From Actinomadura physcomitrii (GTDB lineage Bacteria > Actinomycetota > Actinomycetes > Streptosporangiales > Streptosporangiaceae): 64,000 nucleotides of DNA. The stretch is taken from positions 1-64,000 of the forward strand of contig NZ_WBMS02000008.1 in NCBI RefSeq assembly GCF_008923205.2, in the 5' to 3' direction. This document shows, piece after piece, positions 1 through 64,000 of this stretch; positions within the stretch are counted from its first letter, which is position 1, and each line of letters opens with the position of its first letter. A program made the translations under genes and the position numbers. The notes beneath the pieces were generated by a model. That model had not been told where the DNA came from. It searched no databases and saw only the letters and a program-made list of their open reading frames with translations.

Positions 1-34
1 GGGGGGTGTGTTTTGTGGGCCGCCCCCCCCCCCC

Positions 35-73
35 CCCCGCCCCCGGGTCGCGCCACCCCACCACCCCCCTCCG
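35..73. repeat. Left inverted copy of a GC-rich repeat flanking the DUF222/HNH gene
   Basis: This stretch is the reverse complement of positions 1847-1884, with only one extra C in the C6 run and no other difference over about 38 bases. The shared core includes GGTGGGGTGGCGCGACCCGG read on the minus strand. The two copies face each other around the DUF222/HNH gene. The left copy continues into a poly-C tract at 23-34 and is cut by the window start, so its full extent is unknown. It may be a terminal inverted repeat or simply a second member of an intergenic repeat family. Confidence 0.75.
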
Positions 74-241
74 CAACCAACCAAGACAACCAACAGCCGA
101 GCGGCCCACCCGCGTCGACGAGAAAACCAATGTGAAACATATTCAAGAAAGGTTGCCCAATCGGTCGACCGGCCTCGCGAAGCCACAAAAGTACTTGCGC
201 TCGATCGCTGCTTTCCACTCGCAAATGCCGGTCACATCGGG

Positions 242-253
242 TAGTATTCAGGT
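242..253 (+). promoter_or_regulatory. Probable leaderless promoter of the DUF222/HNH gene
   Basis: A TAGTAT hexamer at 242-247 lies 6 bases before the ATG at 254, the spacing expected when transcription starts at the start codon. There is no Shine-Dalgarno sequence. The preceding 120 bases are noticeably more AT-rich than the rest of the window. No convincing -35 box is seen. Confidence 0.5.
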
Positions 254-1522
254 ATGCATTCAGTGACGGTCGACCTTGAGGCCGCGTCCACCACGCAATT
301 GGTGAACGCGCTCTCGGTCATCGCCACTGAACTCGCCCAACGCGAAGCGCCCGACTCGGCCGCCGTCTGCCTGGAACTCACCGAAACCCTCGCCGCCGCA
401 TCCGATATGCAGGAAAGCGCGCTGGCCGGATTCATCGGGCGGGTGGATGCCGCCGGTGAGCAGGCCCGGTGGGGGTATCCCTCCACCCGGGCGTGGCTGC
501 GGTCCCGCCTCGGGATGCGGGAGAGCCGCGCCAAGGAGCGCCTCACCCTGGCCCGCCAACGCCACCGCCTCCCGCAGGTCGCCGAGCGGCTGGCCGCCGG
601 GGAGCTGTCCTACGGGTACGCGACCACGGTGGCCGACTCGGTCGCCAGGCTCGATGACACCGACTGCGCCCAAGCCGAGACCACGCTGCTGGGGATGGCC
701 GATCAGGGGTTCTCGGCCGGGAAGGTCGCCGCGTTCGGCCGCCGGATCCGTGATGTCATCGCCGAGCGTGACGGCACCGAGGACGCCCCGGATGAGGACA
801 CCAAGCGGGGTTATGCCAGGTCGTGGTTGACCACGACGCGGTCGCTGGACGGCGGCCGGTATGTGAAGGGGTGGCTGAACCCCGAGGACGCCGCGATCTG
901 GGACGGGACTTTGGCGCCGTTGGCCAAGCCGGCGGGGCCCGATGACCGCCGGGACGTGGCGGAGCGGACGGCGGCGGCGCTGTCGAGTGTGCTGTCGGGC
1001 GGGCACAAGGCCTCCAAGGTCACCGTCATCTGCGACCTGGAGACACTGACCGGCGGCAACGCCCCCGCCCGCCTCACTGATGGGACGCCGATCCCGGCCG
1101 CGCAGGCCCGCCGCATCGCCCTGGCGGCGGGTGTCTCCCCGCTGCTGCTGGGGCGCGGGAACACCCCGCTGTACCTGGGCTACCGGGAACGGTTCGCGAG
1201 TGCTGCGCAACGCCAAGTCCTCGAAACCCTGTACCCCTCGTGCGCGGTGCGGGGATGCGAGATGCCGGGCACGCTGTGCGAGGTCGACCACGTCCACGGA
1301 TGGGCACTCGGCAGCCCCACCGACATCGACCAACTCGCGCTCACCTGTGGATGGCATAACCGGTTCAAGCACACCAGCCCCGACCAGATCCACATCACCA
1401 AGGATCCCGACGGGCGGTACGTCTACCGGCTGCTCCCACCGGCCGACGCCCGAGGGGCAACGGGCAGTGGCCCACCGGGCGGCACCGGCCCACCCGATGA
1501 CCCCCTCGACTGGGCCGCATAA
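254..1522 (+). CDS. DUF222 domain-containing HNH endonuclease (13E12-repeat family)
   Basis: A 422-residue protein of the actinobacterial DUF222/HNH family, which includes the M. tuberculosis REP13E12 proteins. The first ~320 residues are the helical DUF222 region. Residues ~325-375 form the HNH nuclease fold, with paired cysteines (CAVRGC), the central CEVDHVHGW segment carrying the catalytic histidine, and CGWHNRFKH supplying the last metal-binding His/Asn. A Gly/Pro-rich tail follows. The length is full for the family and no frame damage is seen. The gene stands alone, is apparently leaderless, is followed by a strong hairpin, and is bracketed by inverted repeats. Family members are often multicopy and linked to mobile DNA, but their biological role is not established; nuclease activity is inferred from the motif. 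Confidence 0.9.
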   Translation: MHSVTVDLEAASTTQLVNALSVIATELAQREAPDSAAVCLELTETLAAASDMQESALAGFIGRVDAAGEQARWGYPSTRAWLRSRLGMRESRAKERLTLARQRHRLPQVAERLAAGELSYGYATTVADSVARLDDTDCAQAETTLLGMADQGFSAGKVAAFGRRIRDVIAERDGTEDAPDEDTKRGYARSWLTTTRSLDGGRYVKGWLNPEDAAIWDGTLAPLAKPAGPDDRRDVAERTAAALSSVLSGGHKASKVTVICDLETLTGGNAPARLTDGTPIPAAQARRIALAAGVSPLLLGRGNTPLYLGYRERFASAAQRQVLETLYPSCAVRGCEMPGTLCEVDHVHGWALGSPTDIDQLALTCGWHNRFKHTSPDQIHITKDPDGRYVYRLLPPADARGATGSGPPGGTGPPDDPLDWAA

Positions 1523-1552
1523 CCCACCCCACCAGCACGACCGGCATGACCG

Positions 1553-1593
1553 CCGAGTCCGCCCGGAACCACTCGGGTCCCGGGCGGACTCGG
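1553..1593 (+). terminator. Strong hairpin after the DUF222/HNH gene
   Basis: A perfect 14-base-pair stem (CCGAGTCCGCCCGG at 1553-1566 with its complement at 1580-1593) encloses a 13-base loop, 30 bases after the stop codon. No U-tract follows, as is usual for actinomycete terminators. Positions 1594-1846 hold nothing else I can recognise. Confidence 0.7.
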
Positions 1594-1846
1594 CATGCCC
1601 ACACCACACCGCACACCCGCACCGCACGCCAGTGGGCCACCATCAAGGCCGGGCCGCCCGGTTCTGCGCCTGGATGACCACCGAACGGCTCCCACCCAGG
1701 TCGGCGGCATTCACAGTCCCCGGTCTCGCCCTGGCCTCGCGGCACGCGACCCAGCGCGGCGGACGAACAAGCGTGGCGCCTGGCAGCGTGTGCTCACGTG
1801 GTGGCGAATAGAGCAGGGATGCCTGTTCGGTCCTCGTGGTACCTGA

Positions 1847-2027
1847 CGGAGGGGGTGGTGGGGTGGCGCGACCCGGGGGCGGGGCAGGCGGAGCCTGCCC
1901 CTATCACCTGCCCAGGGGCCGCAGAGGCTCCAAAGTCAAGGGTGGACGAAGTCCATCGCGTAGCGACGCCGAAGGCGCCCTTGACTTTGGAGGGGCGGCC
2001 CCGTACGCAAGCGCCACCCCACCACCC
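1847..2027. repeat. Multi-branched palindromic element containing the right inverted copy
   Basis: Outer arms of 17 perfectly paired bases (1853-1869 with 2011-2027) enclose further nested structure. There is a 9-base-pair hairpin with loop GGA at 1881-1901. Stems 1915-1922/1995-2002 (8 bp) and 1928-1942/1978-1992 (15 bp) follow. The space between the 15-bp arms, 1943-1977, is filled exactly by three adjacent perfect mini-hairpins, each with a 3-base loop: TGGAC-GAA-GTCCA, TCGC-GTA-GCGA and CGCC-GAA-GGCG. The 5' part, 1847-1884, is the mirror copy of 35-73. It looks like a non-coding REP/MITE-type element able to form a cruciform or a folded RNA. No ORF in it looks real. Confidence 0.8.
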
Positions 2028-2198
2028 GAACACCCCACATGCCGAAGCATCCGAACACCCCATCGCAACGACGCACCTGAACACCCCTCCCGCCAATCCC
2101 CGAACACCCCCCGCCGACGCGTCCGAACACCGCTCGAGAGCACCCGCACACCCTTTGAGAGCACCCGCACACCCCTTGAGAGCACCCGAACACGGTGG
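2028..2198. repeat. Degenerate tandem tract of GAACACCC units and a 21-base repeat
   Basis: After the palindrome the sequence repeats a GAACACCC or GCACACCC word about eight times at irregular 13-27 base spacing. It then settles into three units with a regular 21-base period (GAGAGCACCC starting at 2136, 2157 and 2178). No protein-like frame runs through it. It ends about 27 bases before the start of the hydrolase gene, so it occupies that gene's upstream region. Confidence 0.7.
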
Positions 2199-2224
2199 CT
2201 CTGGGCTGCTGGGAGGATGGTGGG

Positions 2225-3085
2225 ATGCCGGTTTTCAGTGGACGGGATGGGACGCGCCTCGCCTACCGCGTCACGGAGGATGCTGGGAGCGGAGAGCCGC
2301 TGTTGTGCGTTCCGGGCGGGCCGATGCGGGCTTCTTCCTATCTCGGGGACCTCGGCGGCCTGTCCGGGAGGCGGCGGCTCGTCATGCTGGATCTGCGCGG
2401 CACCGGGGCATCGGAGGAACCGGTCGATCCGGCGACGTACCGGTGCGATCGGCAGGTCGATGACCTGGAGGCGTTGCGGGAGCATCTGGGGCTGGAGCGG
2501 GTCGATCTTCTTGCGCATTCGGCGGGCGGGGACCTCGCGGTCCTGTATGCGCTGGGGCATCCGGAGCGGGTGCGGTCGTTGACGCTGGTCGCGGGGCGGG
2601 GGCGGGCGCTCGGGATCGACTTCACGGTGGAGCATCGCCGGGAGGCGATGGCGCTGCGGAAGGACGAGCCGTGGTTCGAGGCGGGCCTTCGCGCGTTCGA
2701 GGCGGTCTGGGCGGGGAGCGCGTCGGAGGCCGACTGGGAGGCGGTGGTGCCGTTCTTCTACGGGCGTTGGGACGCGGCGGCGCGGGCCCATGCGGAGGGG
2801 GAGATCGGGGAGACGAACGAGCGGGCGGCGGAGGTGTACGCGTCGCCGGGGGCGTTCGATCCGGTGGCGGCGCGGCGGGCCGTCGCGGGGGTGGACGCGC
2901 CGGTTCTGGTCCTTGCCGGCGAGCTGGACGGCGGGCCGTTGCCGCGGGTCGCCCATGAGATCGCGGCGGCCTTCCCGGCGGGGACGGCGGTCGTGCAGCC
3001 GGGAGCGGGGCATTTCCCGTGGCTCGACGACCCCCGATGGTTCGTCGAGGCGGTGGCGAGGTTCCTGGAGCGCGGCACGGATTGA
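2225..3085 (+). CDS. Alpha/beta hydrolase, proline iminopeptidase-like
   Basis: A 286-residue alpha/beta-hydrolase fold protein. The oxyanion region lies around PLLCVPGGPM and is followed by the GTGASE segment typical of S33 peptidases. The nucleophile elbow is AHSAGG (Ser near residue 100), an Asp sits in the LVLAGELDGG strand, and the catalytic His is in GHFPWLDDP near the C terminus. The fold and triad suggest a cytoplasmic peptidase, lactonase or esterase; the substrate is unknown. An upstream in-frame ATG at 2195 exists, but the ATG at 2225 is preceded by a GGGAGG-like ribosome site and begins directly with the conserved first strand, so it is preferred. The stop codon overlaps the promoter of the following merR-type gene. 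Confidence 0.85.
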   Translation: MPVFSGRDGTRLAYRVTEDAGSGEPLLCVPGGPMRASSYLGDLGGLSGRRRLVMLDLRGTGASEEPVDPATYRCDRQVDDLEALREHLGLERVDLLAHSAGGDLAVLYALGHPERVRSLTLVAGRGRALGIDFTVEHRREAMALRKDEPWFEAGLRAFEAVWAGSASEADWEAVVPFFYGRWDAAARAHAEGEIGETNERAAEVYASPGAFDPVAARRAVAGVDAPVLVLAGELDGGPLPRVAHEIAAAFPAGTAVVQPGAGHFPWLDDPRWFVEAVARFLERGTD

Positions 3086-3112
3086 CCTGGAGTGCACTCC
3101 AGGTGGAATCCT
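3082..3112 (+). promoter_or_regulatory. MerR-type promoter/operator with long spacer
   Basis: TTGACC at 3082-3087 serves as -35. It is followed by the perfect 18-base palindrome CCTGGAGTGCACTCCAGG (3086-3103). A 19-base spacer, the hallmark of MerR-controlled promoters, leads to a weak -10 at 3107-3112. Transcription would then start at about the GTG at 3120. The layout implies direct autoregulation by the downstream MerR protein. Confidence 0.75.
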
Positions 3113-3119
3113 GGGGAGC

Positions 3120-3497
3120 GTGAGCTCTTATTCGCCGGCCGAGACCGCTGAGAGAAGCGGTTTCAGCATCGACACGTTGCGTTACTACGAGAAGATCGGG
3201 CTGCTGGAAGGGATCGCGCGGAACGCGTCCGGACGGCGCGTGTTCAGCGACAGCGACCTGCAGTGGCTCGGGATGCTGCGGTGCCTGCGCGAGACGGGGA
3301 TGCCGATCGCGGAGATGCTGCGGTACTCAGAGCTCGCGCGCGGTGGTGCCGAGACCGTGCGGGAGCGGCTGGAGTTGCTGCAGGAGCACGACCGCCGGGT
3401 GGAGGCGCAGATCGCCCGGCTGCGCGAGCAGCAGGAGCACATCAAGTTCAAGATCGGCTTCTATGCCGGTGCGGTCTGCGAGGGCTCTCCGGCCTGA
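3120..3497 (+). CDS. MerR family transcriptional regulator
   Basis: A 125-residue MerR regulator. Residues ~4-70 form the winged helix-turn-helix, with the family signature TLRYYEKIGLL and the wing segment GRRVFSDSDL. Residues ~80-115 form the antiparallel coiled-coil dimerisation helix rich in Glu, Gln and Arg. The C-terminal effector part is very short (FYAGAVCEGSPA), with a single Cys that could be a sensing residue, as in the AdhR/YfmP-like branch. The GTG start is chosen because it sits at the predicted transcription start, making the mRNA leaderless. It lies 34 bases after the hydrolase gene, but the operator between them suggests independent transcription. The effector is unknown. Confidence 0.88.
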   Translation: MSSYSPAETAERSGFSIDTLRYYEKIGLLEGIARNASGRRVFSDSDLQWLGMLRCLRETGMPIAEMLRYSELARGGAETVRERLELLQEHDRRVEAQIARLREQQEHIKFKIGFYAGAVCEGSPA

Positions 3498-3556
3498 GCG
3501 CCTGATGGGGACGGAGTCGCTGCGCGGTCGCAGCGGCTCCGTTCTGGCGGCCGGCT

Positions 3557-4171
3557 TCAGCGGGTCCACGAGGGGGAGCGGCCGAGGAGGGCGAGGAGGC
3601 GGTCCTGCGGGGACGCGCCGTCCGCGGACGGGACGGCGGGCGCGAAGGACGTCCCGGGCCCGCGGTCCTCGGCGCCGGTGGGGACGATCGCGGCGACCTT
3701 GAGCGACGCGCCGACCAGCTCGTCGCCGGGCTCCCACGGCGCGCCGATCGTCGCGGCGACGTCCCAGGCGTGCACGACCAGGTCGACGAAGTGGAAGCTG
3801 ATCGCGAGCGCGGCGGGGAAGGGGCCGCCGTCGCGGACCTCGGGGAGGACGAGCCCGGCGTCGAGGGCGGTCGCGGCGAACGCCTCGGTGACGAGGTCGA
3901 GGGACGCCGCGGCGGCGGCGTAGGGGTCGTCGCCGAGGTCGCCGCCGTTCCAGTTGGACAGGCGGGCGCCGTCGCCGCGGGCGGCGGCCGCGAACCCCTG
4001 GTCCTGGCCGACCTGGTGGCGCAGCAGGCCGTGCAGGGTCCAGTCGGGGCAGGGCGTCGGCAGGGCGAGCGCGTCCGGTTTCACCTGGGCGACGGCCGCG
4101 AGGTAAAGGTCGGCGGCCTTGCGGTCCAGGGGCCGGAAGTCGGTGGTGAGCAGTTCGGTCAACGGGTCCAT
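3557..4171 (-). CDS. TIGR03086 family metal-binding protein (DinB/mycothiol-dependent superfamily)
   Basis: A 204-residue protein of the actinobacterial TIGR03086 family, part of the DinB-like four-helix-bundle superfamily that includes mycothiol-dependent maleylpyruvate isomerase. The N-terminal signature CPDWTLHGLLRHQVGQ carries the first metal-binding His, and the later HFVDLVVHAWDV segment supplies the others. The function of the family is not established; a mycothiol-dependent thiol-transfer role is inferred from relatives. A TACGGT hexamer (complement of 4178-4183) lies 6 bases before the ATG, so the transcript is probably leaderless. It is divergent from the MocR-type regulator at 4254 with an 82-base shared promoter region. 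Confidence 0.85.
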   Translation of the reverse strand: MDPLTELLTTDFRPLDRKAADLYLAAVAQVKPDALALPTPCPDWTLHGLLRHQVGQDQGFAAAARGDGARLSNWNGGDLGDDPYAAAAASLDLVTEAFAATALDAGLVLPEVRDGGPFPAALAISFHFVDLVVHAWDVAATIGAPWEPGDELVGASLKVAAIVPTGAEDRGPGTSFAPAVPSADGASPQDRLLALLGRSPSWTR

Positions 4172-4240
4172 GCGGCCACCGTAGGAAGCGCGAGTGGCTC
4201 AGGTACAGGGCCAAAAACGCGGAAAACGACTGAGCCGGTC

Positions 4241-4246
4241 TAGGGT
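4241..4246 (+). promoter_or_regulatory. -10 box of the MocR-type regulator
   Basis: TAGGGT lies 7 bases before the GTG at 4254, with no Shine-Dalgarno sequence. This favours a leaderless transcript and the shorter start over the in-frame GTG at 4194, which would overlap the divergent promoter. Confidence 0.5.
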
Positions 4247-4253
4247 CGGGCGC

Positions 4254-5681
4254 GTGGACCTGCATGTGAGCCTCGTCGGGCGCAAGGACCTGGCGGGCCA
4301 GATCTACCGGCAGCTGCGGGCCGCGATCCTGGACGGGCGGCTGCGCGCGGGGGAGGCGGCGCCGCCGACGCGGGAGCTGGCGCGGCGGCTGGCGATCTCG
4401 CGGAACACGGTGGCGGTCGCCTACGACCGGCTCGCGGCGGAGGGGTTCCTGGAGAGCCGGGTGGGGGCGGGGACGTTCGTCCGGGACGCCGGTTTCCTGG
4501 AGCGGGAGCGCCCGGTGGCGTCGCCGCTGCGGCCCCGGCCGGTGTGGGACGAGGTGAGGGTCTGGCCGGCGCGGATGTCCGGCATCACCTGGGACTTCCG
4601 GGCGGGACTGCCGGACGTGCGGCTGTTCCCGTACGAGTCGTGGCGGCGGATCATGGCGGGGCGGCTGCGGCCGTCCGCGCTCGGCGACCCGGCGGCGGCC
4701 GGGGACCCGGCGGGGCTGGCGGACCTGCGGGAGGCGATCGCCCGGCACGTCGGGGTGTCGCGGTCGGTGCGGGCGGCCGCGGCGGACGTGGTGGTGACGT
4801 CGGGGATCCAGCAGGCGCTCGACCTGGTCGTCCGGGTGCTGCTGGAGCCGGGGGACGTGGTGGCGGTCGAGGATCCCGGGTACCCGCCGGTGCGGATGCT
4901 GCTGCGCGCGGCGGGGATGCGGGTGCGGGGCGTGCCGGTGGACGCGGAGGGCCTGCGGGTGGACGCGCTGCCGGACGGCGCGCGGGCCGTCTATGTGACG
5001 CCGTCGCACCAGTTCCCGCTGGGGATGCCGATGTCGCTGCCGCGCCGCCGCGCGCTGCTGGAGTGGGCGCGGCGCCGGGACGTGGTGATCGTCGAGGACG
5101 ACTACGACACCGAGTACCGGTACGGGGGCCGGCCGATCGAGCCGCTGCAGAGCCTGGACGACGGCGGCCGCGTGCTCTACATGGGCACCTTCTCCAAGAT
5201 CATGCGTCCGGTGGTGCGGATCGGGTTCCTCGTCGCTCCGCCGTCGCTGCACCGCGCGTTCCGGCTGGCGCGGTACGTCTCGTCCTGGCACGCGGAGCTG
5301 CCGGCGCAGGCGGCGCTGGCCCGGTTCATCGACGAGGGGCTGCTCGCGCGGCACATCCGCAGGTCGCGCCGCGAGTACCAGGCCCGGCACGAGCGGGTCG
5401 CGGGGCTGCTCGGGACGCTGTTCGAGGGCCGGCTCGAGGTGGTGCCGTCGGCCGCGGGCCTGCATCTGAGCGCGACGCTGCCGGCCGGGACGGACGACGC
5501 GGCCGTCGTGCGCCGGGCGCTGGCGGAGGGGGTCGGGCTGTTCGCGCTGTCGGAGTTCGCCGTGGAGGGGCCGGCGGTGCCGGGGCTGGTGTTCGGCTAC
5601 GGCGCCGTGACGCTGCCGGAGATCGCCGAGGGCCTGCGCCGCGTGCGGCGCGCCGTGGACGGGCCGCCGTCCGCGGAGTGA
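4254..5681 (+). CDS. MocR/PdxR-like GntR regulator with aminotransferase domain
   Basis: A 475-residue chimera of the MocR subfamily. Residues ~5-75 are a GntR winged helix (LAGQIYRQLRAAILDGRL and ISRNTVAVAYDRLAAEGFLE). Residues ~100-470 are a fold-type I aminotransferase domain. In that domain the PLP-binding lysine is in the TFSKIMRP segment, and the cofactor-contacting Asp is in VEDDYDTEYRY. Such proteins bind PLP as effector and usually control vitamin B6 or amino-acid genes next door. No pdxST or obvious target gene lies here, so the target may be the gene itself, the divergent TIGR03086 gene or a distant locus. The start at 4254 fits the -10 spacing. It is convergent with the ABC remnant, 19 bases away. 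Confidence 0.88.
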   Translation: MDLHVSLVGRKDLAGQIYRQLRAAILDGRLRAGEAAPPTRELARRLAISRNTVAVAYDRLAAEGFLESRVGAGTFVRDAGFLERERPVASPLRPRPVWDEVRVWPARMSGITWDFRAGLPDVRLFPYESWRRIMAGRLRPSALGDPAAAGDPAGLADLREAIARHVGVSRSVRAAAADVVVTSGIQQALDLVVRVLLEPGDVVAVEDPGYPPVRMLLRAAGMRVRGVPVDAEGLRVDALPDGARAVYVTPSHQFPLGMPMSLPRRRALLEWARRRDVVIVEDDYDTEYRYGGRPIEPLQSLDDGGRVLYMGTFSKIMRPVVRIGFLVAPPSLHRAFRLARYVSSWHAELPAQAALARFIDEGLLARHIRRSRREYQARHERVAGLLGTLFEGRLEVVPSAAGLHLSATLPAGTDDAAVVRRALAEGVGLFALSEFAVEGPAVPGLVFGYGAVTLPEIAEGLRRVRRAVDGPPSAE

Positions 5682-5700
5682 CGCCGCGCGGTCCGCGGTC

Positions 5701-6783
5701 TCAGCGGTGGACGGGCGTGACGCGGCGGCCGTCCGCGCCGAACAGCAGCATCCGGTCGAGGTTCACGGTCAGCGCGACGTGGTCGCCGCGGTTCGGGCGC
5801 TGCCCGGGGTTGGCGCGGAAGATCAGGTCGGAGCGGCGGTGATGTCCGGCGTGCTCCTCGGCCTGCCCGGCCTTGCCGGACGGCCGGCCGAGCATCTCCC
5901 GCAGCCGGTCGCGCAGGCCCGGTCGCCGGGCCGCGGGTACCGCCGCGGGCAGCGGCCGTCCGAACTCGTTCGCGTCGACGGTCGGGATGCCGGCCTGCGC
6001 GTAGGCGAGCCACTCGTGACCGTGGAACTCCAGCGCGTGGACCTGGCCGGACAGCACCGTCCCCTGCCGGGCGGGCGCTCCCGGCGCGATCGGGACCAGC
6101 GTGTCGGGCCGGATCCCGGCGATCACCATCTGCCCGTGGTGGCTGATCAGCGAGGACGCGCGCGGGTCGTCCCACGGGATCGTCAGCCGCTGCGGGCCGA
6201 GGTCGAGCAGCAGCCCCTCGCCCTCGACCGCCCACAGCGTCGCCTGGAGCAGGTTGATCGGCGGGGAGCTGAGGAACGCCGCGACGAACACCGTCGCCGG
6301 GTCCTCGTAGATCTGCTCGGGGGTGCCGACGTCCTCCAGGACGCCGTCGCGCAGCACCGCCATCCGGTCGGCCATCGTCATGGCCTCGATCTGGTCGTGC
6401 GTGACGTAGACGGTGGTGGTGCGGCTGGAGCGCACCAGCGCGGCGATCTCCACCCGCAGCTCGGTGCGCAGCCCGGCGTCGAGGCTGGACAGCGGCTCGT
6501 CCATCAGGAACAGCGACGGCTCGCGGATCAGCGCCCGGCCGATCGCGGCGCGCTGCCGCTGCCCGCCCGACAGCGTGCCCGGCAGCCGGTCGATCATCGT
6601 GTTGAGGCCCAGCGCGCGCGCCAGCTCGACGACCCGCGCGGACGCCTCCGCGCGGTCGTCGCCCGACACCTCCAGCGGGAACATCATGTTCCCCTTGACG
6701 GTGCGGTGCGGGTAGAGCGCGCCCTCCTGGAACACCATCGCCACGTTCCGCTCGCGCGGCGCCAGGTCGTTGGCCACGCCCAC
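5701..6783 (-). pseudogene. 5'-truncated MalK/UgpC-type ABC transporter ATPase lacking Walker A
   Basis: The 360 residues from a GTG at 6783 match a sugar-type ABC ATPase from just before the Q-loop onward: RNVAMVFQEGALYPH (Q-loop), LSGGQRQRAAIGRAL (signature), LFLMDEPLSSLDAG (Walker B/D-loop), TTVYVTHDQIEAMT (H-loop), then a C-terminal MalK-like regulatory domain. About 65 residues including the P-loop are missing. In-frame translation upstream hits a TAG nine bases before the GTG, and no other frame between here and dnaG encodes a Walker A motif, so a simple frameshift does not explain the loss. There is no ribosome-binding site, and no permease or binding-protein gene is nearby. It is probably a decaying remnant. 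The intact reading frame means a non-ATPase role cannot be excluded. Confidence 0.75.
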
Positions 6784-6887
6784 CCGCGGCTACCGGCCGC
6801 CGACCCGTCGACGAGGCCGGGTCCGGCCACCTGCGCATCCCCCGGTGCGGGTTGCGGCGCGATGCCTTGGATGTCGGCGCGGCGCCG

Positions 6888-6893
6888 TAGACT
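6888..6893 (+). promoter_or_regulatory. -10 box of dnaG
   Basis: TAGACT lies 8 bases before the GTG start of dnaG with no ribosome site between. This indicates a leaderless or near-leaderless transcript. No clear -35 is visible. Confidence 0.5.
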
Positions 6894-6901
6894 CCTTCGC
6901 T

Positions 6902-8806
6902 GTGGCAGGCCGTATTCGCAATGAGGACATCGCGCTCGTACGCGAGCGGTCGTCCATCGCCGACGTCATCGGCGAGTACCTGCAGCTGCGGAGCGCGGGC
7001 GGCGGCAACCTCAAGGGCCTGTGCCCCTTCCACGACGAGAAGTCGCCGTCGTTCAACGTGACCCCGTCGCGCGGGCTGTACTTCTGCTTCGGCTGCGAGG
7101 CGGGCGGCGACGTCATCAAGTTCGTCCAGGAGATCGAGCACCTGTCGTTCTCCGAGGCGGTGGAGCGGCTCGCGGCGCAGGCCGGCATCCAGCTCCGCTA
7201 CGAGGACGGCGGGGGCCGCGGCCCCCGGCAGGACACCGGGCAGCGCGCGCGCCTGCTGGAGGCGCACAAGGCCGCCGCCGAGTTCTACGCCGAGCACCTC
7301 GCGTCGCCCGAGGGGGAGATCGGCCGCCGGTTCCTGTCCGAGCGCGGCTTCGAGGCCGCGGACGCGGCGCACTTCGGCGTCGGGTTCGCGCCGCGCGAGT
7401 GGGAGGGCCTCGTCCGGCACCTGCGCGGGCGCGGGTTCGCCGACCGCGACATCGTCGCCGGCGGGCTGGCCAAGGAGGGCCGGCGCGGCCCGATGGACCG
7501 GTTCCGCGGCCGGCTGATGTGGCCGATCCGCGACCTGTCCGGCGACGTCATCGGGTTCGGCGCGCGCAGGCTCTACGAGGACGACGACGGCCCGAAGTAC
7601 CTGAACACCCCCGAGTCGCCGCTGTTCCACAAGAGCTCGGTGCTGTACGGGGCGGACCTGGCGAAGAAGGAGATCGCGCGGCGGCGGCAGGCCGTGGTGG
7701 TCGAGGGCTACACCGACGTGATGGCCTGCCACCTGTCCGGGGTGCAGACGGCGATCGCCACGTGCGGGACGGCGTTCGGCGACGACCACATCAAGATCCT
7801 GCGCCGGCTGCTGATGGACCAGGACGAGTTCCGCGGAGAGGTGATCTTCACCTTCGACGGCGACTCGGCGGGCCAGAAGGCGGCGCTGCGCGCGTTCGCC
7901 GACGAGCAGAAGTTCGTCACGCAGACGTTCGTGGCCGTCCAGCCGGACGGCCTGGACCCGTGCGACCTGCGGATCCGGCACGGCGACGCGGCGGTGCGCG
8001 ACCTGGTGGCGGCGCGGCTGCCGCTGTTCGAGTTCGCGGTGCGCAGCGCGATCCAGCAGCACGACCTGGACACCGCGGAGGGGCGGCTGGCGGCCCTCGA
8101 CGCGGCGGCGCCGGTCGTCGCGGCCATCAAGGACCGGGCGCTGCGGCAGATGTACGCGGTGAGCCTCGACCGGTGGCTCGGGATCATGGACGAGCAGTTC
8201 GTGCTGCGCCGCGTCCGCGAACTGGCGAACCGGCGGCACGCCCAGGCCCGCAACGGCCGCGGCAACGTCCTGCCGAACGGCAACGGCAACAACGGGAACG
8301 GGGCCGCGCCGCAGCGGCCGGCCTTCGACCCGAACGACCCGGAGGTGCAGCGCGAGCGGGAGCTGCTGAAGCTCGCGGTGCAGCGTCCGGCGCTGCTCGG
8401 GCCGGTGTTCGACGAGGTCCCGGCGGGTGCGTTCATCGCGCCGCCGCACGCCGCGGTGCGCGCGGTGATCGCCGAGGCGGGCGGTGTGACGGCGGCGGGC
8501 AACGCCTCGGAGTGGGCGGTGATGCTGCTGGAGAAGGCGCCGAACGACCAGGTCAAGGACCTGATCACCATGCTCGGAGTCGAGCCGGTACGGTCCGCGC
8601 AGGAATCGGACGACCGCTATGCCGTGGAACTGCTGGCCCGCATACAGGAACGCCAGCTCACCCGCATGATCGCCGACGCGAAATCTAAACTCCAGCGGCT
8701 GAATCCGGTCGAGGACCCCGAGCAGTACAACCGGCTCTTCGGCGATCTTGTCGCGCTTGAGCAGCAGAGACGGGTGATGCGGGAGCGAGGGCTTGGGTCC
8801 CAGTAG
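6902..8806 (+). CDS. dnaG: DNA primase
   Basis: A 634-residue DnaG that synthesises RNA primers at the replication fork. The N-terminal zinc ribbon is seen at residues ~40-65 (CPFHDEKSPSF, then FCFGCEAGGD, a CHC2 pattern). The catalytic RNAP/TOPRIM core follows, with RLMWPIRDLSGDVIGFGAR, the acidic VVEGYTDVMA motif and FDGDSAGQKAA. An Asn/Gly-rich linker near residue 460 precedes the C-terminal DnaB-interacting helical domain. The GTG at 6902 fits both the -10 spacing and the family's usual N terminus (GRIRNEDIALVRER). It is followed after 59 bases by a primary-type sigma factor gene, the classical macromolecular-synthesis arrangement but without rpsU. Confidence 0.96.
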   Translation: MAGRIRNEDIALVRERSSIADVIGEYLQLRSAGGGNLKGLCPFHDEKSPSFNVTPSRGLYFCFGCEAGGDVIKFVQEIEHLSFSEAVERLAAQAGIQLRYEDGGGRGPRQDTGQRARLLEAHKAAAEFYAEHLASPEGEIGRRFLSERGFEAADAAHFGVGFAPREWEGLVRHLRGRGFADRDIVAGGLAKEGRRGPMDRFRGRLMWPIRDLSGDVIGFGARRLYEDDDGPKYLNTPESPLFHKSSVLYGADLAKKEIARRRQAVVVEGYTDVMACHLSGVQTAIATCGTAFGDDHIKILRRLLMDQDEFRGEVIFTFDGDSAGQKAALRAFADEQKFVTQTFVAVQPDGLDPCDLRIRHGDAAVRDLVAARLPLFEFAVRSAIQQHDLDTAEGRLAALDAAAPVVAAIKDRALRQMYAVSLDRWLGIMDEQFVLRRVRELANRRHAQARNGRGNVLPNGNGNNGNGAAPQRPAFDPNDPEVQRERELLKLAVQRPALLGPVFDEVPAGAFIAPPHAAVRAVIAEAGGVTAAGNASEWAVMLLEKAPNDQVKDLITMLGVEPVRSAQESDDRYAVELLARIQERQLTRMIADAKSKLQRLNPVEDPEQYNRLFGDLVALEQQRRVMRERGLGSQ

Positions 8807-8865
8807 CCGGTATTACCGCGAAATGGGTCCTGTGATCTAGGCCGCATCTGTCGCAGACTGTCCCC

Positions 8866-10023
8866 GTGGGCCCTTCGGTGCTGCCAAGCGAGGCGCCATC
8901 GGTTGATCAGGTGGCGGACCTCGTCGCACGCGGCAAAGAGCGCGGCGGTGTGACCGTCGAAGACGTCGCTGCCGCGCTCGATCGCTCGGACTTGCCGGAC
9001 GACTCCCTCGAGCGGGTCGTCCGGATGCTCGCAGAGCAGGGGGTAGAGGTCCTCGAATCTCAGCAGGAGACCGAGGACGTCGCGCGAGCGGATGAGGGAG
9101 ACCTCGGCAAGCGGGCGCCGACGAGCGACCTGGTCCGGATCTATCTGAGAGAGATCGGTCGCGTACCGCTTCTCACGGCAGAAGATGAAGTAGAACTGGC
9201 GAAATCGATCGAGGCGGGGCTGTTCGCGGAGGAGAAGATGGCGCACACGGCCGTCCTCTCCCACGCCGAGCGGATCGACCTCGAACTGCTCTCCCGCGAC
9301 GGAGTCCGGGCGAAGCAACGGCTGATCGAGGCCAACCTGCGGCTGGTGGTCTCGATCGCGAAACGCTACGTGGGCCGGGGAATGCTGTTCCTCGACCTGA
9401 TCCAGGAGGGAAATCTCGGGCTCATCCGTGCGGTCGAGAAGTTCGACTACACGAAGGGGTTCAAGTTCTCCACCTACGCCACCTGGTGGATCCGGCAGGC
9501 GATCACCCGCGCGATCGCCGACCAGGCGAGGACCATCCGGATTCCGGTGCACATGGTGGAGACGATCAACAAACTGGTCCGCGTGCAGCGGCAGATGCAC
9601 CAGGACCTCGGCCGCGAACCCACCCCCGAGGAGATCGGCCTGGAGATGGGGCTGCCGCCCGTCCGGGTCGTGGAGATCCAGCGGATCGCGCAGGAGCCGG
9701 TCTCGCTGCAGTCGCCGATCGGGGAGGAGGACTCCGACCTCGGCGACTTCATCGAGGACGCGGACGCGGTCGTGCCGATCGAGGCCGCCGCGTTCATCCT
9801 GCTGCAGGACCAGCTCGAGGACATCCTCGGCACGCTGTCGGAACGGGAGCAGCGCATCATCCAACTGCGCTTCGGCCTGACCGACGGGCATCCGCGCACG
9901 CTGGAGGAGGTCGGCCGGGAGTTCGGCGTGACCAGGGAGCGGATCCGGCAGATCGAGTCCAAGACCCTGGCCAAGCTGCGGCACCCGTCCCGCGCGCAGA
10001 TGCTGCGCGAGTACCTCGAGTAG
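8866..10023 (+). CDS. rpoD: RNA polymerase sigma-70 factor, RpoD/HrdB-like
   Basis: A 385-residue group 1/2 sigma factor. Region 1.2 is at residues ~88-120 ([16 protein letters not shown]). Region 2 spans ~155-225, with the core-binding [16 protein letters not shown] and the -10 recognition/melting segment [13 protein letters not shown]. Region 3 ([11 protein letters not shown]) and region 4 follow, the latter with the [19 protein letters not shown]. It lacks the long basic N-terminal extension of HrdB/SigA (usually over 500 residues), so it may be the principal factor in short form or a principal-like paralogue. CAGACT at 8854-8859, 6 bases before the GTG, resembles the dnaG -10 and would give a separate leaderless transcript. 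A strong terminator follows. Confidence 0.9.
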
Positions 10024-10070
10024 GAGCGGCCCGTCCGGACCGGGACCGGGCGGGGGAGAACGACAGGGGC

Positions 10071-10107
10071 GGCCGCCCTCCGGGCCCGAGCGGTCCGGAG
10101 GGCGGTC
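10071..10107 (+). terminator. Terminator after the sigma factor gene
   Basis: An 11-base perfect stem (CCGCCCTCCGG at 10073-10083 with 10095-10105) has an 11-base loop and can be extended by one wobble and one G-C pair. It lies 48 bases after the stop codon with no U-tract. Confidence 0.75.
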
Positions 10108-10206
10108 GCTCGCCGCGCGCCCCGATCGCTCGTGCGGTGCGCCGCGTTCCGCGGATCCGGTGCGTGACGTCGCGTTTCGGGCGGACGGTGGATTACCGTA
10201 ATGGCC

Positions 10207-10671
10207 ATGCTGATCGTGACGACTGATGGCGTTGCCGGGTACGAAGTCCGCAGCGTGCTCGGCGAGGTCCTGGGGACGGCCGTCCAGACCGATCAGGCCG
10301 GGGCGCAGCAGCCGGGGCATCCGGGGAGCAGCGCGACGTTCCGGGTGACCGGCGACCGGCCGGCCCTCGGGCTCGCCGCCGCGCGCCGCGAGGCGGTGGA
10401 CCGGCTCGGCGAGGCGGCGCGCCGCAAGGGCGCGAACACGGTGGTCGGGATGCGGTTCGACACCGCCGCGCTGCCGGGCGGGGGCCACGAGGTGTGCGCG
10501 TACGGGACGGCCGTGTGGGCGGAGCCGGCGCAGCAGGCGCCGCATCCGCAGGCGTCGCAGCATCTCCAGCACTCCCAGCAGGGGCACCTGCCGCCGTACG
10601 GCGACCCGCAGTCGGGCCCGCCGATGGTCGCGCGGAACCTGACGATGGGCATCAACGACCGCCCGCGCTGA
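10207..10671 (+). CDS. YbjQ/UPF0145 family protein
   Basis: A 154-residue protein. Residues 1-100 match the YbjQ (UPF0145, DUF74) fold. The first strand MLIVTTDGVAGYEVRSVLGE, the central helix rich in Arg/Ala (ARREAVDRLGEAARRKGANTVVGMRFD) and the closing strand HEVCAYGTAVW are all present. The C-terminal 50 residues are Gln/His/Pro-rich and probably disordered. Homologues form pentamers and were once called heavy-metal-binding proteins; their function is unknown. Two ATGs occur in frame, at 10201 and 10207. A TACCGT -10 at 10194-10199 sits 7 bases before the second, so 10207 is preferred as a leaderless start. Confidence 0.82.
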   Translation: MLIVTTDGVAGYEVRSVLGEVLGTAVQTDQAGAQQPGHPGSSATFRVTGDRPALGLAAARREAVDRLGEAARRKGANTVVGMRFDTAALPGGGHEVCAYGTAVWAEPAQQAPHPQASQHLQHSQQGHLPPYGDPQSGPPMVARNLTMGINDRPR

Positions 10672-10765
10672 ACGCGGCGAGCGGGATCGGCGAGCGCCCG
10701 CGGGGCGCGTGGGATCCCTCACTGTCACGGGGGCGACTTGACGAGGTCAGGGCAGGCTTGGCTAA

Positions 10766-10784
10766 TTTAGGTGAGCCTAACCAT
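10766..10784 (+). promoter_or_regulatory. Iron box (IdeR/DmdR/DtxR-type) upstream of efeO
   Basis: The element TTTAGGTGAGCCTAACCAT closely resembles the 19-base DtxR-family consensus TTAGGTTAGGCTAACCTAA, with the inner TTAGG/CCTAA arms intact. It sits 19 bases before the efeO start, a position that would block transcription when Fe(II)-loaded repressor binds. This predicts induction in iron limitation. Confidence 0.85.
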
Positions 10785-10802
10785 TGCACCTTGGAGTCCC
10801 CC

Positions 10803-11930
10803 ATGCGTCCTGCCTCCGTGCTCGCCCTCAGCGGCGTCGCCGCCGTGTCAATGTCCCTTCTCTCGGCGTGCGGCGGTGACGGCAAGGCGGACGCGTCGGG
10901 CGCGATCCCCGTGACGGCGTCCGACGACAAGTGCGAGGTCGCCAAGACGGACCTGCCCGCCGGCAAGAACTCCTTCAAGGTGACCAACAAGGGCTCGGAG
11001 GTCAACGAGTTCGAGGTGCTCAAGCCGGACGGCAGCATCCTCGCCGAGCGGGAGAACATCGGCCCCGGCACCAGCGTCAACTTCGTGGTGAACCTGCCGG
11101 AGGGCAAGTTCAAGCTGCTGTGCAGCGCCGGGCAGACCGGCAAGGGCCCCTCGCAGGAGGTCACGGTCACCGGCCGGGGCGGTGGCGCCGACCCGCGGCT
11201 CACCAAGGCCGCCGCCGACTACAAGGCCTACGTCATCGCCCAGCTCGACGACACCATCGCCAAGACCAAGCCGTTCGTGGCGGCGGTGAAGGCCGGCGAC
11301 GTCGACAAGGCGAAGAAGCTGTACGCGCCGTCCCGCGTCGGCTGGGAGTCGATCGAGCCGGTCGCGGAGAAGTTCAGCGACATCGACGGCAAGGTCGACA
11401 CCCGCGAGGCCGACCTCAAGCCGGACGAGAAGAAGGACTGGTCGGGCTGGCACCTGCTGGAGAAGGCCCTCTGGAAGGACGGCTCCGTCAAGGGCAAGGA
11501 GAAGTACGGCGAGCAACTCCTCGCCGACCTCGAGACGCTGAAGGGCCGGCTGCCGGGCCTCGCCCTCGACCCGGTGAACGACATGGCCGCGGGCGCGAAG
11601 GGCCTGCTCGACGAGGTCGCCACCGGCAAGGTCACCGGCGAGGAGGAGCCCTTCAGCCACACCGACCTCGTCGACTTCAAGGCCAACGTGGACGGCGCGG
11701 AGAAGGCATACGAGCTGCTCAAGCCGGTCGTCCAGGAGAAGGACGCGCAGCTCGCCAAGGACCTGGACGAGAACTTCGACGCCGTCTACGCGCTGCTGAA
11801 GAAGCACGAGGAGAACGGCGGTTACGTGTCCTACGACAAGGTCGGCAAGGACGACCGCAAGGAGCTCGCCGACGCGGTGAACGCGCTGGGCGAGCCGCTG
11901 TCCAAGCTCGCGGAGGTCGTGGCGAAATGA
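10803..11930 (+). CDS. efeO: EfeO-type iron uptake lipoprotein (cupredoxin plus M75 peptidase-like domain)
   Basis: A 375-residue exported protein. The N terminus is a lipoprotein signal peptide with lipobox LLSACGG. Residues ~35-125 are a cupredoxin-like domain (KTDLPAGKNSFKVTNKGSEV, with a late CSAG). Residues ~130-375 form the M75/EfeM imelysin-like domain (GWESIEPVAEKFSDIDGKVD, GWHLLEKALW), where acidic and His residues bind ferric iron in relatives. EfeO delivers iron to the EfeU permease in the EfeUOB system. Here efeB follows with an ATGA overlap, but no efeU is seen nearby. A GGAG ribosome site precedes the ATG, and an iron box lies upstream. Confidence 0.92.
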   Translation: MRPASVLALSGVAAVSMSLLSACGGDGKADASGAIPVTASDDKCEVAKTDLPAGKNSFKVTNKGSEVNEFEVLKPDGSILAERENIGPGTSVNFVVNLPEGKFKLLCSAGQTGKGPSQEVTVTGRGGGADPRLTKAAADYKAYVIAQLDDTIAKTKPFVAAVKAGDVDKAKKLYAPSRVGWESIEPVAEKFSDIDGKVDTREADLKPDEKKDWSGWHLLEKALWKDGSVKGKEKYGEQLLADLETLKGRLPGLALDPVNDMAAGAKGLLDEVATGKVTGEEEPFSHTDLVDFKANVDGAEKAYELLKPVVQEKDAQLAKDLDENFDAVYALLKKHEENGGYVSYDKVGKDDRKELADAVNALGEPLSKLAEVVAK

Positions 11931-13198
11931 CGCGGCCGGATCCGTCGGACGCCCCGTCCCCCCGGGAGGGCGGGCGCGCCGGGATGTCCCGGCGCCGGAT
12001 GCTCGGGTTCTCCGGCGCCAGCCTGCTGGTCGGCGCCGCGGCGGGAGCCGGCCTGGACCGGGTCGCCTCCGCCGACACCGGCGGCACCGACGCCGCCGCC
12101 GCGGTGCCCTTCTACGGCGCGCACCAGGCGGGCATCGCCACCGCCGTGCAGGACCGGCTGCACTTCGCCGCGTTCGACGTCACCACGGGCGACCGGGGCA
12201 GGCTCGTCCAGATGCTGAAGGACTGGACGAAGGCCGCGGCCGACATGACCGCCGGGCGGGCCATCGGCGACGGCGCGATCCCCGAGATCGGCGTGGCGCC
12301 GCCGGACGACACCGGCGAGGCCCTCGGCCTGCCCGCGTCCCGGCTGACGCTGACGATCGGGTTCGGCCCGTCGCTGTTCGACAAGGACGGCAAGGACCGG
12401 TTCGGGATCAAGGCGCGGCGCCCCGCGGCGCTGGTGGACCTGCCGCACTTCTCCGGCGAGAACCTCGACCCCGACCGCAGCGGCGGCGACATCTGCGTGC
12501 AGGCCTGCGCGGACGACCCGCAGGTGGCGGTGCACGCCATCCGCAACCTGGCGCGGATCGGGATGGGCGTCGTCGCCGTCCGCTGGTCGCAGCTCGGGTT
12601 CGGCAAGACGTCCTCGACGACGCCGGACGCGCAGACGCCGCGGAACCTGTTCGGGTTCAAGGACGGCACGGACAACATCGGCACGAACGACACGGCGCTG
12701 CTCGACAAGCACGTCTGGGCGGCCGAGGGCGACGGCTCGGACTGGATGGCGGGCGGCTCCTACCTGGTGGCGCGCCGGATCCGCATGCACATCGAGATCT
12801 GGGACCGGACGTCGCTGCAGGAGCAGGAGGACGTCTTCGGCCGCACCAAGTCCGAGGGCGCGCCGGTCGGGGCGAAGAAGGAGCGCGACAAGCCCGTCCT
12901 GGCGCGGATGAAGCCGGACGCGCACGTCCGGCTGGCGCATCCCGACTCCAACGGCGGCGCGCGGATCCTGCGGCGCGGCTACTCCTTCACCGACGGCTCG
13001 GACGGGCTGGGGCGGCTGGAGGCGGGGCTGTTCTTCATCGCCTTCCAGCGCGACCCGCGCACCGGCTTCATCAAGATCCAGGAGTCGCTGGCCGCGGACG
13101 CGATGAACGAGTACGTCCAGCACGTCGGATCGGGGATCTTCGCGTGCCCGCCCGGCGTGAAGGAGGGCGGCTACTGGGGCGAGACCCTGTTCGCCTAG
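11927..13198 (+). CDS. efeB: EfeB deferrochelatase/DyP-type heme peroxidase
   Basis: A 423-residue Tat-exported dye-decolourising peroxidase. The twin-arginine signal is SRRRMLGFSGASLLVGAAAG at residues ~20-40. The DyP signature GFKDGTDN carries the catalytic distal Asp. The segment RRIRMHIEIWDRTSLQEQE carries the conserved proximal His ligand region, and a C-terminal LEAGLFFIAFQRDPRTGF block completes the heme pocket. EfeB proteins oxidise iron or heme substrates at the outer membrane face, feeding EfeO/EfeU. The start ATG overlaps the efeO stop (ATGA), so the two are translationally coupled and share iron-box control. Confidence 0.93.
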   Translation: MTRPDPSDAPSPREGGRAGMSRRRMLGFSGASLLVGAAAGAGLDRVASADTGGTDAAAAVPFYGAHQAGIATAVQDRLHFAAFDVTTGDRGRLVQMLKDWTKAAADMTAGRAIGDGAIPEIGVAPPDDTGEALGLPASRLTLTIGFGPSLFDKDGKDRFGIKARRPAALVDLPHFSGENLDPDRSGGDICVQACADDPQVAVHAIRNLARIGMGVVAVRWSQLGFGKTSSTTPDAQTPRNLFGFKDGTDNIGTNDTALLDKHVWAAEGDGSDWMAGGSYLVARRIRMHIEIWDRTSLQEQEDVFGRTKSEGAPVGAKKERDKPVLARMKPDAHVRLAHPDSNGGARILRRGYSFTDGSDGLGRLEAGLFFIAFQRDPRTGFIKIQESLAADAMNEYVQHVGSGIFACPPGVKEGGYWGETLFA

Positions 13199-13241
13199 GG
13201 GTCCGCCTAGGGCTCGCCTCAGGGTTCGGCGTGGGCGGCTC

Positions 13242-14492
13242 TCAGGAGCCGCCTCCGGCGCGTTCGGAGCGGATACGGGTCACCACGTCGCCGGCGGCCG
13301 TTCTGATGGACTCCAGCTCCTGCAGGTAGGCCCAGTAGTCCGGGTGCGCGCCGGTGAGCCGCTTCGGCGCGTGCTCCAGCCGCTCCACCAGGGCGTCCAG
13401 CGCGCGCGCATGGTGCGGGGCGGCGCCGCCGGGCTGCGCCATGGCGAGGCGCTGCGCGTCCCGCACCGCGAACCGGGCGCTCTCGACCGGCTTGTCGGGG
13501 TCGGCGGCGACCGCCTCCAGCTCCGTCACCCGCCCGGTGACCTGCCCGGCGCGCCGGTCGGCCCCGTTCAGCTCGGTGCGCGCCGCCGTCAGCGCCTGCT
13601 GCGCCTGCTTCCACTCGGCGCGCCCCGCGAACGCAGCGGCCTCGTTCAGCCGCTCGCGGGCCCGCTCGACGCCCGCCTCGACCGCCTCCGGCGCGCCCCG
13701 CAGGTCCTGCCAGCAGGCCTGCGAGTAGGCGCGCAGCAGCACCTTCATCGCCTCCCGGACGGGCCCGGCGCGGTTCGCCACGACGTCCACGCGGGTGCGG
13801 ACCGAGGCGAGCGAGTTGCGCACCTTCTCCGCCATCTTCGGCAGCTCCTCGGCCGCCAGGCGGGCGCTCTCGGCGATCATGCGCACCTCGTCGGCCTTGC
13901 GCATCGCCCCGTCCAGCCCGAGCCCGCCGAGCCCCTGCGAGCTCAGCAGCGCCAGGGCCTCCTTCGCGCGCGCCAGCTCCGCCTCGGGGTCGGCGGCGTC
14001 CATCCCGGCCGCCCGCGCGGCCTGCACGGCGGACTCGGCCGCCGCGACGGCGTCCCGGGCGGCGGTGAGCCGCGGCGGGAGCTGGTCGAGGGCCGCCTCC
14101 AGCCGCGCCATCCGCGGCGCGAGCCGCTCGGCGAAGCCGTTCAGGTTGCGGGTGATCTGCTGCAGCCGCTCCGTGGACGCCAGGAACGCGCGGCGCGCCG
14201 CGTCGTACTCGGCGGGCGACCGGTCCCGGTCATCGAGGTCGTGCGCGTCCAGGACGGCGATGTAGGCCACGGAGGCGGCGTCGGCGGCCTCCGCGAGCCC
14301 GGCGAACTCCCGCCGGACCGGCGCGGCGGCGGCCGCGTCCAGATCCTCGAAGACCGTGACGCGCCCGTCGAGGAACTTCTGCGCCTGGTCCATGTCGTAG
14401 AAGGCGGTGGCGGCCGCCTCGCGCGCCTGGATCGCCGCGTCGGCGGCCTGACCGCCCCTGCCGCGCCGCCGCTGGTCGCCCGGTCCCCGCAA
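13242..14492 (-). CDS. Alanine/arginine-rich coiled-coil protein beside the ter cluster
   Basis: A 416-residue protein made almost entirely of long amphipathic helices. It is rich in Ala, Arg and Glu with heptad character from about residue 20 to 405 and has no signal peptide or membrane segment. I do not recognise a catalytic motif. The start is a TTG at 14492, chosen because a strong AAGGGAGG ribosome site lies just upstream and no in-frame ATG fits. It is divergent from the first terD gene with a 156-base shared promoter region. The position suggests a structural or membrane-stress partner of the Ter proteins, as coiled-coil/PspA-like proteins are in other ter loci. That role is inferred from context only. 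Confidence 0.75.
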   Translation of the reverse strand: MRGPGDQRRRGRGGQAADAAIQAREAAATAFYDMDQAQKFLDGRVTVFEDLDAAAAAPVRREFAGLAEAADAASVAYIAVLDAHDLDDRDRSPAEYDAARRAFLASTERLQQITRNLNGFAERLAPRMARLEAALDQLPPRLTAARDAVAAAESAVQAARAAGMDAADPEAELARAKEALALLSSQGLGGLGLDGAMRKADEVRMIAESARLAAEELPKMAEKVRNSLASVRTRVDVVANRAGPVREAMKVLLRAYSQACWQDLRGAPEAVEAGVERARERLNEAAAFAGRAEWKQAQQALTAARTELNGADRRAGQVTGRVTELEAVAADPDKPVESARFAVRDAQRLAMAQPGGAAPHHARALDALVERLEHAPKRLTGAHPDYWAYLQELESIRTAAGDVVTRIRSERAGGGS

Positions 14493-14648
14493 CGCCGCCT
14501 CCCTTCGTCCTCATGCCCAGTCTCGCGCAGTCCCGGGCTTCTCGCGTAATGCGTCCACAACGGATGGAACGGATAGCATCGCTGCTGCGTCGATATAGCG
14601 AGACGCCTGCCCGGCGTCCGGTACGTCATGCGATCATGGAGGAACGCC

Positions 14649-15224
14649 GTGGGAGTCAGTCTCAGCAAGGGCGGCAACGTCTCGCTCACCAAGCAGGCCC
14701 CCGGCCTGTCGGCCGTGACGGTGGGCCTCGGCTGGGACCTGCGCACCACCACGGGCACCGACTTCGACCTCGACGCCTCCGCGCTGGTGCTGGACGCCTC
14801 CGGCAAGATCCTCACCGACCAGCACTTCGTCTTCTTCAACAACCTGCGGACCCCGGACGGCGGCGTCGAGCACACCGGCGACAACACCACCGGCGCGGGC
14901 GAGGGCGACGACGAGCAGATCAACGTGAACTTCGGCGCGATGCCCGCGCAGGCCGAGCGGGTCGCGTTCGCCGTGTCGATCTACGACGCCGACAGCCGCG
15001 GCCAGAACTTCGGGCAGGTCCGCAACGCCTACATCCGGGTGCTCAACCAGGGCGACCGGTCCGAGATGGCCCGCTACGACCTCACCGAGGACGCCTCCAT
15101 GGAGACCGCGATGGTCTTCGGGGAGCTGTACCGCAACGGGGCCGACTGGAAGTTCCGGGCGGTCGGCCAGGGCTACGCGTCCGGCCTCGCGGGCATCGCG
15201 ATGGACTTCGGCGTCAACATCTGA
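14649..15224 (+). CDS. terD: TerD family protein 1
   Basis: A 191-residue TerD-domain protein. The acidic calcium-binding motifs are clear: [16 protein letters not shown] near residue 37 and [20 protein letters not shown] near residue 77. The [20 protein letters not shown] block and the C-terminal [18 protein letters not shown] signature follow. TerD proteins are cytoplasmic calcium-binding beta-sandwich proteins linked to tellurite, phage and DNA-damage stress responses and, in streptomycetes, to development. The GTG at 14649 is preferred because GGAGGA lies six bases upstream. It begins a plus-strand run of ter genes and is closely related to the next gene, implying tandem duplication. Confidence 0.93.
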
Positions 15225-15258
15225 ACCACCTCTACCCCGGGAAGGGAGTGGCCCGAAC

Positions 15259-15837
15259 ATGGGGGTCTCACTCGCCAAGGGCGGCAATGTCTCGCTGACG
15301 AAGGCCGCGCCCAATCTGACCGCCGTCACCGTGGGCCTCGGCTGGGACGTGCGCGCCACCACCGGCGCCGACTTCGACCTGGACGCCTCCGCGCTGATGC
15401 TCGGCCCGTCCGGCAAGGTGATCTCCGACCAGCACTTCGTGTTCTTCAACAACCTGAAGAGCCCGGACGGCTCGGTCGAGCACACCGGCGACAACCTGAC
15501 CGGCGAGGGGGAGGGCGACGACGAGTCGATCAACGTCGACCTGACCGGAGTGCCGCAGGACTGCGACCGGATCGTCTTCCCGGTGTCGATCTACGACGCC
15601 GACAACCGGCAGCAGAACTTCGGGCAGGTCCGCAACGCCTTCATCCGGATCGTCAACCGGACCGACGGCAGTGAGCTCGCCCGCTTCGACCTGACCGAGG
15701 ACGCCTCCACCGAGACCGCCATGGTCTTCGGTGAGCTGTACCGGCACGGCGCCGAGTGGAAGTTCCGGGCGGTCGGCCAGGGCTACGCCTCGGGCCTCGC
15801 CGGCATCGCCATGGACTTCGGCGTCAACGTCGGCTGA
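15259..15837 (+). CDS. terD: TerD family protein 2
   Basis: A 192-residue TerD-domain protein, strongly similar over its whole length to the gene 34 bases upstream. It has the same [11 protein letters not shown] and [11 protein letters not shown] calcium-binding motifs, the same [20 protein letters not shown] block and the same C-terminal signature. It starts at ATG with a GGGAAGGGA ribosome site. Tandem TerD paralogues are usual in actinobacterial ter loci and may assemble as mixed complexes under the TerC-like membrane protein encoded next. Confidence 0.93.
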
Positions 15838-15895
15838 CGGCCGCCGCCGCCCGCCGGACGGCCGGTTCGGCCGTCCCTCTCAGAGAAATACGCTC

Positions 15896-17005
15896 ATGAT
15901 TCTTCGCACCTTCGGATGGGCCTTCGGCATCACCGTCCTCGGCCTTCTGGTCGCCGCCCTGTACGACGGGGGGACCGGGCTCGCCCTGGTCGCCGTCCTC
16001 GCCGTGCTGGAGATCTCGCTGTCGTTCGACAACGCCGTGGTCAACGCCAAGGTGCTGGACCGGATGAGCCCGTTCTGGCAGAAGATCTTCCTGACCGTCG
16101 GCATCGCGATCGCGGTGTTCGGCATGCGGCTGGTCTTCCCGCTGCTGATCGTCGGCATCACCGCCAAGCTGAACCCCTTCGAGGCGTTCGACCTGGCGCT
16201 GAACGACCCGCACAAGTACCACCACCTGATGAACGACGCGTACCCGATGATCGCGGCGTTCGGCGGGATGTTCCTGCTGATGCTCTTCCTGGACTTCGTG
16301 TTCGAGGAGCGGGCCGACAAGTGGCTGCCGTGGCTGGAGGCGCCGCTGGCGCGGATCGGCAAGCTCGACCAGCTGTCGGTGGTCGTCTCGGGCGGGGCGC
16401 TGGCGTTCACCGCGGGCCTGTTCGCCGACGACCCCGGCCAGGTCATGATCGCCGGTGTGCTCGGCATGGTCACCTACATCCTGGTGAACGGGCTCGGCGA
16501 GCTGTTCTCCGAGGCGACCGAGGACGACGACGAGGAAGGGGACGACGAGGAGGAGCGGGCCCCGGCGAGGTCCGGGCCGAGCTCGCTGGCGCTGGCCACC
16601 GGCAAGGCCGGGTTCTTCCTGTTCCTCTACCTGGAGGTGCTGGACGCCTCGTTCAGCTTCGACGGCGTGATCGGCGCGTTCGCGATCAGCACCGACCCGA
16701 TCATCATCGCGCTGGGCCTCGGCATCGGCGCCATGTACATCCGGTCGCTGACGGTGTTCCTCGTCCGCAAGGGCACCCTGCACGAGTACATCTACCTGGA
16801 GCACGGCGCCCACTGGGCGATCGGCGCGCTCGCGGTGTGCATGCTGGTCAGCATCGGCCGGCACGTCCCCGAGTGGCTCACCGGCGGGGTCGGCGCGGGC
16901 TTGATCATCGCCGCGTTCATCAGCTCCGTGGTGCGGAACCGGTCCGACGACGGCCCGGCCGCCTCGGCGGGCGACGACAAGCCGCTGCACTCCAGCAAGG
17001 TCTGA
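15896..17005 (+). CDS. TerC-like integral membrane protein (DUF475 family)
   Basis: A 369-residue polytopic membrane protein of the TerC/DUF475 group with about nine hydrophobic segments. Two intramembrane motifs typical of the superfamily are present in the two halves: EISLSFDNAVVNA near residue 45 and LDASFSFDGVIGAFAI near residue 250, each with an acidic residue proposed to coordinate metal. A highly acidic cytosolic loop near residue 210 (EDDDEEGDDEEE) could bind cations or contact TerD. TerC proteins are thought to be manganese or other metal exporters that organise a membrane complex with TerD and TerB. The gene lies 58 bases after the second terD and is probably cotranscribed. Confidence 0.88.
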   Translation: MILRTFGWAFGITVLGLLVAALYDGGTGLALVAVLAVLEISLSFDNAVVNAKVLDRMSPFWQKIFLTVGIAIAVFGMRLVFPLLIVGITAKLNPFEAFDLALNDPHKYHHLMNDAYPMIAAFGGMFLLMLFLDFVFEERADKWLPWLEAPLARIGKLDQLSVVVSGGALAFTAGLFADDPGQVMIAGVLGMVTYILVNGLGELFSEATEDDDEEGDDEEERAPARSGPSSLALATGKAGFFLFLYLEVLDASFSFDGVIGAFAISTDPIIIALGLGIGAMYIRSLTVFLVRKGTLHEYIYLEHGAHWAIGALAVCMLVSIGRHVPEWLTGGVGAGLIIAAFISSVVRNRSDDGPAASAGDDKPLHSSKV

Positions 17006-17194
17006 CCGGAGCAAGGTCCGACCAGAGCAAGGCCCGGCCGCGCGCGGCCGGGTCCCGAAGGGGCGGTGCGCCTCCGCACGGTGCACCGTCCGCCACCGCA
17101 TACCGTCCGCACCCGACACCCCCACCTCGCACTTCCGGATCCGCACCGTCTTGCACCCCGCGACGACCTATCATCAGCACCGAAGGAGCCGACG

Positions 17195-17773
17195 ATGACG
17201 ATTTCGCTGCAGAAGGGGCAGAAGGTCTCGCTGGCCAAGCCCGGCGGCGGCACCCTCACCCGGGTCAGGATGGGCCTCGGGTGGGACGCCGTCGCGAAGA
17301 AGGGACTGTTCGGCAAGGGCAAGGCCCAGTCGATCGACCTGGACGCGTCCTGCCTGCTGTTCGACGCGAGCGGCAACCTCGCCGACTCGGTGTGGTTCCG
17401 GCAGCTGCGCAGCAAGGACGGGTCCGTCCAGCACACCGGCGACAACCTGACCGGCGCGGGCGAGGGCGACGACGAGGTCATCAACGTCGACCTGCAGAGC
17501 GTCCCCGCGAACGTCACCCAGCTGGTGTTCACGGTGAACTCCTTCACCGGGCAGGACTTCTCGCAGATCGAGAACGCGTTCTGCCGGCTGGTGGACGAGG
17601 CGACCGGGCAGGAGATCGCGCGCTACGACCTCAGCGGCGCCGGGCAGCACAACGCGCAGATCATGGCGAAGGTGTCGCGGGACGGCGCGGGCTGGTCGAT
17701 GACCGCGATCGGCGCGACCGCGTCGGGCCGCACCTTCCAGCACCTGCTGCCCGCCGTGTCGGCGCATTTGTGA
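17195..17773 (+). CDS. TerD family protein 3, divergent (TerX/TerZ-like)
   Basis: A 192-residue TerD-fold protein distinct from the tandem pair. It keeps the SIDLDASCLLFDASGN and [20 protein letters not shown] calcium motifs. Residues ~28-38 carry a basic insertion (KKGLFGKGKAQ), and the C terminus ends QHLLPAVSAHL instead of the usual MDFGVNI. In the IYDAD position it has SFTGQDFSQIENAFCR, typical of TerX/TerZ-type members. An AAGGAG ribosome site precedes the ATG. It sits between the TerC-like gene and the enzyme genes, so it may link the membrane and metabolite parts of the system. Confidence 0.9.
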   Translation: MTISLQKGQKVSLAKPGGGTLTRVRMGLGWDAVAKKGLFGKGKAQSIDLDASCLLFDASGNLADSVWFRQLRSKDGSVQHTGDNLTGAGEGDDEVINVDLQSVPANVTQLVFTVNSFTGQDFSQIENAFCRLVDEATGQEIARYDLSGAGQHNAQIMAKVSRDGAGWSMTAIGATASGRTFQHLLPAVSAHL

Positions 17774-17871
17774 TCGGCGGGCATGCGCGACGCGGGAGGC
17801 GTCCGTGACGGCGATGCGCCGGTGCCCGCGCTGCCGCGATGACGCGGCGCTCAGGACGATGTGGGACGCGT

Positions 17872-19095
17872 ATGCGGCACTTTGACCATATTGACACCGC
17901 CTACCGGAAGCACCTGTTCTACCGCCATCCCCGCCCGTTCCGCCGGCACGACGACCCGGCGGTGCTGGCGGTGGCGCTCGGCGCGACGCTGTACTGCCCC
18001 GCCACCCGTCCCGCGCTCGCGGGCGACATCGAGAAGGCGGCGCGGCGCGGCGTCATGAGCATGGTCGTGTGCCTGGAGGACGCGATCGGCGACGACGAGG
18101 TGGCCGAGGCCGAGGACAACCTCGTCGCGCAGCTGCGGGACCTGCACGCCCGCGGCGCGGGCGAGCCCGAGCCGGACCGCGGCCGGCGCGCCGCGGGGGA
18201 GCGGGCCGGGGAGCGGTCCATCGGCGGTGTGCCGCTGCTGTTCGTGCGGGTCCGCGATCCACGGCAGATCGGCGACATCGCCGCCCGGCTGGGGCCCGCG
18301 GCCGGGCTGGTCAGCGGATTCGTGCTGCCGAAGTTCACGGCGTCGTCCGGTGGAGCGTTCCTCGACGCGCTGGAGGACACGGCCGCCCGCACCGGGCTGC
18401 CGCTGCTCGCGATGCCGGTGCTCGAGAGCCCGGAGACGGTGCACAGCGAGAGCCGCACCGAGGTGCTGCACGACGTGGCGCGGCTGCTGGCCAAGCACCG
18501 CGACCGGGTCCTCGCGGTGCGGATCGGCGCGACGGACATGTCGGCGGCCTACGGCCTGCGCCGCCCGCCCGACCTGACGATCTACGACATCCGGCCGGTC
18601 GCCGCGGCGATCACCGACATCGTCAACGTGCTCGGCCGCGCGGACGGCAGCGGCTTCGTGGTGACGGGCCCGGTCTGGGAGTACTTCTCGGCGGGGGAGC
18701 GGATGTTCAAGCCGCAGCTGCGGCAGTCGCCGTTCGAGGCGCAGCGGGCCGCGCCGCTGCGGCAGCGGCTCATCACCTCCGACCTGGACGGGCTGATCCG
18801 CGAAGTGCACCTGGACAAGGCCAACGGGCTGACCGGCAAGACCGTCATCCATCCGACGCATGTGGCGGCCGTGCACGCGCTGTCGGTCGTCACGCACGAG
18901 GAGTACTGCGATGCCGCCGACATCCTCGGGTACGCGGGCGGCGGCGCGATGGCGAGCTCGTACGCGAACAAGATGAACGAGGCGAAACCGCATCGCGCAT
19001 GGGCGGAGCGGCTGATGCTCCGCGCGCGCGTGTTCGGGGTGGCGGCGCGGGACGTGACGTTCGTCGAGCTTCTGGAAGCGGCGGGCAGCCGATGA
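17872..19095 (+). CDS. HpcH/HpaI aldolase/citrate lyase (CitE-like) protein of the ter module
   Basis: A 407-residue TIM-barrel protein of the CitE/HpcH-HpaI type. Visible elements are VVCLEDAIGDDEV (acidic metal/substrate site), LPLLAMPVLESPETVH (conserved Glu for Mg), AVRIGATDMSAAYGLRR and GKTVIHPTHVAAV. Such enzymes cleave or form C-C bonds on acyl or keto-acid substrates. In Ter-associated operons a CitE-like enzyme is a recurring member of a proposed nucleoside-like metabolite pathway. The ATG at 17872 is chosen over one at 17839 because it begins the conserved HFDHIDTAYRKHLFYR-type N terminus; the ribosome site is weak. The stop overlaps the next start (ATGA). Confidence 0.85.
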   Translation: MRHFDHIDTAYRKHLFYRHPRPFRRHDDPAVLAVALGATLYCPATRPALAGDIEKAARRGVMSMVVCLEDAIGDDEVAEAEDNLVAQLRDLHARGAGEPEPDRGRRAAGERAGERSIGGVPLLFVRVRDPRQIGDIAARLGPAAGLVSGFVLPKFTASSGGAFLDALEDTAARTGLPLLAMPVLESPETVHSESRTEVLHDVARLLAKHRDRVLAVRIGATDMSAAYGLRRPPDLTIYDIRPVAAAITDIVNVLGRADGSGFVVTGPVWEYFSAGERMFKPQLRQSPFEAQRAAPLRQRLITSDLDGLIREVHLDKANGLTGKTVIHPTHVAAVHALSVVTHEEYCDAADILGYAGGGAMASSYANKMNEAKPHRAWAERLMLRARVFGVAARDVTFVELLEAAGSR

Positions 19096-20477
19096 CGGTG
19101 CCTGACGGGACGGCGGTGTGGCCGGGGGCGTGGGTGACGTCCCGGCTCGGCGTCCGGCTGGTCGACGGCGAACGTCCGGTGGGCGCCGGGCTGGCGTCGA
19201 TGGTGGGGCTCGCCGTCCGCCGCAATCCGCGCCGCGCCCATCTGCTGGTCTCGGCGGTGCTCGGCAAGCACGTCCCGACCGATCCCCGGCTGGTGTACGG
19301 ATCGGGGCTGCTGCTGGGCGAGCTCGTGCGCGCGCGCCTGTCCGACGAGGTGACGTCCGTTCCGCCGGGTTCGCTGGAGGATGCCCTGGCGGGCGTGCCC
19401 GGCGCCGCGGCGGCATTGCGCGACGCGTTGCGGGAGCCGCGCCCGCATGTGGACGCCATCGTCCTCGGCTATGCGGAGACCGCCACCGCCCTGGGGCATT
19501 CGGTGGCGGACGCCCTGGGCGGCGCCTACTACCTGCACTCCACGCGCCGTCCGGTGCGCGGCTTCGCCGCGTACGGTGGGTTCGAGGAGGAGCACAGCCA
19601 CGCGACGAGCCATCTGCTGCTGCCGTCGGACCCCGCGGCGCTCGACCGGGACGTCCCGGTCGTGCTGGTGGACGACGAGCTGTCCACGGGGCAGACGGTG
19701 CTGAACACGATCGAAGCGCTGCACGCGCTGCGCCCGCGCGGGCACTACGTGCTGGCGGCGCTCGTCGACCTGCGCGGGGAGTCCGACCGCGCGCGCGTGG
19801 ACGAACTGGCCGCGCGGCTCGGCACGCGCATCGACGCCGTCTCCCTCGCCGCAGGACGGGTCGAGCTGCCGGGCGACGTGCTGGAGAAGGGCACGCGGAT
19901 CGTCACCCAGCTGTCCGCCGGCTCTAGTGCGGCCGGCGGGGGACGCGCGTTCGGCGTCGCGCGGATCGCGCTCGACTGGCCGGACGGCGTGCCCGACGGC
20001 GGGCGCCACGGGTTCCGGCCCGAGCACCGCGCCGCCCTGGAGAAGGACCTGCCGCGCATGGCCGACGCCGTCGCGGCGGAACTCGGGGACGGCGCGTCCC
20101 GCGTGCTCGTCCTCGGGTTCGAGGAGCTGATGTACGCGCCGCTGCGGCTGGCGGAGGCGCTCGCCGACGCGTCCCCGGGCCTGGACGTCCGGTACTCCAC
20201 GACCACCCGCTCGCCCGTCCTGGCCGTGGACGATCCCGGTTACGCGATCCGCACGCGGCTCGCGTTCCCGGCGCACGATGACCCGGCGGACGGCCCGGGG
20301 GAGCGGTACGCCTACAACGTCGCGCCCGCCGCCGGGCGCCCGCCGTTCGACCGCATCGTGTACGTGGTGGACGACGTCGGCGACACGCAGGGGCTCACCG
20401 ACGGGCTCCTTGCGCGCCTGCGCGCGCTCGCGCCCGTGGTGGTCGCGACCGTCCCGTCCCATGGGAGTGACCGGTGA
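19092..20477 (+). CDS. Phosphoribosyltransferase-like protein with C-terminal TRSP domain (ter module)
   Basis: A 461-residue protein. Residues ~110-290 form a PRTase fold with the PRPP-binding loop VVLVDDELSTGQTVLN, the acidic pair followed by a small-residue loop. Residues ~300-460 match the TRSP-type domain that follows Ter-linked PRTases, with a VLVLGFEELMYAPLRLAEAL block and YVVDDVGDTQG. In the Ter system these enzymes are proposed to transfer phosphoribose to an unidentified base or acceptor, giving a nucleoside-like stress metabolite. The ATG overlaps the preceding stop, and the stop overlaps the following GTG, indicating strict translational coupling. Confidence 0.85.
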   Translation: MTVPDGTAVWPGAWVTSRLGVRLVDGERPVGAGLASMVGLAVRRNPRRAHLLVSAVLGKHVPTDPRLVYGSGLLLGELVRARLSDEVTSVPPGSLEDALAGVPGAAAALRDALREPRPHVDAIVLGYAETATALGHSVADALGGAYYLHSTRRPVRGFAAYGGFEEEHSHATSHLLLPSDPAALDRDVPVVLVDDELSTGQTVLNTIEALHALRPRGHYVLAALVDLRGESDRARVDELAARLGTRIDAVSLAAGRVELPGDVLEKGTRIVTQLSAGSSAAGGGRAFGVARIALDWPDGVPDGGRHGFRPEHRAALEKDLPRMADAVAAELGDGASRVLVLGFEELMYAPLRLAEALADASPGLDVRYSTTTRSPVLAVDDPGYAIRTRLAFPAHDDPADGPGERYAYNVAPAAGRPPFDRIVYVVDDVGDTQGLTDGLLARLRALAPVVVATVPSHGSDR

Positions 20478-21586
20478 GGCCGCTGTACGGGCCCGATTTC
20501 GGCAGCTACGCGGCGGACGACGTCGCATGGCTGCTGAAGGACCTGTCGGACGCGCGGCTGGAGGCGCCCACGGAGGAGCGCGAGGCCGCGATCCAGGCGG
20601 GCCGCGCCCACTACGCCGAGTCGCTGCCCGTCGAGTACCAGCCGGGTCCGGAGTACCGGCGGCTGTTCCAGGAGGCGCTGGAGGCGTCCGCCGGACGGCT
20701 CGCCTACGCGACCGGCCTGGTCGCCGAGCAGATCCTCGCCGAGCGGGGCCCGGACGCCGTCGTGGTGTCGCTCGCGCGCGCGGGCACCCCGGTCGGGATC
20801 CTGGTGCGGCGCTGGGCCCGGTTCGCGCACGGGCTCGACCTGCCGCACTACGCGATCAGCATCGTCCGGGGCCGGGGCATCGACACCGTCGCGCTGGAGT
20901 ACCTGGCGGCTCGGTACGACCCGTCCGCGGTGATGTTCGTGGACGGCTGGACGGGCAAGGGCGCCATCACCCGCGAGCTGACCGCGGCGCTCGCCGGCAC
21001 CGGGTTCCCCGCCGACCTGGCCGTCCTCGCCGACCCCGGGCGCTGCACCTCGCTGCACGGCACCCGCGACGACTTCCTGATCCCGTCCGCGTGCCTGAAC
21101 TCGACCGTGTCCGGGCTGGTCAGCCGGACCGTCCTGAACGCCGAGCTGATCGGCCCCGGCGACTTCCACGGCGCGAAGTTCTACGCCGAGCTGGCCGGCG
21201 ACGACGTGTCGGCGCTGTTCCTCGACACCGTCTGCGCGCGCTTCGCGGACGTGGCGGAACGGGTCGCGAAGGACGCACCGGACCTGCGGGCGTCCGACCG
21301 TGCGCCCGACTGGTCGGGGTGGGAGGCGGTCCGCGGTGTCGCCGCCGAGCACGGCATCGACGACCTCAACCTGGTGAAGCCGGGCATCGGGGAGACGACG
21401 CGGGTGCTGCTGCGCCGTGTCCCATGGAAGGTCCTCGCGCGCGCGGACGCGGGCCCCGAACTGACGCACATCAGGCTTCTGGCAAGGGAACGCGGCGTGC
21501 CCGTCGTCGACGTCGAATCGGACCGTTTCCCCTACGCGTGCATGGGGCTCATCCACCCGCGCTTCGGCAAGGGGGCAGTCCAGTGA
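20474..21586 (+). CDS. StiP/PRTase-like protein of the ter module
   Basis: A 370-residue protein of the family annotated in databases as cysteine protease StiP but interpreted by comparative genomics as a PRTase-fold enzyme with a C-terminal PELOTA-like RNA-binding domain. Visible blocks include LPVEYQPGPEYRRLF, VVSLARAGTPVGILVRR, HYAISIVRGRGID and AVMFVDGWTGKGAITREL, where the last corresponds to the PRPP loop. Residues ~290-370 are the putative PELOTA region. The GTG start overlaps the preceding stop. Together with the preceding PRTase and the HAD protein it forms the conserved Ter biosynthetic core; the product is not known. Confidence 0.82.
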   Translation: MRPLYGPDFGSYAADDVAWLLKDLSDARLEAPTEEREAAIQAGRAHYAESLPVEYQPGPEYRRLFQEALEASAGRLAYATGLVAEQILAERGPDAVVVSLARAGTPVGILVRRWARFAHGLDLPHYAISIVRGRGIDTVALEYLAARYDPSAVMFVDGWTGKGAITRELTAALAGTGFPADLAVLADPGRCTSLHGTRDDFLIPSACLNSTVSGLVSRTVLNAELIGPGDFHGAKFYAELAGDDVSALFLDTVCARFADVAERVAKDAPDLRASDRAPDWSGWEAVRGVAAEHGIDDLNLVKPGIGETTRVLLRRVPWKVLARADAGPELTHIRLLARERGVPVVDVESDRFPYACMGLIHPRFGKGAVQ

Positions 21587-22392
21587 CCGCTCTGGTGTGC
21601 TCGGACCTGGACCGTACGCTCATCTACTCGCAGGCCGCGTTCGCGTTGGACGGCCCGGACGAGGCCATGCCGCGCCTCGTCTGCGTCGAGTTCTACCAGG
21701 GCGCCCCCCTCTCCTACATGACGGAGACCGCCGCGCGCACACTGGAGACCCTCGCCGCGTCCGCCGTGTTCGTCCCCACGACGACGCGGACACCGGAGCA
21801 GTACCGCCGCGTCCACCTGCTGGAGAAACCGCCCGCCTACGCGATCTGCGCCAACGGCGGCCACCTCCTCGTGGACGGCGAGGACGACCCGTCATGGTCG
21901 GCGTCCGTGCGCGCCCGCATCGCGGACGGCTGCGCGCCGCTCGCCGAGATCCAGGACCGCCTCGTCCGGACCGGCGGGGAGTTCGTCCTGAGAAGACGTA
22001 CCGCGTCCGACCTGTTCGCCTACACGGTCGTCGACCGGGCCGCACTCCCGCCCGGCTGGGTCGACGACCTCGCCGGCTGGTGCGCCGACCGCGGCTGGCG
22101 GACGTCCCTGCAGGGCCGCAAGGTCTATTGCCTGCCCGCCTGCCTCACCAAGGCCGCCGCCGCGGCCGAGGTCGCCCGCCGCACCGGTGCGTCCGCGCTG
22201 CTCGCCGCCGGCGACTCGCTGCTCGATACCGACCTCCTCGAGGCCGCCCACCTGGCGATCCGTCCCGCGCACGGTGAACTCCACGACGCCGGCTGGACGT
22301 CCCCGGCCACCGCCGTCACCGCGTCCCGCGGCATCGCCGCCGGCCAGGAGATCACGAACTGGCTGCTGCACCGGGTGGAAAATCACCACTGA
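21583..22392 (+). CDS. HAD-superfamily hydrolase of the ter module
   Basis: A 269-residue HAD phosphatase of the Cof/sucrose-phosphatase-like type. Motif I is CSDLDRTLIYS (nucleophile Asp and acid/base Asp), motif II is VPTTTRTPEQY, motif III is the Lys in CLTKAAAAAEV, and motif IV is AAGDSLLDTDLL. It probably removes a phosphate from the intermediate made by the two upstream PRTase-like enzymes. The GTG start overlaps the preceding stop, so the four enzymes CitE-like, PRTase-TRSP, StiP-like and HAD form one coupled translation unit. No ATP-grasp gene, common in sister loci, follows. Confidence 0.88.
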   Translation: MTALVCSDLDRTLIYSQAAFALDGPDEAMPRLVCVEFYQGAPLSYMTETAARTLETLAASAVFVPTTTRTPEQYRRVHLLEKPPAYAICANGGHLLVDGEDDPSWSASVRARIADGCAPLAEIQDRLVRTGGEFVLRRRTASDLFAYTVVDRAALPPGWVDDLAGWCADRGWRTSLQGRKVYCLPACLTKAAAAAEVARRTGASALLAAGDSLLDTDLLEAAHLAIRPAHGELHDAGWTSPATAVTASRGIAAGQEITNWLLHRVENHH

Positions 22393-22465
22393 CCCGCCCC
22401 GCCCGTCGACAACCGACGCCGCCCGGGGACTCGCCGGGGCCGCCGTCGCGGGTCACAATCACACT

Positions 22466-22494
22466 AGGACCCCGGCCCCGGCCGCGAGGAGGTA
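22466..22494 (+). promoter_or_regulatory. Promoter and ribosome site of the MGH1-like gene
   Basis: TAGGAC at 22466-22471 is a plausible -10, and GAGGAGGT ends at 22494, 11 bases before the ATG. This suggests that the glycosidase gene has its own promoter and is not strictly part of the ter operon. Confidence 0.45.
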
Positions 22495-22505
22495 CCCCTG
22501 CGCGC

Positions 22506-23825
22506 ATGAGCTCCCGTCTCACCGGCGACGAGACCGCCCTGTGGAAGGCCGCGGCCCGCGTCCTGGACGCGAACTGGACCGGGACCGCGACCGCCGCGTC
22601 GCCCGGCCTCTACCCCCACCAGTGGAGCTGGGACTCCGCCTTCATCAGCCTCGGCCTGGCCCGGCACCGCCCCGACCGCGCCGAGACCGAACTGCTGTCC
22701 CTCTTCCGCGGCCAGTGGGCCGACGGCATGCTCCCGCACATCGTGTTCAACACCCGCCTCGCCCGCCACGCCTTCTTCCCCGGCCCGGACCTGTGGCGCA
22801 GCACCGAGCAGCCCGCCGCGCCACACGGCGTGCAGACCTCCGGCCTCACCCAGCCGCCCGTCCACGCGCTCGTCGCCCTGCGCCTGCACGAATGCGCGTC
22901 CGACGGGGAGAGCAGCCGCGGCTTCCTCGCCCGCCTCTACCCGATGCTCGCCGCCCAGCACCGCTACCTCGCCACGGCCCGCGACCTCGGCTCCAGCGGC
23001 CTCATCGCCATCTGCCACCCCTGGGAGTCCGGCCTCGACAACAGCCCCGCCTGGGACCGCCCCCTCGGCGCCCTCCAGCTCCCGCCCACCGCCTACGCCC
23101 CCGCGCACCGCTCCCGCACCCTGCCCACCGGCGAGGACTACGACCGCTACGTCCGCCTCGTCGCTCTCATGCGCGAAGCCGGCTACCGGCCCGACTACCT
23201 GCGCGCATCCCACCCGTTCGCCGTCGAGGACCCGCTCGTCAACGCCACCTTCCTCGCCTCCGCGCACGCCCTCGCCGAGGTCGCCCGCATCGTCGGCGCC
23301 GACCCCGCGCCCCACCTGGAGGCCGCGCAGCGCGTCCACACCGCCCTCCTCGACCGCCTCTGGGACGCCGACACCGGCTGCTTCCGCGCCCGCGACCTGC
23401 GCGACGACCGGCTCCTGCCCGTCATCACCGCCGGGTCCTTCGGCCCCCTCCTCGACCCCGAACTGCCCGCCGCGCACGTCCGCAACCTCGTCGACCTGCT
23501 GCTGTCCGCCCGGTTCGCCGGAGCCGCCGGATACCCCGTCCCCACCTGCGACATCCAGGCGCCCGCGTTCGACCGCGGCGGCTACTGGCGCGGCCCCACC
23601 TGGGTCAGCACGAACTGGCTGATCTGGTACGGCGCCCTCGCCCACGGCCTGCCCGTCGTCGCCGACCTGCTGTACGGCTCCACGATGCGGCTCGTCCGCC
23701 AGTCCGGGTTCCGCGAGTTCTTCGACCCCTTCGACGGCACCGGACGCGGCAGCCACGACTACTCCTGGTCCGCCGCCCTCGTCCTCGACCTGCTCGGGGC
23801 CCGCCGCGCGCCGCAGGCCGCCTGA
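22506..23825 (+). CDS. MGH1-like (GH63-type) glycoside hydrolase
   Basis: A 439-residue cytoplasmic protein with an (alpha/alpha)6-barrel. Signature blocks are GLYPHQWSWDSAFISLGLAR near residue 35, CHPWESGLDNSPAWDRPLG near residue 175, and RGGYWRGPTWVSTNWLIWYG near residue 350, with SHDYSWSAALVLDLL close to the end. These match the mannosylglycerate hydrolase/glucosylglycerate hydrolase-like branch of clan GH63, where Asp and Glu residues in these blocks are catalytic. The substrate is probably an alpha-linked compatible solute such as glucosylglycerate, but this is inferred. There is no signal peptide. The gene begins 113 bases after the HAD gene and may have its own promoter. Confidence 0.82.
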   Translation: MSSRLTGDETALWKAAARVLDANWTGTATAASPGLYPHQWSWDSAFISLGLARHRPDRAETELLSLFRGQWADGMLPHIVFNTRLARHAFFPGPDLWRSTEQPAAPHGVQTSGLTQPPVHALVALRLHECASDGESSRGFLARLYPMLAAQHRYLATARDLGSSGLIAICHPWESGLDNSPAWDRPLGALQLPPTAYAPAHRSRTLPTGEDYDRYVRLVALMREAGYRPDYLRASHPFAVEDPLVNATFLASAHALAEVARIVGADPAPHLEAAQRVHTALLDRLWDADTGCFRARDLRDDRLLPVITAGSFGPLLDPELPAAHVRNLVDLLLSARFAGAAGYPVPTCDIQAPAFDRGGYWRGPTWVSTNWLIWYGALAHGLPVVADLLYGSTMRLVRQSGFREFFDPFDGTGRGSHDYSWSAALVLDLLGARRAPQAA

Positions 23826-23842
23826 TCGCCTACCGTTGGGGC

Positions 23843-24337
23843 ATGCGCCTACTCCGGGGCCACCTGCCCTCCGCGGTCCGCGACGCGCTCACGATCGAAC
23901 GCGGCGAGCGCGTCCTCGCCTCCGCCCCCACCCGCGGCGGTTCCCACGTGGTCGCGTCCACCACCGCCCTGCACCTGCCGGCCGCGTCCGGCGGCTTCGT
24001 CCGCATCCCGTGGGAGCGCGTCGACCAGGCCACCTGGAAGGACGGCTGGCTGCACGTCACCGAGACCTCCGGCGGCGCGGAGCACCACGTCCGCCTCACC
24101 GAGCCCGGCTCCGTGCCCGAGACCGTCCGGGAACGCGTCACCGCCACCATCGCCGTCACCCACCACGCGAAACTCCCGGGCGGCGGCAAGGTGCGCATCG
24201 CCGGCCGGCGCCCCGCCGGCGGCGGCGACGTGCGCTGGACGTTCGTCTTCGACGCCGGCCTCGACCCCGACGACCCGGGCCTGCGCGCCCAGGCCGAGCA
24301 GATCCTCGAGGACCTGCGCCGCCAGACGGGCCTCTAG
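23843..24337 (+). CDS. Conserved hypothetical protein
   Basis: A 164-residue soluble protein I cannot assign. It has a short helical start (LPSAVRDALTIERGERVLAS), a run of beta strands with SHVVASTTALHLP and FVRIPWERVDQATWKDGWL, and a C-terminal helix. The alternating strands resemble a PH-like barrel (small actinobacterial PH-domain proteins share the strand-then-WERVDxA pattern), so a binding rather than catalytic role is possible. TACCGT at 23831-23836 lies 6 bases before the ATG, implying a leaderless transcript. Its TAG stop shares the palindrome CTAG with the stop of the convergent gene. Confidence 0.75.
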   Translation: MRLLRGHLPSAVRDALTIERGERVLASAPTRGGSHVVASTTALHLPAASGGFVRIPWERVDQATWKDGWLHVTETSGGAEHHVRLTEPGSVPETVRERVTATIAVTHHAKLPGGGKVRIAGRRPAGGGDVRWTFVFDAGLDPDDPGLRAQAEQILEDLRRQTGL

Positions 24338-24621
24338 CCGGGGTGGACCGTCGGCTCGTCCTCGGCCTTGTGCCTGCCGGCGACCTTCTGCTGCGGCACC
24401 TTCTCCTTCGCGGTGGAGGCCATCTCGCCGGCCTTCCCGCGCGCCGCCCCGGCGAACTGGCCGCCCTTGGCGCGCAGCATGCCCGCGGCCTCCTGCACGT
24501 TCGGGTTCGCCGAGACCTGCCGCGAGAGCCTCTTGATCTGCTCGTAGCGCTCCCGCCCGGCTTTCGTCCCGAGGACGTAGCCGACCGCCGCGCCCGCCAT
24601 GAACATCATCCGCGACTTCAT
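24334..24621 (-). CDS. YtxH-like small membrane protein
   Basis: A 95-residue protein with an N-terminal hydrophobic, Gly-containing segment (MMFMAGAAVGYVLGTKAGRE) typical of YtxH proteins. A basic amphipathic helix and a Lys/Ala/Glu-rich tail follow. YtxH-type proteins are membrane-anchored general-stress proteins of unknown role. The ATG at 24621 is preferred because GGGAG lies 6 bases upstream and the protein then begins with its anchor. It is convergent with the preceding gene, and the two stop codons are read from opposite strands of the same CTAG. Confidence 0.78.
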   Translation of the reverse strand: MKSRMMFMAGAAVGYVLGTKAGRERYEQIKRLSRQVSANPNVQEAAGMLRAKGGQFAGAARGKAGEMASTAKEKVPQQKVAGRHKAEDEPTVHPG

Positions 24622-24762
24622 GATCAACTCCCTGTGGGGCCGTTCGATCCACCCCCTATACCCACGAAGGCCGCCGCCACCCGTAACGCGTGCGCGAACA
24701 GCCCCGCACATGCGCTAACCTAGACGCGCTGGCAGGGGCCCGAAGCCCCGCCGGACGCACGA

Positions 24763-24835
24763 TCCCGCGTAGCTCAATCGGCAGAGCAGCCGGCTGTTAA
24801 CCGGCAGGTTATTGGTTCGAGTCCAATCGCGGGAG
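24763..24835 (+). tRNA. tRNA-Asn (GTT)
   Basis: The sequence folds as a complete cloverleaf. The acceptor stem is TCCCGCG/CGCGGGA (24763-24769 with 24828-24834), the D-arm is GCTCAATCGGCAGAGC, and the anticodon stem is CCGG/CCGG around TGTTAAC-type loop bases with anticodon GTT at 24796-24798. The T-arm carries GGTTCGAGTCC, and the discriminator is G. The CCA end is not encoded. A strong hairpin follows 25 bases downstream. Confidence 0.96.
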
Positions 24836-24860
24836 CAGCTCAACACGCCTAAAGTCGCAG

Positions 24861-24896
24861 GTCAGGCCCGTTCCCTGTGCTGGGAACGGGCCTGAC
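24861..24896 (+). terminator. Terminator after tRNA-Asn
   Basis: A perfect 15-base-pair stem (GTCAGGCCCGTTCCC at 24861-24875 with 24882-24896) has a 6-base loop. It lies 25 bases after the tRNA and before the convergent dehydrogenase gene. The remaining 110 bases up to 25006 show nothing further. Confidence 0.88.
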
Positions 24897-25006
24897 TGCT
24901 GCCGGTGCACCTTCCCCGTGACCTGCGTCCGCTGCGCCTGACCAACAGAACAGCGCGATCTCGTCCAGCAGGCCACGGGTGCGGTCGGCGGCGGCCCGCG
25001 CCGGGT

Positions 25007-26215
25007 TCACGCCGCGGCGCCCACCAGCCCGTGCGGGTCGAGGACGTACTTGCGCGCCGCGCCCCTGTCGAACTCCGCGTAGCCCTGGGGCGCCTGGTCG
25101 AGCGGGATGACGGTCGCGTTGACATTGCGGGCGACGTGCACCCGGTCGTGCAGGATCGCCATCATCAGCTGCCGGTTGTAGGACATCACCGGGCACTGTC
25201 CGGTGGTGAGGGACTCGGACTTGGCCCAGCCGAGCCCGAGCTTCAGGCCGAGCTGCCCGACCCGGGCGTTCTCGTCCGAGGCTCCCGGGTCGCCGGTGAC
25301 GTAGAGACCGGGGACGCCGACCCGCCCGGCCGCCCGAGTGATGTCCATCAACGTGTTGAGGACGACCGCGGGCTGCTCTCCCCCGTTCGGACCGTGGCCG
25401 CGCGCCTCGAACCCGACGCAGTCGACGGCCGCGTCCACCTCCGGGACGCCGAGGATCTGCTCGATCTGCTCGCCCACGTCGGCGTGCTGGGACAGGTCGA
25501 TCGTCTCGCAGCCGAACCCTCGGGCCTGCGCCAGCCGCTGCTCGTTCATGTCCCCGACGATCACGACGGCGGCGCCGAGCAGCAGGCAGGCGGTGGCGCA
25601 CGCCAGCCCGACCGGCCCCGCGCCCGCCACGTACACCGTCGACCCGGTGGTCACGCCCGCCGTGTAGGCGCCGTGGTAGCCGGTAGGGAGGATGTCCGAC
25701 AGCATCGCCAGGTCCGGCAGCTTGGCCATCACCGTGTCGCGGTCGGCCGGGAACTTCAGCAGGTTGAAGTCCGCGTACGGGACGACCGCGTACCGCGCCT
25801 GCCCACCGTGCCAGCCGCCCATGTCGACGTAGCCGTAGGCGGCGCCCGGACGTTCCCGGTTGACGTTCTCGCACACGCCGGTGTGGCGCTCCTTGCAGTT
25901 GCGGCAGCGCCCGCATGCGATGTTGAAGGGGACGCTGACCAGGTCGCCGTTCTTGATGAACTCGACGTCCCTGCCCGTTTCGATCACCTCGCCGGTGATC
26001 TCGTGGCCGAGCGTGAGCCCGGCGGGCGCGGTCGTCCGGCCCCGCACCATGTGCTGGTCGGACCCGCAGATGTTGGTCGCGAGCACCTTCAAGATGACGC
26101 CGTGCTGGAGCCGGCGGCCGTTCTGCTCGGCCAGCTCGAGCTTGGGGAAGTCCAGGTCCTCGACCGTGACCTCACCCGGTCCCTGGTACACGACGCCGCA
26201 GTTGGTGTCCACCAT
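25007..26215 (-). CDS. fdhA: Glutathione-independent formaldehyde dehydrogenase
   Basis: A 402-residue zinc-dependent medium-chain dehydrogenase of the FdhA type. The catalytic zinc site is at TNICGSDQH (Cys) and LTLGHEITGEV (His-Glu). A structural zinc is bound by four cysteines in ACGRCRNCKERHTGVC, and the NAD fold has the GAGPVGLACA loop. The FdhA-specific insertions (AAYGYVDMGGWHGGQARY and the region near VVLNTLMDITRA) support this over ordinary alcohol dehydrogenases. The enzyme oxidises formaldehyde to formate with tightly bound NAD and no thiol cofactor. It appears to be a single transcription unit. The upstream region to 26418 shows no clear motif. Confidence 0.9.
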   Translation of the reverse strand: MVDTNCGVVYQGPGEVTVEDLDFPKLELAEQNGRRLQHGVILKVLATNICGSDQHMVRGRTTAPAGLTLGHEITGEVIETGRDVEFIKNGDLVSVPFNIACGRCRNCKERHTGVCENVNRERPGAAYGYVDMGGWHGGQARYAVVPYADFNLLKFPADRDTVMAKLPDLAMLSDILPTGYHGAYTAGVTTGSTVYVAGAGPVGLACATACLLLGAAVVIVGDMNEQRLAQARGFGCETIDLSQHADVGEQIEQILGVPEVDAAVDCVGFEARGHGPNGGEQPAVVLNTLMDITRAAGRVGVPGLYVTGDPGASDENARVGQLGLKLGLGWAKSESLTTGQCPVMSYNRQLMMAILHDRVHVARNVNATVIPLDQAPQGYAEFDRGAARKYVLDPHGLVGAAA

Positions 26216-26418
26216 GGTTCATCCCTCCACATCGAGGATCGCGGTCCTTATACCCCGTTAATGCAGGTCAATCGGACTTTCGAGATTCGGATGCGCGATG
26301 CACCGGGGGCGTTCCCCGGACGCCCGATGCAGGACCGTGCTCGCGCGCCCTTCCTGGTCGCGGTCGGTGTTCTCGGAGACCTCGTTGGGGAGCTCTACTC
26401 CTTGGACGGGCCTTTTCG

Positions 26419-28404
26419 TCATTGGCGGGAGAGGACGCGGGTTATGCCGGCGGCGATCGTGGTGGCGAGGATCCAGCCGGAGGCGATCAGGGCGGCGGCC
26501 AGCCACTGGTAGGCGCCGCGCGGGTTGAAGGCCGGTTCCTGGCCGAAGCTGATGATCGGCAGGAGCAGGTCGAGGGTGTACAGGAACGCGTTGAAGGCGG
26601 GCGCCTCGTCCTTCTTGAGGGGGACAGGGTGGTGGGCGGCGAAGAGCACGGTCCCGATCGCGAGGAGTGCGGCGAGGAGGACTCCGGCGCGGAGCGGGCG
26701 GTAGCCGTAGCCGACGGTCCAGTCCTGGGCGACGCCCCAGGCGCGGGCGGGGAGCGTGAGCGTGCGTCGGCGGCGGCGCTGCTTCGCCAGGCGGACGGCG
26801 CGGGCCTCGACGTCGCGGCCCATGCCCTGGAAGACCGCCGCCAGCTGCTCGTAGGGCTGCGGGTGGTAGCCGTCGGCGGCGTCCAGCCAGGCGAGGCGGT
26901 CGGCGAGCCGGCCGGGCTTGTCGATGGCTTGGTAGACGAACCCGTCGAGCTGGGGGCGCGGCGGCCAGCGGGCGGGGTCGTCGCGGAGGATGTCGATGCG
27001 GGCGTGCCGCAGGTCGACGGTGCCGTCGGTGAGGGTGCAGCGGGAGAACCAGAGCATCTCCGCGCGCACGCGCCGCAGGCCGAGGGCGAGGCCGCCGAAG
27101 CCGCTGATCGACGCGTCGTCGAAGCTCAGCTCGCCGGTGCGGGCGCCGGCCAGCGCCAGGCGCCCTGCGGCGGTGAAACCGTCGTTGCAGTTCACGACGC
27201 CGCTGACGGTCAGGCCGTAGCCGATCATCGCCCGGCCGCCGGGATTGGACAGGTGCGCGCCCTCCAGCTCGACGCTCGCCCCGATGACCGTGTCGATCAG
27301 GCGGACTTCGCCCTCGGCGTGCAGGCCCTGACCGGCGAGGCCGCCGGTGACCTCGGCGCGGCACAGGCTGAGCGCCTGGCCGCCCGGGTCGCTGAGGCGC
27401 GCGCCGGCGAAGTCGGCGGAGCCCTGGATGGTCGCCGCGTCAAGGCAGACCCGGCCCCGGGTCCGGAACCCGTTCGCGGCGCGCAGGCTGCTGCCGATGC
27501 CGACCAGGCGGGCGTTCAGCGCGGTGCCGCCGGGAGCGTCGAGGTCGGCGCCGCTGAGCAGGAGGGTGCCGCCGATCGCCGCGGAGCGCAGGCTGACCTT
27601 GCCTTCGGCGCGGAACCCGCCGTCCAGGACGGCGGCCCCGTCGATCCGGGCGCGGTCCGCGTCGAGGGCCGTTCCGCCCGGGTTGCACAGCCGCGCGGCG
27701 GTCAGGACGAGACGGCGGCCGATCCGCGCGTCCGGCAGGCGCACCTCGCCGTCGGCGACGAGGCCGGGCGCGTGCAGCCCGGACGGCAGCTCGATCCCGT
27801 CGGCGTCGAGCGCGACCCCGCCGGGGTTCGACAACCGCGCGCCTTCGAGGACGCACGTCCCGCCGACATGGGCGCCCTTCAGCATGAATTCGCCGGTGGT
27901 CTCCGCGTCGGTCGCGTCGATGTTGCGGACCACGGTCAGCGCGTACGCCTCGACGTCGGTGAGGCAAGCTGAGCGCAGCGACAGCGTCCCGTCGATCCGG
28001 GTGCCGACGAGCTGCACCGGGCCGTCCACTCGGCAGCCGCGCAGCCACAGCAGGCCGTCGACCTGCGAGTCCGAGGCGTTTAGGCCGGGCAGCCGGGAGC
28101 CGGTCAGGCTGAACTGCCGCAGCCGGGCCGCGTAGAGGGCGGGCGGTTCGTCGAAGACGCAGTCGCGCATCAGCACCGCGTAGCGGACCTCGGCGAAGGA
28201 CAGGTCGAGGGCGCCGGTGATCCGCGCGCCCGTGAGCCGCACCGCCGGGACCTGCCCCGCGCCGGCCGGGCGGGCGCCCAGCAGCAGCGCCGAGACGACC
28301 TCGCCGCGAACGGCCTCACCGGTGCCGGTCAGATCGACCGGGTCCGCATTGGGGAACGCGTCCCAGACGGCGCGTTCCGCGTCCGACAGATCCTCGATAT
28401 CCAT
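26419..28404 (-). CDS. Large repeat protein with C-terminal membrane segments, channel-like C terminus
   Basis: A 661-residue protein of a family often labelled membrane-associated oxidoreductase in actinomycetes, although no cofactor site is visible. Residues ~60-460 are built from repeats of about 20-45 residues in which an ARLSNPGGxAL-type motif recurs at least six times with substitutions, alternating with short strand motifs, so a beta-helix is likely. A basic linker follows (RLAKQRRRRR). Two hydrophobic segments near residues 565-585 and 630-655 flank a loop FLYTLDLLLPIISFGQEP. The layout resembles a degenerate two-helix ion-channel pore, which is my inference. The ATG at 28404 has GAGGG upstream and is preferred to an ATG at 28419. 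Confidence 0.78.
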   Translation of the reverse strand: MDIEDLSDAERAVWDAFPNADPVDLTGTGEAVRGEVVSALLLGARPAGAGQVPAVRLTGARITGALDLSFAEVRYAVLMRDCVFDEPPALYAARLRQFSLTGSRLPGLNASDSQVDGLLWLRGCRVDGPVQLVGTRIDGTLSLRSACLTDVEAYALTVVRNIDATDAETTGEFMLKGAHVGGTCVLEGARLSNPGGVALDADGIELPSGLHAPGLVADGEVRLPDARIGRRLVLTAARLCNPGGTALDADRARIDGAAVLDGGFRAEGKVSLRSAAIGGTLLLSGADLDAPGGTALNARLVGIGSSLRAANGFRTRGRVCLDAATIQGSADFAGARLSDPGGQALSLCRAEVTGGLAGQGLHAEGEVRLIDTVIGASVELEGAHLSNPGGRAMIGYGLTVSGVVNCNDGFTAAGRLALAGARTGELSFDDASISGFGGLALGLRRVRAEMLWFSRCTLTDGTVDLRHARIDILRDDPARWPPRPQLDGFVYQAIDKPGRLADRLAWLDAADGYHPQPYEQLAAVFQGMGRDVEARAVRLAKQRRRRRTLTLPARAWGVAQDWTVGYGYRPLRAGVLLAALLAIGTVLFAAHHPVPLKKDEAPAFNAFLYTLDLLLPIISFGQEPAFNPRGAYQWLAAALIASGWILATTIAAGITRVLSRQ

Positions 28405-28475
28405 TTGGCCCTCATGCATACACCGGCACGCCGGACGGCGCCACGGCGGGCCCGACGGGCGGTTAGTGTCCGGGG

Positions 28476-28952
28476 ATGGACATCGGCGAGTTCGTCACCG
28501 TTTTCCAGGACGGCGGTGTCCGGGCCTGGCTCGACTGGGACGCGCTCGAAAGCGCCGGTTGCGCGGTCCGCGAGCGGTTCAGCCGGTCGCCGGACGTTCT
28601 GGGCGGCCTCTTCACCGTCTGGTACCAGGCTGCGAACGGGACCGACGGGGACTGGCGCAATCCCGGCGACAGGCCCCTCCGGGTGGCGGAGTGCGCGGAC
28701 GCGATGGACATCTGGCCGACGGACAGGAGGGAGCGGATTCGCGGGTTCGCGGACGCCTTCCGCGGCGAGGCCCGGCCGGTCCAGCTCGTCCTGCCGGCGT
28801 ACGCGGTGGGCGGCGACGAGGCCGTGCTGCTCGACGGCACCCACCGGGCCGTCGCGGCGTACCTGGCGGGGGTGGACGTCCGCATCATGCTTTTCGTGCT
28901 GGACGGGCCGATCGATCCGCGGATGCTCCCTGACCTCGGGCACTACCGCTGA
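28476..28952 (+). CDS. Hypothetical protein with ParB-like nuclease-fold signature
   Basis: A 158-residue cytoplasmic protein of unknown function. The segment AVLLDGTHRAVAAYLAGVDV near residue 115 resembles the conserved xxDGxHRxxAA motif of ParB/Srx-fold domains. The preceding half is acidic and Trp-rich (GDWRNPGDRPLRVAEC, AMDIWPTDR). Whether it binds nucleotide or DNA cannot be said. TAGTGT at 28464-28469 lies 6 bases before the ATG, so the transcript is probably leaderless. It is divergent from the large repeat-protein gene. Confidence 0.7.
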   Translation: MDIGEFVTVFQDGGVRAWLDWDALESAGCAVRERFSRSPDVLGGLFTVWYQAANGTDGDWRNPGDRPLRVAECADAMDIWPTDRRERIRGFADAFRGEARPVQLVLPAYAVGGDEAVLLDGTHRAVAAYLAGVDVRIMLFVLDGPIDPRMLPDLGHYR

Positions 28953-28956
28953 CGGC

Positions 28957-29760
28957 TCAGGCAGGGGGGCCGCCGCGCGCGCTCTCCGGCGGCGGCGCGT
29001 ACTCGGCGATCGCCCGGCGCATGGAATGGTCGAGCAGCAGGTTCCGGAGCGATTCCCAGCGCTCGGACCGGCGGAGCCTCAGGACGGAGCTCAGTACGAC
29101 CGCCCAGAGGACGACGGCCAGCAGAGCCGCGAGAACGATGAGCCAGGCCTGGGGAGCGGTCACCACCGTGAGGTCCACCGCGCCGAACCCGATCGGGACC
29201 AGCGTGGCGGTCAGGATGTTGATCTCGGATTCGGTGGAGTCGACGCTGAAGCCGGCGGCATGGTTCTTGAGCCACGCCTTGGCGTAGACGAAGCGCTCGT
29301 AGGTCAGCGAGTCCCGGTGGTATCCGCCGATCCACCGGCGCTCACCGAGGCGCCGATCCTCCTCTTCGAGAGCGGCGAGATACGGGTGCGTCTCAAGGAA
29401 CTCGCCGTACCGGACCGGGCCGACCAGCTGTGCGAGCGCCGTGGCGGAGTCGTCCCGCAGCCGGAAGGGGGGCAGCCTTTCGAGGAGCGAGACGACCTTG
29501 AACCCCAGCTCGCGGCACACGTAGCCGACCACGTATCCGATGGCGATGACGGCCAGGGCCACGATGAGCGAGACGAGCACGGTGGAGTGGCCGAGATTCT
29601 TGACGATCTTCGCATCGGCCGTCCGCGAGGCGAAGAAGGCGACCTCGGCGACGACGCACACCCCCGGGGCGAGAACGCTGGTGAGCTGGAGCGAGACGTA
29701 GAAGGAGAACCGCCCCTGCGCCACCTTCGCGGCGCCCAGGATGCTGCTCAACGGGTCCAC
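28957..29760 (-). CDS. Hypothetical membrane protein with four hydrophobic segments
   Basis: A 267-residue protein with hydrophobic segments near residues 20-45, 63-85, 182-200 and 205-225. The first pair and the second pair are separated by a ~95-residue soluble region rich in Leu, Glu and Arg. That region contains PVRYGEFLETHPYLAALEEE and SLTYERFVYAKAWLKNHAA. The C-terminal tail is basic and then Pro-rich. No catalytic motif is recognised. The topology resembles small actinobacterial membrane proteins of unknown function. The GTG at 29760 is chosen because a GGGAGGTG ribosome site precedes it. The stop lies five bases from the convergent ParB-like gene. Confidence 0.72.
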   Translation of the reverse strand: MDPLSSILGAAKVAQGRFSFYVSLQLTSVLAPGVCVVAEVAFFASRTADAKIVKNLGHSTVLVSLIVALAVIAIGYVVGYVCRELGFKVVSLLERLPPFRLRDDSATALAQLVGPVRYGEFLETHPYLAALEEEDRRLGERRWIGGYHRDSLTYERFVYAKAWLKNHAAGFSVDSTESEINILTATLVPIGFGAVDLTVVTAPQAWLIVLAALLAVVLWAVVLSSVLRLRRSERWESLRNLLLDHSMRRAIAEYAPPPESARGGPPA

Positions 29761-29852
29761 CGGCACCTCCCGCCCCGAGCGTACCGATGATCTTGAGCCC
29801 GATGGCTGGCCGTTTACGGCCGGATCGGGAGCGCCGCCCGGGCCCGCTCCGG

Positions 29853-30311
29853 CTAGAGGCCGCGCTCGGCGCCGTCGATGAGGGCTTGGACGCTGTCGGA
29901 GAAGCGGCGGGTGAGCCTGGCCAGTTCGGCGCGGTCGCGGTCGGTCCAGCCGGCGAACGCCTTCTCCAGCAGCCGCCTGCGGCCCTGGTTGATCGACGCG
30001 ACCACGCGGCGGCCCTCGGGGGTGAGCTCGGCCGTCTTGACACGGCGGTCGTGGGCCGCCTCGGCGCGGGCGACCAGGCCGAGCGTCTCGAGGCGGGCGA
30101 GGGAGCGGCTGACCTTCGGGTGGTTGTGGTCGACGAGCTCGGCGAGGTCGAGGACGCCGGTCGGGCCGCGCAGGTCGAGGTGGACGAGGTAACGGCACAG
30201 GTCCGGGTCGAGGTCGACCCCGGCGAGGTCGAGGATCAGCGCGACGAAGCGCGGCCGCGAGGTGCGGCCGAGCATGTCGAGCCAGACGTCGTAGTAGTCC
30301 TCGTCCGCCAT
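29853..30311 (-). CDS. MarR family transcriptional regulator
   Basis: A 152-residue winged-helix protein. The DNA-binding core lies at residues ~50-110 (VLDLAELVDHNHPKVSRSLARLETLGLV, then the wing HDRRVKTAELTPEGRRV), flanked by long N- and C-terminal dimerisation helices. A CATAAT -10 read on the minus strand (30319-30324) lies 7 bases before the ATG at 30311, favouring that leaderless start over the ATG at 30320. It is divergent from an NADPH:quinone-reductase-like gene with a palindromic operator between them, the standard design for MarR control of a detoxifying oxidoreductase. Confidence 0.85.
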   Translation of the reverse strand: MADEDYYDVWLDMLGRTSRPRFVALILDLAGVDLDPDLCRYLVHLDLRGPTGVLDLAELVDHNHPKVSRSLARLETLGLVARAEAAHDRRVKTAELTPEGRRVVASINQGRRRLLEKAFAGWTDRDRAELARLTRRFSDSVQALIDGAERGL

Positions 30312-30344
30312 CCCGTTCATTATGCACGGGTCTGCCGCTATCAT

Positions 30345-30363
30345 TCCGTTCAAAGTGAACGGA
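30345..30363. promoter_or_regulatory. Palindromic operator in the MarR/oxidoreductase divergon
   Basis: Perfect 8-base arms TCCGTTCA and TGAACGGA with a 3-base spacer lie between the divergent genes. A TTCATT...TATCAT promoter (30316-30321 and 30339-30344, 17-base spacer) for the plus-strand gene would start transcription inside the palindrome, so bound MarR protein would repress it. Confidence 0.75.
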
Positions 30364-30379
30364 TTTTTCGGGAGGTGTC

Positions 30380-31333
30380 ATGGCGGACGTCATGCGGGCG
30401 GCGATACTGCACGGGATCGGAGAGGCGCCCCGCTACGGGTCGTTCCCGGCGCCCGTCGCCGGAGAGGGCGAGGCGGTCGTGACGGTGACCGCTGCGGCGC
30501 TGAAGCCGTTCGACCGGTGGTGGGCCAAGGGGCTGCACCCCGCGAGCCCGACCGCATTCCCGCAAGTGGTGGGCGCGGACGGGGTGGGGCGGCTGGAGGA
30601 CGGCACGCGGGTGGCCTTCTTCGCACCGGTCGCCCCCTACGGCGGGATGGCCCAGCGGGCGCTTGTGCGGCGGGGCATGTGGTTCCCGGTCCGGGACGGG
30701 GCGGACGACGTGACGGCGGCCGCCCTGCTGAACCCCGGCGGCGCGGCCTGGAAGACGGTCGTGTGGGAGGGCGGCGCGGGCCCGGGCAAGTCGGTGCTCG
30801 TGCTCGGCGCGACCGGCGCGTCCGGGCGGATCGCCGTGCAGGTGGCGAAGCGGCAGGGGGCTCGGGTGGTCGCGGCCGGACGCGACCGGGCGGTCCTCGA
30901 GGCGCTGGCCGGACGCGGCGCAGACGCCGTGATCCGGCTCGGCCGCCCGAAAGACGAAGTGGTCGAGGCCATCGCCGAGCACGGGCCGTACGACCTGGTC
31001 GTCGACTACCTGTGGGGCGCCCCGGCGGAGGCCGCGTTCGCGGCGCTGTCGCGGGGCGCCGACCGACGCGTCCGGTACATCCTTGTCGGCATGTCGGCAG
31101 GGGAGGCGGCGGAGATCCCCGCCATGGCCCTGCGCGCCGCACCGGTCGAGGTGGTGGGCAGCGGCGCGAACGGCTCGCCGTCGATCGAGGAGGCGGCGGC
31201 CGCCTTCGACGACATGCTCCGGATGGCCGGCTCCGGCGAAATCGTCCTCGGTGAGGAGGCCGTGCCGCTCGCCGACGTCGAGAACGCCTGGACACGTCCC
31301 GAGAACGGCCGCCGCATCGTTTTCGTCCCCTGA
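30380..31333 (+). CDS. Medium-chain NADPH:quinone oxidoreductase-like protein
   Basis: A 317-residue zinc-free MDR enzyme. The GroES-like N-terminal part contains VTAAALKPFDRWWAKG and PQVVGADGVGRLEDG. The Rossmann domain contains VLVLGATGASGRIAVQVAKR, the AxGAxGxxG pattern that favours NADPH, followed by GRDRAVLEALAGRGADAVI. No zinc-ligand cysteines are present. Such enzymes reduce quinones, enals or similar electrophiles. A GGGAGGTG ribosome site precedes the ATG. The MarR-type regulator is divergently encoded with an operator over the promoter, suggesting induction by an electrophile or phenolic ligand. Confidence 0.85.
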   Translation: MADVMRAAILHGIGEAPRYGSFPAPVAGEGEAVVTVTAAALKPFDRWWAKGLHPASPTAFPQVVGADGVGRLEDGTRVAFFAPVAPYGGMAQRALVRRGMWFPVRDGADDVTAAALLNPGGAAWKTVVWEGGAGPGKSVLVLGATGASGRIAVQVAKRQGARVVAAGRDRAVLEALAGRGADAVIRLGRPKDEVVEAIAEHGPYDLVVDYLWGAPAEAAFAALSRGADRRVRYILVGMSAGEAAEIPAMALRAAPVEVVGSGANGSPSIEEAAAAFDDMLRMAGSGEIVLGEEAVPLADVENAWTRPENGRRIVFVP

Positions 31334-31514
31334 GCCCGGCGTTATTCATAATTGGCTGCCCAAGGAAAGAAAGCGGCTCGACTTTCGTTCGATATCCGCT
31401 TCCCGGCTGTTCGTTGTCGTCCTATTCTCGGGCACAGCAGGAAGGACGTGCTGGGAAAGTCGCCGGGGGCGGATGGAGAGCCGACGGTGCTTTCCGACCC
31501 CCTGGGAGGCAACG

Positions 31515-32009
31515 ATGACCCGTCGTCCCCGTGACCTCGGAGTCCCGAAGAACCCCGTCGAGTACTTCGCCGCTGAACTGCGCGCATGCCGCGAGCGCGC
31601 CGAACTCGGACGTCCGCTGCTCGCGGCCAGGCTCGGCTACACGCCGCAGTGGATCGGCCGGCTCGAGAACGCCACCCACGCTCCGTCCGAGGACTTCGCG
31701 AAGGACTGTGACACGCTCTTCGAGACGAAGGGGTTAAAGGGGTCCTACCCAGGAGTCTTGGGAGCGTTCACAATCTTGGGTCTCGACGATGAGTCGGATG
31801 CCGCATACGTTGACACGTCGATGGTGCAGTGGCGTAAGAGCAGCCGCAGTACGGACACCGGTGGCCAGTGCGTGGAGGTGGCGTCGCTCGCTCCGGACGT
31901 TGGGGTGCGGGATTCCAAGGATACGGATGGGCCTGCGCTCGTCTTTTCGGTGGGCGAGTGGCGGGCGTTCGCGCGGCGGGTGAAGAGCGGCGGGCACGAC
32001 ATCGGCTGA
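31515..32009 (+). CDS. XRE-type HTH fused to DUF397, with most of DUF5753 deleted
   Basis: A 164-residue protein. Residues 1-72 match the N-terminal HTH of actinomycete XRE regulators (ELRACRERAELGRPLLAARL, YTPQWIGRLENATHAPSEDF). Residues ~85-103 (GAFTILGLDDESDAAYVDT) look like a fragment near the end of DUF5753. Residues ~107-162 are a DUF397 domain (VQWRKSSRSTDTGGQCVEVA, VRDSKD, LVFSVGEWRAF). Normally an XRE-DUF5753 protein of ~280 residues and a separate ~65-residue DUF397 protein are encoded side by side. Here an in-frame loss of roughly 150 codons plus the gene boundary appears to have fused them. The ATG has a GGGAGG ribosome site. It may be a relic or a functional mini-regulator. Confidence 0.78.
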   Translation: MTRRPRDLGVPKNPVEYFAAELRACRERAELGRPLLAARLGYTPQWIGRLENATHAPSEDFAKDCDTLFETKGLKGSYPGVLGAFTILGLDDESDAAYVDTSMVQWRKSSRSTDTGGQCVEVASLAPDVGVRDSKDTDGPALVFSVGEWRAFARRVKSGGHDIG

Positions 32010-32063
32010 TCCGTCCGGCGTGCGCCGGGCTGGAATGTCGGTGGTGGGTGGGAGCCTGCCGGT

Positions 32064-32603
32064 GTGGGGATTCATGTGGCGAGCCGGCGGCGGGCGCGGG
32101 CGTCGGTGGAGGCGGAGTGGCCGGGGGCCGTGGTGCTGGACGTGACGTCGCGGGGGCCGCAGCCGTGGGTGCGGTTCAGTCCGTTCTACCCGCACGGCGG
32201 CATACCGGTGCCGCTTTCGGACGGGGAGACGGGCGCGTCGGTCGAGGGGATCTGGCAGGCGCTGAAGGTGTTCGACGGCCACGATGTGGATCGGGGCCGG
32301 CTGGCGATCACGTCGATGAAGGGCATCAAGCGGACGGTCCGCAAGTACGGGCCGGTGCGCGGGCACCGGGCGGGGCTCGGCGGGGACGAGCTGCTGCCTT
32401 ACGGGCGGGCGCGCCGGGAGATCTACCTGCCCGCGTACCGGTGGGTGCTGGAGAACAAGGTCGCCGACCTGGTCGAGGAGGTGCGGCGGCTGGGCGAGGT
32501 GGTGCTGCTCGACTACACCGTCAACGGGGACGTGGACGATCTGTCCAAGCCGCTGTCGCACGCGGCGCTGATCGGGCGGTTCGCCGAGGGCCGGTGGCCG
32601 TGA
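32064..32603 (+). CDS. Conserved hypothetical protein, possibly NADAR-like (DUF6939-type)
   Basis: A 179-residue soluble protein of an actinobacterial family that I think is listed as DUF6939. Residues ~38-70 (RFSPFYPHGGIPVP, SVEGIWQALKVF) resemble the N-terminal motif of NADAR-domain proteins, where F-S-N-F-Y-P is followed by V-E-H-x-x-Q-x-x-K. Later blocks are KGIKRTVRKYGPVRGHRAGL and AYRWVLENKVADLVEEV, with a closing LSKPLSHAALI. NADAR proteins act on ADP-ribose-linked or riboflavin-pathway N-glycosides, so a glycosidase-like role is possible. This is inference from short motifs. The start is GTG at 32064 with GGGAG upstream. Confidence 0.7.
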   Translation: MGIHVASRRRARASVEAEWPGAVVLDVTSRGPQPWVRFSPFYPHGGIPVPLSDGETGASVEGIWQALKVFDGHDVDRGRLAITSMKGIKRTVRKYGPVRGHRAGLGGDELLPYGRARREIYLPAYRWVLENKVADLVEEVRRLGEVVLLDYTVNGDVDDLSKPLSHAALIGRFAEGRWP

Positions 32604-32648
32604 CCGGCGCGGACGCCGCCCCTGGGAGGCGTCCGCGCGTGGCGGCGG

Positions 32649-32825
32649 TCAGGCGCCGCGGCCTGCGAAGCGGCCGGAGAACGCCCAGCCCATGCCGAGC
32701 AGGACGGCGCCGATCGCGGCGATGAGGCCGAGGGAGGAGACGTCCAGCATGGCGAGGACGGCGATGGTGAGACCGTAGATGCCGGTGAGGGCGGACAGGC
32801 CCGCCCGGAAGTTCTTCTTGGACAT
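32649..32825 (-). CDS. Small two-helix membrane protein
   Basis: A 58-residue protein with a basic N terminus (MSKKNFRAG) and two hydrophobic helices (ALTGIYGLTIAVLAML and LGLIAAIGAVLLGMGWAF), ending in GRFAGRGA. The function is unknown. The ATG at 32825 is preferred to one at 32897 because the longer version would overlap the divergent kinase start and add a non-conserved-looking leader. It shares its promoter region with the histidine kinase gene. Confidence 0.65.
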   Translation of the reverse strand: MSKKNFRAGLSALTGIYGLTIAVLAMLDVSSLGLIAAIGAVLLGMGWAFSGRFAGRGA

Positions 32826-32862
32826 GTCTGGAATGATCCCCGGCATGCCCGCGGCAGTACTA

Positions 32863-32878
32863 TCCACCGGTCGGTGGA
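32863..32878. promoter_or_regulatory. Short palindrome upstream of the two-component operon
   Basis: TCCACCG and CGGTGGA are separated by two bases, 18 bases before the kinase ATG and just after a TACTAT-like hexamer at about 32858. It could be an operator, possibly for the response regulator encoded downstream. Confidence 0.4.
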
Positions 32879-32895
32879 CAGGACGGGGCGTGGAC

Positions 32896-34062
32896 ATGAG
32901 CGATGTCGACCCGGGCGTGGCGCGCGCGGAGAACGTCTGGTACCGGTCGTACCCGTTCTGGGACGCCTACTTCGCGCTGGTGCTGGTCGGCACGGTCGCG
33001 GCGACGGCGGCGGACGGGACGCCGCCGGGTCGGAAGGCGGCGGCGATCCTGCTGCTGATGCTGCTGAGCCTGGCGTACGTCGCGATCGGGCGGAAGGCGC
33101 TGCGGTCCCGCGAGGAGCGGCGTCCCGGGTGCCGGGTGTACGCGGCGGCGCTGCTGCTGATGTTCGTGCCGGCGACGGTGCTGGCGCCGGTGACCTCGAC
33201 GGCGCTGGCCGCGCTGACGCCGCAGGTCTACATGGTGTACGGCACCGCGCGCGGCTTCGTGCTGATGGTGGCGTTGTTCTCCGGGGCGATCGGGTCGGCG
33301 ATGGTGGCGTCCGGCGCGGGCGTGACGCTGACGCTGGTGATGATGCTGGTCGGCATCGTGTGCAGCGGGCTGCTCGCCACGTTCATCGGCCGGCTCAGCG
33401 CGCAGAACCGGGAGCGGGCCCTGCTGATCGACGAGCTGGACCGCACCCGGGACGAGCTGGCGGCGGTGAGCCGCGAGGCGGGCGTGCTCGCCGAGCGGGA
33501 GCGGCTCGCCCGCGACATCCACGACACGATCGCGCAGGGGTTCACCAGCATCGTGATGCTGGTGCAGGCGGCGGAGGCGGAGGTCGGCTCGAACCGGCAC
33601 CTGGACCTGGTCGCGCGGACGGCGCGGGAGAACCTTGCCGAGACGCGCGGGCTCGTCGCGGCGCTCGCGCCGCCCGCGCTGGCGGAGGGGTCGCTGGTGG
33701 AGGCGCTGCGGCGGCTGGCCGCGGACTTCGCGCTGCCCGTCGACATGGACGTGGAGGGGGAGCAGCGGCCGCTCGGCGCGGCGGCGGAGGTGGTGCTGCT
33801 GCGGGTGGCGCAGGAGGCGCTGGCGAACGTCCGCAAGCACGCGGGCGCGCGGTCGGTGTGGATGTCGCTGGAGTTCGGGGCGGGTGAGGCGCGGCTGACG
33901 GTCGCCGACGACGGCCGGGGCTTCGACCCGGCGGCGGTCGCGTCCGGGTTCGGGCTGCGCGGCATGCGCGGGCGGGTCGAGCAGGTCGGCGGCGGCCTCA
34001 CCGTGCGCAGCGGCGCCGGCGAGGGCGCGGTGGTCGAGGCGGTGCTGCCGTGCTCCGCGTGA
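32896..34062 (+). CDS. Two-component sensor histidine kinase (NarL/DesK type)
   Basis: A 388-residue membrane kinase. About five hydrophobic segments fill residues ~15-155. A HisKA_3 dimerisation domain follows, with phospho-acceptor His in ERLARDIHDTIAQGFTSI. The HATPase_c domain contains AQEALANVRKHAGA (N box), DDGRGFDP (G1) and GFGLRGMRGR (G2). It has no large extracellular domain, so the signal is probably sensed in the membrane. The ATG at 32896 fits the first predicted helix. The stop codon overlaps the start of the response regulator, so the pair is translationally coupled. Confidence 0.9.
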   Translation: MSDVDPGVARAENVWYRSYPFWDAYFALVLVGTVAATAADGTPPGRKAAAILLLMLLSLAYVAIGRKALRSREERRPGCRVYAAALLLMFVPATVLAPVTSTALAALTPQVYMVYGTARGFVLMVALFSGAIGSAMVASGAGVTLTLVMMLVGIVCSGLLATFIGRLSAQNRERALLIDELDRTRDELAAVSREAGVLAERERLARDIHDTIAQGFTSIVMLVQAAEAEVGSNRHLDLVARTARENLAETRGLVAALAPPALAEGSLVEALRRLAADFALPVDMDVEGEQRPLGAAAEVVLLRVAQEALANVRKHAGARSVWMSLEFGAGEARLTVADDGRGFDPAAVASGFGLRGMRGRVEQVGGGLTVRSGAGEGAVVEAVLPCSA

Positions 34063-34667
34063 TGATCGTGGACGACCATGCGATCGTCCGGGAGGGGCTG
34101 CGCGGGATGCTGGCGGCCGAGCCCGGCCTGGAGGTGGCGGCGGAGGCGGCGAGCGGCGACGAGGCCGTCGCGCTGGCGCCGCGGGTGCGGCCCGATGTGA
34201 TCCTGATGGACCTGCGGATGCCCGGCGGGGACGGGGTGAGCGCGATCGAGCGGCTCGGCCCGGGGCACCGGGTGCTGGTGCTGACGACGTTCGAGGACGA
34301 CGCGGGCATCGTCCGCGCCGTCCGGTCGGGTGCGGCGGGCTACCTGCTGAAGGACGCGTCCCGCGCGGAGCTGGCCGCCGCGATCCGGGACGTCGCGGCG
34401 GGCCGGACGGTGCTGGCGCCGTCGGTGTCGGCGAAGCTGAGCGCGGCGCGGGCGGCGCCCGCGCCGGCGGTGCTGTCGGCGCGGGAGGCGGAGGTCCTCG
34501 CGCTGGTCGCGCGGGGGCTGACGAACGCCGAGATCGGCGGGCGGCTGTTCATCGGGCAGGCGACGGTGAAGACGCACCTGCTGCGGGTGTTCGCCAAGCT
34601 CGGGGTGTCGGACCGGACGGCGGCGGTGATGGCCGCGATCGAGCGGGGTGTCCTGCCGCCGCCCTGA
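34050..34667 (+). CDS. LuxR-family response regulator
   Basis: A 205-residue NarL/FixJ regulator. The receiver domain has the acidic pair in MIVDDHAIVREGL, the phospho-acceptor Asp in VILMDLRMPGGDG, a conserved Thr in VLVLTTFEDD and the Lys in GYLLKDASRAEL. The C-terminal LuxR-type HTH is LSAREAEVLALVARGLTNAE followed by TVKTHLLRVFAKLGVSDRT. Three overlapping starts are possible (GTG 34050, GTG 34059, ATG 34062); all overlap the kinase stop. It is the partner of the adjacent kinase; the regulon is unknown. It is convergent with the SIP gene. Confidence 0.92.
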   Translation: MLRVMIVDDHAIVREGLRGMLAAEPGLEVAAEAASGDEAVALAPRVRPDVILMDLRMPGGDGVSAIERLGPGHRVLVLTTFEDDAGIVRAVRSGAAGYLLKDASRAELAAAIRDVAAGRTVLAPSVSAKLSAARAAPAPAVLSAREAEVLALVARGLTNAEIGGRLFIGQATVKTHLLRVFAKLGVSDRTAAVMAAIERGVLPPP

Positions 34668-34673
34668 GCCCCG

Positions 34674-35501
34674 TCATGCGTCGCCCGCGACGGCCTCGGC
34701 GAGCAGGTCCTCCTCGGTGGCGCCGCGCCGCCAGTAGCCGGTGAAGGTGACGTCGCGGCGGTGCAGGCCGCGCTCGTTGACCAGGTGCCGGCGCAGCGCC
34801 TTCACGGTGGCGGACTCGCCCGCGATCCAGGCGTACGCGCCGTCCGGGACGGACGCGCCGCGCACCGCGTCGAGGAGGCCGCCCGCGGCGACCCAGCCGA
34901 TCTGCGCGTCGGCGTCGCTCGGCAGGTCCTGCCGGTCGGCGGGGTGCGGGGTCTCGACGAACACCCGCGCGGGCGTCCCGGCGGGCAGCCAGGCGAGGTT
35001 CCCCGCGATGGCGGGCAGCGCGGTGAGGTCGCCCGCGATCACGACGGGCCGTCCGGGCGGCGGGCGGAAGTCGCAGCCGCCGTTGTCGGGCCCGGTCGGG
35101 CCGAGCACCACGACGCGGTCGCCGGGCGCGGCGGCCGACGCCCAGCGCGACGCCGGGCCGGACGTCCCGCCGGGGTGCAGCGCGAAGTCGACGTCGAGCT
35201 CGCCGGGGCGCTGCGCCCGCACGGTGTAGGAGCGCATGATGCCGCGCTCGGCCGGGTCGAGCGCGCGCCAGTCGGCGAACCAGGTGTCGGCCGACCAGTC
35301 GGCCGGCATCACGGGCGCGTCCTGGTGCGGGTGCGGCAGGAAGATCTTGAACCGCTGGTCGCGCCCGCCGGTGGCGAAGCCGCCGGGGCCGCCGTCCAGG
35401 CACGTCCCGCCGAAGGTGACGCGGACCATGGACGGCCCGAGCGGCGCGGTCCGCAGGACGTGCAGGTCGAAGAAGGCGTACGGGTGGCTGGGGGTCCTCA
35501 T
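34674..35501 (-). CDS. Siderophore-interacting protein (FAD-dependent ferric-siderophore reductase)
   Basis: A 275-residue SIP/ViuB-type flavoprotein. The FAD-binding barrel contains FKIFLPHP and the RSYTVRAQ motif (R-x-Y-[TS]). The NAD(P)H-binding half contains VVIAGDLTALPAIAGNLAWL and YAWIAGESATVKALRRHLV, with the YWRRGATEE ending typical of this family. It reduces ferric siderophore in the cytoplasm, releasing Fe(II). An AAAGGAA ribosome site precedes the ATG. It lies 46 bases downstream of the siderophore-binding protein gene on the same strand and shares the iron-regulated promoter. Confidence 0.92.
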   Translation of the reverse strand: MRTPSHPYAFFDLHVLRTAPLGPSMVRVTFGGTCLDGGPGGFATGGRDQRFKIFLPHPHQDAPVMPADWSADTWFADWRALDPAERGIMRSYTVRAQRPGELDVDFALHPGGTSGPASRWASAAAPGDRVVVLGPTGPDNGGCDFRPPPGRPVVIAGDLTALPAIAGNLAWLPAGTPARVFVETPHPADRQDLPSDADAQIGWVAAGGLLDAVRGASVPDGAYAWIAGESATVKALRRHLVNERGLHRRDVTFTGYWRRGATEEDLLAEAVAGDA

Positions 35502-35547
35502 CGCCGTTCCTTTCGGTGAACGCGGGCCGGTGGTCGCGGCCGCCGGC

Positions 35548-36576
35548 TCAGCCGGTCTTCTTCGCGGTGCGGATGGTCTGGGCGAGGGCTTCGATGATCG
35601 GCGCGCAGCCCGCGTAGGAGAAGCGGGGCTCGGGCTGCCAGGCGATGACCTGCCCGGCCTTCACCGCGGGCAGGTCCTTCCAGGACGGCTTGGACCCGAG
35701 GTCCTTGGGCTGCAGGGCCTGGGTGCGGCTGTCGAGCATGATCACGTCGGCCTTGTACTTGCCGGCGTTCTCCCAGCTCAGGTCCTCGAAGTAGCCGTCC
35801 TGGCCGAGCTTGTCCGGGACGACGAGGTCGACGCCGAGCTGCTTGAAGTAGATGAGGTCGGTGTTCTTGCCCGGGCTGGAGGCGTAGAACAGGTCGGGGC
35901 TGGCGGACGCGGCGAGCACCTTCAGCCCGGCGTTGGCCTTCGCGGCGGCGCGCAGCGACTCGACGGCCTTGTCGAAGCGGGCCTTGGCGGCGGTGACCTT
36001 CGCGGACTGCAGGTCGGCGCCGAGCGCGGCGGCGAGCGCGGCGGTCCGCTCGATCGGCTTCGGCAGCGGGACGTCGCCGGCGCGGATGGCGGCCTGCGGC
36101 GCCAGCGCGTAGATCTTGTCCTTGCTCTCCGCCGGTACGTAGAACAGGTCGTTCTTCACGAACATGTTGTCGATGAGCAGGTCGGGGCGGAGCGAGGCGT
36201 ACTTCTCGATGTTGAACTCGCCGTAGGCGTTGCCGATGATGGTGAGCCGGTCGACGGGCAGGTTCCCGGCCTGCGGGTCGGGCCTGCCGTCCTTGAGCTT
36301 CGTCGGCCCGTACACGCCGACGATCTGCCGGTCGACGCCGAAGTCGTAGAGGGCGGCGAGGGCGCCGACGTAGCCGACGACGCGCTTCGGGCGCGACTTG
36401 AGCCTGACCGCGGTGCCGCGGTCGTCGGTGAACGTCCACGCGCCGCCGGACGGGGAGGCGCCGGCCTTGCCGTCCCCGCCCCCGCCGCACGCGCTGATCA
36501 GGGCGCCGAGGGCGACGGCGCCGCCGGCGCCGAGAAGTCCGCGGCGGGTGAAGGATGGTGAGGGGATTGTCGGCAT
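35548..36576 (-). CDS. Ferric-siderophore ABC transporter substrate-binding lipoprotein
   Basis: A 342-residue FepB/FhuD-type binding protein. It starts with a Tat-like signal (FTRRGLLGAGGAVALG) and lipobox LISACGG, so it is a membrane-anchored lipoprotein. The two-lobed periplasmic-binding fold (peripla_BP_2) is visible from RPKRVVGYVGALAALYDFGV onward, with SLRPDLLIDN, a long linking helix and the C-terminal AVKAGQVIAWQ block. It captures ferric siderophore for the divergently encoded permeases. The iron box at 36632-36650 lies 56 bases upstream. Confidence 0.92.
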   Translation of the reverse strand: MPTIPSPSFTRRGLLGAGGAVALGALISACGGGGDGKAGASPSGGAWTFTDDRGTAVRLKSRPKRVVGYVGALAALYDFGVDRQIVGVYGPTKLKDGRPDPQAGNLPVDRLTIIGNAYGEFNIEKYASLRPDLLIDNMFVKNDLFYVPAESKDKIYALAPQAAIRAGDVPLPKPIERTAALAAALGADLQSAKVTAAKARFDKAVESLRAAAKANAGLKVLAASASPDLFYASSPGKNTDLIYFKQLGVDLVVPDKLGQDGYFEDLSWENAGKYKADVIMLDSRTQALQPKDLGSKPSWKDLPAVKAGQVIAWQPEPRFSYAGCAPIIEALAQTIRTAKKTG

Positions 36577-36631
36577 TTCGGCAACTCATCTCTGATCGAC
36601 CACGATGGCCGGATTCCGGCCCGATGGGCGC

Positions 36632-36650
36632 TTAGGTTAACCTAACCTAA
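36632..36650. promoter_or_regulatory. Iron box between divergent siderophore-uptake genes
   Basis: TTAGGTTAACCTAACCTAA matches the 19-base DtxR/IdeR/DmdR consensus at nearly every position. It lies in the divergent region, so one repressor dimer pair could shut off both the binding-protein/SIP transcript and the permease/ATPase transcript when iron is sufficient. Confidence 0.92.
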
Positions 36651-36667
36651 GTCGTTGTCCAGTGGCA

Positions 36668-36688
36668 GGGGGCGGACGTTCCGCCCCC
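36668..36688 (+). other. Hairpin in the leader of the siderophore permease operon
   Basis: A perfect 9-base-pair stem (GGGGGCGGA with TCCGCCCCC) has a 3-base loop CGT, located 23 bases before the permease GTG. It would be transcribed if the start point lies in the iron box region and could stabilise the mRNA 5' end or affect translation. Its role is unknown. Confidence 0.5.
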
Positions 36689-36711
36689 GTCCGTCCCCCC
36701 GGAGCCAGCCC

Positions 36712-37779
36712 GTGCCGTTGACCAGAGCCGCGCAGCCGACGGCCCCAGCGCGCGCGCCCGCCGCCCCCGCACCGGCGCCGGCGCGGCGCCGCTCCGCCCG
36801 CGCGTCAGGGCTCGTCGCGGCGCTGATCCTCCTGCTGGCCGTCCTGATGCTGAGCCTCGCCGTCGGCGCGAAACCGCTGTCGGTCGGCCAGGCGTGGAAC
36901 GGCCTCCTGCATCCCGGTTCGGACTCCTACACCGTCGTCCACCAGATGCGGCTGCCGCGCACGCTGCTCGGGCTGCTCGCCGGCATCGCGCTCGGGCTCG
37001 CGGGCGCGGTGATGCAGGCGCTGACCCGCAACCCGCTCGCCGACCCCGGCCTCCTCGGCATCAACGCGGGCGCGTCCGCCGCCGTCGTGTCCGCCATCTC
37101 CTTCCTCGGCGTCGTGTCGTTCGCCGGGTTCGTGTGGTTCGCGTTCGCGGGCGCCGGGGCGGTGGCCGTCCTGCTGTACGCGGTCGGCGGCGGGCGCGGC
37201 GCGACACCCGCGCGGCTCGCGCTCGCCGGGTCCGCGCTCAACGCCGCGCTGTACTCCTACGTCAACGCCGTCCAGCTGCTCGACACCGCGTCCCTCGACC
37301 GGATGCGGTTCTGGACGGTCGGGTCACTCGCCGCCGCGCAGGCGTCCACGGTCGAGAAGGTCGCGCCGTTCGTCGCCGCAGGGCTCGTGCTGGCGCTGCT
37401 GCTGGCCCGCCCGCTGAACGCCATGGCGATGGGCGAGGACGCGGCGCGCGCGCTCGGCGCCCGGCCCGGACGCGCCAAGATCGTCGCGATCGCCGCGGTG
37501 ACGCTGCTGTGCGGCGCCGCGACCGCGGCCTGCGGGCCGATCATCTTCGTCGGGCTGATGGTGCCGCACCTCGTTCGCGCGCTGACCGGCCCCGACCTGC
37601 GCTGGCTGCTGCCCTACTGCGCCGTCCTCGCGCCCGCGCTGATGCTGGCCGCGGACGTGCTCGGACGCGTCGTCGTCCGGCCGTCCGAACTCCAGGTCGG
37701 GATCGTCATGGTGGTCGCCGGCGGTCCGGTGTTCCTCTCTTTCGTCCGGCGCCCGCGCGGCAAGGCGGCCGCCGCATGA
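36712..37779 (+). CDS. FecCD-type siderophore ABC permease 1
   Basis: A 355-residue membrane permease of the FecCD/BtuC family with about nine or ten helices. Family motifs are MRLPRTLLGLLAGIALGLAG, QALTRNPLADPGLLGINAGA, and the ATPase-contacting MGEDAARALGARPGRAK loop, followed by CGPIIFVGLMVPHLVRALTG. The N terminus before the first helix is Ala/Pro-rich and disordered. The GTG at 36712 is preferred because GGAG lies 7 bases upstream, whereas longer starts (for example the TTG at 36655) would run through the leader hairpin. The stop overlaps the next ATG. Confidence 0.92.
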   Translation: MPLTRAAQPTAPARAPAAPAPAPARRRSARASGLVAALILLLAVLMLSLAVGAKPLSVGQAWNGLLHPGSDSYTVVHQMRLPRTLLGLLAGIALGLAGAVMQALTRNPLADPGLLGINAGASAAVVSAISFLGVVSFAGFVWFAFAGAGAVAVLLYAVGGGRGATPARLALAGSALNAALYSYVNAVQLLDTASLDRMRFWTVGSLAAAQASTVEKVAPFVAAGLVLALLLARPLNAMAMGEDAARALGARPGRAKIVAIAAVTLLCGAATAACGPIIFVGLMVPHLVRALTGPDLRWLLPYCAVLAPALMLAADVLGRVVVRPSELQVGIVMVVAGGPVFLSFVRRPRGKAAAA

Positions 37780-38813
37780 GGCCCGCCGTCATCAGGACCC
37801 CGAACGGGCTGTCGCTGCGGTTCCGCCCGCGCGCGCTCGCGGTCGCCGTCCTCTGCCTGGCCGTCGCGCTGGGCGTCGGCGTGCTGCTGATCGGCAGCGG
37901 CGACTTCCCGATGAGCCCCGCCGGCGTCGTCCGGACGCTGCTCGGCGACGGCACGCCCGCCGACTCGCTGATCGTGAACGAGATCCGGCTGCCGCGCGCG
38001 GTCGCCGGGCTCGCGGTCGGCGCCGCGCTCGGGCTGGCCGGCGCGATCTTCCAGTCGCTGACCCGCAACCCGCTCGGCAGCCCCGACGTGCTGGGCTTCA
38101 CCCAGGGCGCGGCGACCGGCGTGCTCGGCGTGATCGTGCTGACCGGCGGCGGCAGCGCCGCGGTCGCGGCGGGCGCCGCCGGCGGCGGGCTGCTCACCGG
38201 CGCGGTGGTGTACGCGGTGGCCGGCCGGCACGGCGCGCACGGGCAGCGGCTGATCCTCGTCGGCATCGGCGTCGCCGCGATCCTCACCGGGGTGAACGGC
38301 TACCTGCTGACCCAGGCGAAGATCACCGACGCGGCGCGGGCCGTGCTGTGGCTGACCGGCAGCCTGGACGGCCGCGACTGGGCCGACGCGGCGCCCGTGC
38401 TCGTCGCGCTCGCCGTGCTCGGGCCGCTCGTCGTGGTCGGCTGCGGGCGCGCGCTGCGGATGCTGGAGATGGGCGACGACGCGGCGCACGGCCTCGGCGT
38501 CCCCATCGAGCGGGTGCGGCTGATCATGCTGGCCGCGGCGGTGCTGCTCACCTCGTTCGCCGCGGCGGCGGCCGGGCCGGTGTCGTTCGTGGCGCTGACC
38601 GCGCCGCAACTCGCCCGCCGGCTGACCCGCGCGCCCGGCCCGAACCTGCTGCCGTCCATGTGCATGGGCGCGGCGCTGCTGGTGGCCGCCGACTGGGCCG
38701 CGCAGCGCGCGTTCACCGGCCACCAGCTCCCGGTCGGCGTGGTGACCGGGCTGCTCGGCGGCGGATACCTGGTCTGGCTCCTGGTGACCCAACGCAAGAC
38801 GGGACGGATCTGA
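37776..38813 (+). CDS. FecCD-type siderophore ABC permease 2
   Basis: A 345-residue FecCD permease, homologous to the preceding gene. It contains EIRLPRAVAGLAVGAALGLA, QSLTRNPLGSPDVLGFTQGA, MGDDAAHGLGVPIERVR (coupling loop) and AGPVSFVALTAPQLARRLT. It forms a heterodimeric channel with permease 1. The start ATG overlaps the preceding stop (ATGA), and the ATPase gene begins immediately after the stop, so all three are coupled. Confidence 0.92.
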   Translation: MRPAVIRTPNGLSLRFRPRALAVAVLCLAVALGVGVLLIGSGDFPMSPAGVVRTLLGDGTPADSLIVNEIRLPRAVAGLAVGAALGLAGAIFQSLTRNPLGSPDVLGFTQGAATGVLGVIVLTGGGSAAVAAGAAGGGLLTGAVVYAVAGRHGAHGQRLILVGIGVAAILTGVNGYLLTQAKITDAARAVLWLTGSLDGRDWADAAPVLVALAVLGPLVVVGCGRALRMLEMGDDAAHGLGVPIERVRLIMLAAAVLLTSFAAAAAGPVSFVALTAPQLARRLTRAPGPNLLPSMCMGAALLVAADWAAQRAFTGHQLPVGVVTGLLGGGYLVWLLVTQRKTGRI

Positions 38814-39638
38814 ATGACGGACGCGAACGCGCGGCTCAGCGGCACGGGGCTCACCCTGGCCTACGACCGCCGCACCATCACGCGGGACCTCGACGTCACG
38901 GTGCCGGACGGCTCGTTCACCGTGATCGTCGGGCCGAACGCGTGCGGCAAGTCGACACTGCTGCGGGCGCTCGCGCGCATCCTCAAGCCCGCGTCCGGCA
39001 CCGTCGTGCTGGACGGCCGGCCGATCGCGGGCTGGCCCGCCAGGAAGCTCGCCCGCACCCTCGGGCTGCTGCCGCAGTCGCCGATCGCGCCGGAGGGGAT
39101 CACGGTCGCCGACCTGGTGTCGCGCGGCCGGTACCCGCACCAGGGGCTGCTGCGGCAGTGGTCCCGCGAGGACGAGCGGGTCGTCGCCGAGTCGATGGAG
39201 GCCACCGGCGTCGGCGCGCTCGCGGACCGTCCGGTGGACGAGCTGTCCGGCGGGCAGCGGCAGCGGGTGTGGATCGCGATGGCGCTCGCGCAGCAGACGC
39301 CGCTGCTGCTGCTGGACGAGCCGACCACCTACCTCGACATCGCGCACCAGATCGAGGTGCTGGACCTGTGCGCGCGGCTGCACGAGGAGGGCCGCACCGT
39401 CGTCGCCGTCCTGCACGACCTCAACCACGCCGCCCGGTACGCCACCCACATGATCGCGATGCGGGACGGGGTGATCGTGGCGGAGGGCGACCCGGGGAAG
39501 GTGGTGACGGCGGACCTGGTCGAGGAGGTCTTCCGGCTGCCGTGCCGGGTGATCGAGTGCCCGGAGACCGGGACGCCGCTGGTCGTCCCTGCCGCGCGCG
39601 CCGCCCGCACGGCCCGCGCCGCCGGCGCGGCGGGGTGA
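38814..39638 (+). CDS. Ferric-siderophore ABC transporter ATP-binding protein
   Basis: A 274-residue FepC/FecE-type ATPase. Walker A is VGPNACGKSTLLR; the second Ala in place of the common Gly is frequent in this group. The Q-loop is TLGLLPQSPIAPEG, the signature is DELSGGQRQRVWIAMALAQQ, Walker B is LLLLDEPTTYLDI and the H-loop His is in VVAVLHDLNHAARYA. It powers the two upstream permeases. An Ala/Arg-rich tail ends the protein. There is no intergenic space to permease 2. Confidence 0.94.
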   Translation: MTDANARLSGTGLTLAYDRRTITRDLDVTVPDGSFTVIVGPNACGKSTLLRALARILKPASGTVVLDGRPIAGWPARKLARTLGLLPQSPIAPEGITVADLVSRGRYPHQGLLRQWSREDERVVAESMEATGVGALADRPVDELSGGQRQRVWIAMALAQQTPLLLLDEPTTYLDIAHQIEVLDLCARLHEEGRTVVAVLHDLNHAARYATHMIAMRDGVIVAEGDPGKVVTADLVEEVFRLPCRVIECPETGTPLVVPAARAARTARAAGAAG

Positions 39639-39668
39639 CGGGGAGCACGGTCGCGTAGGCGCGGAATA

Positions 39669-39701
39669 GTTGTACGCTTACAACGGTTATAGGCGTACAA
39701 C
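39669..39701 (+). promoter_or_regulatory. Tandem operators upstream of the DHA2 exporter
   Basis: Two copies of a 16-base dyad lie one base apart. GTTGTA-CGCT-TACAAC (39669-39684) is perfect. GTTATA-GGCG-TACAAC (39686-39701) has one mismatch in the left arm. The second copy spans a TATA-containing hexamer, so binding would cover the promoter. The MarR-type regulator encoded at the end of the operon is the likely ligand-responsive repressor. Confidence 0.8.
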
Positions 39702-39714
39702 GATTGGAGTCCGC

Positions 39715-41181
39715 TTGCCCGACCTCACCCCCCGGCGCCGGATGCTGGTGCTGGCCATCTGCTGCATGAGCCTGCTCATCGTCAGCCTGGACAACACCAT
39801 CCTGAACGTCGCGCTGCCCACCCTGCGGCGCGAGTTCCACAGCTCGGTGTCCGGCCTGCAATGGACCATCGACGCCTACCTCATCGTCCTCGCCTCGCTG
39901 CTCATCCTGGCCGGCTCCACCGCCGACCGGATCGGCCGCCGCCGCGTCTTCCAGACCGGGCTCGCGCTGTTCGTGCTCGGCTCGGTGCTGTGCAGCCTCG
40001 CCCCGTCCCTCGGCTGGCTCGTCGCCGCCCGGGTGGTGCAGGCCGTCGGCGGCTCGATGCTCAACCCGGTCGCCATGTCGATCATCACCAACGTGTTCAC
40101 CGAGCCCCGCGAGCGCGCCCGCGCCATCGGCGTGTGGGGCGCCGTCGTCGGGCTCAGCATGGCGATGGGACCGCTCGTCGGCGGCGTCCTCGTCGACTCG
40201 GTCGGCTGGCGGTCGATCTTCTGGCTGAACGTGCCGATCGGGCTCGCCGCGCTCGCGCTGACCGCGCTGTACGTGCCGGAGTCGCGGGCCGATCGGCCGC
40301 GCCGCGCCGACCCGGCCGGCCAGCTGTTCATGATCGCGCTGCTCGGCACCCTGACCTTCGCGATCATCGAGGGCCCGGGCCGCGGCTGGAGCGACCCCGC
40401 CGTGCTCGGCGCCGCCGCCGTCGCCGCGCTCAGCCTCGCCGGGTTCGCCCGGCACGCGCTGCGCGCCCCCGAACCGCTCATCGACCTGCGCTTCTTCCGC
40501 AGCGTCCCGTTCGCCGGCGCGACCGTCATCGCGGTGTCGGAGTTCGCCGCGCTCGGCGGGTTCATGTTCCTCAACGCCCTGTACCTGCAGGACGTGCGCG
40601 GCATGTCGGCCCTGCACGCCGGCCTGTACCTGCTGCCGATGGCCGCGATGAGCGCCGTGTGCGCGCCGCTGTCCGGGCGCCTCGTCGGCAGCCGCGGGCC
40701 GCGCCCCTCGCTCGTCGCCGCGGGCGCCGCGACCCTCGCCAGCGCCGTGCTCATCGCCGCGTTCGACGCCGAGACCCGCGACGCCACGCTGTTCACCGCC
40801 TACGTGCTGTTCGGCATCGGGTTCGGCATGGTCAACTCGCCGATCACCAACACCGCGGTGTCCGGGATGCCGCGCGCCCAGGCGGGCGTCGCCGCCGCCG
40901 TCGCGTCCACCAGCCGGCAGGTCGGCCAGGCCCTCGGCGTCGCGGTGATCGGCGCGGTCCTCGCCGCCGGCACGGCCGGCGCGCACTCCGGCGGCACCGG
41001 CTTCGTGGACGCCGCCCGCCCGGCATACTGGGTGCTGGCCGGCTGCGCCGCCGTCGTGCTGGTGCTCGGCGTGCTCACCACCGGCCGCCGCGCCGCCCGC
41101 AGCGCCGAGCGGACCGCCGCGCTGTTCGAGACCGAGCCGGCCCCCGGCGAACGCCACGTGACGGGAGCGAGCAACCGATGA
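39715..41181 (+). CDS. DHA2-family MFS drug exporter
   Basis: A 488-residue EmrB/QacA-type transporter with about 14 membrane helices. Motif D1 is LIVSLDNTILNVALPTL in helix 1. Motif A is the loop GSTADRIGRRRVFQTGLALF, and motif C-like segments occur at GPLVGGVLVDSVGWRSIFWL. A long helix-rich C-terminal half ends in an Ala/Arg-rich tail. It probably exports a cationic or hydrophobic toxic compound. The start is taken as TTG at 39715, with GGAG five bases upstream and located after the operators; no in-frame ATG fits without reading through the operator. It is coupled to the following MarR gene by ATGA. Confidence 0.88.
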   Translation: MPDLTPRRRMLVLAICCMSLLIVSLDNTILNVALPTLRREFHSSVSGLQWTIDAYLIVLASLLILAGSTADRIGRRRVFQTGLALFVLGSVLCSLAPSLGWLVAARVVQAVGGSMLNPVAMSIITNVFTEPRERARAIGVWGAVVGLSMAMGPLVGGVLVDSVGWRSIFWLNVPIGLAALALTALYVPESRADRPRRADPAGQLFMIALLGTLTFAIIEGPGRGWSDPAVLGAAAVAALSLAGFARHALRAPEPLIDLRFFRSVPFAGATVIAVSEFAALGGFMFLNALYLQDVRGMSALHAGLYLLPMAAMSAVCAPLSGRLVGSRGPRPSLVAAGAATLASAVLIAAFDAETRDATLFTAYVLFGIGFGMVNSPITNTAVSGMPRAQAGVAAAVASTSRQVGQALGVAVIGAVLAAGTAGAHSGGTGFVDAARPAYWVLAGCAAVVLVLGVLTTGRRAARSAERTAALFETEPAPGERHVTGASNR

Positions 41182-41654
41182 ACCAGCCCGGCCCCGCGTC
41201 CGGCCGAACGTCCGCCCCGACGGCGGGCGGTCCGCCGGACGACCCGGCCGTCCGCGCCTGGCGCAATCTCGGCATCCTGATGCACGAGCGCGGCGACCGG
41301 CGCGCCGAGGTCACCGAGGCGCTCGGCATGAGCTTCTTCCGCGTCAAGGCGCTGCGCCGGCTGGCCGCCGCGCCCGAGCCGCTCACCCTGCGCGGCCTCG
41401 CCGACCGGCTCGTCTCCGACCGCCCCTACGTCACCCTCGTGGTGGACGACCTGGTCGAGCGCGGGCTGGTCGAGCGCACCGAGAACCCGGCCGACCGGCG
41501 CTCCAAGCTCGTGACGGTCACCGACGCCGGCCGCGCCGTCGCCGAGGAGGCCGAGCGGATCCTCAGCACCCCGCCGGCCGCCCTCTACGAACTCCCGCCC
41601 GAGGACCTGGCCGTCCTCGACCGCGTCGCCGCCCGCCTCGTCGCGGACGCGTAG
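41178..41654 (+). CDS. MarR family regulator of the adjacent exporter
   Basis: A 158-residue MarR protein. The Pro/Ala-rich first 25 residues are disordered. The winged helix is at residues ~70-130 (LTLRGLADRLVSDRPYVTLVVDDLVERGLV, and the wing ENPADRRSKLVTVTDAGRAV). Its start overlaps the exporter stop, so its level follows exporter expression. Together with the tandem dyads at 39669-39701 this suggests negative feedback, with the exported drug as the likely inducer. Confidence 0.88.
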   Translation: MNQPGPASGRTSAPTAGGPPDDPAVRAWRNLGILMHERGDRRAEVTEALGMSFFRVKALRRLAAAPEPLTLRGLADRLVSDRPYVTLVVDDLVERGLVERTENPADRRSKLVTVTDAGRAVAEEAERILSTPPAALYELPPEDLAVLDRVAARLVADA

Positions 41655-41678
41655 CCGACCGTCACCCCCGACCGGCCG

Positions 41679-42281
41679 TCACCGCTGGCCGGCCGCGTCC
41701 ATCCGGGCCCAGTCGGCCTCCCACATCTCGTCCCGGCGGTGGTCGCAGCGGTGCCGGACCAGCACGTACGCCAGCAGGATCGGCAGCCCGACGCCGAGGA
41801 CCGCGGCCGTCGCGGCGTAGGCCGCGTCGGTGACCGTCCGGCTGTGCGGGCGCGGCCGGACCGTCGGATCGCCCTTGGCGTCGATCCAGATCGTCCGGTG
41901 CGCGCCGACCTTCGCGTTCTTCCAGGCGGGCAGCGTGCCGGTGCGGGTCGTGCCGCCGGCGCCGGGCCATCGGGCCTGCACGGTCTCGTGGATGTAGCGG
42001 TCGCCGGACGAGCCGATGCCGCCCGTCGAGGTGACGGTGGCGACCACCTGGTGCCGCTGCGCCCGCTCGGCGCGCTCGGCGCCGCTGCCGGCGCGGTACG
42101 ACCACGCCCCCGCCCAGAACGCCAGCGGCGGCGCCGCCGCGAGCATCAGCAGGAGCAGTCCCAGCGCGAACATCCGCTGGACGCGGTCGATGGGCCGGCG
42201 CAGCTCGTTGTGCTCCAGGCCGAGCCTTCGGCGCAGCCTGACGGCCGGCCCGCCTCCACGTCGGACGCCGGACCCGCGCAT
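41679..42281 (-). CDS. Rv1733c-like two-helix membrane protein
   Basis: A 200-residue membrane protein with an Arg-rich N terminus (RGSGVRRGGG), one hydrophobic helix near residues 40-60 (MFALGLLLLMLAAAPPLAFW) and a second near residues 155-180. The ~95-residue outer loop contains GTLPAWKNAKVGAHRTIWID followed by the GDPTVRPR-type segment, the pattern of the actinobacterial Rv1733c family. The function is unknown; in mycobacteria the homologue belongs to the dormancy regulon. The ATG at 42281 is chosen for its GGGGAGGTG ribosome site. It lies 24 bases from the convergent MarR gene. Confidence 0.78.
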   Translation of the reverse strand: MRGSGVRRGGGPAVRLRRRLGLEHNELRRPIDRVQRMFALGLLLLMLAAAPPLAFWAGAWSYRAGSGAERAERAQRHQVVATVTSTGGIGSSGDRYIHETVQARWPGAGGTTRTGTLPAWKNAKVGAHRTIWIDAKGDPTVRPRPHSRTVTDAAYAATAAVLGVGLPILLAYVLVRHRCDHRRDEMWEADWARMDAAGQR

Positions 42282-42453
42282 CTGCGTCACCTCCCCGGGG
42301 CATGCCCACCCGGCAGGGGGTCCTGGACCCTCTTTTCCCAGGATATTCCCGAGTTCGAAGATCGGCACATGACCGGTGACCGAATCCTTTCCCAGCTGGG
42401 ACCCGGTATGTCGAGGCGATGGCCGGATCCGGCCACCGCGGCGAACCGCGCGC

Positions 42454-43974
42454 TCAGCGGGCGGCGAGGGTCTCCGCCGGCTCCGGCGCGGGCTCCGCGC
42501 CGTCCCGCCGCGCCCCCGCGACCAGCGCCAGCACGGCGCCCAGCACGCACATCCCCGCGGTGATCCAGAAGATCTCCCGGTACTCGGCCCGCAGCGCGTC
42601 CCGCACCGCCGCCTTGTAGACGGTCATCTCCTTCGCGAACTCCGCCTTCGACATCAGGAACGGCAGCGGCGGCTGCAAATGCGCCGTCAGCACGTGGAAC
42701 CGGTGGAAACCCCACGCCGACAGCGCCGAGATCCCGATCAGCATCCCCATCATCCGCGCGACCACCACGGCCGCCGACGCCACCCCGTGCCGCGGCGGCG
42801 GCACGAACGCCAGCACCGCCGACGACACCGGCGCGATCACCAGCCCCAGCCCGAGCCCCGTCACGATCAGATCGACGTCCATTCGCGGCAGCGGCCCGTA
42901 CGACGCGTGCGCAAGATCCGCCGGCCACCCGGCGATCAGCACGTATCCGACCGCGGAGACCAGCATCCCCGCCGCCATCGGCCACCGCTCGCCCACCCGC
43001 CGCGCGACGAACCCGCCCGCCACGGCCGCGACCGGCAGCGCCACCAGGAACCGCGTCAGCAGCAGCGCGCCCTCGGTCTCGTCCTTGTTCAGCACCGTCT
43101 GCGCGACCAGCACCACGTCCACCAGCGTCACCATCAGCGCCGCCCCCGACAGGAAGCTCACGCCCAGCGTCGCCAGCAGCGGCCCCCGCCGCACCCCGCC
43201 GAGGTCCAGCAGCCGCGTCCGGGCCCTGACCTCCCACACCACGAACACCACGAGCATCACGACCCCGGCGGCCAGCACCGGCAGCCCCCACGACGGCAGC
43301 GCCGACCTCTCCGGATCCGGGTTGTAGACCCCCACCACCAGCAGCGCCAGCCCGGCCGCGAGCAGCAGGCCGCCCATCGCGTCCACACCCGCGCGCGGAC
43401 CCTCCGGCCGCCCGCCCGGCACCGTGAACCGCACCGCGGCGACCGCGAGCACCGCCAGCGGCACGTTGATCCAGAAGATCGCGCGCCACTCCAGGGCCGC
43501 CGCGACCCCCGCCCCGTACAGCGGGCCGAGCACGCTCCCCAGCTCCTGCGCCGCGCCCACCGCGCCCAGCACCACCGGACGCCGCCGCTCGTCCCACAGG
43601 TCCCCGGCCAGCGCCATCGTCACCGGCAGCAGCGCACCGCCCGCGACCCCCTGGACGACCCGTCCCGCCGCCAGCGCCGGCACGCTCTCCGCCAGCGCCG
43701 TCACCACCGACCCGGCGGCGAAGAACACCAGGCACGCCTGCAGCACCGGCCGCCGCCCGAACCGGTCCGACAGCTGCCCGAGCAGCGGCATCGCCGCCAC
43801 GTACCCGAGCAGGAACCCGGTCAGCACCGGCGTGATCCGCTCCAGCCGGTTCACCGGCACGCCCAGGTCCTTCACCACCGGCATCAGGATCGTCGTCACG
43901 ACATAGGCGTCCAGCGCGGCCAGCAGCACCACCGCGCCGCCGGCCCCGACCGCGATCCCGCGCCGCGCGGTCAC
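42454..43974 (-). CDS. MFS exporter paired with an LprG-like lipoprotein (P55-type)
   Basis: A 506-residue MFS transporter with about 14 helices. It has the motif A loop [20 protein letters not shown], the D-type helix [17 protein letters not shown] and the motif C-like [20 protein letters not shown]. The start is a GTG at 43974 that overlaps the stop of the upstream lipoprotein gene (GTGA), so both are made together. This arrangement matches the mycobacterial lprG-P55 (Rv1411c-Rv1410c) operon, in which the transporter and lipoprotein export triacylglycerol or related lipids. The same partnership is inferred here from gene order, overlap and family. Confidence 0.85.
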
Positions 43975-44648
43975 TTCGGCGCGCTGATCGTGTAGGGGGC
44001 GTCGAAGTCGGTGAACGTGATCACCACCGCGCCCTCGCCCTTGGGGAACGCGCCCCGCACCTTCAGCAGCCGCCCGTCGGCCTTGCTCACCCACACCCGC
44101 CCGGCCAGGTCGTCGTTGATCCCCGGGATCAGCCCGCCCACCTGGTCCTGCGGCAGCGTCGCCCCGACCCGGTAGGCCTCCTTGCCGCCCACCTTCTCCA
44201 CGGCCTCGGCCTTCGGCGCCTTCAGCGAGGTCAGCAGCTTCGGAATGCCCCGGTTCGGGTCGAGGACCGCCGACGGGTCGTACACCGCCGACGCCATCGA
44301 CTTCGGCAGCTTCCGCCAGCCGCCCGTCCCCGCGTCCAGGTAGAACGTGTCGCCCTTCGCGACGACCTTCGCCTCGACGTTCTGCCCCGACTGCTCCAAA
44401 GTCAGCGTGCCCTGCGCGTCGCCGTCCCGCAGCAGCTTCATATCGCCGCCCTTGACCATGATCGGTGTCTTGCCGTCCGACGTCACCGTGAACGCGACGC
44501 TCTTCAGGGCCGCCATGGCGGTGGCCGACCGCTTCAGCGCCTGCGCCCCGTCGAAGTCCGCCTTCGGCGCCGGCTTGCCGGATCCGCCGCAGGCACCGGC
44601 CAGCAGCACGAGCGAAAGGGGGACGAGACCGAGGATTCGTCTGGACAT
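43971..44648 (-). CDS. LprG/LppX_LprAFG-type lipoprotein
   Basis: A 225-residue lipoprotein with signal peptide and lipobox LAGACGG. The mature part matches the LppX/LprAFG fold. An N-terminal helix precedes the antiparallel sheet ([40 protein letters not shown]). Then come GGWRKLP, the [14 protein letters not shown] strand and [20 protein letters not shown]. These proteins carry a hydrophobic pocket for acylated lipids and act as periplasm-facing lipid carriers. The next gene, overlapping by four bases, encodes the MFS partner. Confidence 0.88.
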
Positions 44649-44761
44649 ACGCGGACCCTACCGACCGGTCACCTCACCCGTCACTCGGTACCAGGTCTGA
44701 CTTGCCCTCGTCCTCCAGAGGGACCCCGGGGCGCCGCACGGCGCCCCGGGGACCCGCCCGG

Positions 44762-45190
44762 TCAGCCGCAGTGGCCGTAGTTCGACCAGAAGTTCAGCTC
44801 GCCGTACGTACCGCCGAACCGCACGCACTTGCCGGCGGCGCCGGCCTTGACCGGCCCGGCGTAGTACTTGTACGCCTTGGGCCCGTCGACCTTGGCGGAC
44901 TGCCCCTGCACCTGCAGCCGGGCCGACACCGAGACCGAGTCGCCGACCGCCGAGCCGACCTTCATGGTCACCACGCAGTTGCTCTGCGCGTTGTTGCTCC
45001 ACAGCAGGTAGGTGGTCGCGGTGATCGCGCCCTCGCCCATGTCCTCGTGGTCGATGACGTGGTAGTCGCCGCCGCCGCAGACGCCGATGGGCGTGTAAGC
45101 GGCCATCGCGGGCGCGCCGAGGGCGACGGACCCGGCGAGCGCGGCGGACGCGCCGAGGGCGAGCGTGGCGGCCTTGCTGATCGTGCGCAT
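44762..45190 (-). CDS. Secreted spore-associated protein A (SapA)-like protein
   Basis: A 142-residue exported protein. The Sec signal peptide ends at GAPAMA near residue 30. The mature domain contains CGGGDYHVIDHEDMG, TTYLLWSNNAQSNCVVTMKV, SVSARLQVQGQSAKVDG, YKYYAGPVKAGAAGKCVRFG and a terminal GHCG, with four cysteines that could form two disulfides. The pattern matches SapA, found on Streptomyces spore surfaces, whose function is not known. GGAGG lies 6 bases before the ATG. Expression in aerial growth is expected from the family but not shown by the sequence. Confidence 0.8.
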   Translation of the reverse strand: MRTISKAATLALGASAALAGSVALGAPAMAAYTPIGVCGGGDYHVIDHEDMGEGAITATTYLLWSNNAQSNCVVTMKVGSAVGDSVSVSARLQVQGQSAKVDGPKAYKYYAGPVKAGAAGKCVRFGGTYGELNFWSNYGHCG

Positions 45191-45332
45191 GGGACCTCCT
45201 GAAGATCACGAACAACGAAGATCAGTAGACCCGCGCTCCATGATCAACAGGCGCCCTCCAGATGAACACTTCCACCCCCGCCCATGACCCCCGCAAAGAC
45301 CCCCAGGCAACAGCCACTCCTCCCGCGCACGT

Positions 45333-45491
45333 GAAGGTTGACGCGGACCGAAACCGGGAGGGGGTGTGGGGCGGAGCCCCCACACCGGCGCTCTGGGTCG
45401 CCGAGAACGCGACAGGGAACCGTACCCCGCGCGAACGGGAAGGTTGACGCGGAGCGAAACCGGGAGGGGGCGTGGGGGCGGAGCCCCCACA
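45333..45491. repeat. Two direct copies of a GC-rich intergenic repeat
   Basis: Copy 1 (45333-45385) and copy 2 (45439-45491) agree at nearly all positions over about 53 bases. They begin GAAGGTTGACGCGGA and end in a hairpin of the form GGGGCGGAGCCCC. Copy 2 is followed by a further hairpin around 45494-45518. The rest of 45191-45753 holds the tRNA-Met gene and nothing else recognisable. Reading frames through the repeat look accidental. Confidence 0.75.
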
Positions 45492-45576
45492 TCGGGGGTC
45501 TGGGGGTCGCCCCCCAGAAGACACCGCGGCTGCGGCGAAATCGGCCGAAGGCCGATGAGCATGCGAGCCGAGCCCG

Positions 45577-45650
45577 TAGGGCGGGCGGGACTCGAACCCG
45601 CGACCGGGAGATTATGAGTCTCCTGCTCTGACCAGCTGAGCTACCACCCC
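45577..45650 (-). tRNA. tRNA-Met (CAT), elongator type
   Basis: A full cloverleaf is encoded on the minus strand. The acceptor GGGGTGG pairs with CCGCCCT (two G-U pairs), the D-arm is GCTCAGCTGGTCAGAGC, the anticodon stem is GGAGA/TCTCC with anticodon CAT (complement of 45614-45616), the T-arm is GCGGGTTCGAGTCCCGC, and the discriminator is A. The three G-C pairs of initiator tRNA are absent from the anticodon stem, so it is elongator Met; the CAT-reading tRNA-Ile2 cannot be fully excluded. CCA is not encoded. Confidence 0.93.
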
Positions 45651-45753
45651 GGAGGCGGCGCCCCGTCGGTGACGCTGCGGTCGGGGGCGTGCCGGGTGCC
45701 ATCCTAGCGGCGGGGTGTCGGCGGGGGCCAGCGAGAAGCGGCCGGGGCGGCGG

Positions 45754-46527
45754 TCAGGCGGGCCAGGTGGGGCGGCGCTTGCCGAGGAAGGCGTGCATGC
45801 CCTCCTGGGCTTCGGGGGTCTGGCTGGAAGCTGCCATGACTTCGACGGCGTAGGTGTAAGCGTCGGCTTCGGGGCGGTCGAGCTGGGCGTACATGGCCTG
45901 CTTGCCGAGGGCCTTGCTGCGGGGGCTGCCCTGGGTGGCGCGCTGGAGGAGGGCGAGGGTGGCCTTGTCGAGGTCGTCGTCGGGGACGGCGTAGTTGATG
46001 AGGCCCCAGTCGGCGGCGGTGGCGGCGTCGATGGTGTCGCCGGTGAGGGCCATCTCGGCGGCGCGTTTGCGGCCGATGTTGCGGGAGATGGCGACGAGGG
46101 GGGTGTGGCAGAACCAGCCGCCTTTGCCGCCGGGGGCGGCGAACGCGGCGCTCTCGGCGGCGACGGCGAGGTCGCAGGACGCGACGAGCTGGCAGCCGGC
46201 GGCGGTGGCGAGGCCGTGCACGCGGGCGATGACGACCTGCGGGACGGACTGGATCGTCTGCATGAGGGCGGTGCAGACGCGCAGCAGGTCGCGGACGTCG
46301 GCGTGGGACGCGCCGGCCATGTCGGCGAAGTCGTGCCCAGCCGAGAAGACGGGGCCGTTGGCGGCGAGGACGATGCCGCGGGCGTCGGTGCCGGCGATCT
46401 CGGTGAAGGCATCGGTGAGCTGCAGCAGGAAGGTGCGGGACAGAGCGTTGCGGCGGCGCGGGCGGTTCATGGTGACGGTGGCGAAGGGGCCGTCGCGTTC
46501 GATGAGGACATCGGTGTTTTCGCTCAT
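45754..46527 (-). CDS. Enoyl-CoA hydratase/isomerase family protein
   Basis: A 257-residue crotonase-fold protein. Visible are the N-terminal VTMNRPRRRNALS, the first oxyanion segment FSAGHDFADMAG, the second oxyanion turn GLATAAGCQLVASCDLAVAA, and the GGWFCHTPLVAISRNIGRKR block. The usual catalytic Glu positions of hydratases (as in ..GCEL.. and the PE motif after GG) are Gln (GCQL) and not evident. It may therefore be an ECHDC3-like or isomerase-type member rather than a true hydratase. The substrate is unknown. It is a single gene, divergent from the next. Confidence 0.85.
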   Translation of the reverse strand: MSENTDVLIERDGPFATVTMNRPRRRNALSRTFLLQLTDAFTEIAGTDARGIVLAANGPVFSAGHDFADMAGASHADVRDLLRVCTALMQTIQSVPQVVIARVHGLATAAGCQLVASCDLAVAAESAAFAAPGGKGGWFCHTPLVAISRNIGRKRAAEMALTGDTIDAATAADWGLINYAVPDDDLDKATLALLQRATQGSPRSKALGKQAMYAQLDRPEADAYTYAVEVMAASSQTPEAQEGMHAFLGKRRPTWPA

Positions 46528-46555
46528 GCCTCGACGTTACGTCAGACCCTCGTCG

Positions 46556-46588
46556 TACGGTGGGCTCGTCCACGGACTCCGAGGGGGT
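46556..46588 (+). promoter_or_regulatory. Promoter and ribosome site of the small conserved gene
   Basis: TACGGT at 46556-46561 is a plausible -10, and GAGGGGG immediately precedes the ATG region. The leader is about 20 bases. Confidence 0.4.
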
Positions 46589-46981
46589 ATGGCCTTGAAA
46601 CTGCTCACCGCCACCAACTCCGGCCAGGGTTTGCGCGACAACGACTTCGACTGGTGCGTCGAGGGGGAGCTGGTGCACATCGGCGTGGTGTGCGCCCGCG
46701 ACCGGGACGACCCGGACGGCGGCTGCGGGTGCGGCCGGTCGTTCGCGGGGCTGAACTCGCACCGTGCGACGACGACGGCGATGGTGCGGGAGGTGCCGGG
46801 GTTCACCGACGAGGACTATGTGGAGGCGATCCGCTCGAGCCTGGAGCAGCAGGGGTGCGATCCGTCGTTCGCGGAGCACGACGCGGCGCTGCTGCGCTGC
46901 CTGGTGCGGGACTGGCCGGTGGGGGTGATCGTGGAGCGGCGGCTGAATGAGATCGTGGTCAGGCAGGTCGTCCAGCCCTGA
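46589..46981 (+). CDS. Conserved hypothetical protein, Cys-rich in the first half
   Basis: A 130-residue soluble protein. Its first half contains [17 protein letters not shown] followed by [20 protein letters not shown], a pattern of closely spaced cysteines and a His that could bind a metal. The second half is helical ([17 protein letters not shown]) and ends in [19 protein letters not shown] do not recognise the family with confidence. It lies 14 bases before the thiamine-binding-like gene and is probably cotranscribed with it. Confidence 0.75.
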
Positions 46982-46995
46982 TCAGGAGGTGCGTT

Positions 46996-47292
46996 GTGCT
47001 CGTCGCGTTCTCGGTGACCCCGCTCGGGGTGGGGGAGGACGTCGGTGAACTGGTCGCGGAGGCGGTGCGGGTGGTGCGGGCGAGCGGCCTGCCGAACCGC
47101 ACCGACGCGATGTTCACGACGGTGGAGGGGGAGTGGGACGAGGTGATGGCGGTGGTGAAGGCGGCGACGGACGCGGTGGCGGCGCGGGCGCCGCGGGTGA
47201 GCCTGGTGGTGAAGGCGGATCTGCGGCCGGGGGTGACGGGCGCGATGGACGCGAAGGTGGAGTCCGTCGAGCGGCACCTGTCCGGGGGCTGA
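46996..47292 (+). CDS. MTH1187 family thiamine-binding-like protein
   Basis: A 98-residue protein of the MTH1187/YkoF-like ferredoxin-fold family. It shows the N-terminal [20 protein letters not shown], the central [20 protein letters not shown] and the final helix KVESVERHL. Family members form tetramers and bind hydroxymethylpyrimidine or thiamine-like ligands; a role in thiamine homeostasis is inferred. The start is a GTG at 46996 with AGGAGG a few bases upstream. Confidence 0.85.
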
Positions 47293-47301
47293 CGGAGGGT
47301 T

Positions 47302-47679
47302 CTAGGTCAGCCAGTCGGAGATCTCGTCGTCGGTGCGGGGGACGGCGCACCAGAGGGCTTCGTCCATGGAGGCGCAGAGGGGGACGCGCTGGTCGAGGCC
47401 GAGGACGTGGAACATGCGGCGGGCGAAGGGGCGGGCGCCGACGACGGCGAGGGCGGCGCCGTTGTCCTCGCAGCGGCGGGCGCAGTGGGAGACGGCGCGC
47501 ATGCCTTCGGAGTCGAAGAAGGAGACGCCGGCGATGTCCAGGACGATGGGGCGTGCGGCGTAGCCGAGGAGCCGGGTCCGGACGGCGGGGGCGGACGCGC
47601 GGTCCATCTCGCCGGTGAGCAGGACGGTGGTGTGCCGTTCGTGCTCGATGACGACCATGGCGACGGCGGTGTCCTTCAT
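47302..47679 (-). CDS. STAS-domain anti-sigma factor antagonist
   Basis: A 125-residue SpoIIAA-like protein. The STAS fold is clear: TTVLLTGEMDRASAPAVRTR, then VLDIAGVSFFDSEGMRAVSH, where the Ser of DSEG aligns with the phosphorylated Ser of SpoIIAA. The helix and C-terminal strand complete the fold. It probably binds an anti-sigma kinase in a partner-switching pathway, but no kinase or sigma gene is adjacent. The ATG at 47679 has a GGGGGG ribosome site and is preferred over starts up to 47769. Confidence 0.88.
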   Translation of the reverse strand: MKDTAVAMVVIEHERHTTVLLTGEMDRASAPAVRTRLLGYAARPIVLDIAGVSFFDSEGMRAVSHCARRCEDNGAALAVVGARPFARRMFHVLGLDQRVPLCASMDEALWCAVPRTDDEISDWLT

Positions 47680-47818
47680 GGTGCCCCCCAGATGGCTCGG
47701 GCCGATCCCGTGACTCAAAAGCATCGCGCGGGCACGCATGGTCGCCAAGCCGCTGCATCGGATCGGCATGTTCCTGTTCGTTCCGCTGGTCCGGGTTTTA
47801 CCGGGTTGCGCGGGCGGG

Positions 47819-48556
47819 TCAGGTGAAGCAGGCGCGGACGCCGCGGGCGCCGCCGCGGGAGAAGGCCTGGAGCCGCTGGGAGGCGCTGCCGTGGTCGCCG
47901 GGCTTGGTCCAGGGGGTCGTGTCGCCGATGACCTGGAACGAGTCGACGATCTCGCGGGTGTCGCCGGTCTCGAAGGTGAGGTCGCCGTCGGCGGCGGACC
48001 CGTAGAGGGTCGCGCCGGCGAGGCAGTCGGCCTGGAGTTCGGCGGCGGGCGAGACGAGGCGGCGCTGCAGCCGGTTCTGGACGGCGTGCCCCCATTCGTG
48101 GGCGACGACGAGGTACACCCAGGCGTCGCCGCCGGCGTAGCCGGTCCGCATGAGGTGCGCGTCCCAGGCGAGGAAGTCGCCGGCGGGGCAGTACTCGGCG
48201 TTGTCGCGTTCGAGGGGTTCGCCGCCGCAGGTGGGGGTGGCGGCGGGGTCGGAGCCGTCGTAGAGGCCGACGACGCGCGGGGACGTGTAGGCGCCGGTGA
48301 AGAACCGCGTCCAGTGCCGGCGCCAGAAGCGGTCGGTGATCGCGGTGGCGGTGCGGAGGTCGCCTTCGAACCCGGCCTCGTCGAAGCGGCGCGGCGTGGC
48401 GGGGGTCCGCGGCGAGGCGGTGGGCGAGCCGGTGGCCCGGGGGCTCTGCGCGGGACGTGCGGGGGCGGCCGTGCGGGCGGCGGCGGTGTACTCGCAGGCG
48501 CCGGTGAGCGTCATCGCGGCGGCGAGGGCCAGGGCGGCGATGGGGCGTCGGTTCAT
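47819..48556 (-). CDS. Putative neutral zinc metallopeptidase, lipoprotein (YpfJ-like)
   Basis: A 245-residue exported protein with a signal peptide and possible lipobox LTGACEY. A Thr/Pro/Ala-rich linker covers residues ~25-58. The catalytic domain contains WVYLVVAHEWGHAVQNRL (HExxH zinc motif) and AELQADCLAGATLYG, in which Glu or Asp gives the third ligand. An earlier TPTCGGEPL and NAEYCPAGDF provide cysteines for a disulfide. This is the neutral zinc metallopeptidase family (zn_peptidase-like). The substrate is unknown. It is a single gene. Confidence 0.85.
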   Translation of the reverse strand: MNRRPIAALALAAAMTLTGACEYTAAARTAAPARPAQSPRATGSPTASPRTPATPRRFDEAGFEGDLRTATAITDRFWRRHWTRFFTGAYTSPRVVGLYDGSDPAATPTCGGEPLERDNAEYCPAGDFLAWDAHLMRTGYAGGDAWVYLVVAHEWGHAVQNRLQRRLVSPAAELQADCLAGATLYGSAADGDLTFETGDTREIVDSFQVIGDTTPWTKPGDHGSASQRLQAFSRGGARGVRACFT

Positions 48557-48606
48557 GCTGGGGGATACGTACGCGCGTCCCCCGGCGGTCGGGCCGGATC
48601 CGGCCG

Positions 48607-49311
48607 TTATGCCTGGAGCAGCATCCCGGCGGTCTGGACGAGGGCGGTGTTGTCGGCCGCGGCGGTGCCGTCCGGGAGGGTGAGGACGTCCTCCAGACCG
48701 ACGCGGACGTCCAGGTTGAACCGGACGGCGAGGCGCAGGACGGGCCAGGCGCCGCCGTCCTCGCCGTGCAGCAGGACGGGCCGGCCGTGGCCGGTGCCGA
48801 GCGCGTGCAGGAGGTCCTTCGCGGTGCCGGTCGCGGTCTCGGGGTCGGTGTCGGTGACCTCGGCGAGGACGCGCAGCACCTCGCGGGCGCGCGGCCAGCG
48901 CAGGAACCGCGCGGCGGCGTCGGTGCCGGAGAAGATCCCGGCTTCGACGGCGACGCCGCGGTCGAGGAGGGCCGCGGCGACGCGTTCGGCGCCGTCCTCG
49001 TGGAAGTTGACCGACGCGTGGTCGGGCAGCACGGTCCAGGACCGGATCAGCGCGGCGCGTTCGGCGGGGTCGGCGGCGGTCCAGGCGCCGGTGGTGACGC
49101 CGACGGGCACGCCCGGCGCGGCGGCGCGGACCGCTTCGAGCGCGGCGGCGACGCGGCCGGGGTCCATGGTGTCGGCGCCGGCGGCGTCGCGGGGGTGCAG
49201 GTGGACGTCCTGCGCGCCGGCGTCCACCGCCGCGCGGACGGCCGCCGCGAGCTCGTCCGGGGTGACCGGGACGCCCCGCGCCCGGCTTCCGTTCGGGCAG
49301 ACCTGGAGCAT
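48607..49311 (-). CDS. BKACE family beta-keto acid cleavage enzyme
   Basis: A 234-residue TIM-barrel protein of the 3-keto-5-aminohexanoate cleavage (Kce/BKACE, DUF849) family. The zinc-binding DVHLHPRDAAG block is near residue 37, and SVNFHEDGAERV and KDLLHALGTGHGRPVLLHGE follow, with RVGLEDVLTLPDG near the C terminus. These enzymes condense a beta-keto acid with acetyl-CoA and release acetoacetate and a CoA ester. It is shorter than typical members (about 270-310 residues), mainly at the N terminus, where the usual first strand is reduced. The gene lies 23 bases before the secreted-hydrolase stop on the same strand. Confidence 0.82.
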   Translation of the reverse strand: MLQVCPNGSRARGVPVTPDELAAAVRAAVDAGAQDVHLHPRDAAGADTMDPGRVAAALEAVRAAAPGVPVGVTTGAWTAADPAERAALIRSWTVLPDHASVNFHEDGAERVAAALLDRGVAVEAGIFSGTDAAARFLRWPRAREVLRVLAEVTDTDPETATGTAKDLLHALGTGHGRPVLLHGEDGGAWPVLRLAVRFNLDVRVGLEDVLTLPDGTAAADNTALVQTAGMLLQA

Positions 49312-49334
49312 GCTCCGATCCTCTCAGCCGCCGG

Positions 49335-51311
49335 TCAGGGGGTGATCACGCAGGGGCCGCCGGCGCAGACGTCGACGGTCCGCCCGGTGGTCAGGAAGAC
49401 CGCCTTCTGCCGGCGCGCGTCGGCGTTGTTGCGCGGGTCGGAGTGCGGGTCGCGGCCCTCGGTGGGCGGGGTGTTCGTGGTCGGCGGGGCGGGGGAGCCG
49501 CTGTCCCACACGACCATCGCCGATCCGCCGGTGGACGCGCCGAACGTCGGGATGTTCCAGTACGGGACCGTGTCGGGGCTGCGCCCGGCCCGGACGGTCG
49601 GGGCGTGGACGCGGGCGCCGATCGTGCGGGCCTCGACCTCGGCGGCGACGGTCGCGACCTGGTGGTCGCCGAACGCGACGTGCATCAGCACCTGGTGCGC
49701 CGGGGTTCCCGGGTACGGGTGGTCGGTCATGTGCCAGGCGTATCCGTCGGCCTCGCCGCGGTCCCACAGCATCTGGATCAGCGCGAGGCCGATCTGCTGG
49801 TCGAGCTTGTCGGGGTAGAACAGGTCGAGGACCTTGGCGTACTGGGGGAAATCGGCGCTGCGGTTGAGCAGCGTGCTGTAGTTCATCGCGGGGACGCCGA
49901 GGACGGACCGGTGCAGGTCGGGAGAGACGGCGGTGAGCGCGCCGCCCATGATCCCGCCCTGGCTGTTGCCGTCGTAGGTGAGCGGGGCGCCGGGCGCGAT
50001 CAGCGGCTTGCCGGAGCCGTCCTGGAACGCCTTGTCGGCGGCGAACCCGCGGGTCATCGCGCGGCCGAGGAAGACGAAGTTCAGCATGCTCTGCTGGAGA
50101 CGGTCGGCGACGGTGCGGAACCGGGTGATGTCGGCGAGGGCGGAGACGACGTTCGGGACGTCCTCGTCCGACATGCCGATCCACTTCGTCGCGCAGAACG
50201 CGAAGTCGTGCTCGGCGGCCATCGCCTTGACGTTCCCGGCGTCGACCTCGCTCTCGCTGCCGAGGAGCCCGTGCCCGTAGAGGGCGGGGTTCGCGGGCTT
50301 GCCGAACGCGGCCTTCGGGATCTCGCACTGGAACGGGACGGCCTGGCTGTTGCCGGGCAGCTGCGACGGGAGCCCGTCCGCGCCGTAGTGGAACGCCGAC
50401 CCGGGAAGCCCGCCGTACTGGTCGAGGTAGCTCGGCGCCCACACGACGCCCTTCACCTCGCGCGCGATCTTGTCGTCGACGTCGTTCGTCACCTGCGTGA
50501 CCAGGAACGACGGCGACCTGTCGCCGAGCTTGCGGAGCGCGTCGTCGCGGATGTGCAGCATCGGCCCGGCGATGCTGCGCGCGCTGGCGACGGTGAAGTC
50601 CCAGGCCAGATACAGGCCGTCGCGGGTCACGCCGCGCTCGGCGAGGTCCGCGAGCACCTGCTTCTCGGCCTTCTGGCGGGCGTGGAGCGGGTCGGTGGAC
50701 GGGAGCGCGGGGCCGAGGATCTTGGCGAACGCGGCGTTCGGCTTGATGAGGTTCCCGGACGCGTCGCGCAGGTTCCGCAGCGCGACCGCGTAGTGGTGGC
50801 CCTCGACGAAGTTCTTCGCGGGACGGACGATCAGCGCCTTGCGGTCGTCGGGCGCGTTGGCGTCGAGCTCGGCCCAGTACGGCCACCGCTGCCCGGTCGC
50901 GGTGTCGACGATGACGATCGGCGCGTCCGGCTTCAGCGACGCGCCGATGTCGGTGACGGGCGCGGCGCCGGTGCGCGCCAGGTCGATGCCCGGGACGCGG
51001 CTGAGCAGCTCGGACCCGGGGGAGAAGCCGTCCGCGCGGTTCCACTCGTCCGGCGAGACGGGCAGGCCGAGCGCGTTCTTCAGCGTCGTGCGCATGTCGA
51101 TCCGCAGGCCGGTGGCGGTGCGCGGGTCGGGCTCGGTGTACCAGTCGCTCGGGAACGGCAGCAGGCAGGACGCCGGGTCGATCGGGTCGCAGCCGTCGCT
51201 TGCGGGGGCGGCCGGGGCGGCGCCGGCGGACGCCGGCGCGGCGGCGAGCAGCGCCGCGGACAGGACCAGAGCGGCGCCCGCCGAGAGGGCGCGCAGGGAC
51301 AGGACACGCAT
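49335..51311 (-). CDS. Large secreted alpha/beta-hydrolase-like protein
   Basis: A 658-residue exported protein with a Sec signal peptide (residues 1-30, ending PASAGA). Residues ~40-200 form an N-terminal beta-rich region (CLLPFPSDWYTEPDPRTATG, YHYAVALRNL-type strands). The catalytic-looking region contains APLTYDGNSQGGIMGGAL, a GNSxGG nucleophile elbow, followed by the VLGVPAMNYSTLLNRS block. AFGDHQVATVAAEVEART may carry the catalytic His. Similar secreted proteins are found in actinobacteria and myxobacteria and are unassigned; lipase or esterase activity is plausible. The Cys pair near the end (DVCAGGPCVI) fits an extracellular protein. Confidence 0.75.
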   Translation of the reverse strand: MRVLSLRALSAGAALVLSAALLAAAPASAGAAPAAPASDGCDPIDPASCLLPFPSDWYTEPDPRTATGLRIDMRTTLKNALGLPVSPDEWNRADGFSPGSELLSRVPGIDLARTGAAPVTDIGASLKPDAPIVIVDTATGQRWPYWAELDANAPDDRKALIVRPAKNFVEGHHYAVALRNLRDASGNLIKPNAAFAKILGPALPSTDPLHARQKAEKQVLADLAERGVTRDGLYLAWDFTVASARSIAGPMLHIRDDALRKLGDRSPSFLVTQVTNDVDDKIAREVKGVVWAPSYLDQYGGLPGSAFHYGADGLPSQLPGNSQAVPFQCEIPKAAFGKPANPALYGHGLLGSESEVDAGNVKAMAAEHDFAFCATKWIGMSDEDVPNVVSALADITRFRTVADRLQQSMLNFVFLGRAMTRGFAADKAFQDGSGKPLIAPGAPLTYDGNSQGGIMGGALTAVSPDLHRSVLGVPAMNYSTLLNRSADFPQYAKVLDLFYPDKLDQQIGLALIQMLWDRGEADGYAWHMTDHPYPGTPAHQVLMHVAFGDHQVATVAAEVEARTIGARVHAPTVRAGRSPDTVPYWNIPTFGASTGGSAMVVWDSGSPAPPTTNTPPTEGRDPHSDPRNNADARRQKAVFLTTGRTVDVCAGGPCVITP

Positions 51312-51550
51312 CGTCCACCTCCGGGGAGATCCGCGACGTTCGGAGAGATCTTGGTCTCAGCGCGGCCCGCGGTCAATGGGCGTGCGATCTCGGCCGATGC
51401 CGGTCATCCGCGGGGGACCGGCCGCCGCGTGTTCCGGCCACGTTAAATCTCGCGAAGTGACGGTTTCATCTCCGTTTCGGGGGGTGATCCGGCCCTGACC
51501 GCAAGCGATAGTGAGCGCAGCGCCGCACCCGCCCCGGAAAGGACCGTTCC

Positions 51551-52513
51551 ATGGACGCCGTCCCTATCATCGACCTCGGCCCCTGGTTCCACGGCGGCGA
51601 GCGCGACCGCGCCGCCGTCGCCGCGCGGGTGGACGCCGCGCTGAGCGAGATCGGCTTCCTGGTCGTCACCGGGCACGGGGTGCCCGCCGCGGACCGGGCC
51701 GCGATCCGCGCCGCCGCCAAGCGCTTCTTCGCGCTTCCGGAGGAGGTCAAGTACCGGTACGCGGCGACCGTGGGCGAGCGCGGCTGGCTGCCGCCCGGCG
51801 TCGAGGCGAACGGGTACGCCGAGGGCACCGCGACGCCGCCGGACCTGAAGGAGACCTTCGCGGTGGGCGCGGACCGCCCGACCGGCGACCCGTTCTTCGA
51901 CGCCGAGTGGTTCCTGCCGAACGTGTGGCCGGGCGAGGTGCCGGAGCTGGAGGCGCTGCTGACGCGCTACCTGGCCCGGATGAAGCGGCTGTCGGACGAT
52001 CTGCTCGCGCTGTGCGCGGCCGCGCTCGGCCTGCCGCCCGGGTTCTTCACCGCGCACGCCCGGCACCCGTCCTTCACCCTGAACATCAACCGCTACCCGC
52101 CGCTGTCGCAGCTCGGGGAGCCGGAGCCCGGCCAGTTCCGGATCGGCCCGCACACCGACTTCGGCACCGTCACGGTCCTGGACCGGCAGGACGGCGTGGG
52201 CGGCCTGCAGGTGCACTCGCGGGAGGCCGGCTGGGTGGACGCCCCGTGGGTCGAGGACTCCTTCACCATCAACGTCGGCGACCTGCTCGCGCACTGGACC
52301 GGCGGCCGCTGGACGTCCAACCGGCACCGCGTCCTGCCGCCGGACCCGAGCGCCCCGGACGAGGAGCTCGTGTCGCTGATCTTCTTCTACGAGTGCGACC
52401 CGGACGCCCGCATCGAGCCGCTCGGCCCGCCCGTCGGCCGCACCGCCGGCGGCGCGGCCGTGCGCGCGCACGACTTCCTCCTCGAACGCCTCGACGCCAT
52501 CACCCTCGCCTGA
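51551..52513 (+). CDS. Isopenicillin-N-synthase-like iron oxygenase
   Basis: A 320-residue enzyme with the DIOX_N start (VPIIDLGPWFHGG, IGFLVVTGHGVP) and the double-stranded beta-helix iron site: GPHTDFGTVTVL (HxD) and SNRHRVLPP (second His). The position normally holding the RxS 2-oxoglutarate-binding pair reads LVSLIFF, so the Arg is not conserved and the co-substrate mode may differ. It is followed after 35 bases by an NCS1 nucleobase-type permease, which suggests oxidation of an imported nucleobase or hydantoin, as thymine-7-hydroxylase does. That is inference from context. Confidence 0.85.
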   Translation: MDAVPIIDLGPWFHGGERDRAAVAARVDAALSEIGFLVVTGHGVPAADRAAIRAAAKRFFALPEEVKYRYAATVGERGWLPPGVEANGYAEGTATPPDLKETFAVGADRPTGDPFFDAEWFLPNVWPGEVPELEALLTRYLARMKRLSDDLLALCAAALGLPPGFFTAHARHPSFTLNINRYPPLSQLGEPEPGQFRIGPHTDFGTVTVLDRQDGVGGLQVHSREAGWVDAPWVEDSFTINVGDLLAHWTGGRWTSNRHRVLPPDPSAPDEELVSLIFFYECDPDARIEPLGPPVGRTAGGAAVRAHDFLLERLDAITLA

Positions 52514-52548
52514 GCGCGCCTCGGCCGAACAGCGGAAAGGTCCCCCCG

Positions 52549-53991
52549 ATGACCGAGATGAGAGAAGGCGTGCCCGCGGGCGTGGTCGTCCGCGAGGGCG
52601 ACTACGGCGCCCGGGTCGCCGCCGTCGAGCCGGGCGGCGCCGGCTTCATCCCCCTCGACCAGCGGCACGGCCGGCCGATCGACCTGCTGTGGACCTGGAC
52701 GTCGCCGAACCTGGAGTTCGCGACGGTGTTCCTCGGCGTGCTCGCGGTCGCCGCGTTCGGGCTGACGTTCTGGCAGGCCGCCGCCGCGATCGTGGCGGGC
52801 ACGCTGCTCGGCTCGGCGACGCACGCGGTCCTGTCGGCGCGCGGCCCCCGCTACGGGGTGCCGGAGATGGTGCTCGGCCGGGTGCCGTTCGGGCACCGCG
52901 GCAACATGCTGCCGTCCGCGATCAACTCGGTGGCGGGCGGCGTCGGCTGGTTCGCGGTGAACAGCGTCAGCGGGTCGCTGGCGCTCAACACGCTGACCGG
53001 GATGCCGAAGCCGCTGTGCCTGGCGGTCGTGGTCGCGCTGCAGGCGGGCGTCGCGTTCTTCGGGCACAACCTCGTGCACGCCTACGAGCGGTACGCGTTC
53101 CCGGCGCTGGCGGTGGTGTTCGGCGTCGCGTCCGTGATCATCCTGGCGAAGGCGGACTTCGGTGCGCCCGCCCCGGACGGGGCCGGGCCGGGCGGGATCG
53201 GCGCGTTCCTCATCGTGGTCGGCGCGAGCTTCGGGTACGCGGCGGGCTGGAACCCCTACGCCGCCGACTACACCCGCTACCTGCCGGCCGCGACGAGCCC
53301 GCGCGCCGCGGGCCTGTGGGCGGCGCTCGGCGTCTTCGCCGGCTGCACCGTCCTGCAGATCGTCGGCGCGGCGTCGGCGACGCTCGGCGGCACGGCGCTC
53401 GCCGACCCGACCGGCGCGTTCACCGGGCACCTGCCCTCGCTCGTCGCGAACCTCACCCTGCTGGTCATCGCGGTCGGCGCGGTCGGCGCCAACGCGATCA
53501 ACATCTACTCCGGGTCGATGTCGTTCGTCGCGACGGGGATCCGGCTGCCGCTGCCGGTGCGGCTGCAGCGCGCGCTCGTCGCCGGGGCGTTCGGCGCGGT
53601 CGGGCTCGTCGTCGCCTACTTCGGGCTGGACGACGCCGGCCACGACTACGAGGCGTTCCTGCTGGTCATCGCGTACTGGATCGGGCCGTGGCTCGGCGTG
53701 GTGCTGGCCGACCTGGTGCTGCGGCGCGGCGTCTGGTCGGTGCGGGACGCGGACGCGCGGGTGGACGCGATGGTGTTCGACGTCCGCCGCCGCAACTGGG
53801 CTGGGCCGGCGGCGATGGCGGTCGCCGTCGTGGTGTCGGTGTGGCTGTTCTCCAACCAGGAGAAGTACGTCGGGATCGTGCCGAGCCACCACCCGTCGTT
53901 CGGCGACATCACGTTCGCGGTCGGGTTCGCCTTGGCGGCGCTGCTCTACGCGGTGCTGCGCAAGGTGCCCGGCTTCCGCGAGAGCGGCTGA
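52549..53991 (+). CDS. NCS1-family nucleobase/cytosine permease-like transporter
   Basis: A 480-residue transporter with about 12 helices. NCS1 hallmarks are PLDQRHGRPIDLLWTWTSPN at the N terminus, GPRYGVPEMVLGRVPFGHRG, NSVAGGVGWFAVNSVSG, GWNPYAADYTRYLP and NAINIYSGSMSF, the substrate- and sodium-site regions of cytosine/purine permeases. It imports a nucleobase or related heterocycle with a cation. It forms a likely operon with the oxygenase upstream. Its 3' end overlaps by 46 bases the convergent PurA-paralogue gene, which is unusually deep for convergent genes. Confidence 0.88.
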   Translation: MTEMREGVPAGVVVREGDYGARVAAVEPGGAGFIPLDQRHGRPIDLLWTWTSPNLEFATVFLGVLAVAAFGLTFWQAAAAIVAGTLLGSATHAVLSARGPRYGVPEMVLGRVPFGHRGNMLPSAINSVAGGVGWFAVNSVSGSLALNTLTGMPKPLCLAVVVALQAGVAFFGHNLVHAYERYAFPALAVVFGVASVIILAKADFGAPAPDGAGPGGIGAFLIVVGASFGYAAGWNPYAADYTRYLPAATSPRAAGLWAALGVFAGCTVLQIVGAASATLGGTALADPTGAFTGHLPSLVANLTLLVIAVGAVGANAINIYSGSMSFVATGIRLPLPVRLQRALVAGAFGAVGLVVAYFGLDDAGHDYEAFLLVIAYWIGPWLGVVLADLVLRRGVWSVRDADARVDAMVFDVRRRNWAGPAAMAVAVVVSVWLFSNQEKYVGIVPSHHPSFGDITFAVGFALAALLYAVLRKVPGFRESG

Positions 53992-55250
53992 CCGGTGGCG
54001 CGCTTGGCGGACGCCGCCGGGCCGTGCGAGGTCAGGACGACCGGGGCGCCGAGCGCGTCCTCGATCGTCTCGACCGGACGGCGGCCGAGCGGCGCGTAGA
54101 CCGGCCGCGCGGACGCCAGCCGCCGGGTGAGGGCGGCCTGGCGGTCCAGGTCGCCCGCACCCGCCGGCAGCCGGTCCACCGGACCGGCAGGCGTCGTGTA
54201 GGCCCGGCAGATCCGCAGGTCGGGACGCGCCCCCGCGACGTCCAGATGCGTGACCGCCAGGCCGTCCACGCCGCCGACGACCTCCAGCGCGTACCTGAGG
54301 GCGACGGCGTCGAGGTGGCCGGCGCGGAACGCGCCCTGCCAGGGGCCGGTGCCGTTGTGGGGTTCGGGCAGGGAGGCGGTGAGCGCCGCGTCCTCGGTGA
54401 CGAACGGCCCCGGGCCGTGGCGCGTCGCGTACGTCCGCAGGACGCCGAGCCGCGCCGCCGCGCCCGCCTCCCCGGCCTCGGCCAGCAGCGTCTCGGCGTT
54501 GGCGAACGTGGTGGTCGACCAGGTCGTGTACGGGTGGAAGCCGTGCCACTCGTCGAGCAGCACGCCCTGCGCGCCCTCGAACACCACGTCGCCCGACCGG
54601 AGCAGGCCGTGCAGGTGCCCGCCGCCGACGATCCGGACGCGCGCGGCGAACGCGGTGAACGCGTCCGCGCAGGCGGTGGCGTCCGGGACGTCCTCGCCGG
54701 ACGGGAACGCCGCCCGGTACCAGTCGTGCAGGGCGGTGAGGCGCCGGCGCAGCCGCGCGGGGGACAGGCAGTCGCCCGCGCGCGGCGCGTCGTCGTGCGC
54801 GAGGGCGTAGGACGCGGTCTCGCCGATGCCCATCCCGCACGACCCGTGCCGGGCCGTGCCGCGCGCCCGCTCGCGCGCGCGGTTGGCGGCCCGGTGGTAC
54901 GGCGTGGTGAGCAGCGCGTCCCGGTCGACGGTGAGCCGGTCCAGCGCGTCGCGCACGCCGAGGAGGCGCAGGTGGTCGGCCTCCGCGGCGAGCGCGAGCG
55001 GGTCGACGAGCATGAACCGCGACAGGTGCGTCCGGACGCCCGGCGTGAACGTCCCCGAGCCGAACTGGGCGAACGTGTGGTGCCGGCCGTCGTCCGCCAC
55101 GACGTTGTGCGCCGCCTGCGCGCCGCCGTTGAACCGGACGACCGCCGTCACCGGCGACGCCGTGCCCGAGGCGGCGGCGCAGAGGTGGTCGACGACCGTG
55201 CCCTTGCCCGCGTCCCCGTACCCGAGGTCGACGACGATGACGTGCCCCAT
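53946..55250 (-). CDS. Divergent adenylosuccinate synthetase (PurA) paralogue
   Basis: A 434-residue PurA-fold protein, last gene of a four-gene operon. The P-loop is DLGYGDAGKGTVVDHL, keeping the catalytic Asp but with Ala for the usual Glu. The GGxxAxH block reads FNGGAQAAHNVV, keeping the His. The FEGAQGVLLDEWHGFHPYTT block is close to PurA. The PurA aspartate-binding loop TTGRPRR-CGWLD, however, is replaced by NGTGPWQGAFRAGHLD, and the IMP-loop RGIGPAY region reads SCGMGIGET. It is therefore unlikely to be the housekeeping enzyme. It may ligate a different amine or act on another nucleotide. It overlaps the convergent permease gene by 46 bases. Confidence 0.83.
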   Translation of the reverse strand: MGHVIVVDLGYGDAGKGTVVDHLCAAASGTASPVTAVVRFNGGAQAAHNVVADDGRHHTFAQFGSGTFTPGVRTHLSRFMLVDPLALAAEADHLRLLGVRDALDRLTVDRDALLTTPYHRAANRARERARGTARHGSCGMGIGETASYALAHDDAPRAGDCLSPARLRRRLTALHDWYRAAFPSGEDVPDATACADAFTAFAARVRIVGGGHLHGLLRSGDVVFEGAQGVLLDEWHGFHPYTTWSTTTFANAETLLAEAGEAGAAARLGVLRTYATRHGPGPFVTEDAALTASLPEPHNGTGPWQGAFRAGHLDAVALRYALEVVGGVDGLAVTHLDVAGARPDLRICRAYTTPAGPVDRLPAGAGDLDRQAALTRRLASARPVYAPLGRRPVETIEDALGAPVVLTSHGPAASAKRATGQPLSRKPGTLRSTA

Positions 55251-55263
55251 CGCGGCCCTGCCC

Positions 55264-56238
55264 TCAGAGCCGCGTCGTCGCGGACGGGCCCGGGGCGGCG
55301 TCCAGGCCGGGCGGCGCCGCCGACACCGCGACCGGCGCGCGCGACGCGTCCAGCCGGGCCAGCGCCCGCGACACCGACGCGCCCGCGTTCGAGCCGGCCT
55401 CGGCCAGGTGGTCCAGGCCCTCGTCCAGGTCGATGGCGTCCTCGGCGAGCCCGACGGTCAGCGCGATCGTCTCGCACACCGCGTCGAGGTCGTCGAGGTA
55501 GAGGACGTGCTGGCCGAGCAGCCCCTGCCAGAACTCCTTCAGCTCGCGGCTGCCGGAGTGGTAGGTGCCCTCGGGGATGATGAAGTACACCTCGTACGTC
55601 CGCTGCAGCTCGCGCAGCACGTCCTCGATCGGCAGGTCGCGCTCCAGGTCGTCGCCGATGACCTTGGCGACCTCGCGCCGCTTGATCTTCGGGTAGGCCA
55701 GCTCGTCGCCGATCATGAACAGGTAGCCGCGCTTGCCGCGCTTCTCGAAGCAGTCGATCGAGGTGTGCCGCGCCATGAAGTACATGGCCAGCTCGTAGGA
55801 CTCGCGCATCTGGCCGCCGCCTCCGCCCTCGAGCAGGATCCTGCCGAGGTCGTCGTCCATCCGGTTGTCGGCCTCGAACTGGCCGATCTGCAGCGGCGCC
55901 CGGTCGCAGGTCGCGTCGCCGACCGCGCCGAACAGGATGTGCGGGTCGGCGGCGTAGCCCTTGCGCAGCAGCAGGCCGAGCAGGTCGGGCAGCTTGGTCT
56001 GCAGGGTGCGCGGCACGCCGCCCATCGAGCCGGTGACGTCGAACAGCACGCCGATCGCCAGCGACTCGGGGTGGTCGTCGGAATCGCGGCTCTCGCGGAC
56101 CTTCACGCCCTTGGGGTCGAGGTCGGGGTGGACGGTGGTGGCGCCGCCGTCGCTGTAGGCGAACGCGCTGGCGCCGGTGGACGCGCGGTAGCTCGCGCGC
56201 GCGGCGTAGACGTCGGTGGACCAGTTTCCGCTTCCCAT
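55264..56238 (-). CDS. TerY-like von Willebrand factor A (vWA) domain protein
   Basis: A 324-residue soluble protein. The vWA domain spans residues ~60-265, with the MIDAS start GVLFDVTGSMGGVPRTLQ, an ILFGAVGDATCDRAPLQIGQ strand, a Gly-rich LEGGGGGQMRESYELAMYF turn and FMIGDELAYPKI. The last 60 residues are Ala/Pro-rich. The Thr/Ser MIDAS pattern suggests divalent-metal-dependent partner binding. In the Ter field a vWA protein (TerY) works with a kinase and phosphatase; here a J-domain kinase-like gene lies 12 bases upstream and the PurA paralogue 13 bases downstream, so a scaffolding role in a complex is inferred. Confidence 0.87.
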   Translation of the reverse strand: MGSGNWSTDVYAARASYRASTGASAFAYSDGGATTVHPDLDPKGVKVRESRDSDDHPESLAIGVLFDVTGSMGGVPRTLQTKLPDLLGLLLRKGYAADPHILFGAVGDATCDRAPLQIGQFEADNRMDDDLGRILLEGGGGGQMRESYELAMYFMARHTSIDCFEKRGKRGYLFMIGDELAYPKIKRREVAKVIGDDLERDLPIEDVLRELQRTYEVYFIIPEGTYHSGSRELKEFWQGLLGQHVLYLDDLDAVCETIALTVGLAEDAIDLDEGLDHLAEAGSNAGASVSRALARLDASRAPVAVSAAPPGLDAAPGPSATTRL

Positions 56239-56250
56239 GGACGTTCTCCT

Positions 56251-57291
56251 TCAGTGGGTGACGGCGGGCAGGTGGAAGGGGCGGAAGCGCCGCGGGCCGT
56301 AGAGCCGTTCGAGCAGCTCGTCCAGCTCGCCCAGCAGCCGCCAGGCGTCGTGTGGGCGGCGGTTCTGCGCGGTCAGCAGGCAGCCGCGCGCGAACGAACG
56401 CATCGCCTTGGGCGCCTGGTCGCCCATCAGGTCGGTCATGCACCGGGTGGCCATGTAGATGTCAGTGGCCTGGCTCGCGGGACGCTGCGCCGGCACCTCC
56501 GGCGGGTACCAGTCGCGGTACCGCTCGACCAGCGCTGGGACGCGCCCGGTCGCGTCGGCGTAGGAGTAGCAGCCGGGGACGGAGTAGCACCAGTCGACCA
56601 GGACCAGCCCGTGCTCGTCGGGATGGATCATGACGTGGTCGGGCAGCACCGCGCCGTGCAGGACGCCCGCGCGGTGCGCGAACCCGAGCCCGACGAGCAG
56701 CCGCCGCCACATCCACGCGGCGTCGCGCGGGTCGACGCCGCCGGGGTAGGCCGCCTTGACCTCGGCCAGCGTGCGGAACCCGGCGAGCGCGGCGACCGCG
56801 TTCGCCTGCCGCTGCGTCCCGGTCACGGGGTCCTTGTGGCGGAACGACTCGACGAGGTAAGGCACGTACGGCAGGAACCGGCCGTCGCCGTCCTTGGGGA
56901 GCTGCCGCAGCGCGACGGCTTCGCGTTCGAGCAGGTCGCCGTCGCGGGGGTCGCGCGGCATCTTCAGCAGCACCCCGCCCGGCCGGGTGTCCGTCCCGGC
57001 CCGGTAGAGCTGGGCGAGGTCGCCGGAGACCGGGTCGCCCGCGATGCGGTAGGAGTGCCGGCGGGTCGTGAGCACGGCCGGGTCGGACCGGTTGTAGGTC
57101 CGCCACAGCGTGTTCAGCCGGACGAACGCGTCGCGGGTGCGGCCGCCGGTCGCGTCCGGGTGGACGAGCCGGACGAGCCGCCGGTAGCGCCGCGCCGCCT
57201 CGGCGGCGTCGTCGCCGAACAGGTCGGCGGGGACGCGCGCGCGGTCGAGGCGGGCGAGCGCGTCGTCGAGGTCGCGGGTGTTCACGTGCAT
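56251..57291 (-). CDS. J-domain protein fused to a pseudokinase
   Basis: A 346-residue protein. Residues ~5-65 form a J-domain-like helical hairpin with the HPD tripeptide in RRLVRLVHPDATGG and a following FVRLNTLWRTYN helix. Residues ~85-335 form a protein-kinase fold: GVLLKMPRDPRDGDLLEREA gives the ATP-binding Lys and the Glu of helix C. The catalytic loop, however, reads HGAVLPDHVMI in place of HRDxKxxN, and DWC replaces DFG. The catalytic Asp, Lys and Asn are thus missing and it is probably a pseudokinase. The ATG at 57291 shares one base with the preceding Nudix stop (TGATG). Confidence 0.85.
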   Translation of the reverse strand: MHVNTRDLDDALARLDRARVPADLFGDDAAEAARRYRRLVRLVHPDATGGRTRDAFVRLNTLWRTYNRSDPAVLTTRRHSYRIAGDPVSGDLAQLYRAGTDTRPGGVLLKMPRDPRDGDLLEREAVALRQLPKDGDGRFLPYVPYLVESFRHKDPVTGTQRQANAVAALAGFRTLAEVKAAYPGGVDPRDAAWMWRRLLVGLGFAHRAGVLHGAVLPDHVMIHPDEHGLVLVDWCYSVPGCYSYADATGRVPALVERYRDWYPPEVPAQRPASQATDIYMATRCMTDLMGDQAPKAMRSFARGCLLTAQNRRPHDAWRLLGELDELLERLYGPRRFRPFHLPAVTH

Positions 57292-58115
57292 CACCTGATC
57301 TCTTCCTCGCGGCTGGGGCGCAGCAGTGCGGGGTGCAGGAGGCGGGCGTCGCCCGCGCGGTAGAGGCGGGGCCGGGGGCCGCCGCGCCGGCCGCCCTTGT
57401 CGGACGTGGCGCCGGTGCTCTCCACGAAGCCGGGGACCGACAGGACCTTGCGGTGGAAGTTGCCGGCGTGCAGCTCCTCGCCCCAGACCGCCTCGTAGAC
57501 GGCGCGCAGCTCGGGGATGGTGAACTCGGCGCCGCAGAACGCCGTGGCGAGCGGGGTGTACTCGAGCTTGTCGCGGGCGCGCTCCAGGCCGTCGGTGAGG
57601 ATCCGCGCGTGGTCGAACGCGAGCCGCCGGGTGGTGCCGGGCCGCTGGTCGCCCGACTCGGTCAGGCCGAGCGCGTCCACCGCGACCCATGCCGCGTCGG
57701 CGGCGTCGCCGCCCGCTTCGGGGTCGGGCAGCTCGGGCGCGAACGCCAGGTAGGCGACGGAGATGATGCGCATGCGCGGGTCGCGGCCGGGGGCGCCGTA
57801 GGTGCCGAGCTGCTCCAGGTGGACGCGCCCGAGCGCGCCGTCCTTCCCGCTGAGGCCGGTCTCCTCGGCCAGCTCGCGGACGGCGGCGTCCGGCAGGTCC
57901 TCGGCCTCGCGCCGGCCGCCCGCGTGCACGAAGCCGCCGGGCAGTGCCCACATGCCCGCGTACGGCGCGCCCCCGCGGCGGACGAGCAGGACGTGCAGCG
58001 CGCCGTCCCGGATGGTGAGGGCGACGACGTCCACGGTCACGGCGACGGGGTCGTAGGCGCGCGGGTCGTAGCTCGCGAGGAACTCGCTCTCGTCGCGCAT
58101 CGGTTCCGGGGACAT
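57291..58115 (-). CDS. NrtR-like Nudix protein with C-terminal winged helix
   Basis: A 274-residue protein. Residues ~20-160 are a Nudix domain; the box reads GGFVHAGG then AAVRELAEETGL, with about five extra residues between the Gly part and the REL-EE core compared with the standard Nudix box. Residues ~190-255 match the NrtR winged helix (FTIPELRAVYEAVWGEEL, HAGNFHRKVLSVPGFVESTG). In NrtR the Nudix domain senses ADP-ribose or related NAD metabolites and controls DNA binding. The gene is first in a four-gene operon, and an inverted repeat lies just upstream, so it may be the autoregulated, nucleotide-sensing controller. Hydrolase activity cannot be excluded. Confidence 0.87.
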   Translation of the reverse strand: MSPEPMRDESEFLASYDPRAYDPVAVTVDVVALTIRDGALHVLLVRRGGAPYAGMWALPGGFVHAGGRREAEDLPDAAVRELAEETGLSGKDGALGRVHLEQLGTYGAPGRDPRMRIISVAYLAFAPELPDPEAGGDAADAAWVAVDALGLTESGDQRPGTTRRLAFDHARILTDGLERARDKLEYTPLATAFCGAEFTIPELRAVYEAVWGEELHAGNFHRKVLSVPGFVESTGATSDKGGRRGGPRPRLYRAGDARLLHPALLRPSREEEIR

Positions 58116-58126
58116 CCGCGCCTCTC

Positions 58127-58170
58127 CATGGTCTCGGACTGAGTAAGTCTCAGCTTGAGTTCATCTCGTT
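58127..58170. promoter_or_regulatory. Candidate operator of the NrtR-like/PurA-paralogue operon
   Basis: The region contains CTGAG-TAAGT-CTCAG (an inverted repeat with 5-base arms) directly followed by CTTGAGTTCA, so that CTCA/TGAG half-sites recur three times within about 30 bases just before the first gene. Such clustered half-sites would suit a dimeric winged-helix regulator such as the NrtR-like protein. No clear -10 can be assigned. Confidence 0.5.
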
Positions 58171-58276
58171 ATGAGAAGAACGAAATCCGGAGTGTGTCGG
58201 TATGTCCAGCCGGTTTCCCGCACATGCGCGAAGCGCCGCCTCCCACCAGGGGAGACGGCGCTCTGCGGAGCAAGCG

Positions 58277-60325
58277 TCAGCGGCGGTGGCGCCCGCCCGG
58301 GTACGGCGGCTCCTCGTGCTCGCCGTCCTCGTGGGGCTCCTGGTCGTACGGGTCCCGGGCGTGGTGGCCGGTGCCGTAGCGTCCGCCCTCGTACGGGTTG
58401 GAGCCGAACTGCCCGGCGGAGTACCGGTCGCCCGGATGCGGGCCGGATGCGAACGGGCCCGGCACCCCGGGATCGAGCGCGTACGGATCGTCCGGCTGCT
58501 CCGCCGCGTCGTCGCGCGCGTACCGTCCCCGACCGGGGCCGCCCTGCGCGCGCGCCTCCCGCTCGTAGCCTTCGGCGGGCCGGTAGGGGGCGCGCTCGTA
58601 CGGTTCGCCGGGACCCCGGCCGCTCGGCCTGCGCCCCACCGAGTACCGCCCGGTCGGGTAGGGGCTCTCCGGCGCGGGGACGTTCGGCCGAGACCCGGCC
58701 CCGTACTGGCCGGGCGCCGGCGCCGGGAACCCGCCGCCCTGCGGCGGCCCGGCGAACGACCCGTCGAACGGCGCCACCCCGGGCGGCGGCGCGTCCATCG
58801 GCGCGGCGACCGGGCGGTCGGGCGGCGGCGCGTCCAGCAGCAGCTTCATCTGGCTCTTGCGGCGGCCGTACCCGAGGTAGATCACGATGCCGGCGGCCAT
58901 CCAGACGGCGAAGTACCCCCACGTCTGCACCTTGAGGTTCAGCATCAGCCAGCCGGTCGCGAGGATCGTGGCGGCGGCGGTGACGGGCGCCGCCGGGACG
59001 CGGAACGGGCGGTGCAGGTCGGGGCGGTCGCGGCGCAGCGCGAGCACGGCCGCCGAGACGAACAGGAACGCGAACAGCGTCCCGATCACCACCATCTGCT
59101 CGAGCGTGAGCACGTTGATCGTCTGCGACATCACGACCGCCGCGCCGCCCGCGACCAGCGTCGCCCGCGACGGCACCCGGTACCGGCTCATCACGGCGAT
59201 CGGGCGGGGCAGCAGGCCGTCCCGGGACATGGAGAACACCACCCGGGTCAGGCTGATCAGCACCACCAGGATCACGGTGGTCAGCGCCAGCACCGCGCCG
59301 ATGTCGATGATCTTGCCCATGGAGTCGGCGCCGACCAGCCCGAACGCGGTGGCGAGCAGCGGCTTGGCCGGGTCGAGCCGGTCGGTGGAGACCATGCCGA
59401 CCATCGCGACGGCGACCGCGACGTACAGCACCACGGCGATCGCCAGGCTGGTCAGCATGCCGCGCGGCACCTTGCGGGGCGCGTCGTCGGTCTCCTCGGA
59501 CGCGGTCGCGATCAGGTCGAAGCCGATGTAGGCGAACGCGATCGCGGGCGCGGCGGCGAAGATCCCCCAGATGCCGAACACGCCCGGTTTGCTGCCGGTG
59601 ACCGCGCCGAGCAGCGCGTCCAGCACGGTCGTGGCGCCGTCCGGCGCGGGCTGCTCGGGCGGCACGAAGGGGGTGAGGTTGCCGGCGTGGAAGAACTTCA
59701 GCCCGGTCGCGACGACCAGCCCGATCACGATCAGCTTGGCCATCACCATGAACCACAGGCTGCGCAGGCTCAGCCGGCTGCCGGTGGCGAGCATGGTGAT
59801 CAGCAGCACCAGGATGCCGAACGCGAACAGGTCGAAGCCCTTCTCCTGCCCGATGACGCCGGCGAGCCAGGACGGGACGGGCACGGCGAAGTCGGCGAGG
59901 GCCTGGGTGGCGTACAGCGACCAGGCGCGCGCGACGACCGACGCGGCGAGCAGCAGCTCCAGCACCAGCGCCCAGCCGACCACCCACGCCCAGATCTCGC
60001 CGAACGCGACGTAGCTGAAGGAGTAGGCGCTGCCCGCCACCGGGACGATCGACGACAGTTCCGCGTAGGACAGCGCGGCGAGCAGGCAGACGCCGCCGGC
60101 GATCAGGAAGGAAATGATCACCGACGGGCCGGCGGTGGTCGCGGCCTGCTCTCCGGAGATCTTGAAAATGCCGGAGCCGATCATCACGCCGAGCCCGAGG
60201 ACGATCAGGTCCCGGGTCCGGTACACCACCCTCAGCCGGTGCCGGCCGCCGTACAGCCGGCCGGTCGCCTGCTCCACCGGCAGCCTGCGGAACATGTTGT
60301 TGCGCATGCGGACGTCCCAGGTCAT
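58277..60325 (-). CDS. APC-family amino acid permease with long disordered C-terminal tail
   Basis: A 682-residue protein. Residues ~30-475 form a cationic-amino-acid-transporter-type (CAT/YfnA-like) permease with about 12-13 helices. Family elements are GLGVMIGSGIFKISGEQAA in helix 1, AALSYAELSSIVPVAGSAYS in helix 3, AFAYIGFDLIATASEE and PRKVPRGMLTSLAIA. The last ~200 residues are a Pro/Gly/Arg/Tyr/Asp-rich low-complexity tail (repeats such as PYEGGRYGTGHHARDPYDQ), expected to be cytosolic and disordered. Typical family members end near residue 480-500, so the tail is unusual and may recruit partners. The substrate is unknown. Confidence 0.86.
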   Translation of the reverse strand: MTWDVRMRNNMFRRLPVEQATGRLYGGRHRLRVVYRTRDLIVLGLGVMIGSGIFKISGEQAATTAGPSVIISFLIAGGVCLLAALSYAELSSIVPVAGSAYSFSYVAFGEIWAWVVGWALVLELLLAASVVARAWSLYATQALADFAVPVPSWLAGVIGQEKGFDLFAFGILVLLITMLATGSRLSLRSLWFMVMAKLIVIGLVVATGLKFFHAGNLTPFVPPEQPAPDGATTVLDALLGAVTGSKPGVFGIWGIFAAAPAIAFAYIGFDLIATASEETDDAPRKVPRGMLTSLAIAVVLYVAVAVAMVGMVSTDRLDPAKPLLATAFGLVGADSMGKIIDIGAVLALTTVILVVLISLTRVVFSMSRDGLLPRPIAVMSRYRVPSRATLVAGGAAVVMSQTINVLTLEQMVVIGTLFAFLFVSAAVLALRRDRPDLHRPFRVPAAPVTAAATILATGWLMLNLKVQTWGYFAVWMAAGIVIYLGYGRRKSQMKLLLDAPPPDRPVAAPMDAPPPGVAPFDGSFAGPPQGGGFPAPAPGQYGAGSRPNVPAPESPYPTGRYSVGRRPSGRGPGEPYERAPYRPAEGYEREARAQGGPGRGRYARDDAAEQPDDPYALDPGVPGPFASGPHPGDRYSAGQFGSNPYEGGRYGTGHHARDPYDQEPHEDGEHEEPPYPGGRHRR

Positions 60326-60739
60326 AGGTATCCCCCCTGGCCCGAACCCGCGCCGCTGATCGCGAGAGACGGTGTTGTCGAAGTCCCTAAGAATTCACCA
60401 GGTATGACCATAATCGCAACGTTTTCCGGCGGATTGCTGTCGCCCGTCTGTTGTCGGATCCTGCCGAACCCCCGCCCGCCAGTATGGCGGAAGGAGCCGC
60501 AGGTGAGAGGCGGATGCCGAGTCCGTTTCTGGTGGACCGTTCCCGCCAAAAGCCGCCATTCCGAAGGAAATCTTTCGACCGCGGCGCGCCGCCGACAGGA
60601 ATCCACAACCCGGCGGCCACGGCGGCCGAGCGGCCGGGGCAGGCCGGTGCCGCGGGCGGCCGGGGTCGGCCGGTGCGGACGGTGGCGATCGGTGAAGATC
60701 GGTGACACCGTAGGGACGCCGCGTCCCACAGGAGGTTCG
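60326..60739. other. 414-base intergenic region between divergent permease and ggt genes
   Basis: This divergent region contains promoters for both neighbours and nothing coding that I trust. Near the ggt side, two GATCGGTGA words (60687-60695 and 60697-60705) repeat with a 10-base period, one helical turn apart, followed by TAGGGA at 60711-60716 as a plausible -10. The central part is moderately AT-rich for this genome, with no recognisable riboswitch. Confidence 0.55.
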
Positions 60740-62617
60740 GTGTCCCGCCCAGCACAGCGCCCCTCGCCCTCGAGAGCCCTCCGCCGCACCGCGTCCGCCG
60801 CCGCGCTCGCCGTCACCGCCGCGCTCGCCGTGCCCGCTGCCGCGTCGGCGGCCCCGCCCGCGCCCGCCGCGCCGCCCGGCCACAATCCGCCGGCCAAGCA
60901 GCCCGTCGCGACCGGCTACGGCGGCGCCGTCTCCACCGTCGACCCGGACGCGAGCCGCGCCGCGCTGGAGATCCTCAAGCGGGGCGGCAACGCGATGGAC
61001 GCCGCCGTCGCCGCGGGCGCGACCCTCGGCGTCACCGAGCCGTACGTGTCGGCGATCGGCGGCGGCGGATACATGACGTACTACAACGCCAGGACCCGCA
61101 AGGTGTACGCGCTGGACGGCCGCGAGACCGGCCCGGCGGCGATGAAGGCGGACTACTTCATCGACCCGGCGACCGGCAAGCCGCTCTCCTTCGCCGACGC
61201 CGTCACCAGCGGGCTCAGCGTGGGCGTGCCCGGCACCCTCGCCCAGTGGGACCTGGCGCTGCGCCGGTTCGGCACCCGCAAGCTGGGCGCGCTGCTGCAG
61301 CCGGCCATCAAGGTCGCCGAGCACGGGTTCGTGGTCGACCAGGAGTTCTACGACCAGACCGCGACGAACGAGGCCCGGTTCCGCGACATCTTCCCGACCC
61401 GGAAGCTGTTCCTGCCCGGCGGGAAGCCGCCCGCCGTCGGGTCGGTGTTCAAGAACCCCGACCTCGCGAACACCTACAGGCAGCTCGCCGCGCACGGCAT
61501 CGGCTGGCTCTACAAGGGCGAACTGGGCAGGGAGATCGTCCGGACCGTCACCAGGCCGCCGGTCGACCCGGAGGCGGACCGCGTGGTCCGGCCGGGCGTG
61601 CTGAAGACCGGCGACCTGGCCGCCTACAAGGCGCTGTCCAAGCAGCCGACGCACGTCTCCTACCGCGGGTACGACGTGTACGGCGAGCCGCCGTCGTCGT
61701 CCGGCGGCTCCACGGTCGGCGAGGCGCTGAACATCCTCGGCAACTTCCGCCTCGACCCGCGCGACCCCGTCACCGCGCTGCACTACTACCTGGAGGCGTC
61801 GAAGCTCGCCTACGCCGACCGCGGCGCCTACGTCGGCGACCCCGCGAAGGTGAAGGTGCCGCTGGACGAGCTGCTGTCCCAGGGGTTCGCCCGCGAGCGC
61901 GCCTGCCTGATCAAGCCGGACCAGGCCGCCGCCGCGCCCGTCGCGCCCGGCAGCCCGGACGGCCAGTACCAGCCGTGCGTCCCGCCCGGCACCCAGACGA
62001 GGGTGCTGGCCGCCGAGGGACCGCAGACGACCCACCTCGTCGTCGCGGACAAGTGGGGGAACGTCGCCTCCTACACCGTCACGATCGAGCAGTTCGGCGG
62101 CAGCGCCCTCACCGTCCCCGGCCGCGGGTTCCTGCTCAACAACGAGCTGACCGACTTCTCGTTCACTCCGTCCGCGCCCGGCGGCCTGCCCGACCCGAAC
62201 CTGCCCGGCCCGCACAAGCGGCCGCGCAGCAGCATCGCGCCGACGATCGTGCTCAAGGACGGGCTGCCGAAGCTGGCGGTCGGCACGCCCGGCGGGTCGA
62301 CGATCATCACGACCGTGCTGCAGATCCTGGTGAACCGGCTCGACCTCGGCATGGACCTGCCCACCGCGCTCGCCGCGCCGCGCGCCACCCAGCGCAACAC
62401 CCCGCAGGTCTTCGCCGAGCAGGCGTTCATCGACAAGTACGGCAAGGCGCTCGCGGCGCGCGGGCACCGGCTGGAGGTGTTCCCCGGGCCGCCGGCGGGC
62501 GTGATCGGCGCCGCCACCGGGCTGGAGTTCCTGCGGCCCGGCCTCGTCCAGGCGGTCGCCGAGCCGGTCCGGCGCGGCGGCGGCAGCGCGCTGGTCGTGC
62601 GCCCGGCCGGCCCGTGA
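60740..62617 (+). CDS. ggt: Gamma-glutamyltransferase, secreted
   Basis: A 625-residue exported Ntn-hydrolase. A signal peptide covers residues ~1-37 (AALAVTAALAVPAAASAAPP). The large subunit contains EILKRGGNAMDAAVAAGATL, IGGGGYMTYYN and GLSVGVPGTLAQWDLALRRF. The maturation site is GPQTTHLVVADKWGNVASYT, with the predicted catalytic Thr at residue 430. The small subunit contains LLNNELTDFSF, the RPRSSIAPTIVLKDG block and GTPGGSTIITTVLQILVNRL. It hydrolyses or transfers gamma-glutamyl groups from thiols such as glutathione-type conjugates outside the cell. The GTG at 60740 has GGAGG five bases upstream. Confidence 0.95.
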   Translation: MSRPAQRPSPSRALRRTASAAALAVTAALAVPAAASAAPPAPAAPPGHNPPAKQPVATGYGGAVSTVDPDASRAALEILKRGGNAMDAAVAAGATLGVTEPYVSAIGGGGYMTYYNARTRKVYALDGRETGPAAMKADYFIDPATGKPLSFADAVTSGLSVGVPGTLAQWDLALRRFGTRKLGALLQPAIKVAEHGFVVDQEFYDQTATNEARFRDIFPTRKLFLPGGKPPAVGSVFKNPDLANTYRQLAAHGIGWLYKGELGREIVRTVTRPPVDPEADRVVRPGVLKTGDLAAYKALSKQPTHVSYRGYDVYGEPPSSSGGSTVGEALNILGNFRLDPRDPVTALHYYLEASKLAYADRGAYVGDPAKVKVPLDELLSQGFARERACLIKPDQAAAAPVAPGSPDGQYQPCVPPGTQTRVLAAEGPQTTHLVVADKWGNVASYTVTIEQFGGSALTVPGRGFLLNNELTDFSFTPSAPGGLPDPNLPGPHKRPRSSIAPTIVLKDGLPKLAVGTPGGSTIITTVLQILVNRLDLGMDLPTALAAPRATQRNTPQVFAEQAFIDKYGKALAARGHRLEVFPGPPAGVIGAATGLEFLRPGLVQAVAEPVRRGGGSALVVRPAGP

Positions 62618-62653
62618 CGAGTGCGGACCGGGCGAGCGGGAAGTAGTGGTGGC

Positions 62654-63013
62654 ATGGCGCAGTCTTACGTGCAGGTGACCACCACCACCGACGCCCGGTC
62701 CGAGGCGGCCGGGCTGGCCCGGTCGGCGGTCGCCGAACGGCTCGCCGCGTGCGCCCAGCTCGTCGGCCCGATCGCGAGCACCTACTGGTGGGAGGGCAAG
62801 ATCGAGACCGCCGAGGAGTGGATGGTGGTGTTCAAGACCACCGCCGACCGCTTCGACGAGCTCGCCACCCTGATCACCGACCTGCACTCCTACGACACCC
62901 CGGAGATCATCGCGACGCCGGTGGTGGCGGGCAGCCTGGACTACCTCGCCTGGGTCGCCGAGCAGACCGAGCCGGGCGAGCGCGACGAGGCGGTGGACGA
63001 GCCGGAGGACTGA
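62654..63013 (+). CDS. cutA: CutA1 divalent-cation tolerance protein
   Basis: A 119-residue CutA1 protein with the complete family pattern: YVQVTTTTDARSEAAGLARS, AERLAACAQLVGPIASTYWW, EGKIETAEEWMVVFKTTADR and YDTPEIIATPVVAGSLDYLA. A short acidic tail follows. CutA1 forms stable trimers; copper tolerance was its original association, but its function is unsettled. The ATG at 62654 is preferred over the GTG/ATG further upstream because it begins the fold directly. It lies 36 bases after ggt and may be cotranscribed with it. Confidence 0.93.
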   Translation: MAQSYVQVTTTTDARSEAAGLARSAVAERLAACAQLVGPIASTYWWEGKIETAEEWMVVFKTTADRFDELATLITDLHSYDTPEIIATPVVAGSLDYLAWVAEQTEPGERDEAVDEPED

Positions 63014-63088
63014 GCGGCGCCCGGCCGTGCCGGACTGCTGTCGCGCCGGGCCCGTGTGAGGCATGCCATAGCCGGGTAAGTCTTCATT

Positions 63089-63094
63089 TACCGT
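63089..63094 (+). promoter_or_regulatory. -10 box of the DUF2236 gene
   Basis: TACCGT lies 7 bases before the GTG at 63102 with no ribosome-binding site between, suggesting a leaderless transcript. A TAAGTC-like AT-rich stretch precedes it. Confidence 0.5.
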
Positions 63095-63101
63095 GGCGGG
63101 C

Positions 63102-64000
63102 GTGGTTTCCTCGGCCGCGGAGAGGAAGGCGGTCGACGTGCGCGAGCAGTTCGAGGTCCGCGAGGACGGGGAGCACGAGGACACCGGCCTGTTCGGTCCG
63201 GGCTCGGTGACCTGGCGGGTGATGGGCGAGCCGGTGCTGATCGTCGGCGGGATCCGGGCGCTGCTGCTGCAGGCCCTGCACCCCCGGACGATGTGGGGCA
63301 CGGCGCAGAACTCCGAGCTGATGAACCCCGACGCCGCGTGGGCGCGGCTCGGCCGGACGGTCGAGTTCGTCCGGGTGCGCACCTACGGCACGCACGAGGA
63401 GGTCGAGCGGGGGGGCCGCCGCGTCCGCAAGCTGCACTCCAAGCTCACCGGCCTCGACCTGCGCACCGGCGAGACGTTCCCGGTGGACGACCCCGAGAAC
63501 CTGCTCTGGGTGCACATGGGCGAGGTCGACTCCTACCTCGACGTCGCGCGCCGCGCCGGTGTCCCGCTGACCGCCGCCGACGCCGACGCGTTCGTCGACG
63601 AGCAGCGCCGCGCCGCCGCGGTCGTCGGCCTCGACCCGGCGGACGTGCCCGGCTCGGTCGCCGAGATGGCGGACTACTACACGGACATGCGGCGGCGGAT
63701 CTTCGCGTGCCGGGAGGCCCGCGAGGGGCTGAAGCGGATGTTCAGCCCGGCCGTCCCGCAGCACCTGCTGCCGCTGAAGCTGGCGGCCCCGGGCGTGGCG
63801 ATGCTGGTCGTGTCGACGCTGCCGCGCTGGGCCCGCCGGATGTACGGGCTGCCGGGCCTGCCGACGTCCGACCTGGCCGCGACGCTGGCGCTCAAGGGCC
63901 TGTACCGGACGACTCATGTCGTCCCGGAGCGGTTCAGGTACTCGCCGGACGCCCAGCGGGCCAGGCGCCTCACGCGCGCGCACGAGGCGGACCCGGCCGG
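63102..64000 (+). CDS. DUF2236 / MpaB-type oxygenase family protein, 3' end beyond the window
   Basis: An open frame runs from GTG 63102 to the window end, 299 codons without a stop. The product matches the DUF2236 (latex-clearing protein/MpaB-like) family. Seen are LLLQALHPRTMWGTAQNSEL, a VRVRTYGTHEEVE segment, RKLHSKLTGLDLRTGE, NLLWVHMGEVDSYLDVARR and ADYYTDMRRRIFACREAREG. Conserved His and Arg residues in these blocks bind heme in characterised members. The reaction here is unknown. The minus-strand frame at the same place is a shadow. The C-terminal part is missing, so full length cannot be judged. Confidence 0.85.
   Translation, partial: MVSSAAERKAVDVREQFEVREDGEHEDTGLFGPGSVTWRVMGEPVLIVGGIRALLLQALHPRTMWGTAQNSELMNPDAAWARLGRTVEFVRVRTYGTHEEVERGGRRVRKLHSKLTGLDLRTGETFPVDDPENLLWVHMGEVDSYLDVARRAGVPLTAADADAFVDEQRRAAAVVGLDPADVPGSVAEMADYYTDMRRRIFACREAREGLKRMFSPAVPQHLLPLKLAAPGVAMLVVSTLPRWARRMYGLPGLPTSDLAATLALKGLYRTTHVVPERFRYSPDAQRARRLTRAHEADPA

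Follow-up and report, generated by a model that had tools for sequence, protein, structure and literature searches.

Gene content and organization of the locus

The window is a 64,000-nucleotide stretch of the Actinomadura physcomitrii genome (contig NZ_WBMS02000008.1, positions 1 to 64,000, forward strand). The genes of the locus and those flanking it are:

13242..14492, minus strand: coiled-coil-like protein (coiled coil judged by eye), family unassigned, divergent from the Ter genes
14649..15224, plus strand: TerD-family protein 1, GTG start (Pfam TerD, 273.6 bits)
15259..15837, plus strand: TerD-family protein 2 (Pfam TerD, 289.5 bits)
15896..17005, plus strand: TerC-superfamily membrane protein, DUF475 branch (Pfam DUF475, 422.0 bits, and TerC, 74.3 bits; NCBIfam NF010613, 539.9 bits, cut-off 385)
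17195..17773, plus strand: TerD-family protein 3 (Pfam TerD, 173.2 bits)
17839..19095, plus strand: CitE-like C-C bond lyase (Pfam C-C_Bond_Lyase, 399.0 bits)
19092..20477, plus strand: PRTase_2 phosphoribosyltransferase with C-terminal TRSP domain (Pfam PRTase_2, 222.5 bits; TRSP, 135.3 bits)
20474..21586, plus strand: StiP, a PRTase-fold domain with a PELOTA (L7Ae-like) domain (Pfam StiP, 346.6 bits; PELOTA_1, 106.4 bits)
21583..22392, plus strand: HAD-family phosphatase (phmmer to PDB 6cj0, E 2.2e-8, 28% identity; it also resembles HADs encoded in Ter clusters on plasmids of gammaproteobacteria)
22506..23825, plus strand: MGH1-like glycoside hydrolase, module membership uncertain (Pfam MGH1-like_GH, 367.7 bits)

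The cluster thus reads, on a single strand, TerD, TerD, DUF475/TerC, TerD, C-C_Bond_Lyase, PRTase_2-TRSP, StiP-PELOTA and HAD phosphatase. All assignments are from Pfam except that of the HAD gene, which has no Pfam match and was placed through 6cj0 and through HAD motifs recognizable in its protein sequence. An earlier sequence-only reading had proposed the same layout with a TerC-like gene, now placed in the DUF475 branch, and had the last four genes joined by stop/start overlaps; these are 4-base overlaps at 19092-19095, 20474-20477 and 21583-21586. An ATG at 17872 is a possible alternative start for the lyase.

No Pfam family scores over cut-off in the divergent protein, homologues of which (E≤1e-10) accompany 22/22 loci of the genus and 71 of 80 named loci; in Streptomyces loci this type of gene sits downstream of the HAD. 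The glycosidase is next after the HAD in 22/22 fetched genus loci and in 18/80 named loci, none of these 18 being from Streptomyces, and is a neighbor kept in the Actinomadura group only. An Rfam scan of 13000-25000 returned one tRNA and no RNA element within the cluster, the number of terminator-like sites between 14400 and 22600 is no higher than expected by chance (2 found, 1.5 expected), and a search for sigma-70-like promoters at the cluster gave none. The 10 proteins of the locus have no match among the PADLOC-DB 2.0.0 anti-phage defence profiles (E≤0.001).

Comparison with known Ter modules

The locus belongs to a known kind, the Ter "signal biosynthesis" module, which likewise brings TerD, TerC, PRTases and HAD together in one locus. 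It differs from that module in that no ATP-grasp was found and none of its genes was assigned as TerB, TerF or TelA, in its DUF475-type TerC, and in the order lyase-PRTase_2-StiP-HAD. The original Ter analysis is reportedly that of Anantharaman et al. 2012. According to a jumbo-phage review, comparative genomics describes the Ter-linked PRTase module as making a nucleoside- or nucleotide-derived signal (PMC7824862), in line with the nucleoside-like product cited in the sequence-only reading. Among the literature matches listed, the module enzymes are treated in no paper besides this review and PMC6838324; literature searches found nothing on TerD with Actinomadura and no report of the product of the Ter biosynthetic module.

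Two plasmid clusters, the IncHI2A-type ter cluster of pEC-IMP and the cluster of Pseudomonas aeruginosa pPUV-8, both on plasmids typed conjugative, share the PRTase, HAD, StiP and an aldolase/citrate-lyase-type gene, but start with an ATP-grasp (Pfam ATPgrasp_Ter) and run ATP-grasp, PRTase, HAD, StiP, lyase; the pEC-IMP StiP is 37% identical to that of Actinomadura. Acinetobacter phage vB_AbaM_ME3 shares DUF475/TerC, TerD, PRTase_2, StiP-PELOTA (by Pfam) and a HAD-like gene, and its Ter module also has a TerF-like vWA; its PRTase_2 has no TRSP match, and neither the lyase nor the ATP-grasp finds a counterpart in its record. A Vibrio locus contains PRTase_2-TRSP, StiP and lyase, with no ATP-grasp found and no resemblance to the HAD in either of two small genes left unassigned; the HAD step is accordingly not universal, which counts against our best explanation given below. 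PRTase_2 and StiP are the sole components common to all loci read (ME3 being without lyase and Vibrio without a recognizable HAD), and a three-enzyme minimum of PRTase_2, StiP and HAD was dropped because of the Vibrio locus.

Conservation of the enzyme genes and fusion of the two PRTases

StiP is present in 22/23 other sampled Actinomadura genomes. Gene order and strand are identical in 22/22 loci fetched from other members of the genus, so the arrangement is beyond chance, and all four enzyme genes were found in each of these loci at 65-95% protein identity. One genus locus (L044) has two TerD genes only, and another (L047) has a frame jump inside PRTase_2, either a natural split or a sequencing error. 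The 80 named loci contain StiP and HAD without exception, PRTase_2 in 78 and the lyase in 74, those without PRTase_2 or lyase being short contigs; the named loci from Actinobacteria have the same enzyme set. We regard the Actinomadura locus as a complete, vertically kept version of the Ter-linked biosynthetic module, a view that forms part of our best explanation and that we favor by a narrow measure.

Outside the Actinomadura group 61 loci were examined for fusion, of which four have PRTase_2 cut by a contig end and two are without PRTase_2. PRTase_2-TRSP-StiP-PELOTA forms a single reading frame in 51 of the 55 loci holding both proteins. One locus (L100) scored as a single frame has a frame jump inside PRTase_2. 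A looser test, with the frame followed from the TRSP end only, gives 55/59; the stricter count is used throughout. The corresponding values for the Actinomadura-group sets are 1/22 and 1/19.

Distribution of the Ter-type ATP-grasp

No ATP-grasp gene was found adjoining the locus, as the sequence-only reading had pointed out in describing this gene as the usual partner, and the genome-wide search that it proposed as a check gave weak matches only. With Pfam PF15632 the best score in the genome is 24.7 bits, below the cut-off of 29.1; a search with a single ATP-grasp protein gave weak matches at most, alignment profile A2 no match at E≤1, and alignment profile A3 a best score of 35.2 bits over half of the model. 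The two profiles were used because PF15632 is unspecific by itself, matching 14/14 control genomes and exceeding its cut-off in 12 of them. Neither detects a Ter-type ATP-grasp in any of 24 Actinomadura genomes, this one included, an absence that is strong but not absolute, as only the best first-look candidates of each genome were scored (with A3, up to 52 in the Actinomadura genomes and 7 per genome in the Actinomycetes set).

Among 296 sampled Actinomycetes genomes StiP occurs in 74 and ATP-grasp in 20, all 20 of them StiP-positive (Fisher p 1e-13, a value that overstates independence because Streptomyces contributes 15 genomes to the ATP-grasp set and 30 to the StiP set); counted by genus, ATP-grasp is found in 5/17 versus 0/89 (p 6e-5). 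Profile A3, which includes sequences from seven of these 20 genomes, scores the 20 at no less than 438 bits and the next at 87. Profile A2, built solely from gammaproteobacterial sequences, also places these 20 at the top, but with hardly any gap between the last of them (67.7 bits, in two pieces) and the next genome (62.6). In six Streptomyces genomes with both genes on one long contig the ATP-grasp lies megabases away from StiP, and in one genome it adjoins TerD/TerC. A GT20 gene adjoins it in three genomes of one family, which may merely mark a housekeeping otsA locus.

That ATP-grasp is the usual partner in this class is not supported (it is present in 20 of 74 StiP-positive genomes), and by the refuting condition set in the sequence-only reading, dispensability in all relatives with this arrangement, a required but missing partner is no longer tenable. 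To judge from gene content, it looks optional in the wider relatives. Of the earlier alternatives, a pathway shortened or one completed elsewhere, the first holds for Actinomadura as far as the searches reach, none of the 24 genomes having yielded a Ter-type ATP-grasp. We give hardly any credence to the stronger view that the Actinomadura pathway is a degraded remnant left after loss of ATP-grasp. It could appeal to the three of four gammaproteobacterial plasmid loci read that carry ATP-grasp, to a plasmid collection with StiP matches in 2568 records and ATP-grasp matches in 2501 (counted separately, overlap not counted), and to the frame jump in L047; yet the four enzyme genes persist throughout the genus loci at the identities given above, and ATP-grasp was likewise not found in 54 of the 74 StiP-positive Actinomycetes genomes, in phage ME3 or in the Vibrio locus.

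Predicted structures of PRTase_2 and StiP

The PRTase_2 model (pLDDT 91.5) has APRT as its best match (Z 11.1, 3.1 Å, 176 residues), and the motif VDDE..TG.T is invariant in 48 PRTase_2 sequences; on its model, the protein is a type I phosphoribosyltransferase fold with an acidic PRPP loop. That TRSP might be a degenerate third PRTase domain is unsupported (17.9% probability in a profile comparison), and a shared ancestry of the PRTase_2, StiP and TRSP domains is likewise not supported by profile comparison.

For StiP (model pLDDT 89.1) a type I PRTase fold with a PRPP-loop-like motif is predicted at residues about 55-250. Foldseek ranks PyrR (E 2.3e-5) and purine PRTases first, indicating a PyrR/HGPRT-type fold, and VIA-align scores PyrR at Z about 9.5. 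The motif FVDGWT-KG-I is invariant in 40 StiP sequences, but the PRPP-type loop, VDGWTGKG, has one acid where PRTases use a pair (PMC10299916), and catalysis by StiP is for this reason not certain. The name of PF11202 implies a cysteine protease; this is unsupported, with no cysteine column invariant across the 40 sequences (the three best have it in 36, 34 and 34 of them) and a model consisting of a PRTase and an L7Ae-like domain. The PELOTA domain matches L7Ae-, YbxF- and L30e-type proteins (VIA-align Z 8.6 to 9.6).

These features bear on two further readings. StiP could be a regulator and not an enzyme, its PyrR-like fold sensing a nucleotide and binding RNA to attenuate the operon, as the top Foldseek matches and the RNA-binding-type domain would allow; we consider this highly improbable, given that the invariant PRPP-site-like residues and the fusion to a second PRTase suit catalysis and that terminator-like sites do not exceed chance. 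Somewhat better, though still unlikely, are the prospects of an RNA substrate: PELOTA would dock on a kink-turn-like RNA, and the two PRTase domains would swap a base there or add a base or ribose, the output being a modified RNA. The PELOTA matches (structural and Pfam) and the covalent joining of this domain to both PRTase domains in most loci outside the Actinomadura group argue for it. PyrR-like and APRT-like folds, however, act on free bases, the Rfam scan shows a tRNA but no RNA partner, and a lyase and phosphatase suit small-molecule chemistry better.

The HAD phosphatase and the possibility of O-ribosylation

The structure 6cj0, deposited as "trehalose phosphatase", is 94% identical to the HAD of the Ter cluster on pPUV-8, which contains exactly two cysteines, Cys85 and Cys231. 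PMC6838324 describes the assay, as a trehalose-phosphate phosphatase, of an extrachromosomal enzyme from P. aeruginosa that has Cys85/Cys231. Such an assignment for a related HAD suggests a sugar phosphate, and so counts against our best explanation. The Actinomadura HAD is not needed as the organism's own trehalose-phosphate phosphatase, since the genome has an otsB-type gene elsewhere, along with two GT20 (otsA-type) genes.

The product might be an O-ribosylated sugar or polyol and not a nucleoside, with StiP acting like CriT and the HAD like CrpP of Haemophilus influenzae type b Bcs3 (8a0c), a PRTase-fold ribose-5-phosphate transferase paired with a HAD phosphatase. As described in PMC10299916, CriT transfers a phosphoribosyl group from PRPP onto a hydroxyl, and CrpP strips the 5-phosphate. 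The CriT region (8a0c residues 639-947) is the best VIA-align match of the StiP model (Z 11.0, 4.2 Å, 200 residues), which, with the 6cj0 assignment and the assay (PMC6838324) and the glycosidase following the HAD in Actinomadura, favors this analogy. But the Z gap to PyrR is about 1.5, Foldseek puts PyrR and purine PRTases first, Bcs3 is a capsule polymer enzyme to which StiP has no sequence match at E≤1, the genome provides for trehalose elsewhere, and the glycosidase was not found in Streptomyces loci. We hold O-ribosylation to be doubtful, though the most credible of the alternatives.

Proposed pathway and significance

The four enzymes beside the tellurite-type stress genes probably build a ribose-containing molecule. 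As our best explanation, which we consider only slightly better than even as a whole, we propose that the four-enzyme module makes a ribosylated compound from PRPP in consecutive, channelled PRTase steps, with ATP-grasp optional. The CitE-like lyase would supply or trim a carboxylated carbon fragment; PRTase_2, with its APRT-like fold, and StiP, with its second PRTase fold and RNA-type PELOTA, would use PRPP in turn to give a phosphoribosylated compound, from which the HAD would take the phosphate. An ATP-grasp ligase would be an optional decoration in some other bacteria, which Actinomadura manages without. The product would be read by TerD-type proteins and take part, together with the TerC-type membrane protein, in responding to stress. 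The families, model folds, gene overlaps, PRTase fusion in relatives and ATP-grasp pattern are observed; the use of PRPP, the order in which the enzymes act, the nature and sensing of the product and any trigger by stress, such as the metal or phage stress suggested in the sequence-only reading, are inferred.

The Ter biosynthetic module is common, with StiP in a quarter of the Actinomycetes genomes (74/296) and in 2568 plasmid records. The analysis contributes the narrowing of what the loci read have in common to PRTase_2 and StiP, the shift of ATP-grasp to an optional role, the finding that the protease name of StiP is unsupported, the frequent union of the two PRTase proteins in one polypeptide, and the tie between the HAD and a solved enzyme. 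The product question is now directly testable with the four purified proteins and with Streptomyces strains. A bolder proposal, to which we assign a low probability, a shade below that of an RNA substrate, is that the Ter module makes not a nucleoside but a phosphoribosyl glycoside, such as an O-ribosylated sugar or polyol, or an equally unusual ribosylated compound, through two channelled PRTase domains, usually with a HAD, while PELOTA is docked on RNA and ATP-grasp adds an optional aminoacyl-like cap. If true, this compound would constitute a novel class of stress signal in bacteria.

Cluster content and conservation

All three TerD proteins and the single DUF475/TerC protein of the cluster score above their Pfam cut-offs, as do the C-C_Bond_Lyase, PRTase_2 with TRSP, and StiP with PELOTA_1. 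No Pfam family is assigned to the eighth gene, which matches the HAD phosphatase 6cj0 (E 2.2e-8), and a 4-base overlap is present at each junction among the last four genes; the ter layout described in the sequence-only reading is borne out. A PADLOC scan of 10 proteins gave no match. The cluster is a sound observation, and belongs to an already known kind of module.

StiP is present in 22 of the 23 other sampled Actinomadura genomes, the exception being G017. The 22 loci fetched from the genus share one gene order—divergent gene (13242-14492 in the window), TerD, TerD, TerC/DUF475, TerD, lyase, PRTase_2, StiP, HAD, glycosidase—except that locus L044 has only two TerD genes, and that in L047 (8206-9551) PRTase_2 and TRSP do not share a frame, as is also so in the named A. 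rifamycini locus L054 (8653-9998), the two loci standing for one Actinomadura; the frame jump is either a natural split or a sequencing error. Among 80 named loci, the best 80 of at least 555 relatives and so biased to close ones, StiP and HAD are found in all 80, PRTase_2 in 78 and the lyase in 74, those lacking lyase or PRTase_2 being short contigs; these loci and the 22 from the genus come partly from the same genomes, and the two sets are not independent. More widely, StiP scores above cut-off in 74 of 296 Actinomycetes genomes, that of A. physcomitrii included, and one further genome has a weak partial match.

Two flanking genes recur. The divergent gene has no family, appears coiled-coil-like by eye, and lies beside or near the cluster in 22/22 genus and 71/80 named loci. 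An MGH1-like glycoside hydrolase gene (22506-23825), about 110 bases past the HAD gene, is found in 22/22 genus and 18/80 named loci and is absent from the Streptomyces loci among the latter; its product scores 349.9 with a glucosylglycerate-hydrolase model, below the cut-off of 550.

Acinetobacter phage vB_AbaM_ME3 encodes, by Pfam, a TerF-like vWA protein, DUF475/TerC, TerD, PRTase_2 (with no TRSP match) and StiP-PELOTA, together with a HAD-like gene (24% identity to 6cj0, E 5e-17), in agreement with the PRTases and HAD enzymes named in this phage in PMC7824862. Searched with the window lyase and with the Enterobacter ATP-grasp, the ME3 record gave nothing at E<=1e-5. A Vibrio plasmid locus carries PRTase_2-TRSP, StiP and the lyase; two further small genes in it are unassigned, and both lack resemblance to the HAD. 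Because ME3 lacks a lyase match and the 21-kb Vibrio locus a recognisable HAD, PRTase_2 and StiP are the only genes common to all loci read.

Distribution of the ATP-grasp gene

The gene set begins with a Ter-type ATP-grasp (ATPgrasp_Ter, PF15632) in three of four gammaproteobacterial plasmid loci; the fourth, from Vibrio, has none within its 21 kb. In a plasmid collection StiP matches 2568 records and ATP-grasp 2501, as separate counts rather than co-occurrence. The A. physcomitrii assembly (97.9% complete) yielded one sub-cut-off match to the Pfam profile (24.7 bits, in a 1529-residue frame), E 0.7 with the Enterobacter ATP-grasp as query, no match at E<=1 with alignment profile A2, and a best score of 35.2 bits, covering half the model, with profile A3. 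The 23 other Actinomadura likewise lack this Ter-type ATP-grasp, with 46.7 bits as the best score among up to 52 first-look candidates examined in each genome. Six-frame scanning at E<=1e-3 found none in 102 actinobacterial StiP loci (22 + 80) or in one Nocardia, the Vibrio and the ME3 locus, with four control loci at 442 bits or more, but these are themselves rows of the profile.

Absence of ATP-grasp is the rule in the sampled genus and not an anomaly of this strain. The sequence-only reading had called the enzyme the usual partner, and the pathway possibly shortened or completed elsewhere: as far as the searches reach, shortening holds for the genus, the gene being found neither in the strain's own genome nor in the 23 others, and completion elsewhere in the genome finds no support. 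For this genus, the gene's dispensability with this layout is an outcome that the same reading had named as refuting its proposal.

With A3, 20 of 296 Actinomycetes genomes score at least 438 bits and the next 87 (7 candidates scored per genome), a margin partly by construction since A3 includes sequences from seven of the 20. A2, built from gammaproteobacterial rows alone, places the same 20 on top, the 20th (67.7 bits, in two pieces) close to the next at 62.6. Five actinobacterial proteins scanned with Pfam are ATPgrasp_Ter (86 to 125 bits, cut-off 29.1). The gene was observed in 20/74 StiP-positive versus 0/222 other genomes (p 1e-13), and in 5/17 versus 0/89 genera (p 6e-5). Fifteen of the 20 belong to genus g33, Streptomyces; in all 16 g33 genomes tested the nearest named StiP locus is from a Streptomyces, two at 100%. 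In the six g33 genomes with both genes on one long contig (G043, G077, G123, G143, G265, G305) megabases separate them; in genome G086 the distance from ATP-grasp to TerD and DUF475 is about 1 kb. Since it occurs only in StiP-positive genomes, with such separation in six and TerD/DUF475 proximity in G086, ATP-grasp belongs with the pathway, yet is optional and often unlinked in Actinomycetes.

Several neighbors of ATP-grasp were also recorded. In L189, L194 and L183 (three genomes, one family) its neighbor on that strand is an OtsA-like (GT20) gene, assigned by Pfam in L189 and L183 and by clustering in L194. An AIM24-family gene separates it from TerD in G086 (L178:9321-10133), and an annotated trypsin-like peptidase lies between it and the PRTase in P. 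aeruginosa plasmid pPUV-8 (L163:9072-10211); viral contig L161 has an ORF comparable in size at the matching place (4877-6016).

Predicted structures and fusion of the two PRTases

The Pfam name of StiP (PF11202) is that of a cysteine protease; against this, no invariant cysteine was found in 40 StiP sequences (34 actinobacterial, 4 plasmid-locus, 2 viral-contig), the best column having 36/40. Invariant in these are S99, R102-A-G, P106, R132, D137 and FVDGWT-KG-I. In the AlphaFold2 model of StiP (pLDDT 89.1), residues ~55-250 match PyrR, ranked first by Foldseek, and purine PRTases, and 283-363 match L7Ae-type proteins. The top VIA-align score (Z 11.0, 200 residues, 4.2 A) falls on the CriT region of Hib Bcs3, which a sequence search with StiP did not find. 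According to PMC10299916, CriT transfers ribose-5-phosphate from PRPP onto a hydroxyl, and the HAD CrpP then removes the phosphate; on the models, CriT-like O-ribosyl transfer by StiP is a lead. The PRTase_2 model is an APRT-type PRTase (pLDDT 91.5, Z 11.1).

Outside the Actinomadura group, PRTase_2-TRSP and StiP-PELOTA form one uninterrupted frame in 51 of the 55 loci holding both (61 examined; PRTase_2 cut by a contig end in four and missing from two), which suggests that they are linked in one process. The Nocardia locus likewise has one frame; the Actinomadura-group sets have it in only 1/22 and 1/19.

The HAD phosphatase

The window HAD has 28% identity to 6cj0 (E 1.6e-13). PDB depositions 6cj0 and 6d3v, from P. 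aeruginosa, are titled trehalose phosphatase. Over 237 residues, 6cj0 shares 94% identity with the HAD encoded in the pPUV-8 ter cluster; its identity to the HADs on plasmids of E. cloacae and K. michiganensis is 36-39%. The only two cysteines of the pPUV-8 HAD are at positions 85 and 231; an extrachromosomal P. aeruginosa trehalose-6-phosphate phosphatase has been assayed, with Cys85 and Cys231 discussed (PMC6838324). From this identity and correspondence, at least one Ter-cluster-type HAD has already been treated as a sugar-phosphate phosphatase, with the cluster not mentioned in the accessible text of that article. Trehalose-6-phosphate is no obvious natural substrate of the window HAD, because the genome has one otsB-type and two GT20 genes elsewhere. 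Contig C68 carries the otsB-type gene and, ~7 kb away, one of the GT20 genes; the other GT20 gene is on C34.

A model for the Ter biosynthetic module

We infer the substrate, step order, product, sensing and trigger of the module from the observed genes, model folds, linkage, fusion and co-occurrence. A lyase step would be followed by two PRTase steps and then by HAD, with ATP-grasp optional, and the product may be sensed by TerD proteins, as PMC7824862 proposes for the Ter system. The product may be a nucleoside or a ribosyl glycoside. The analysis adds a sharper, testable definition of the Ter biosynthetic module.
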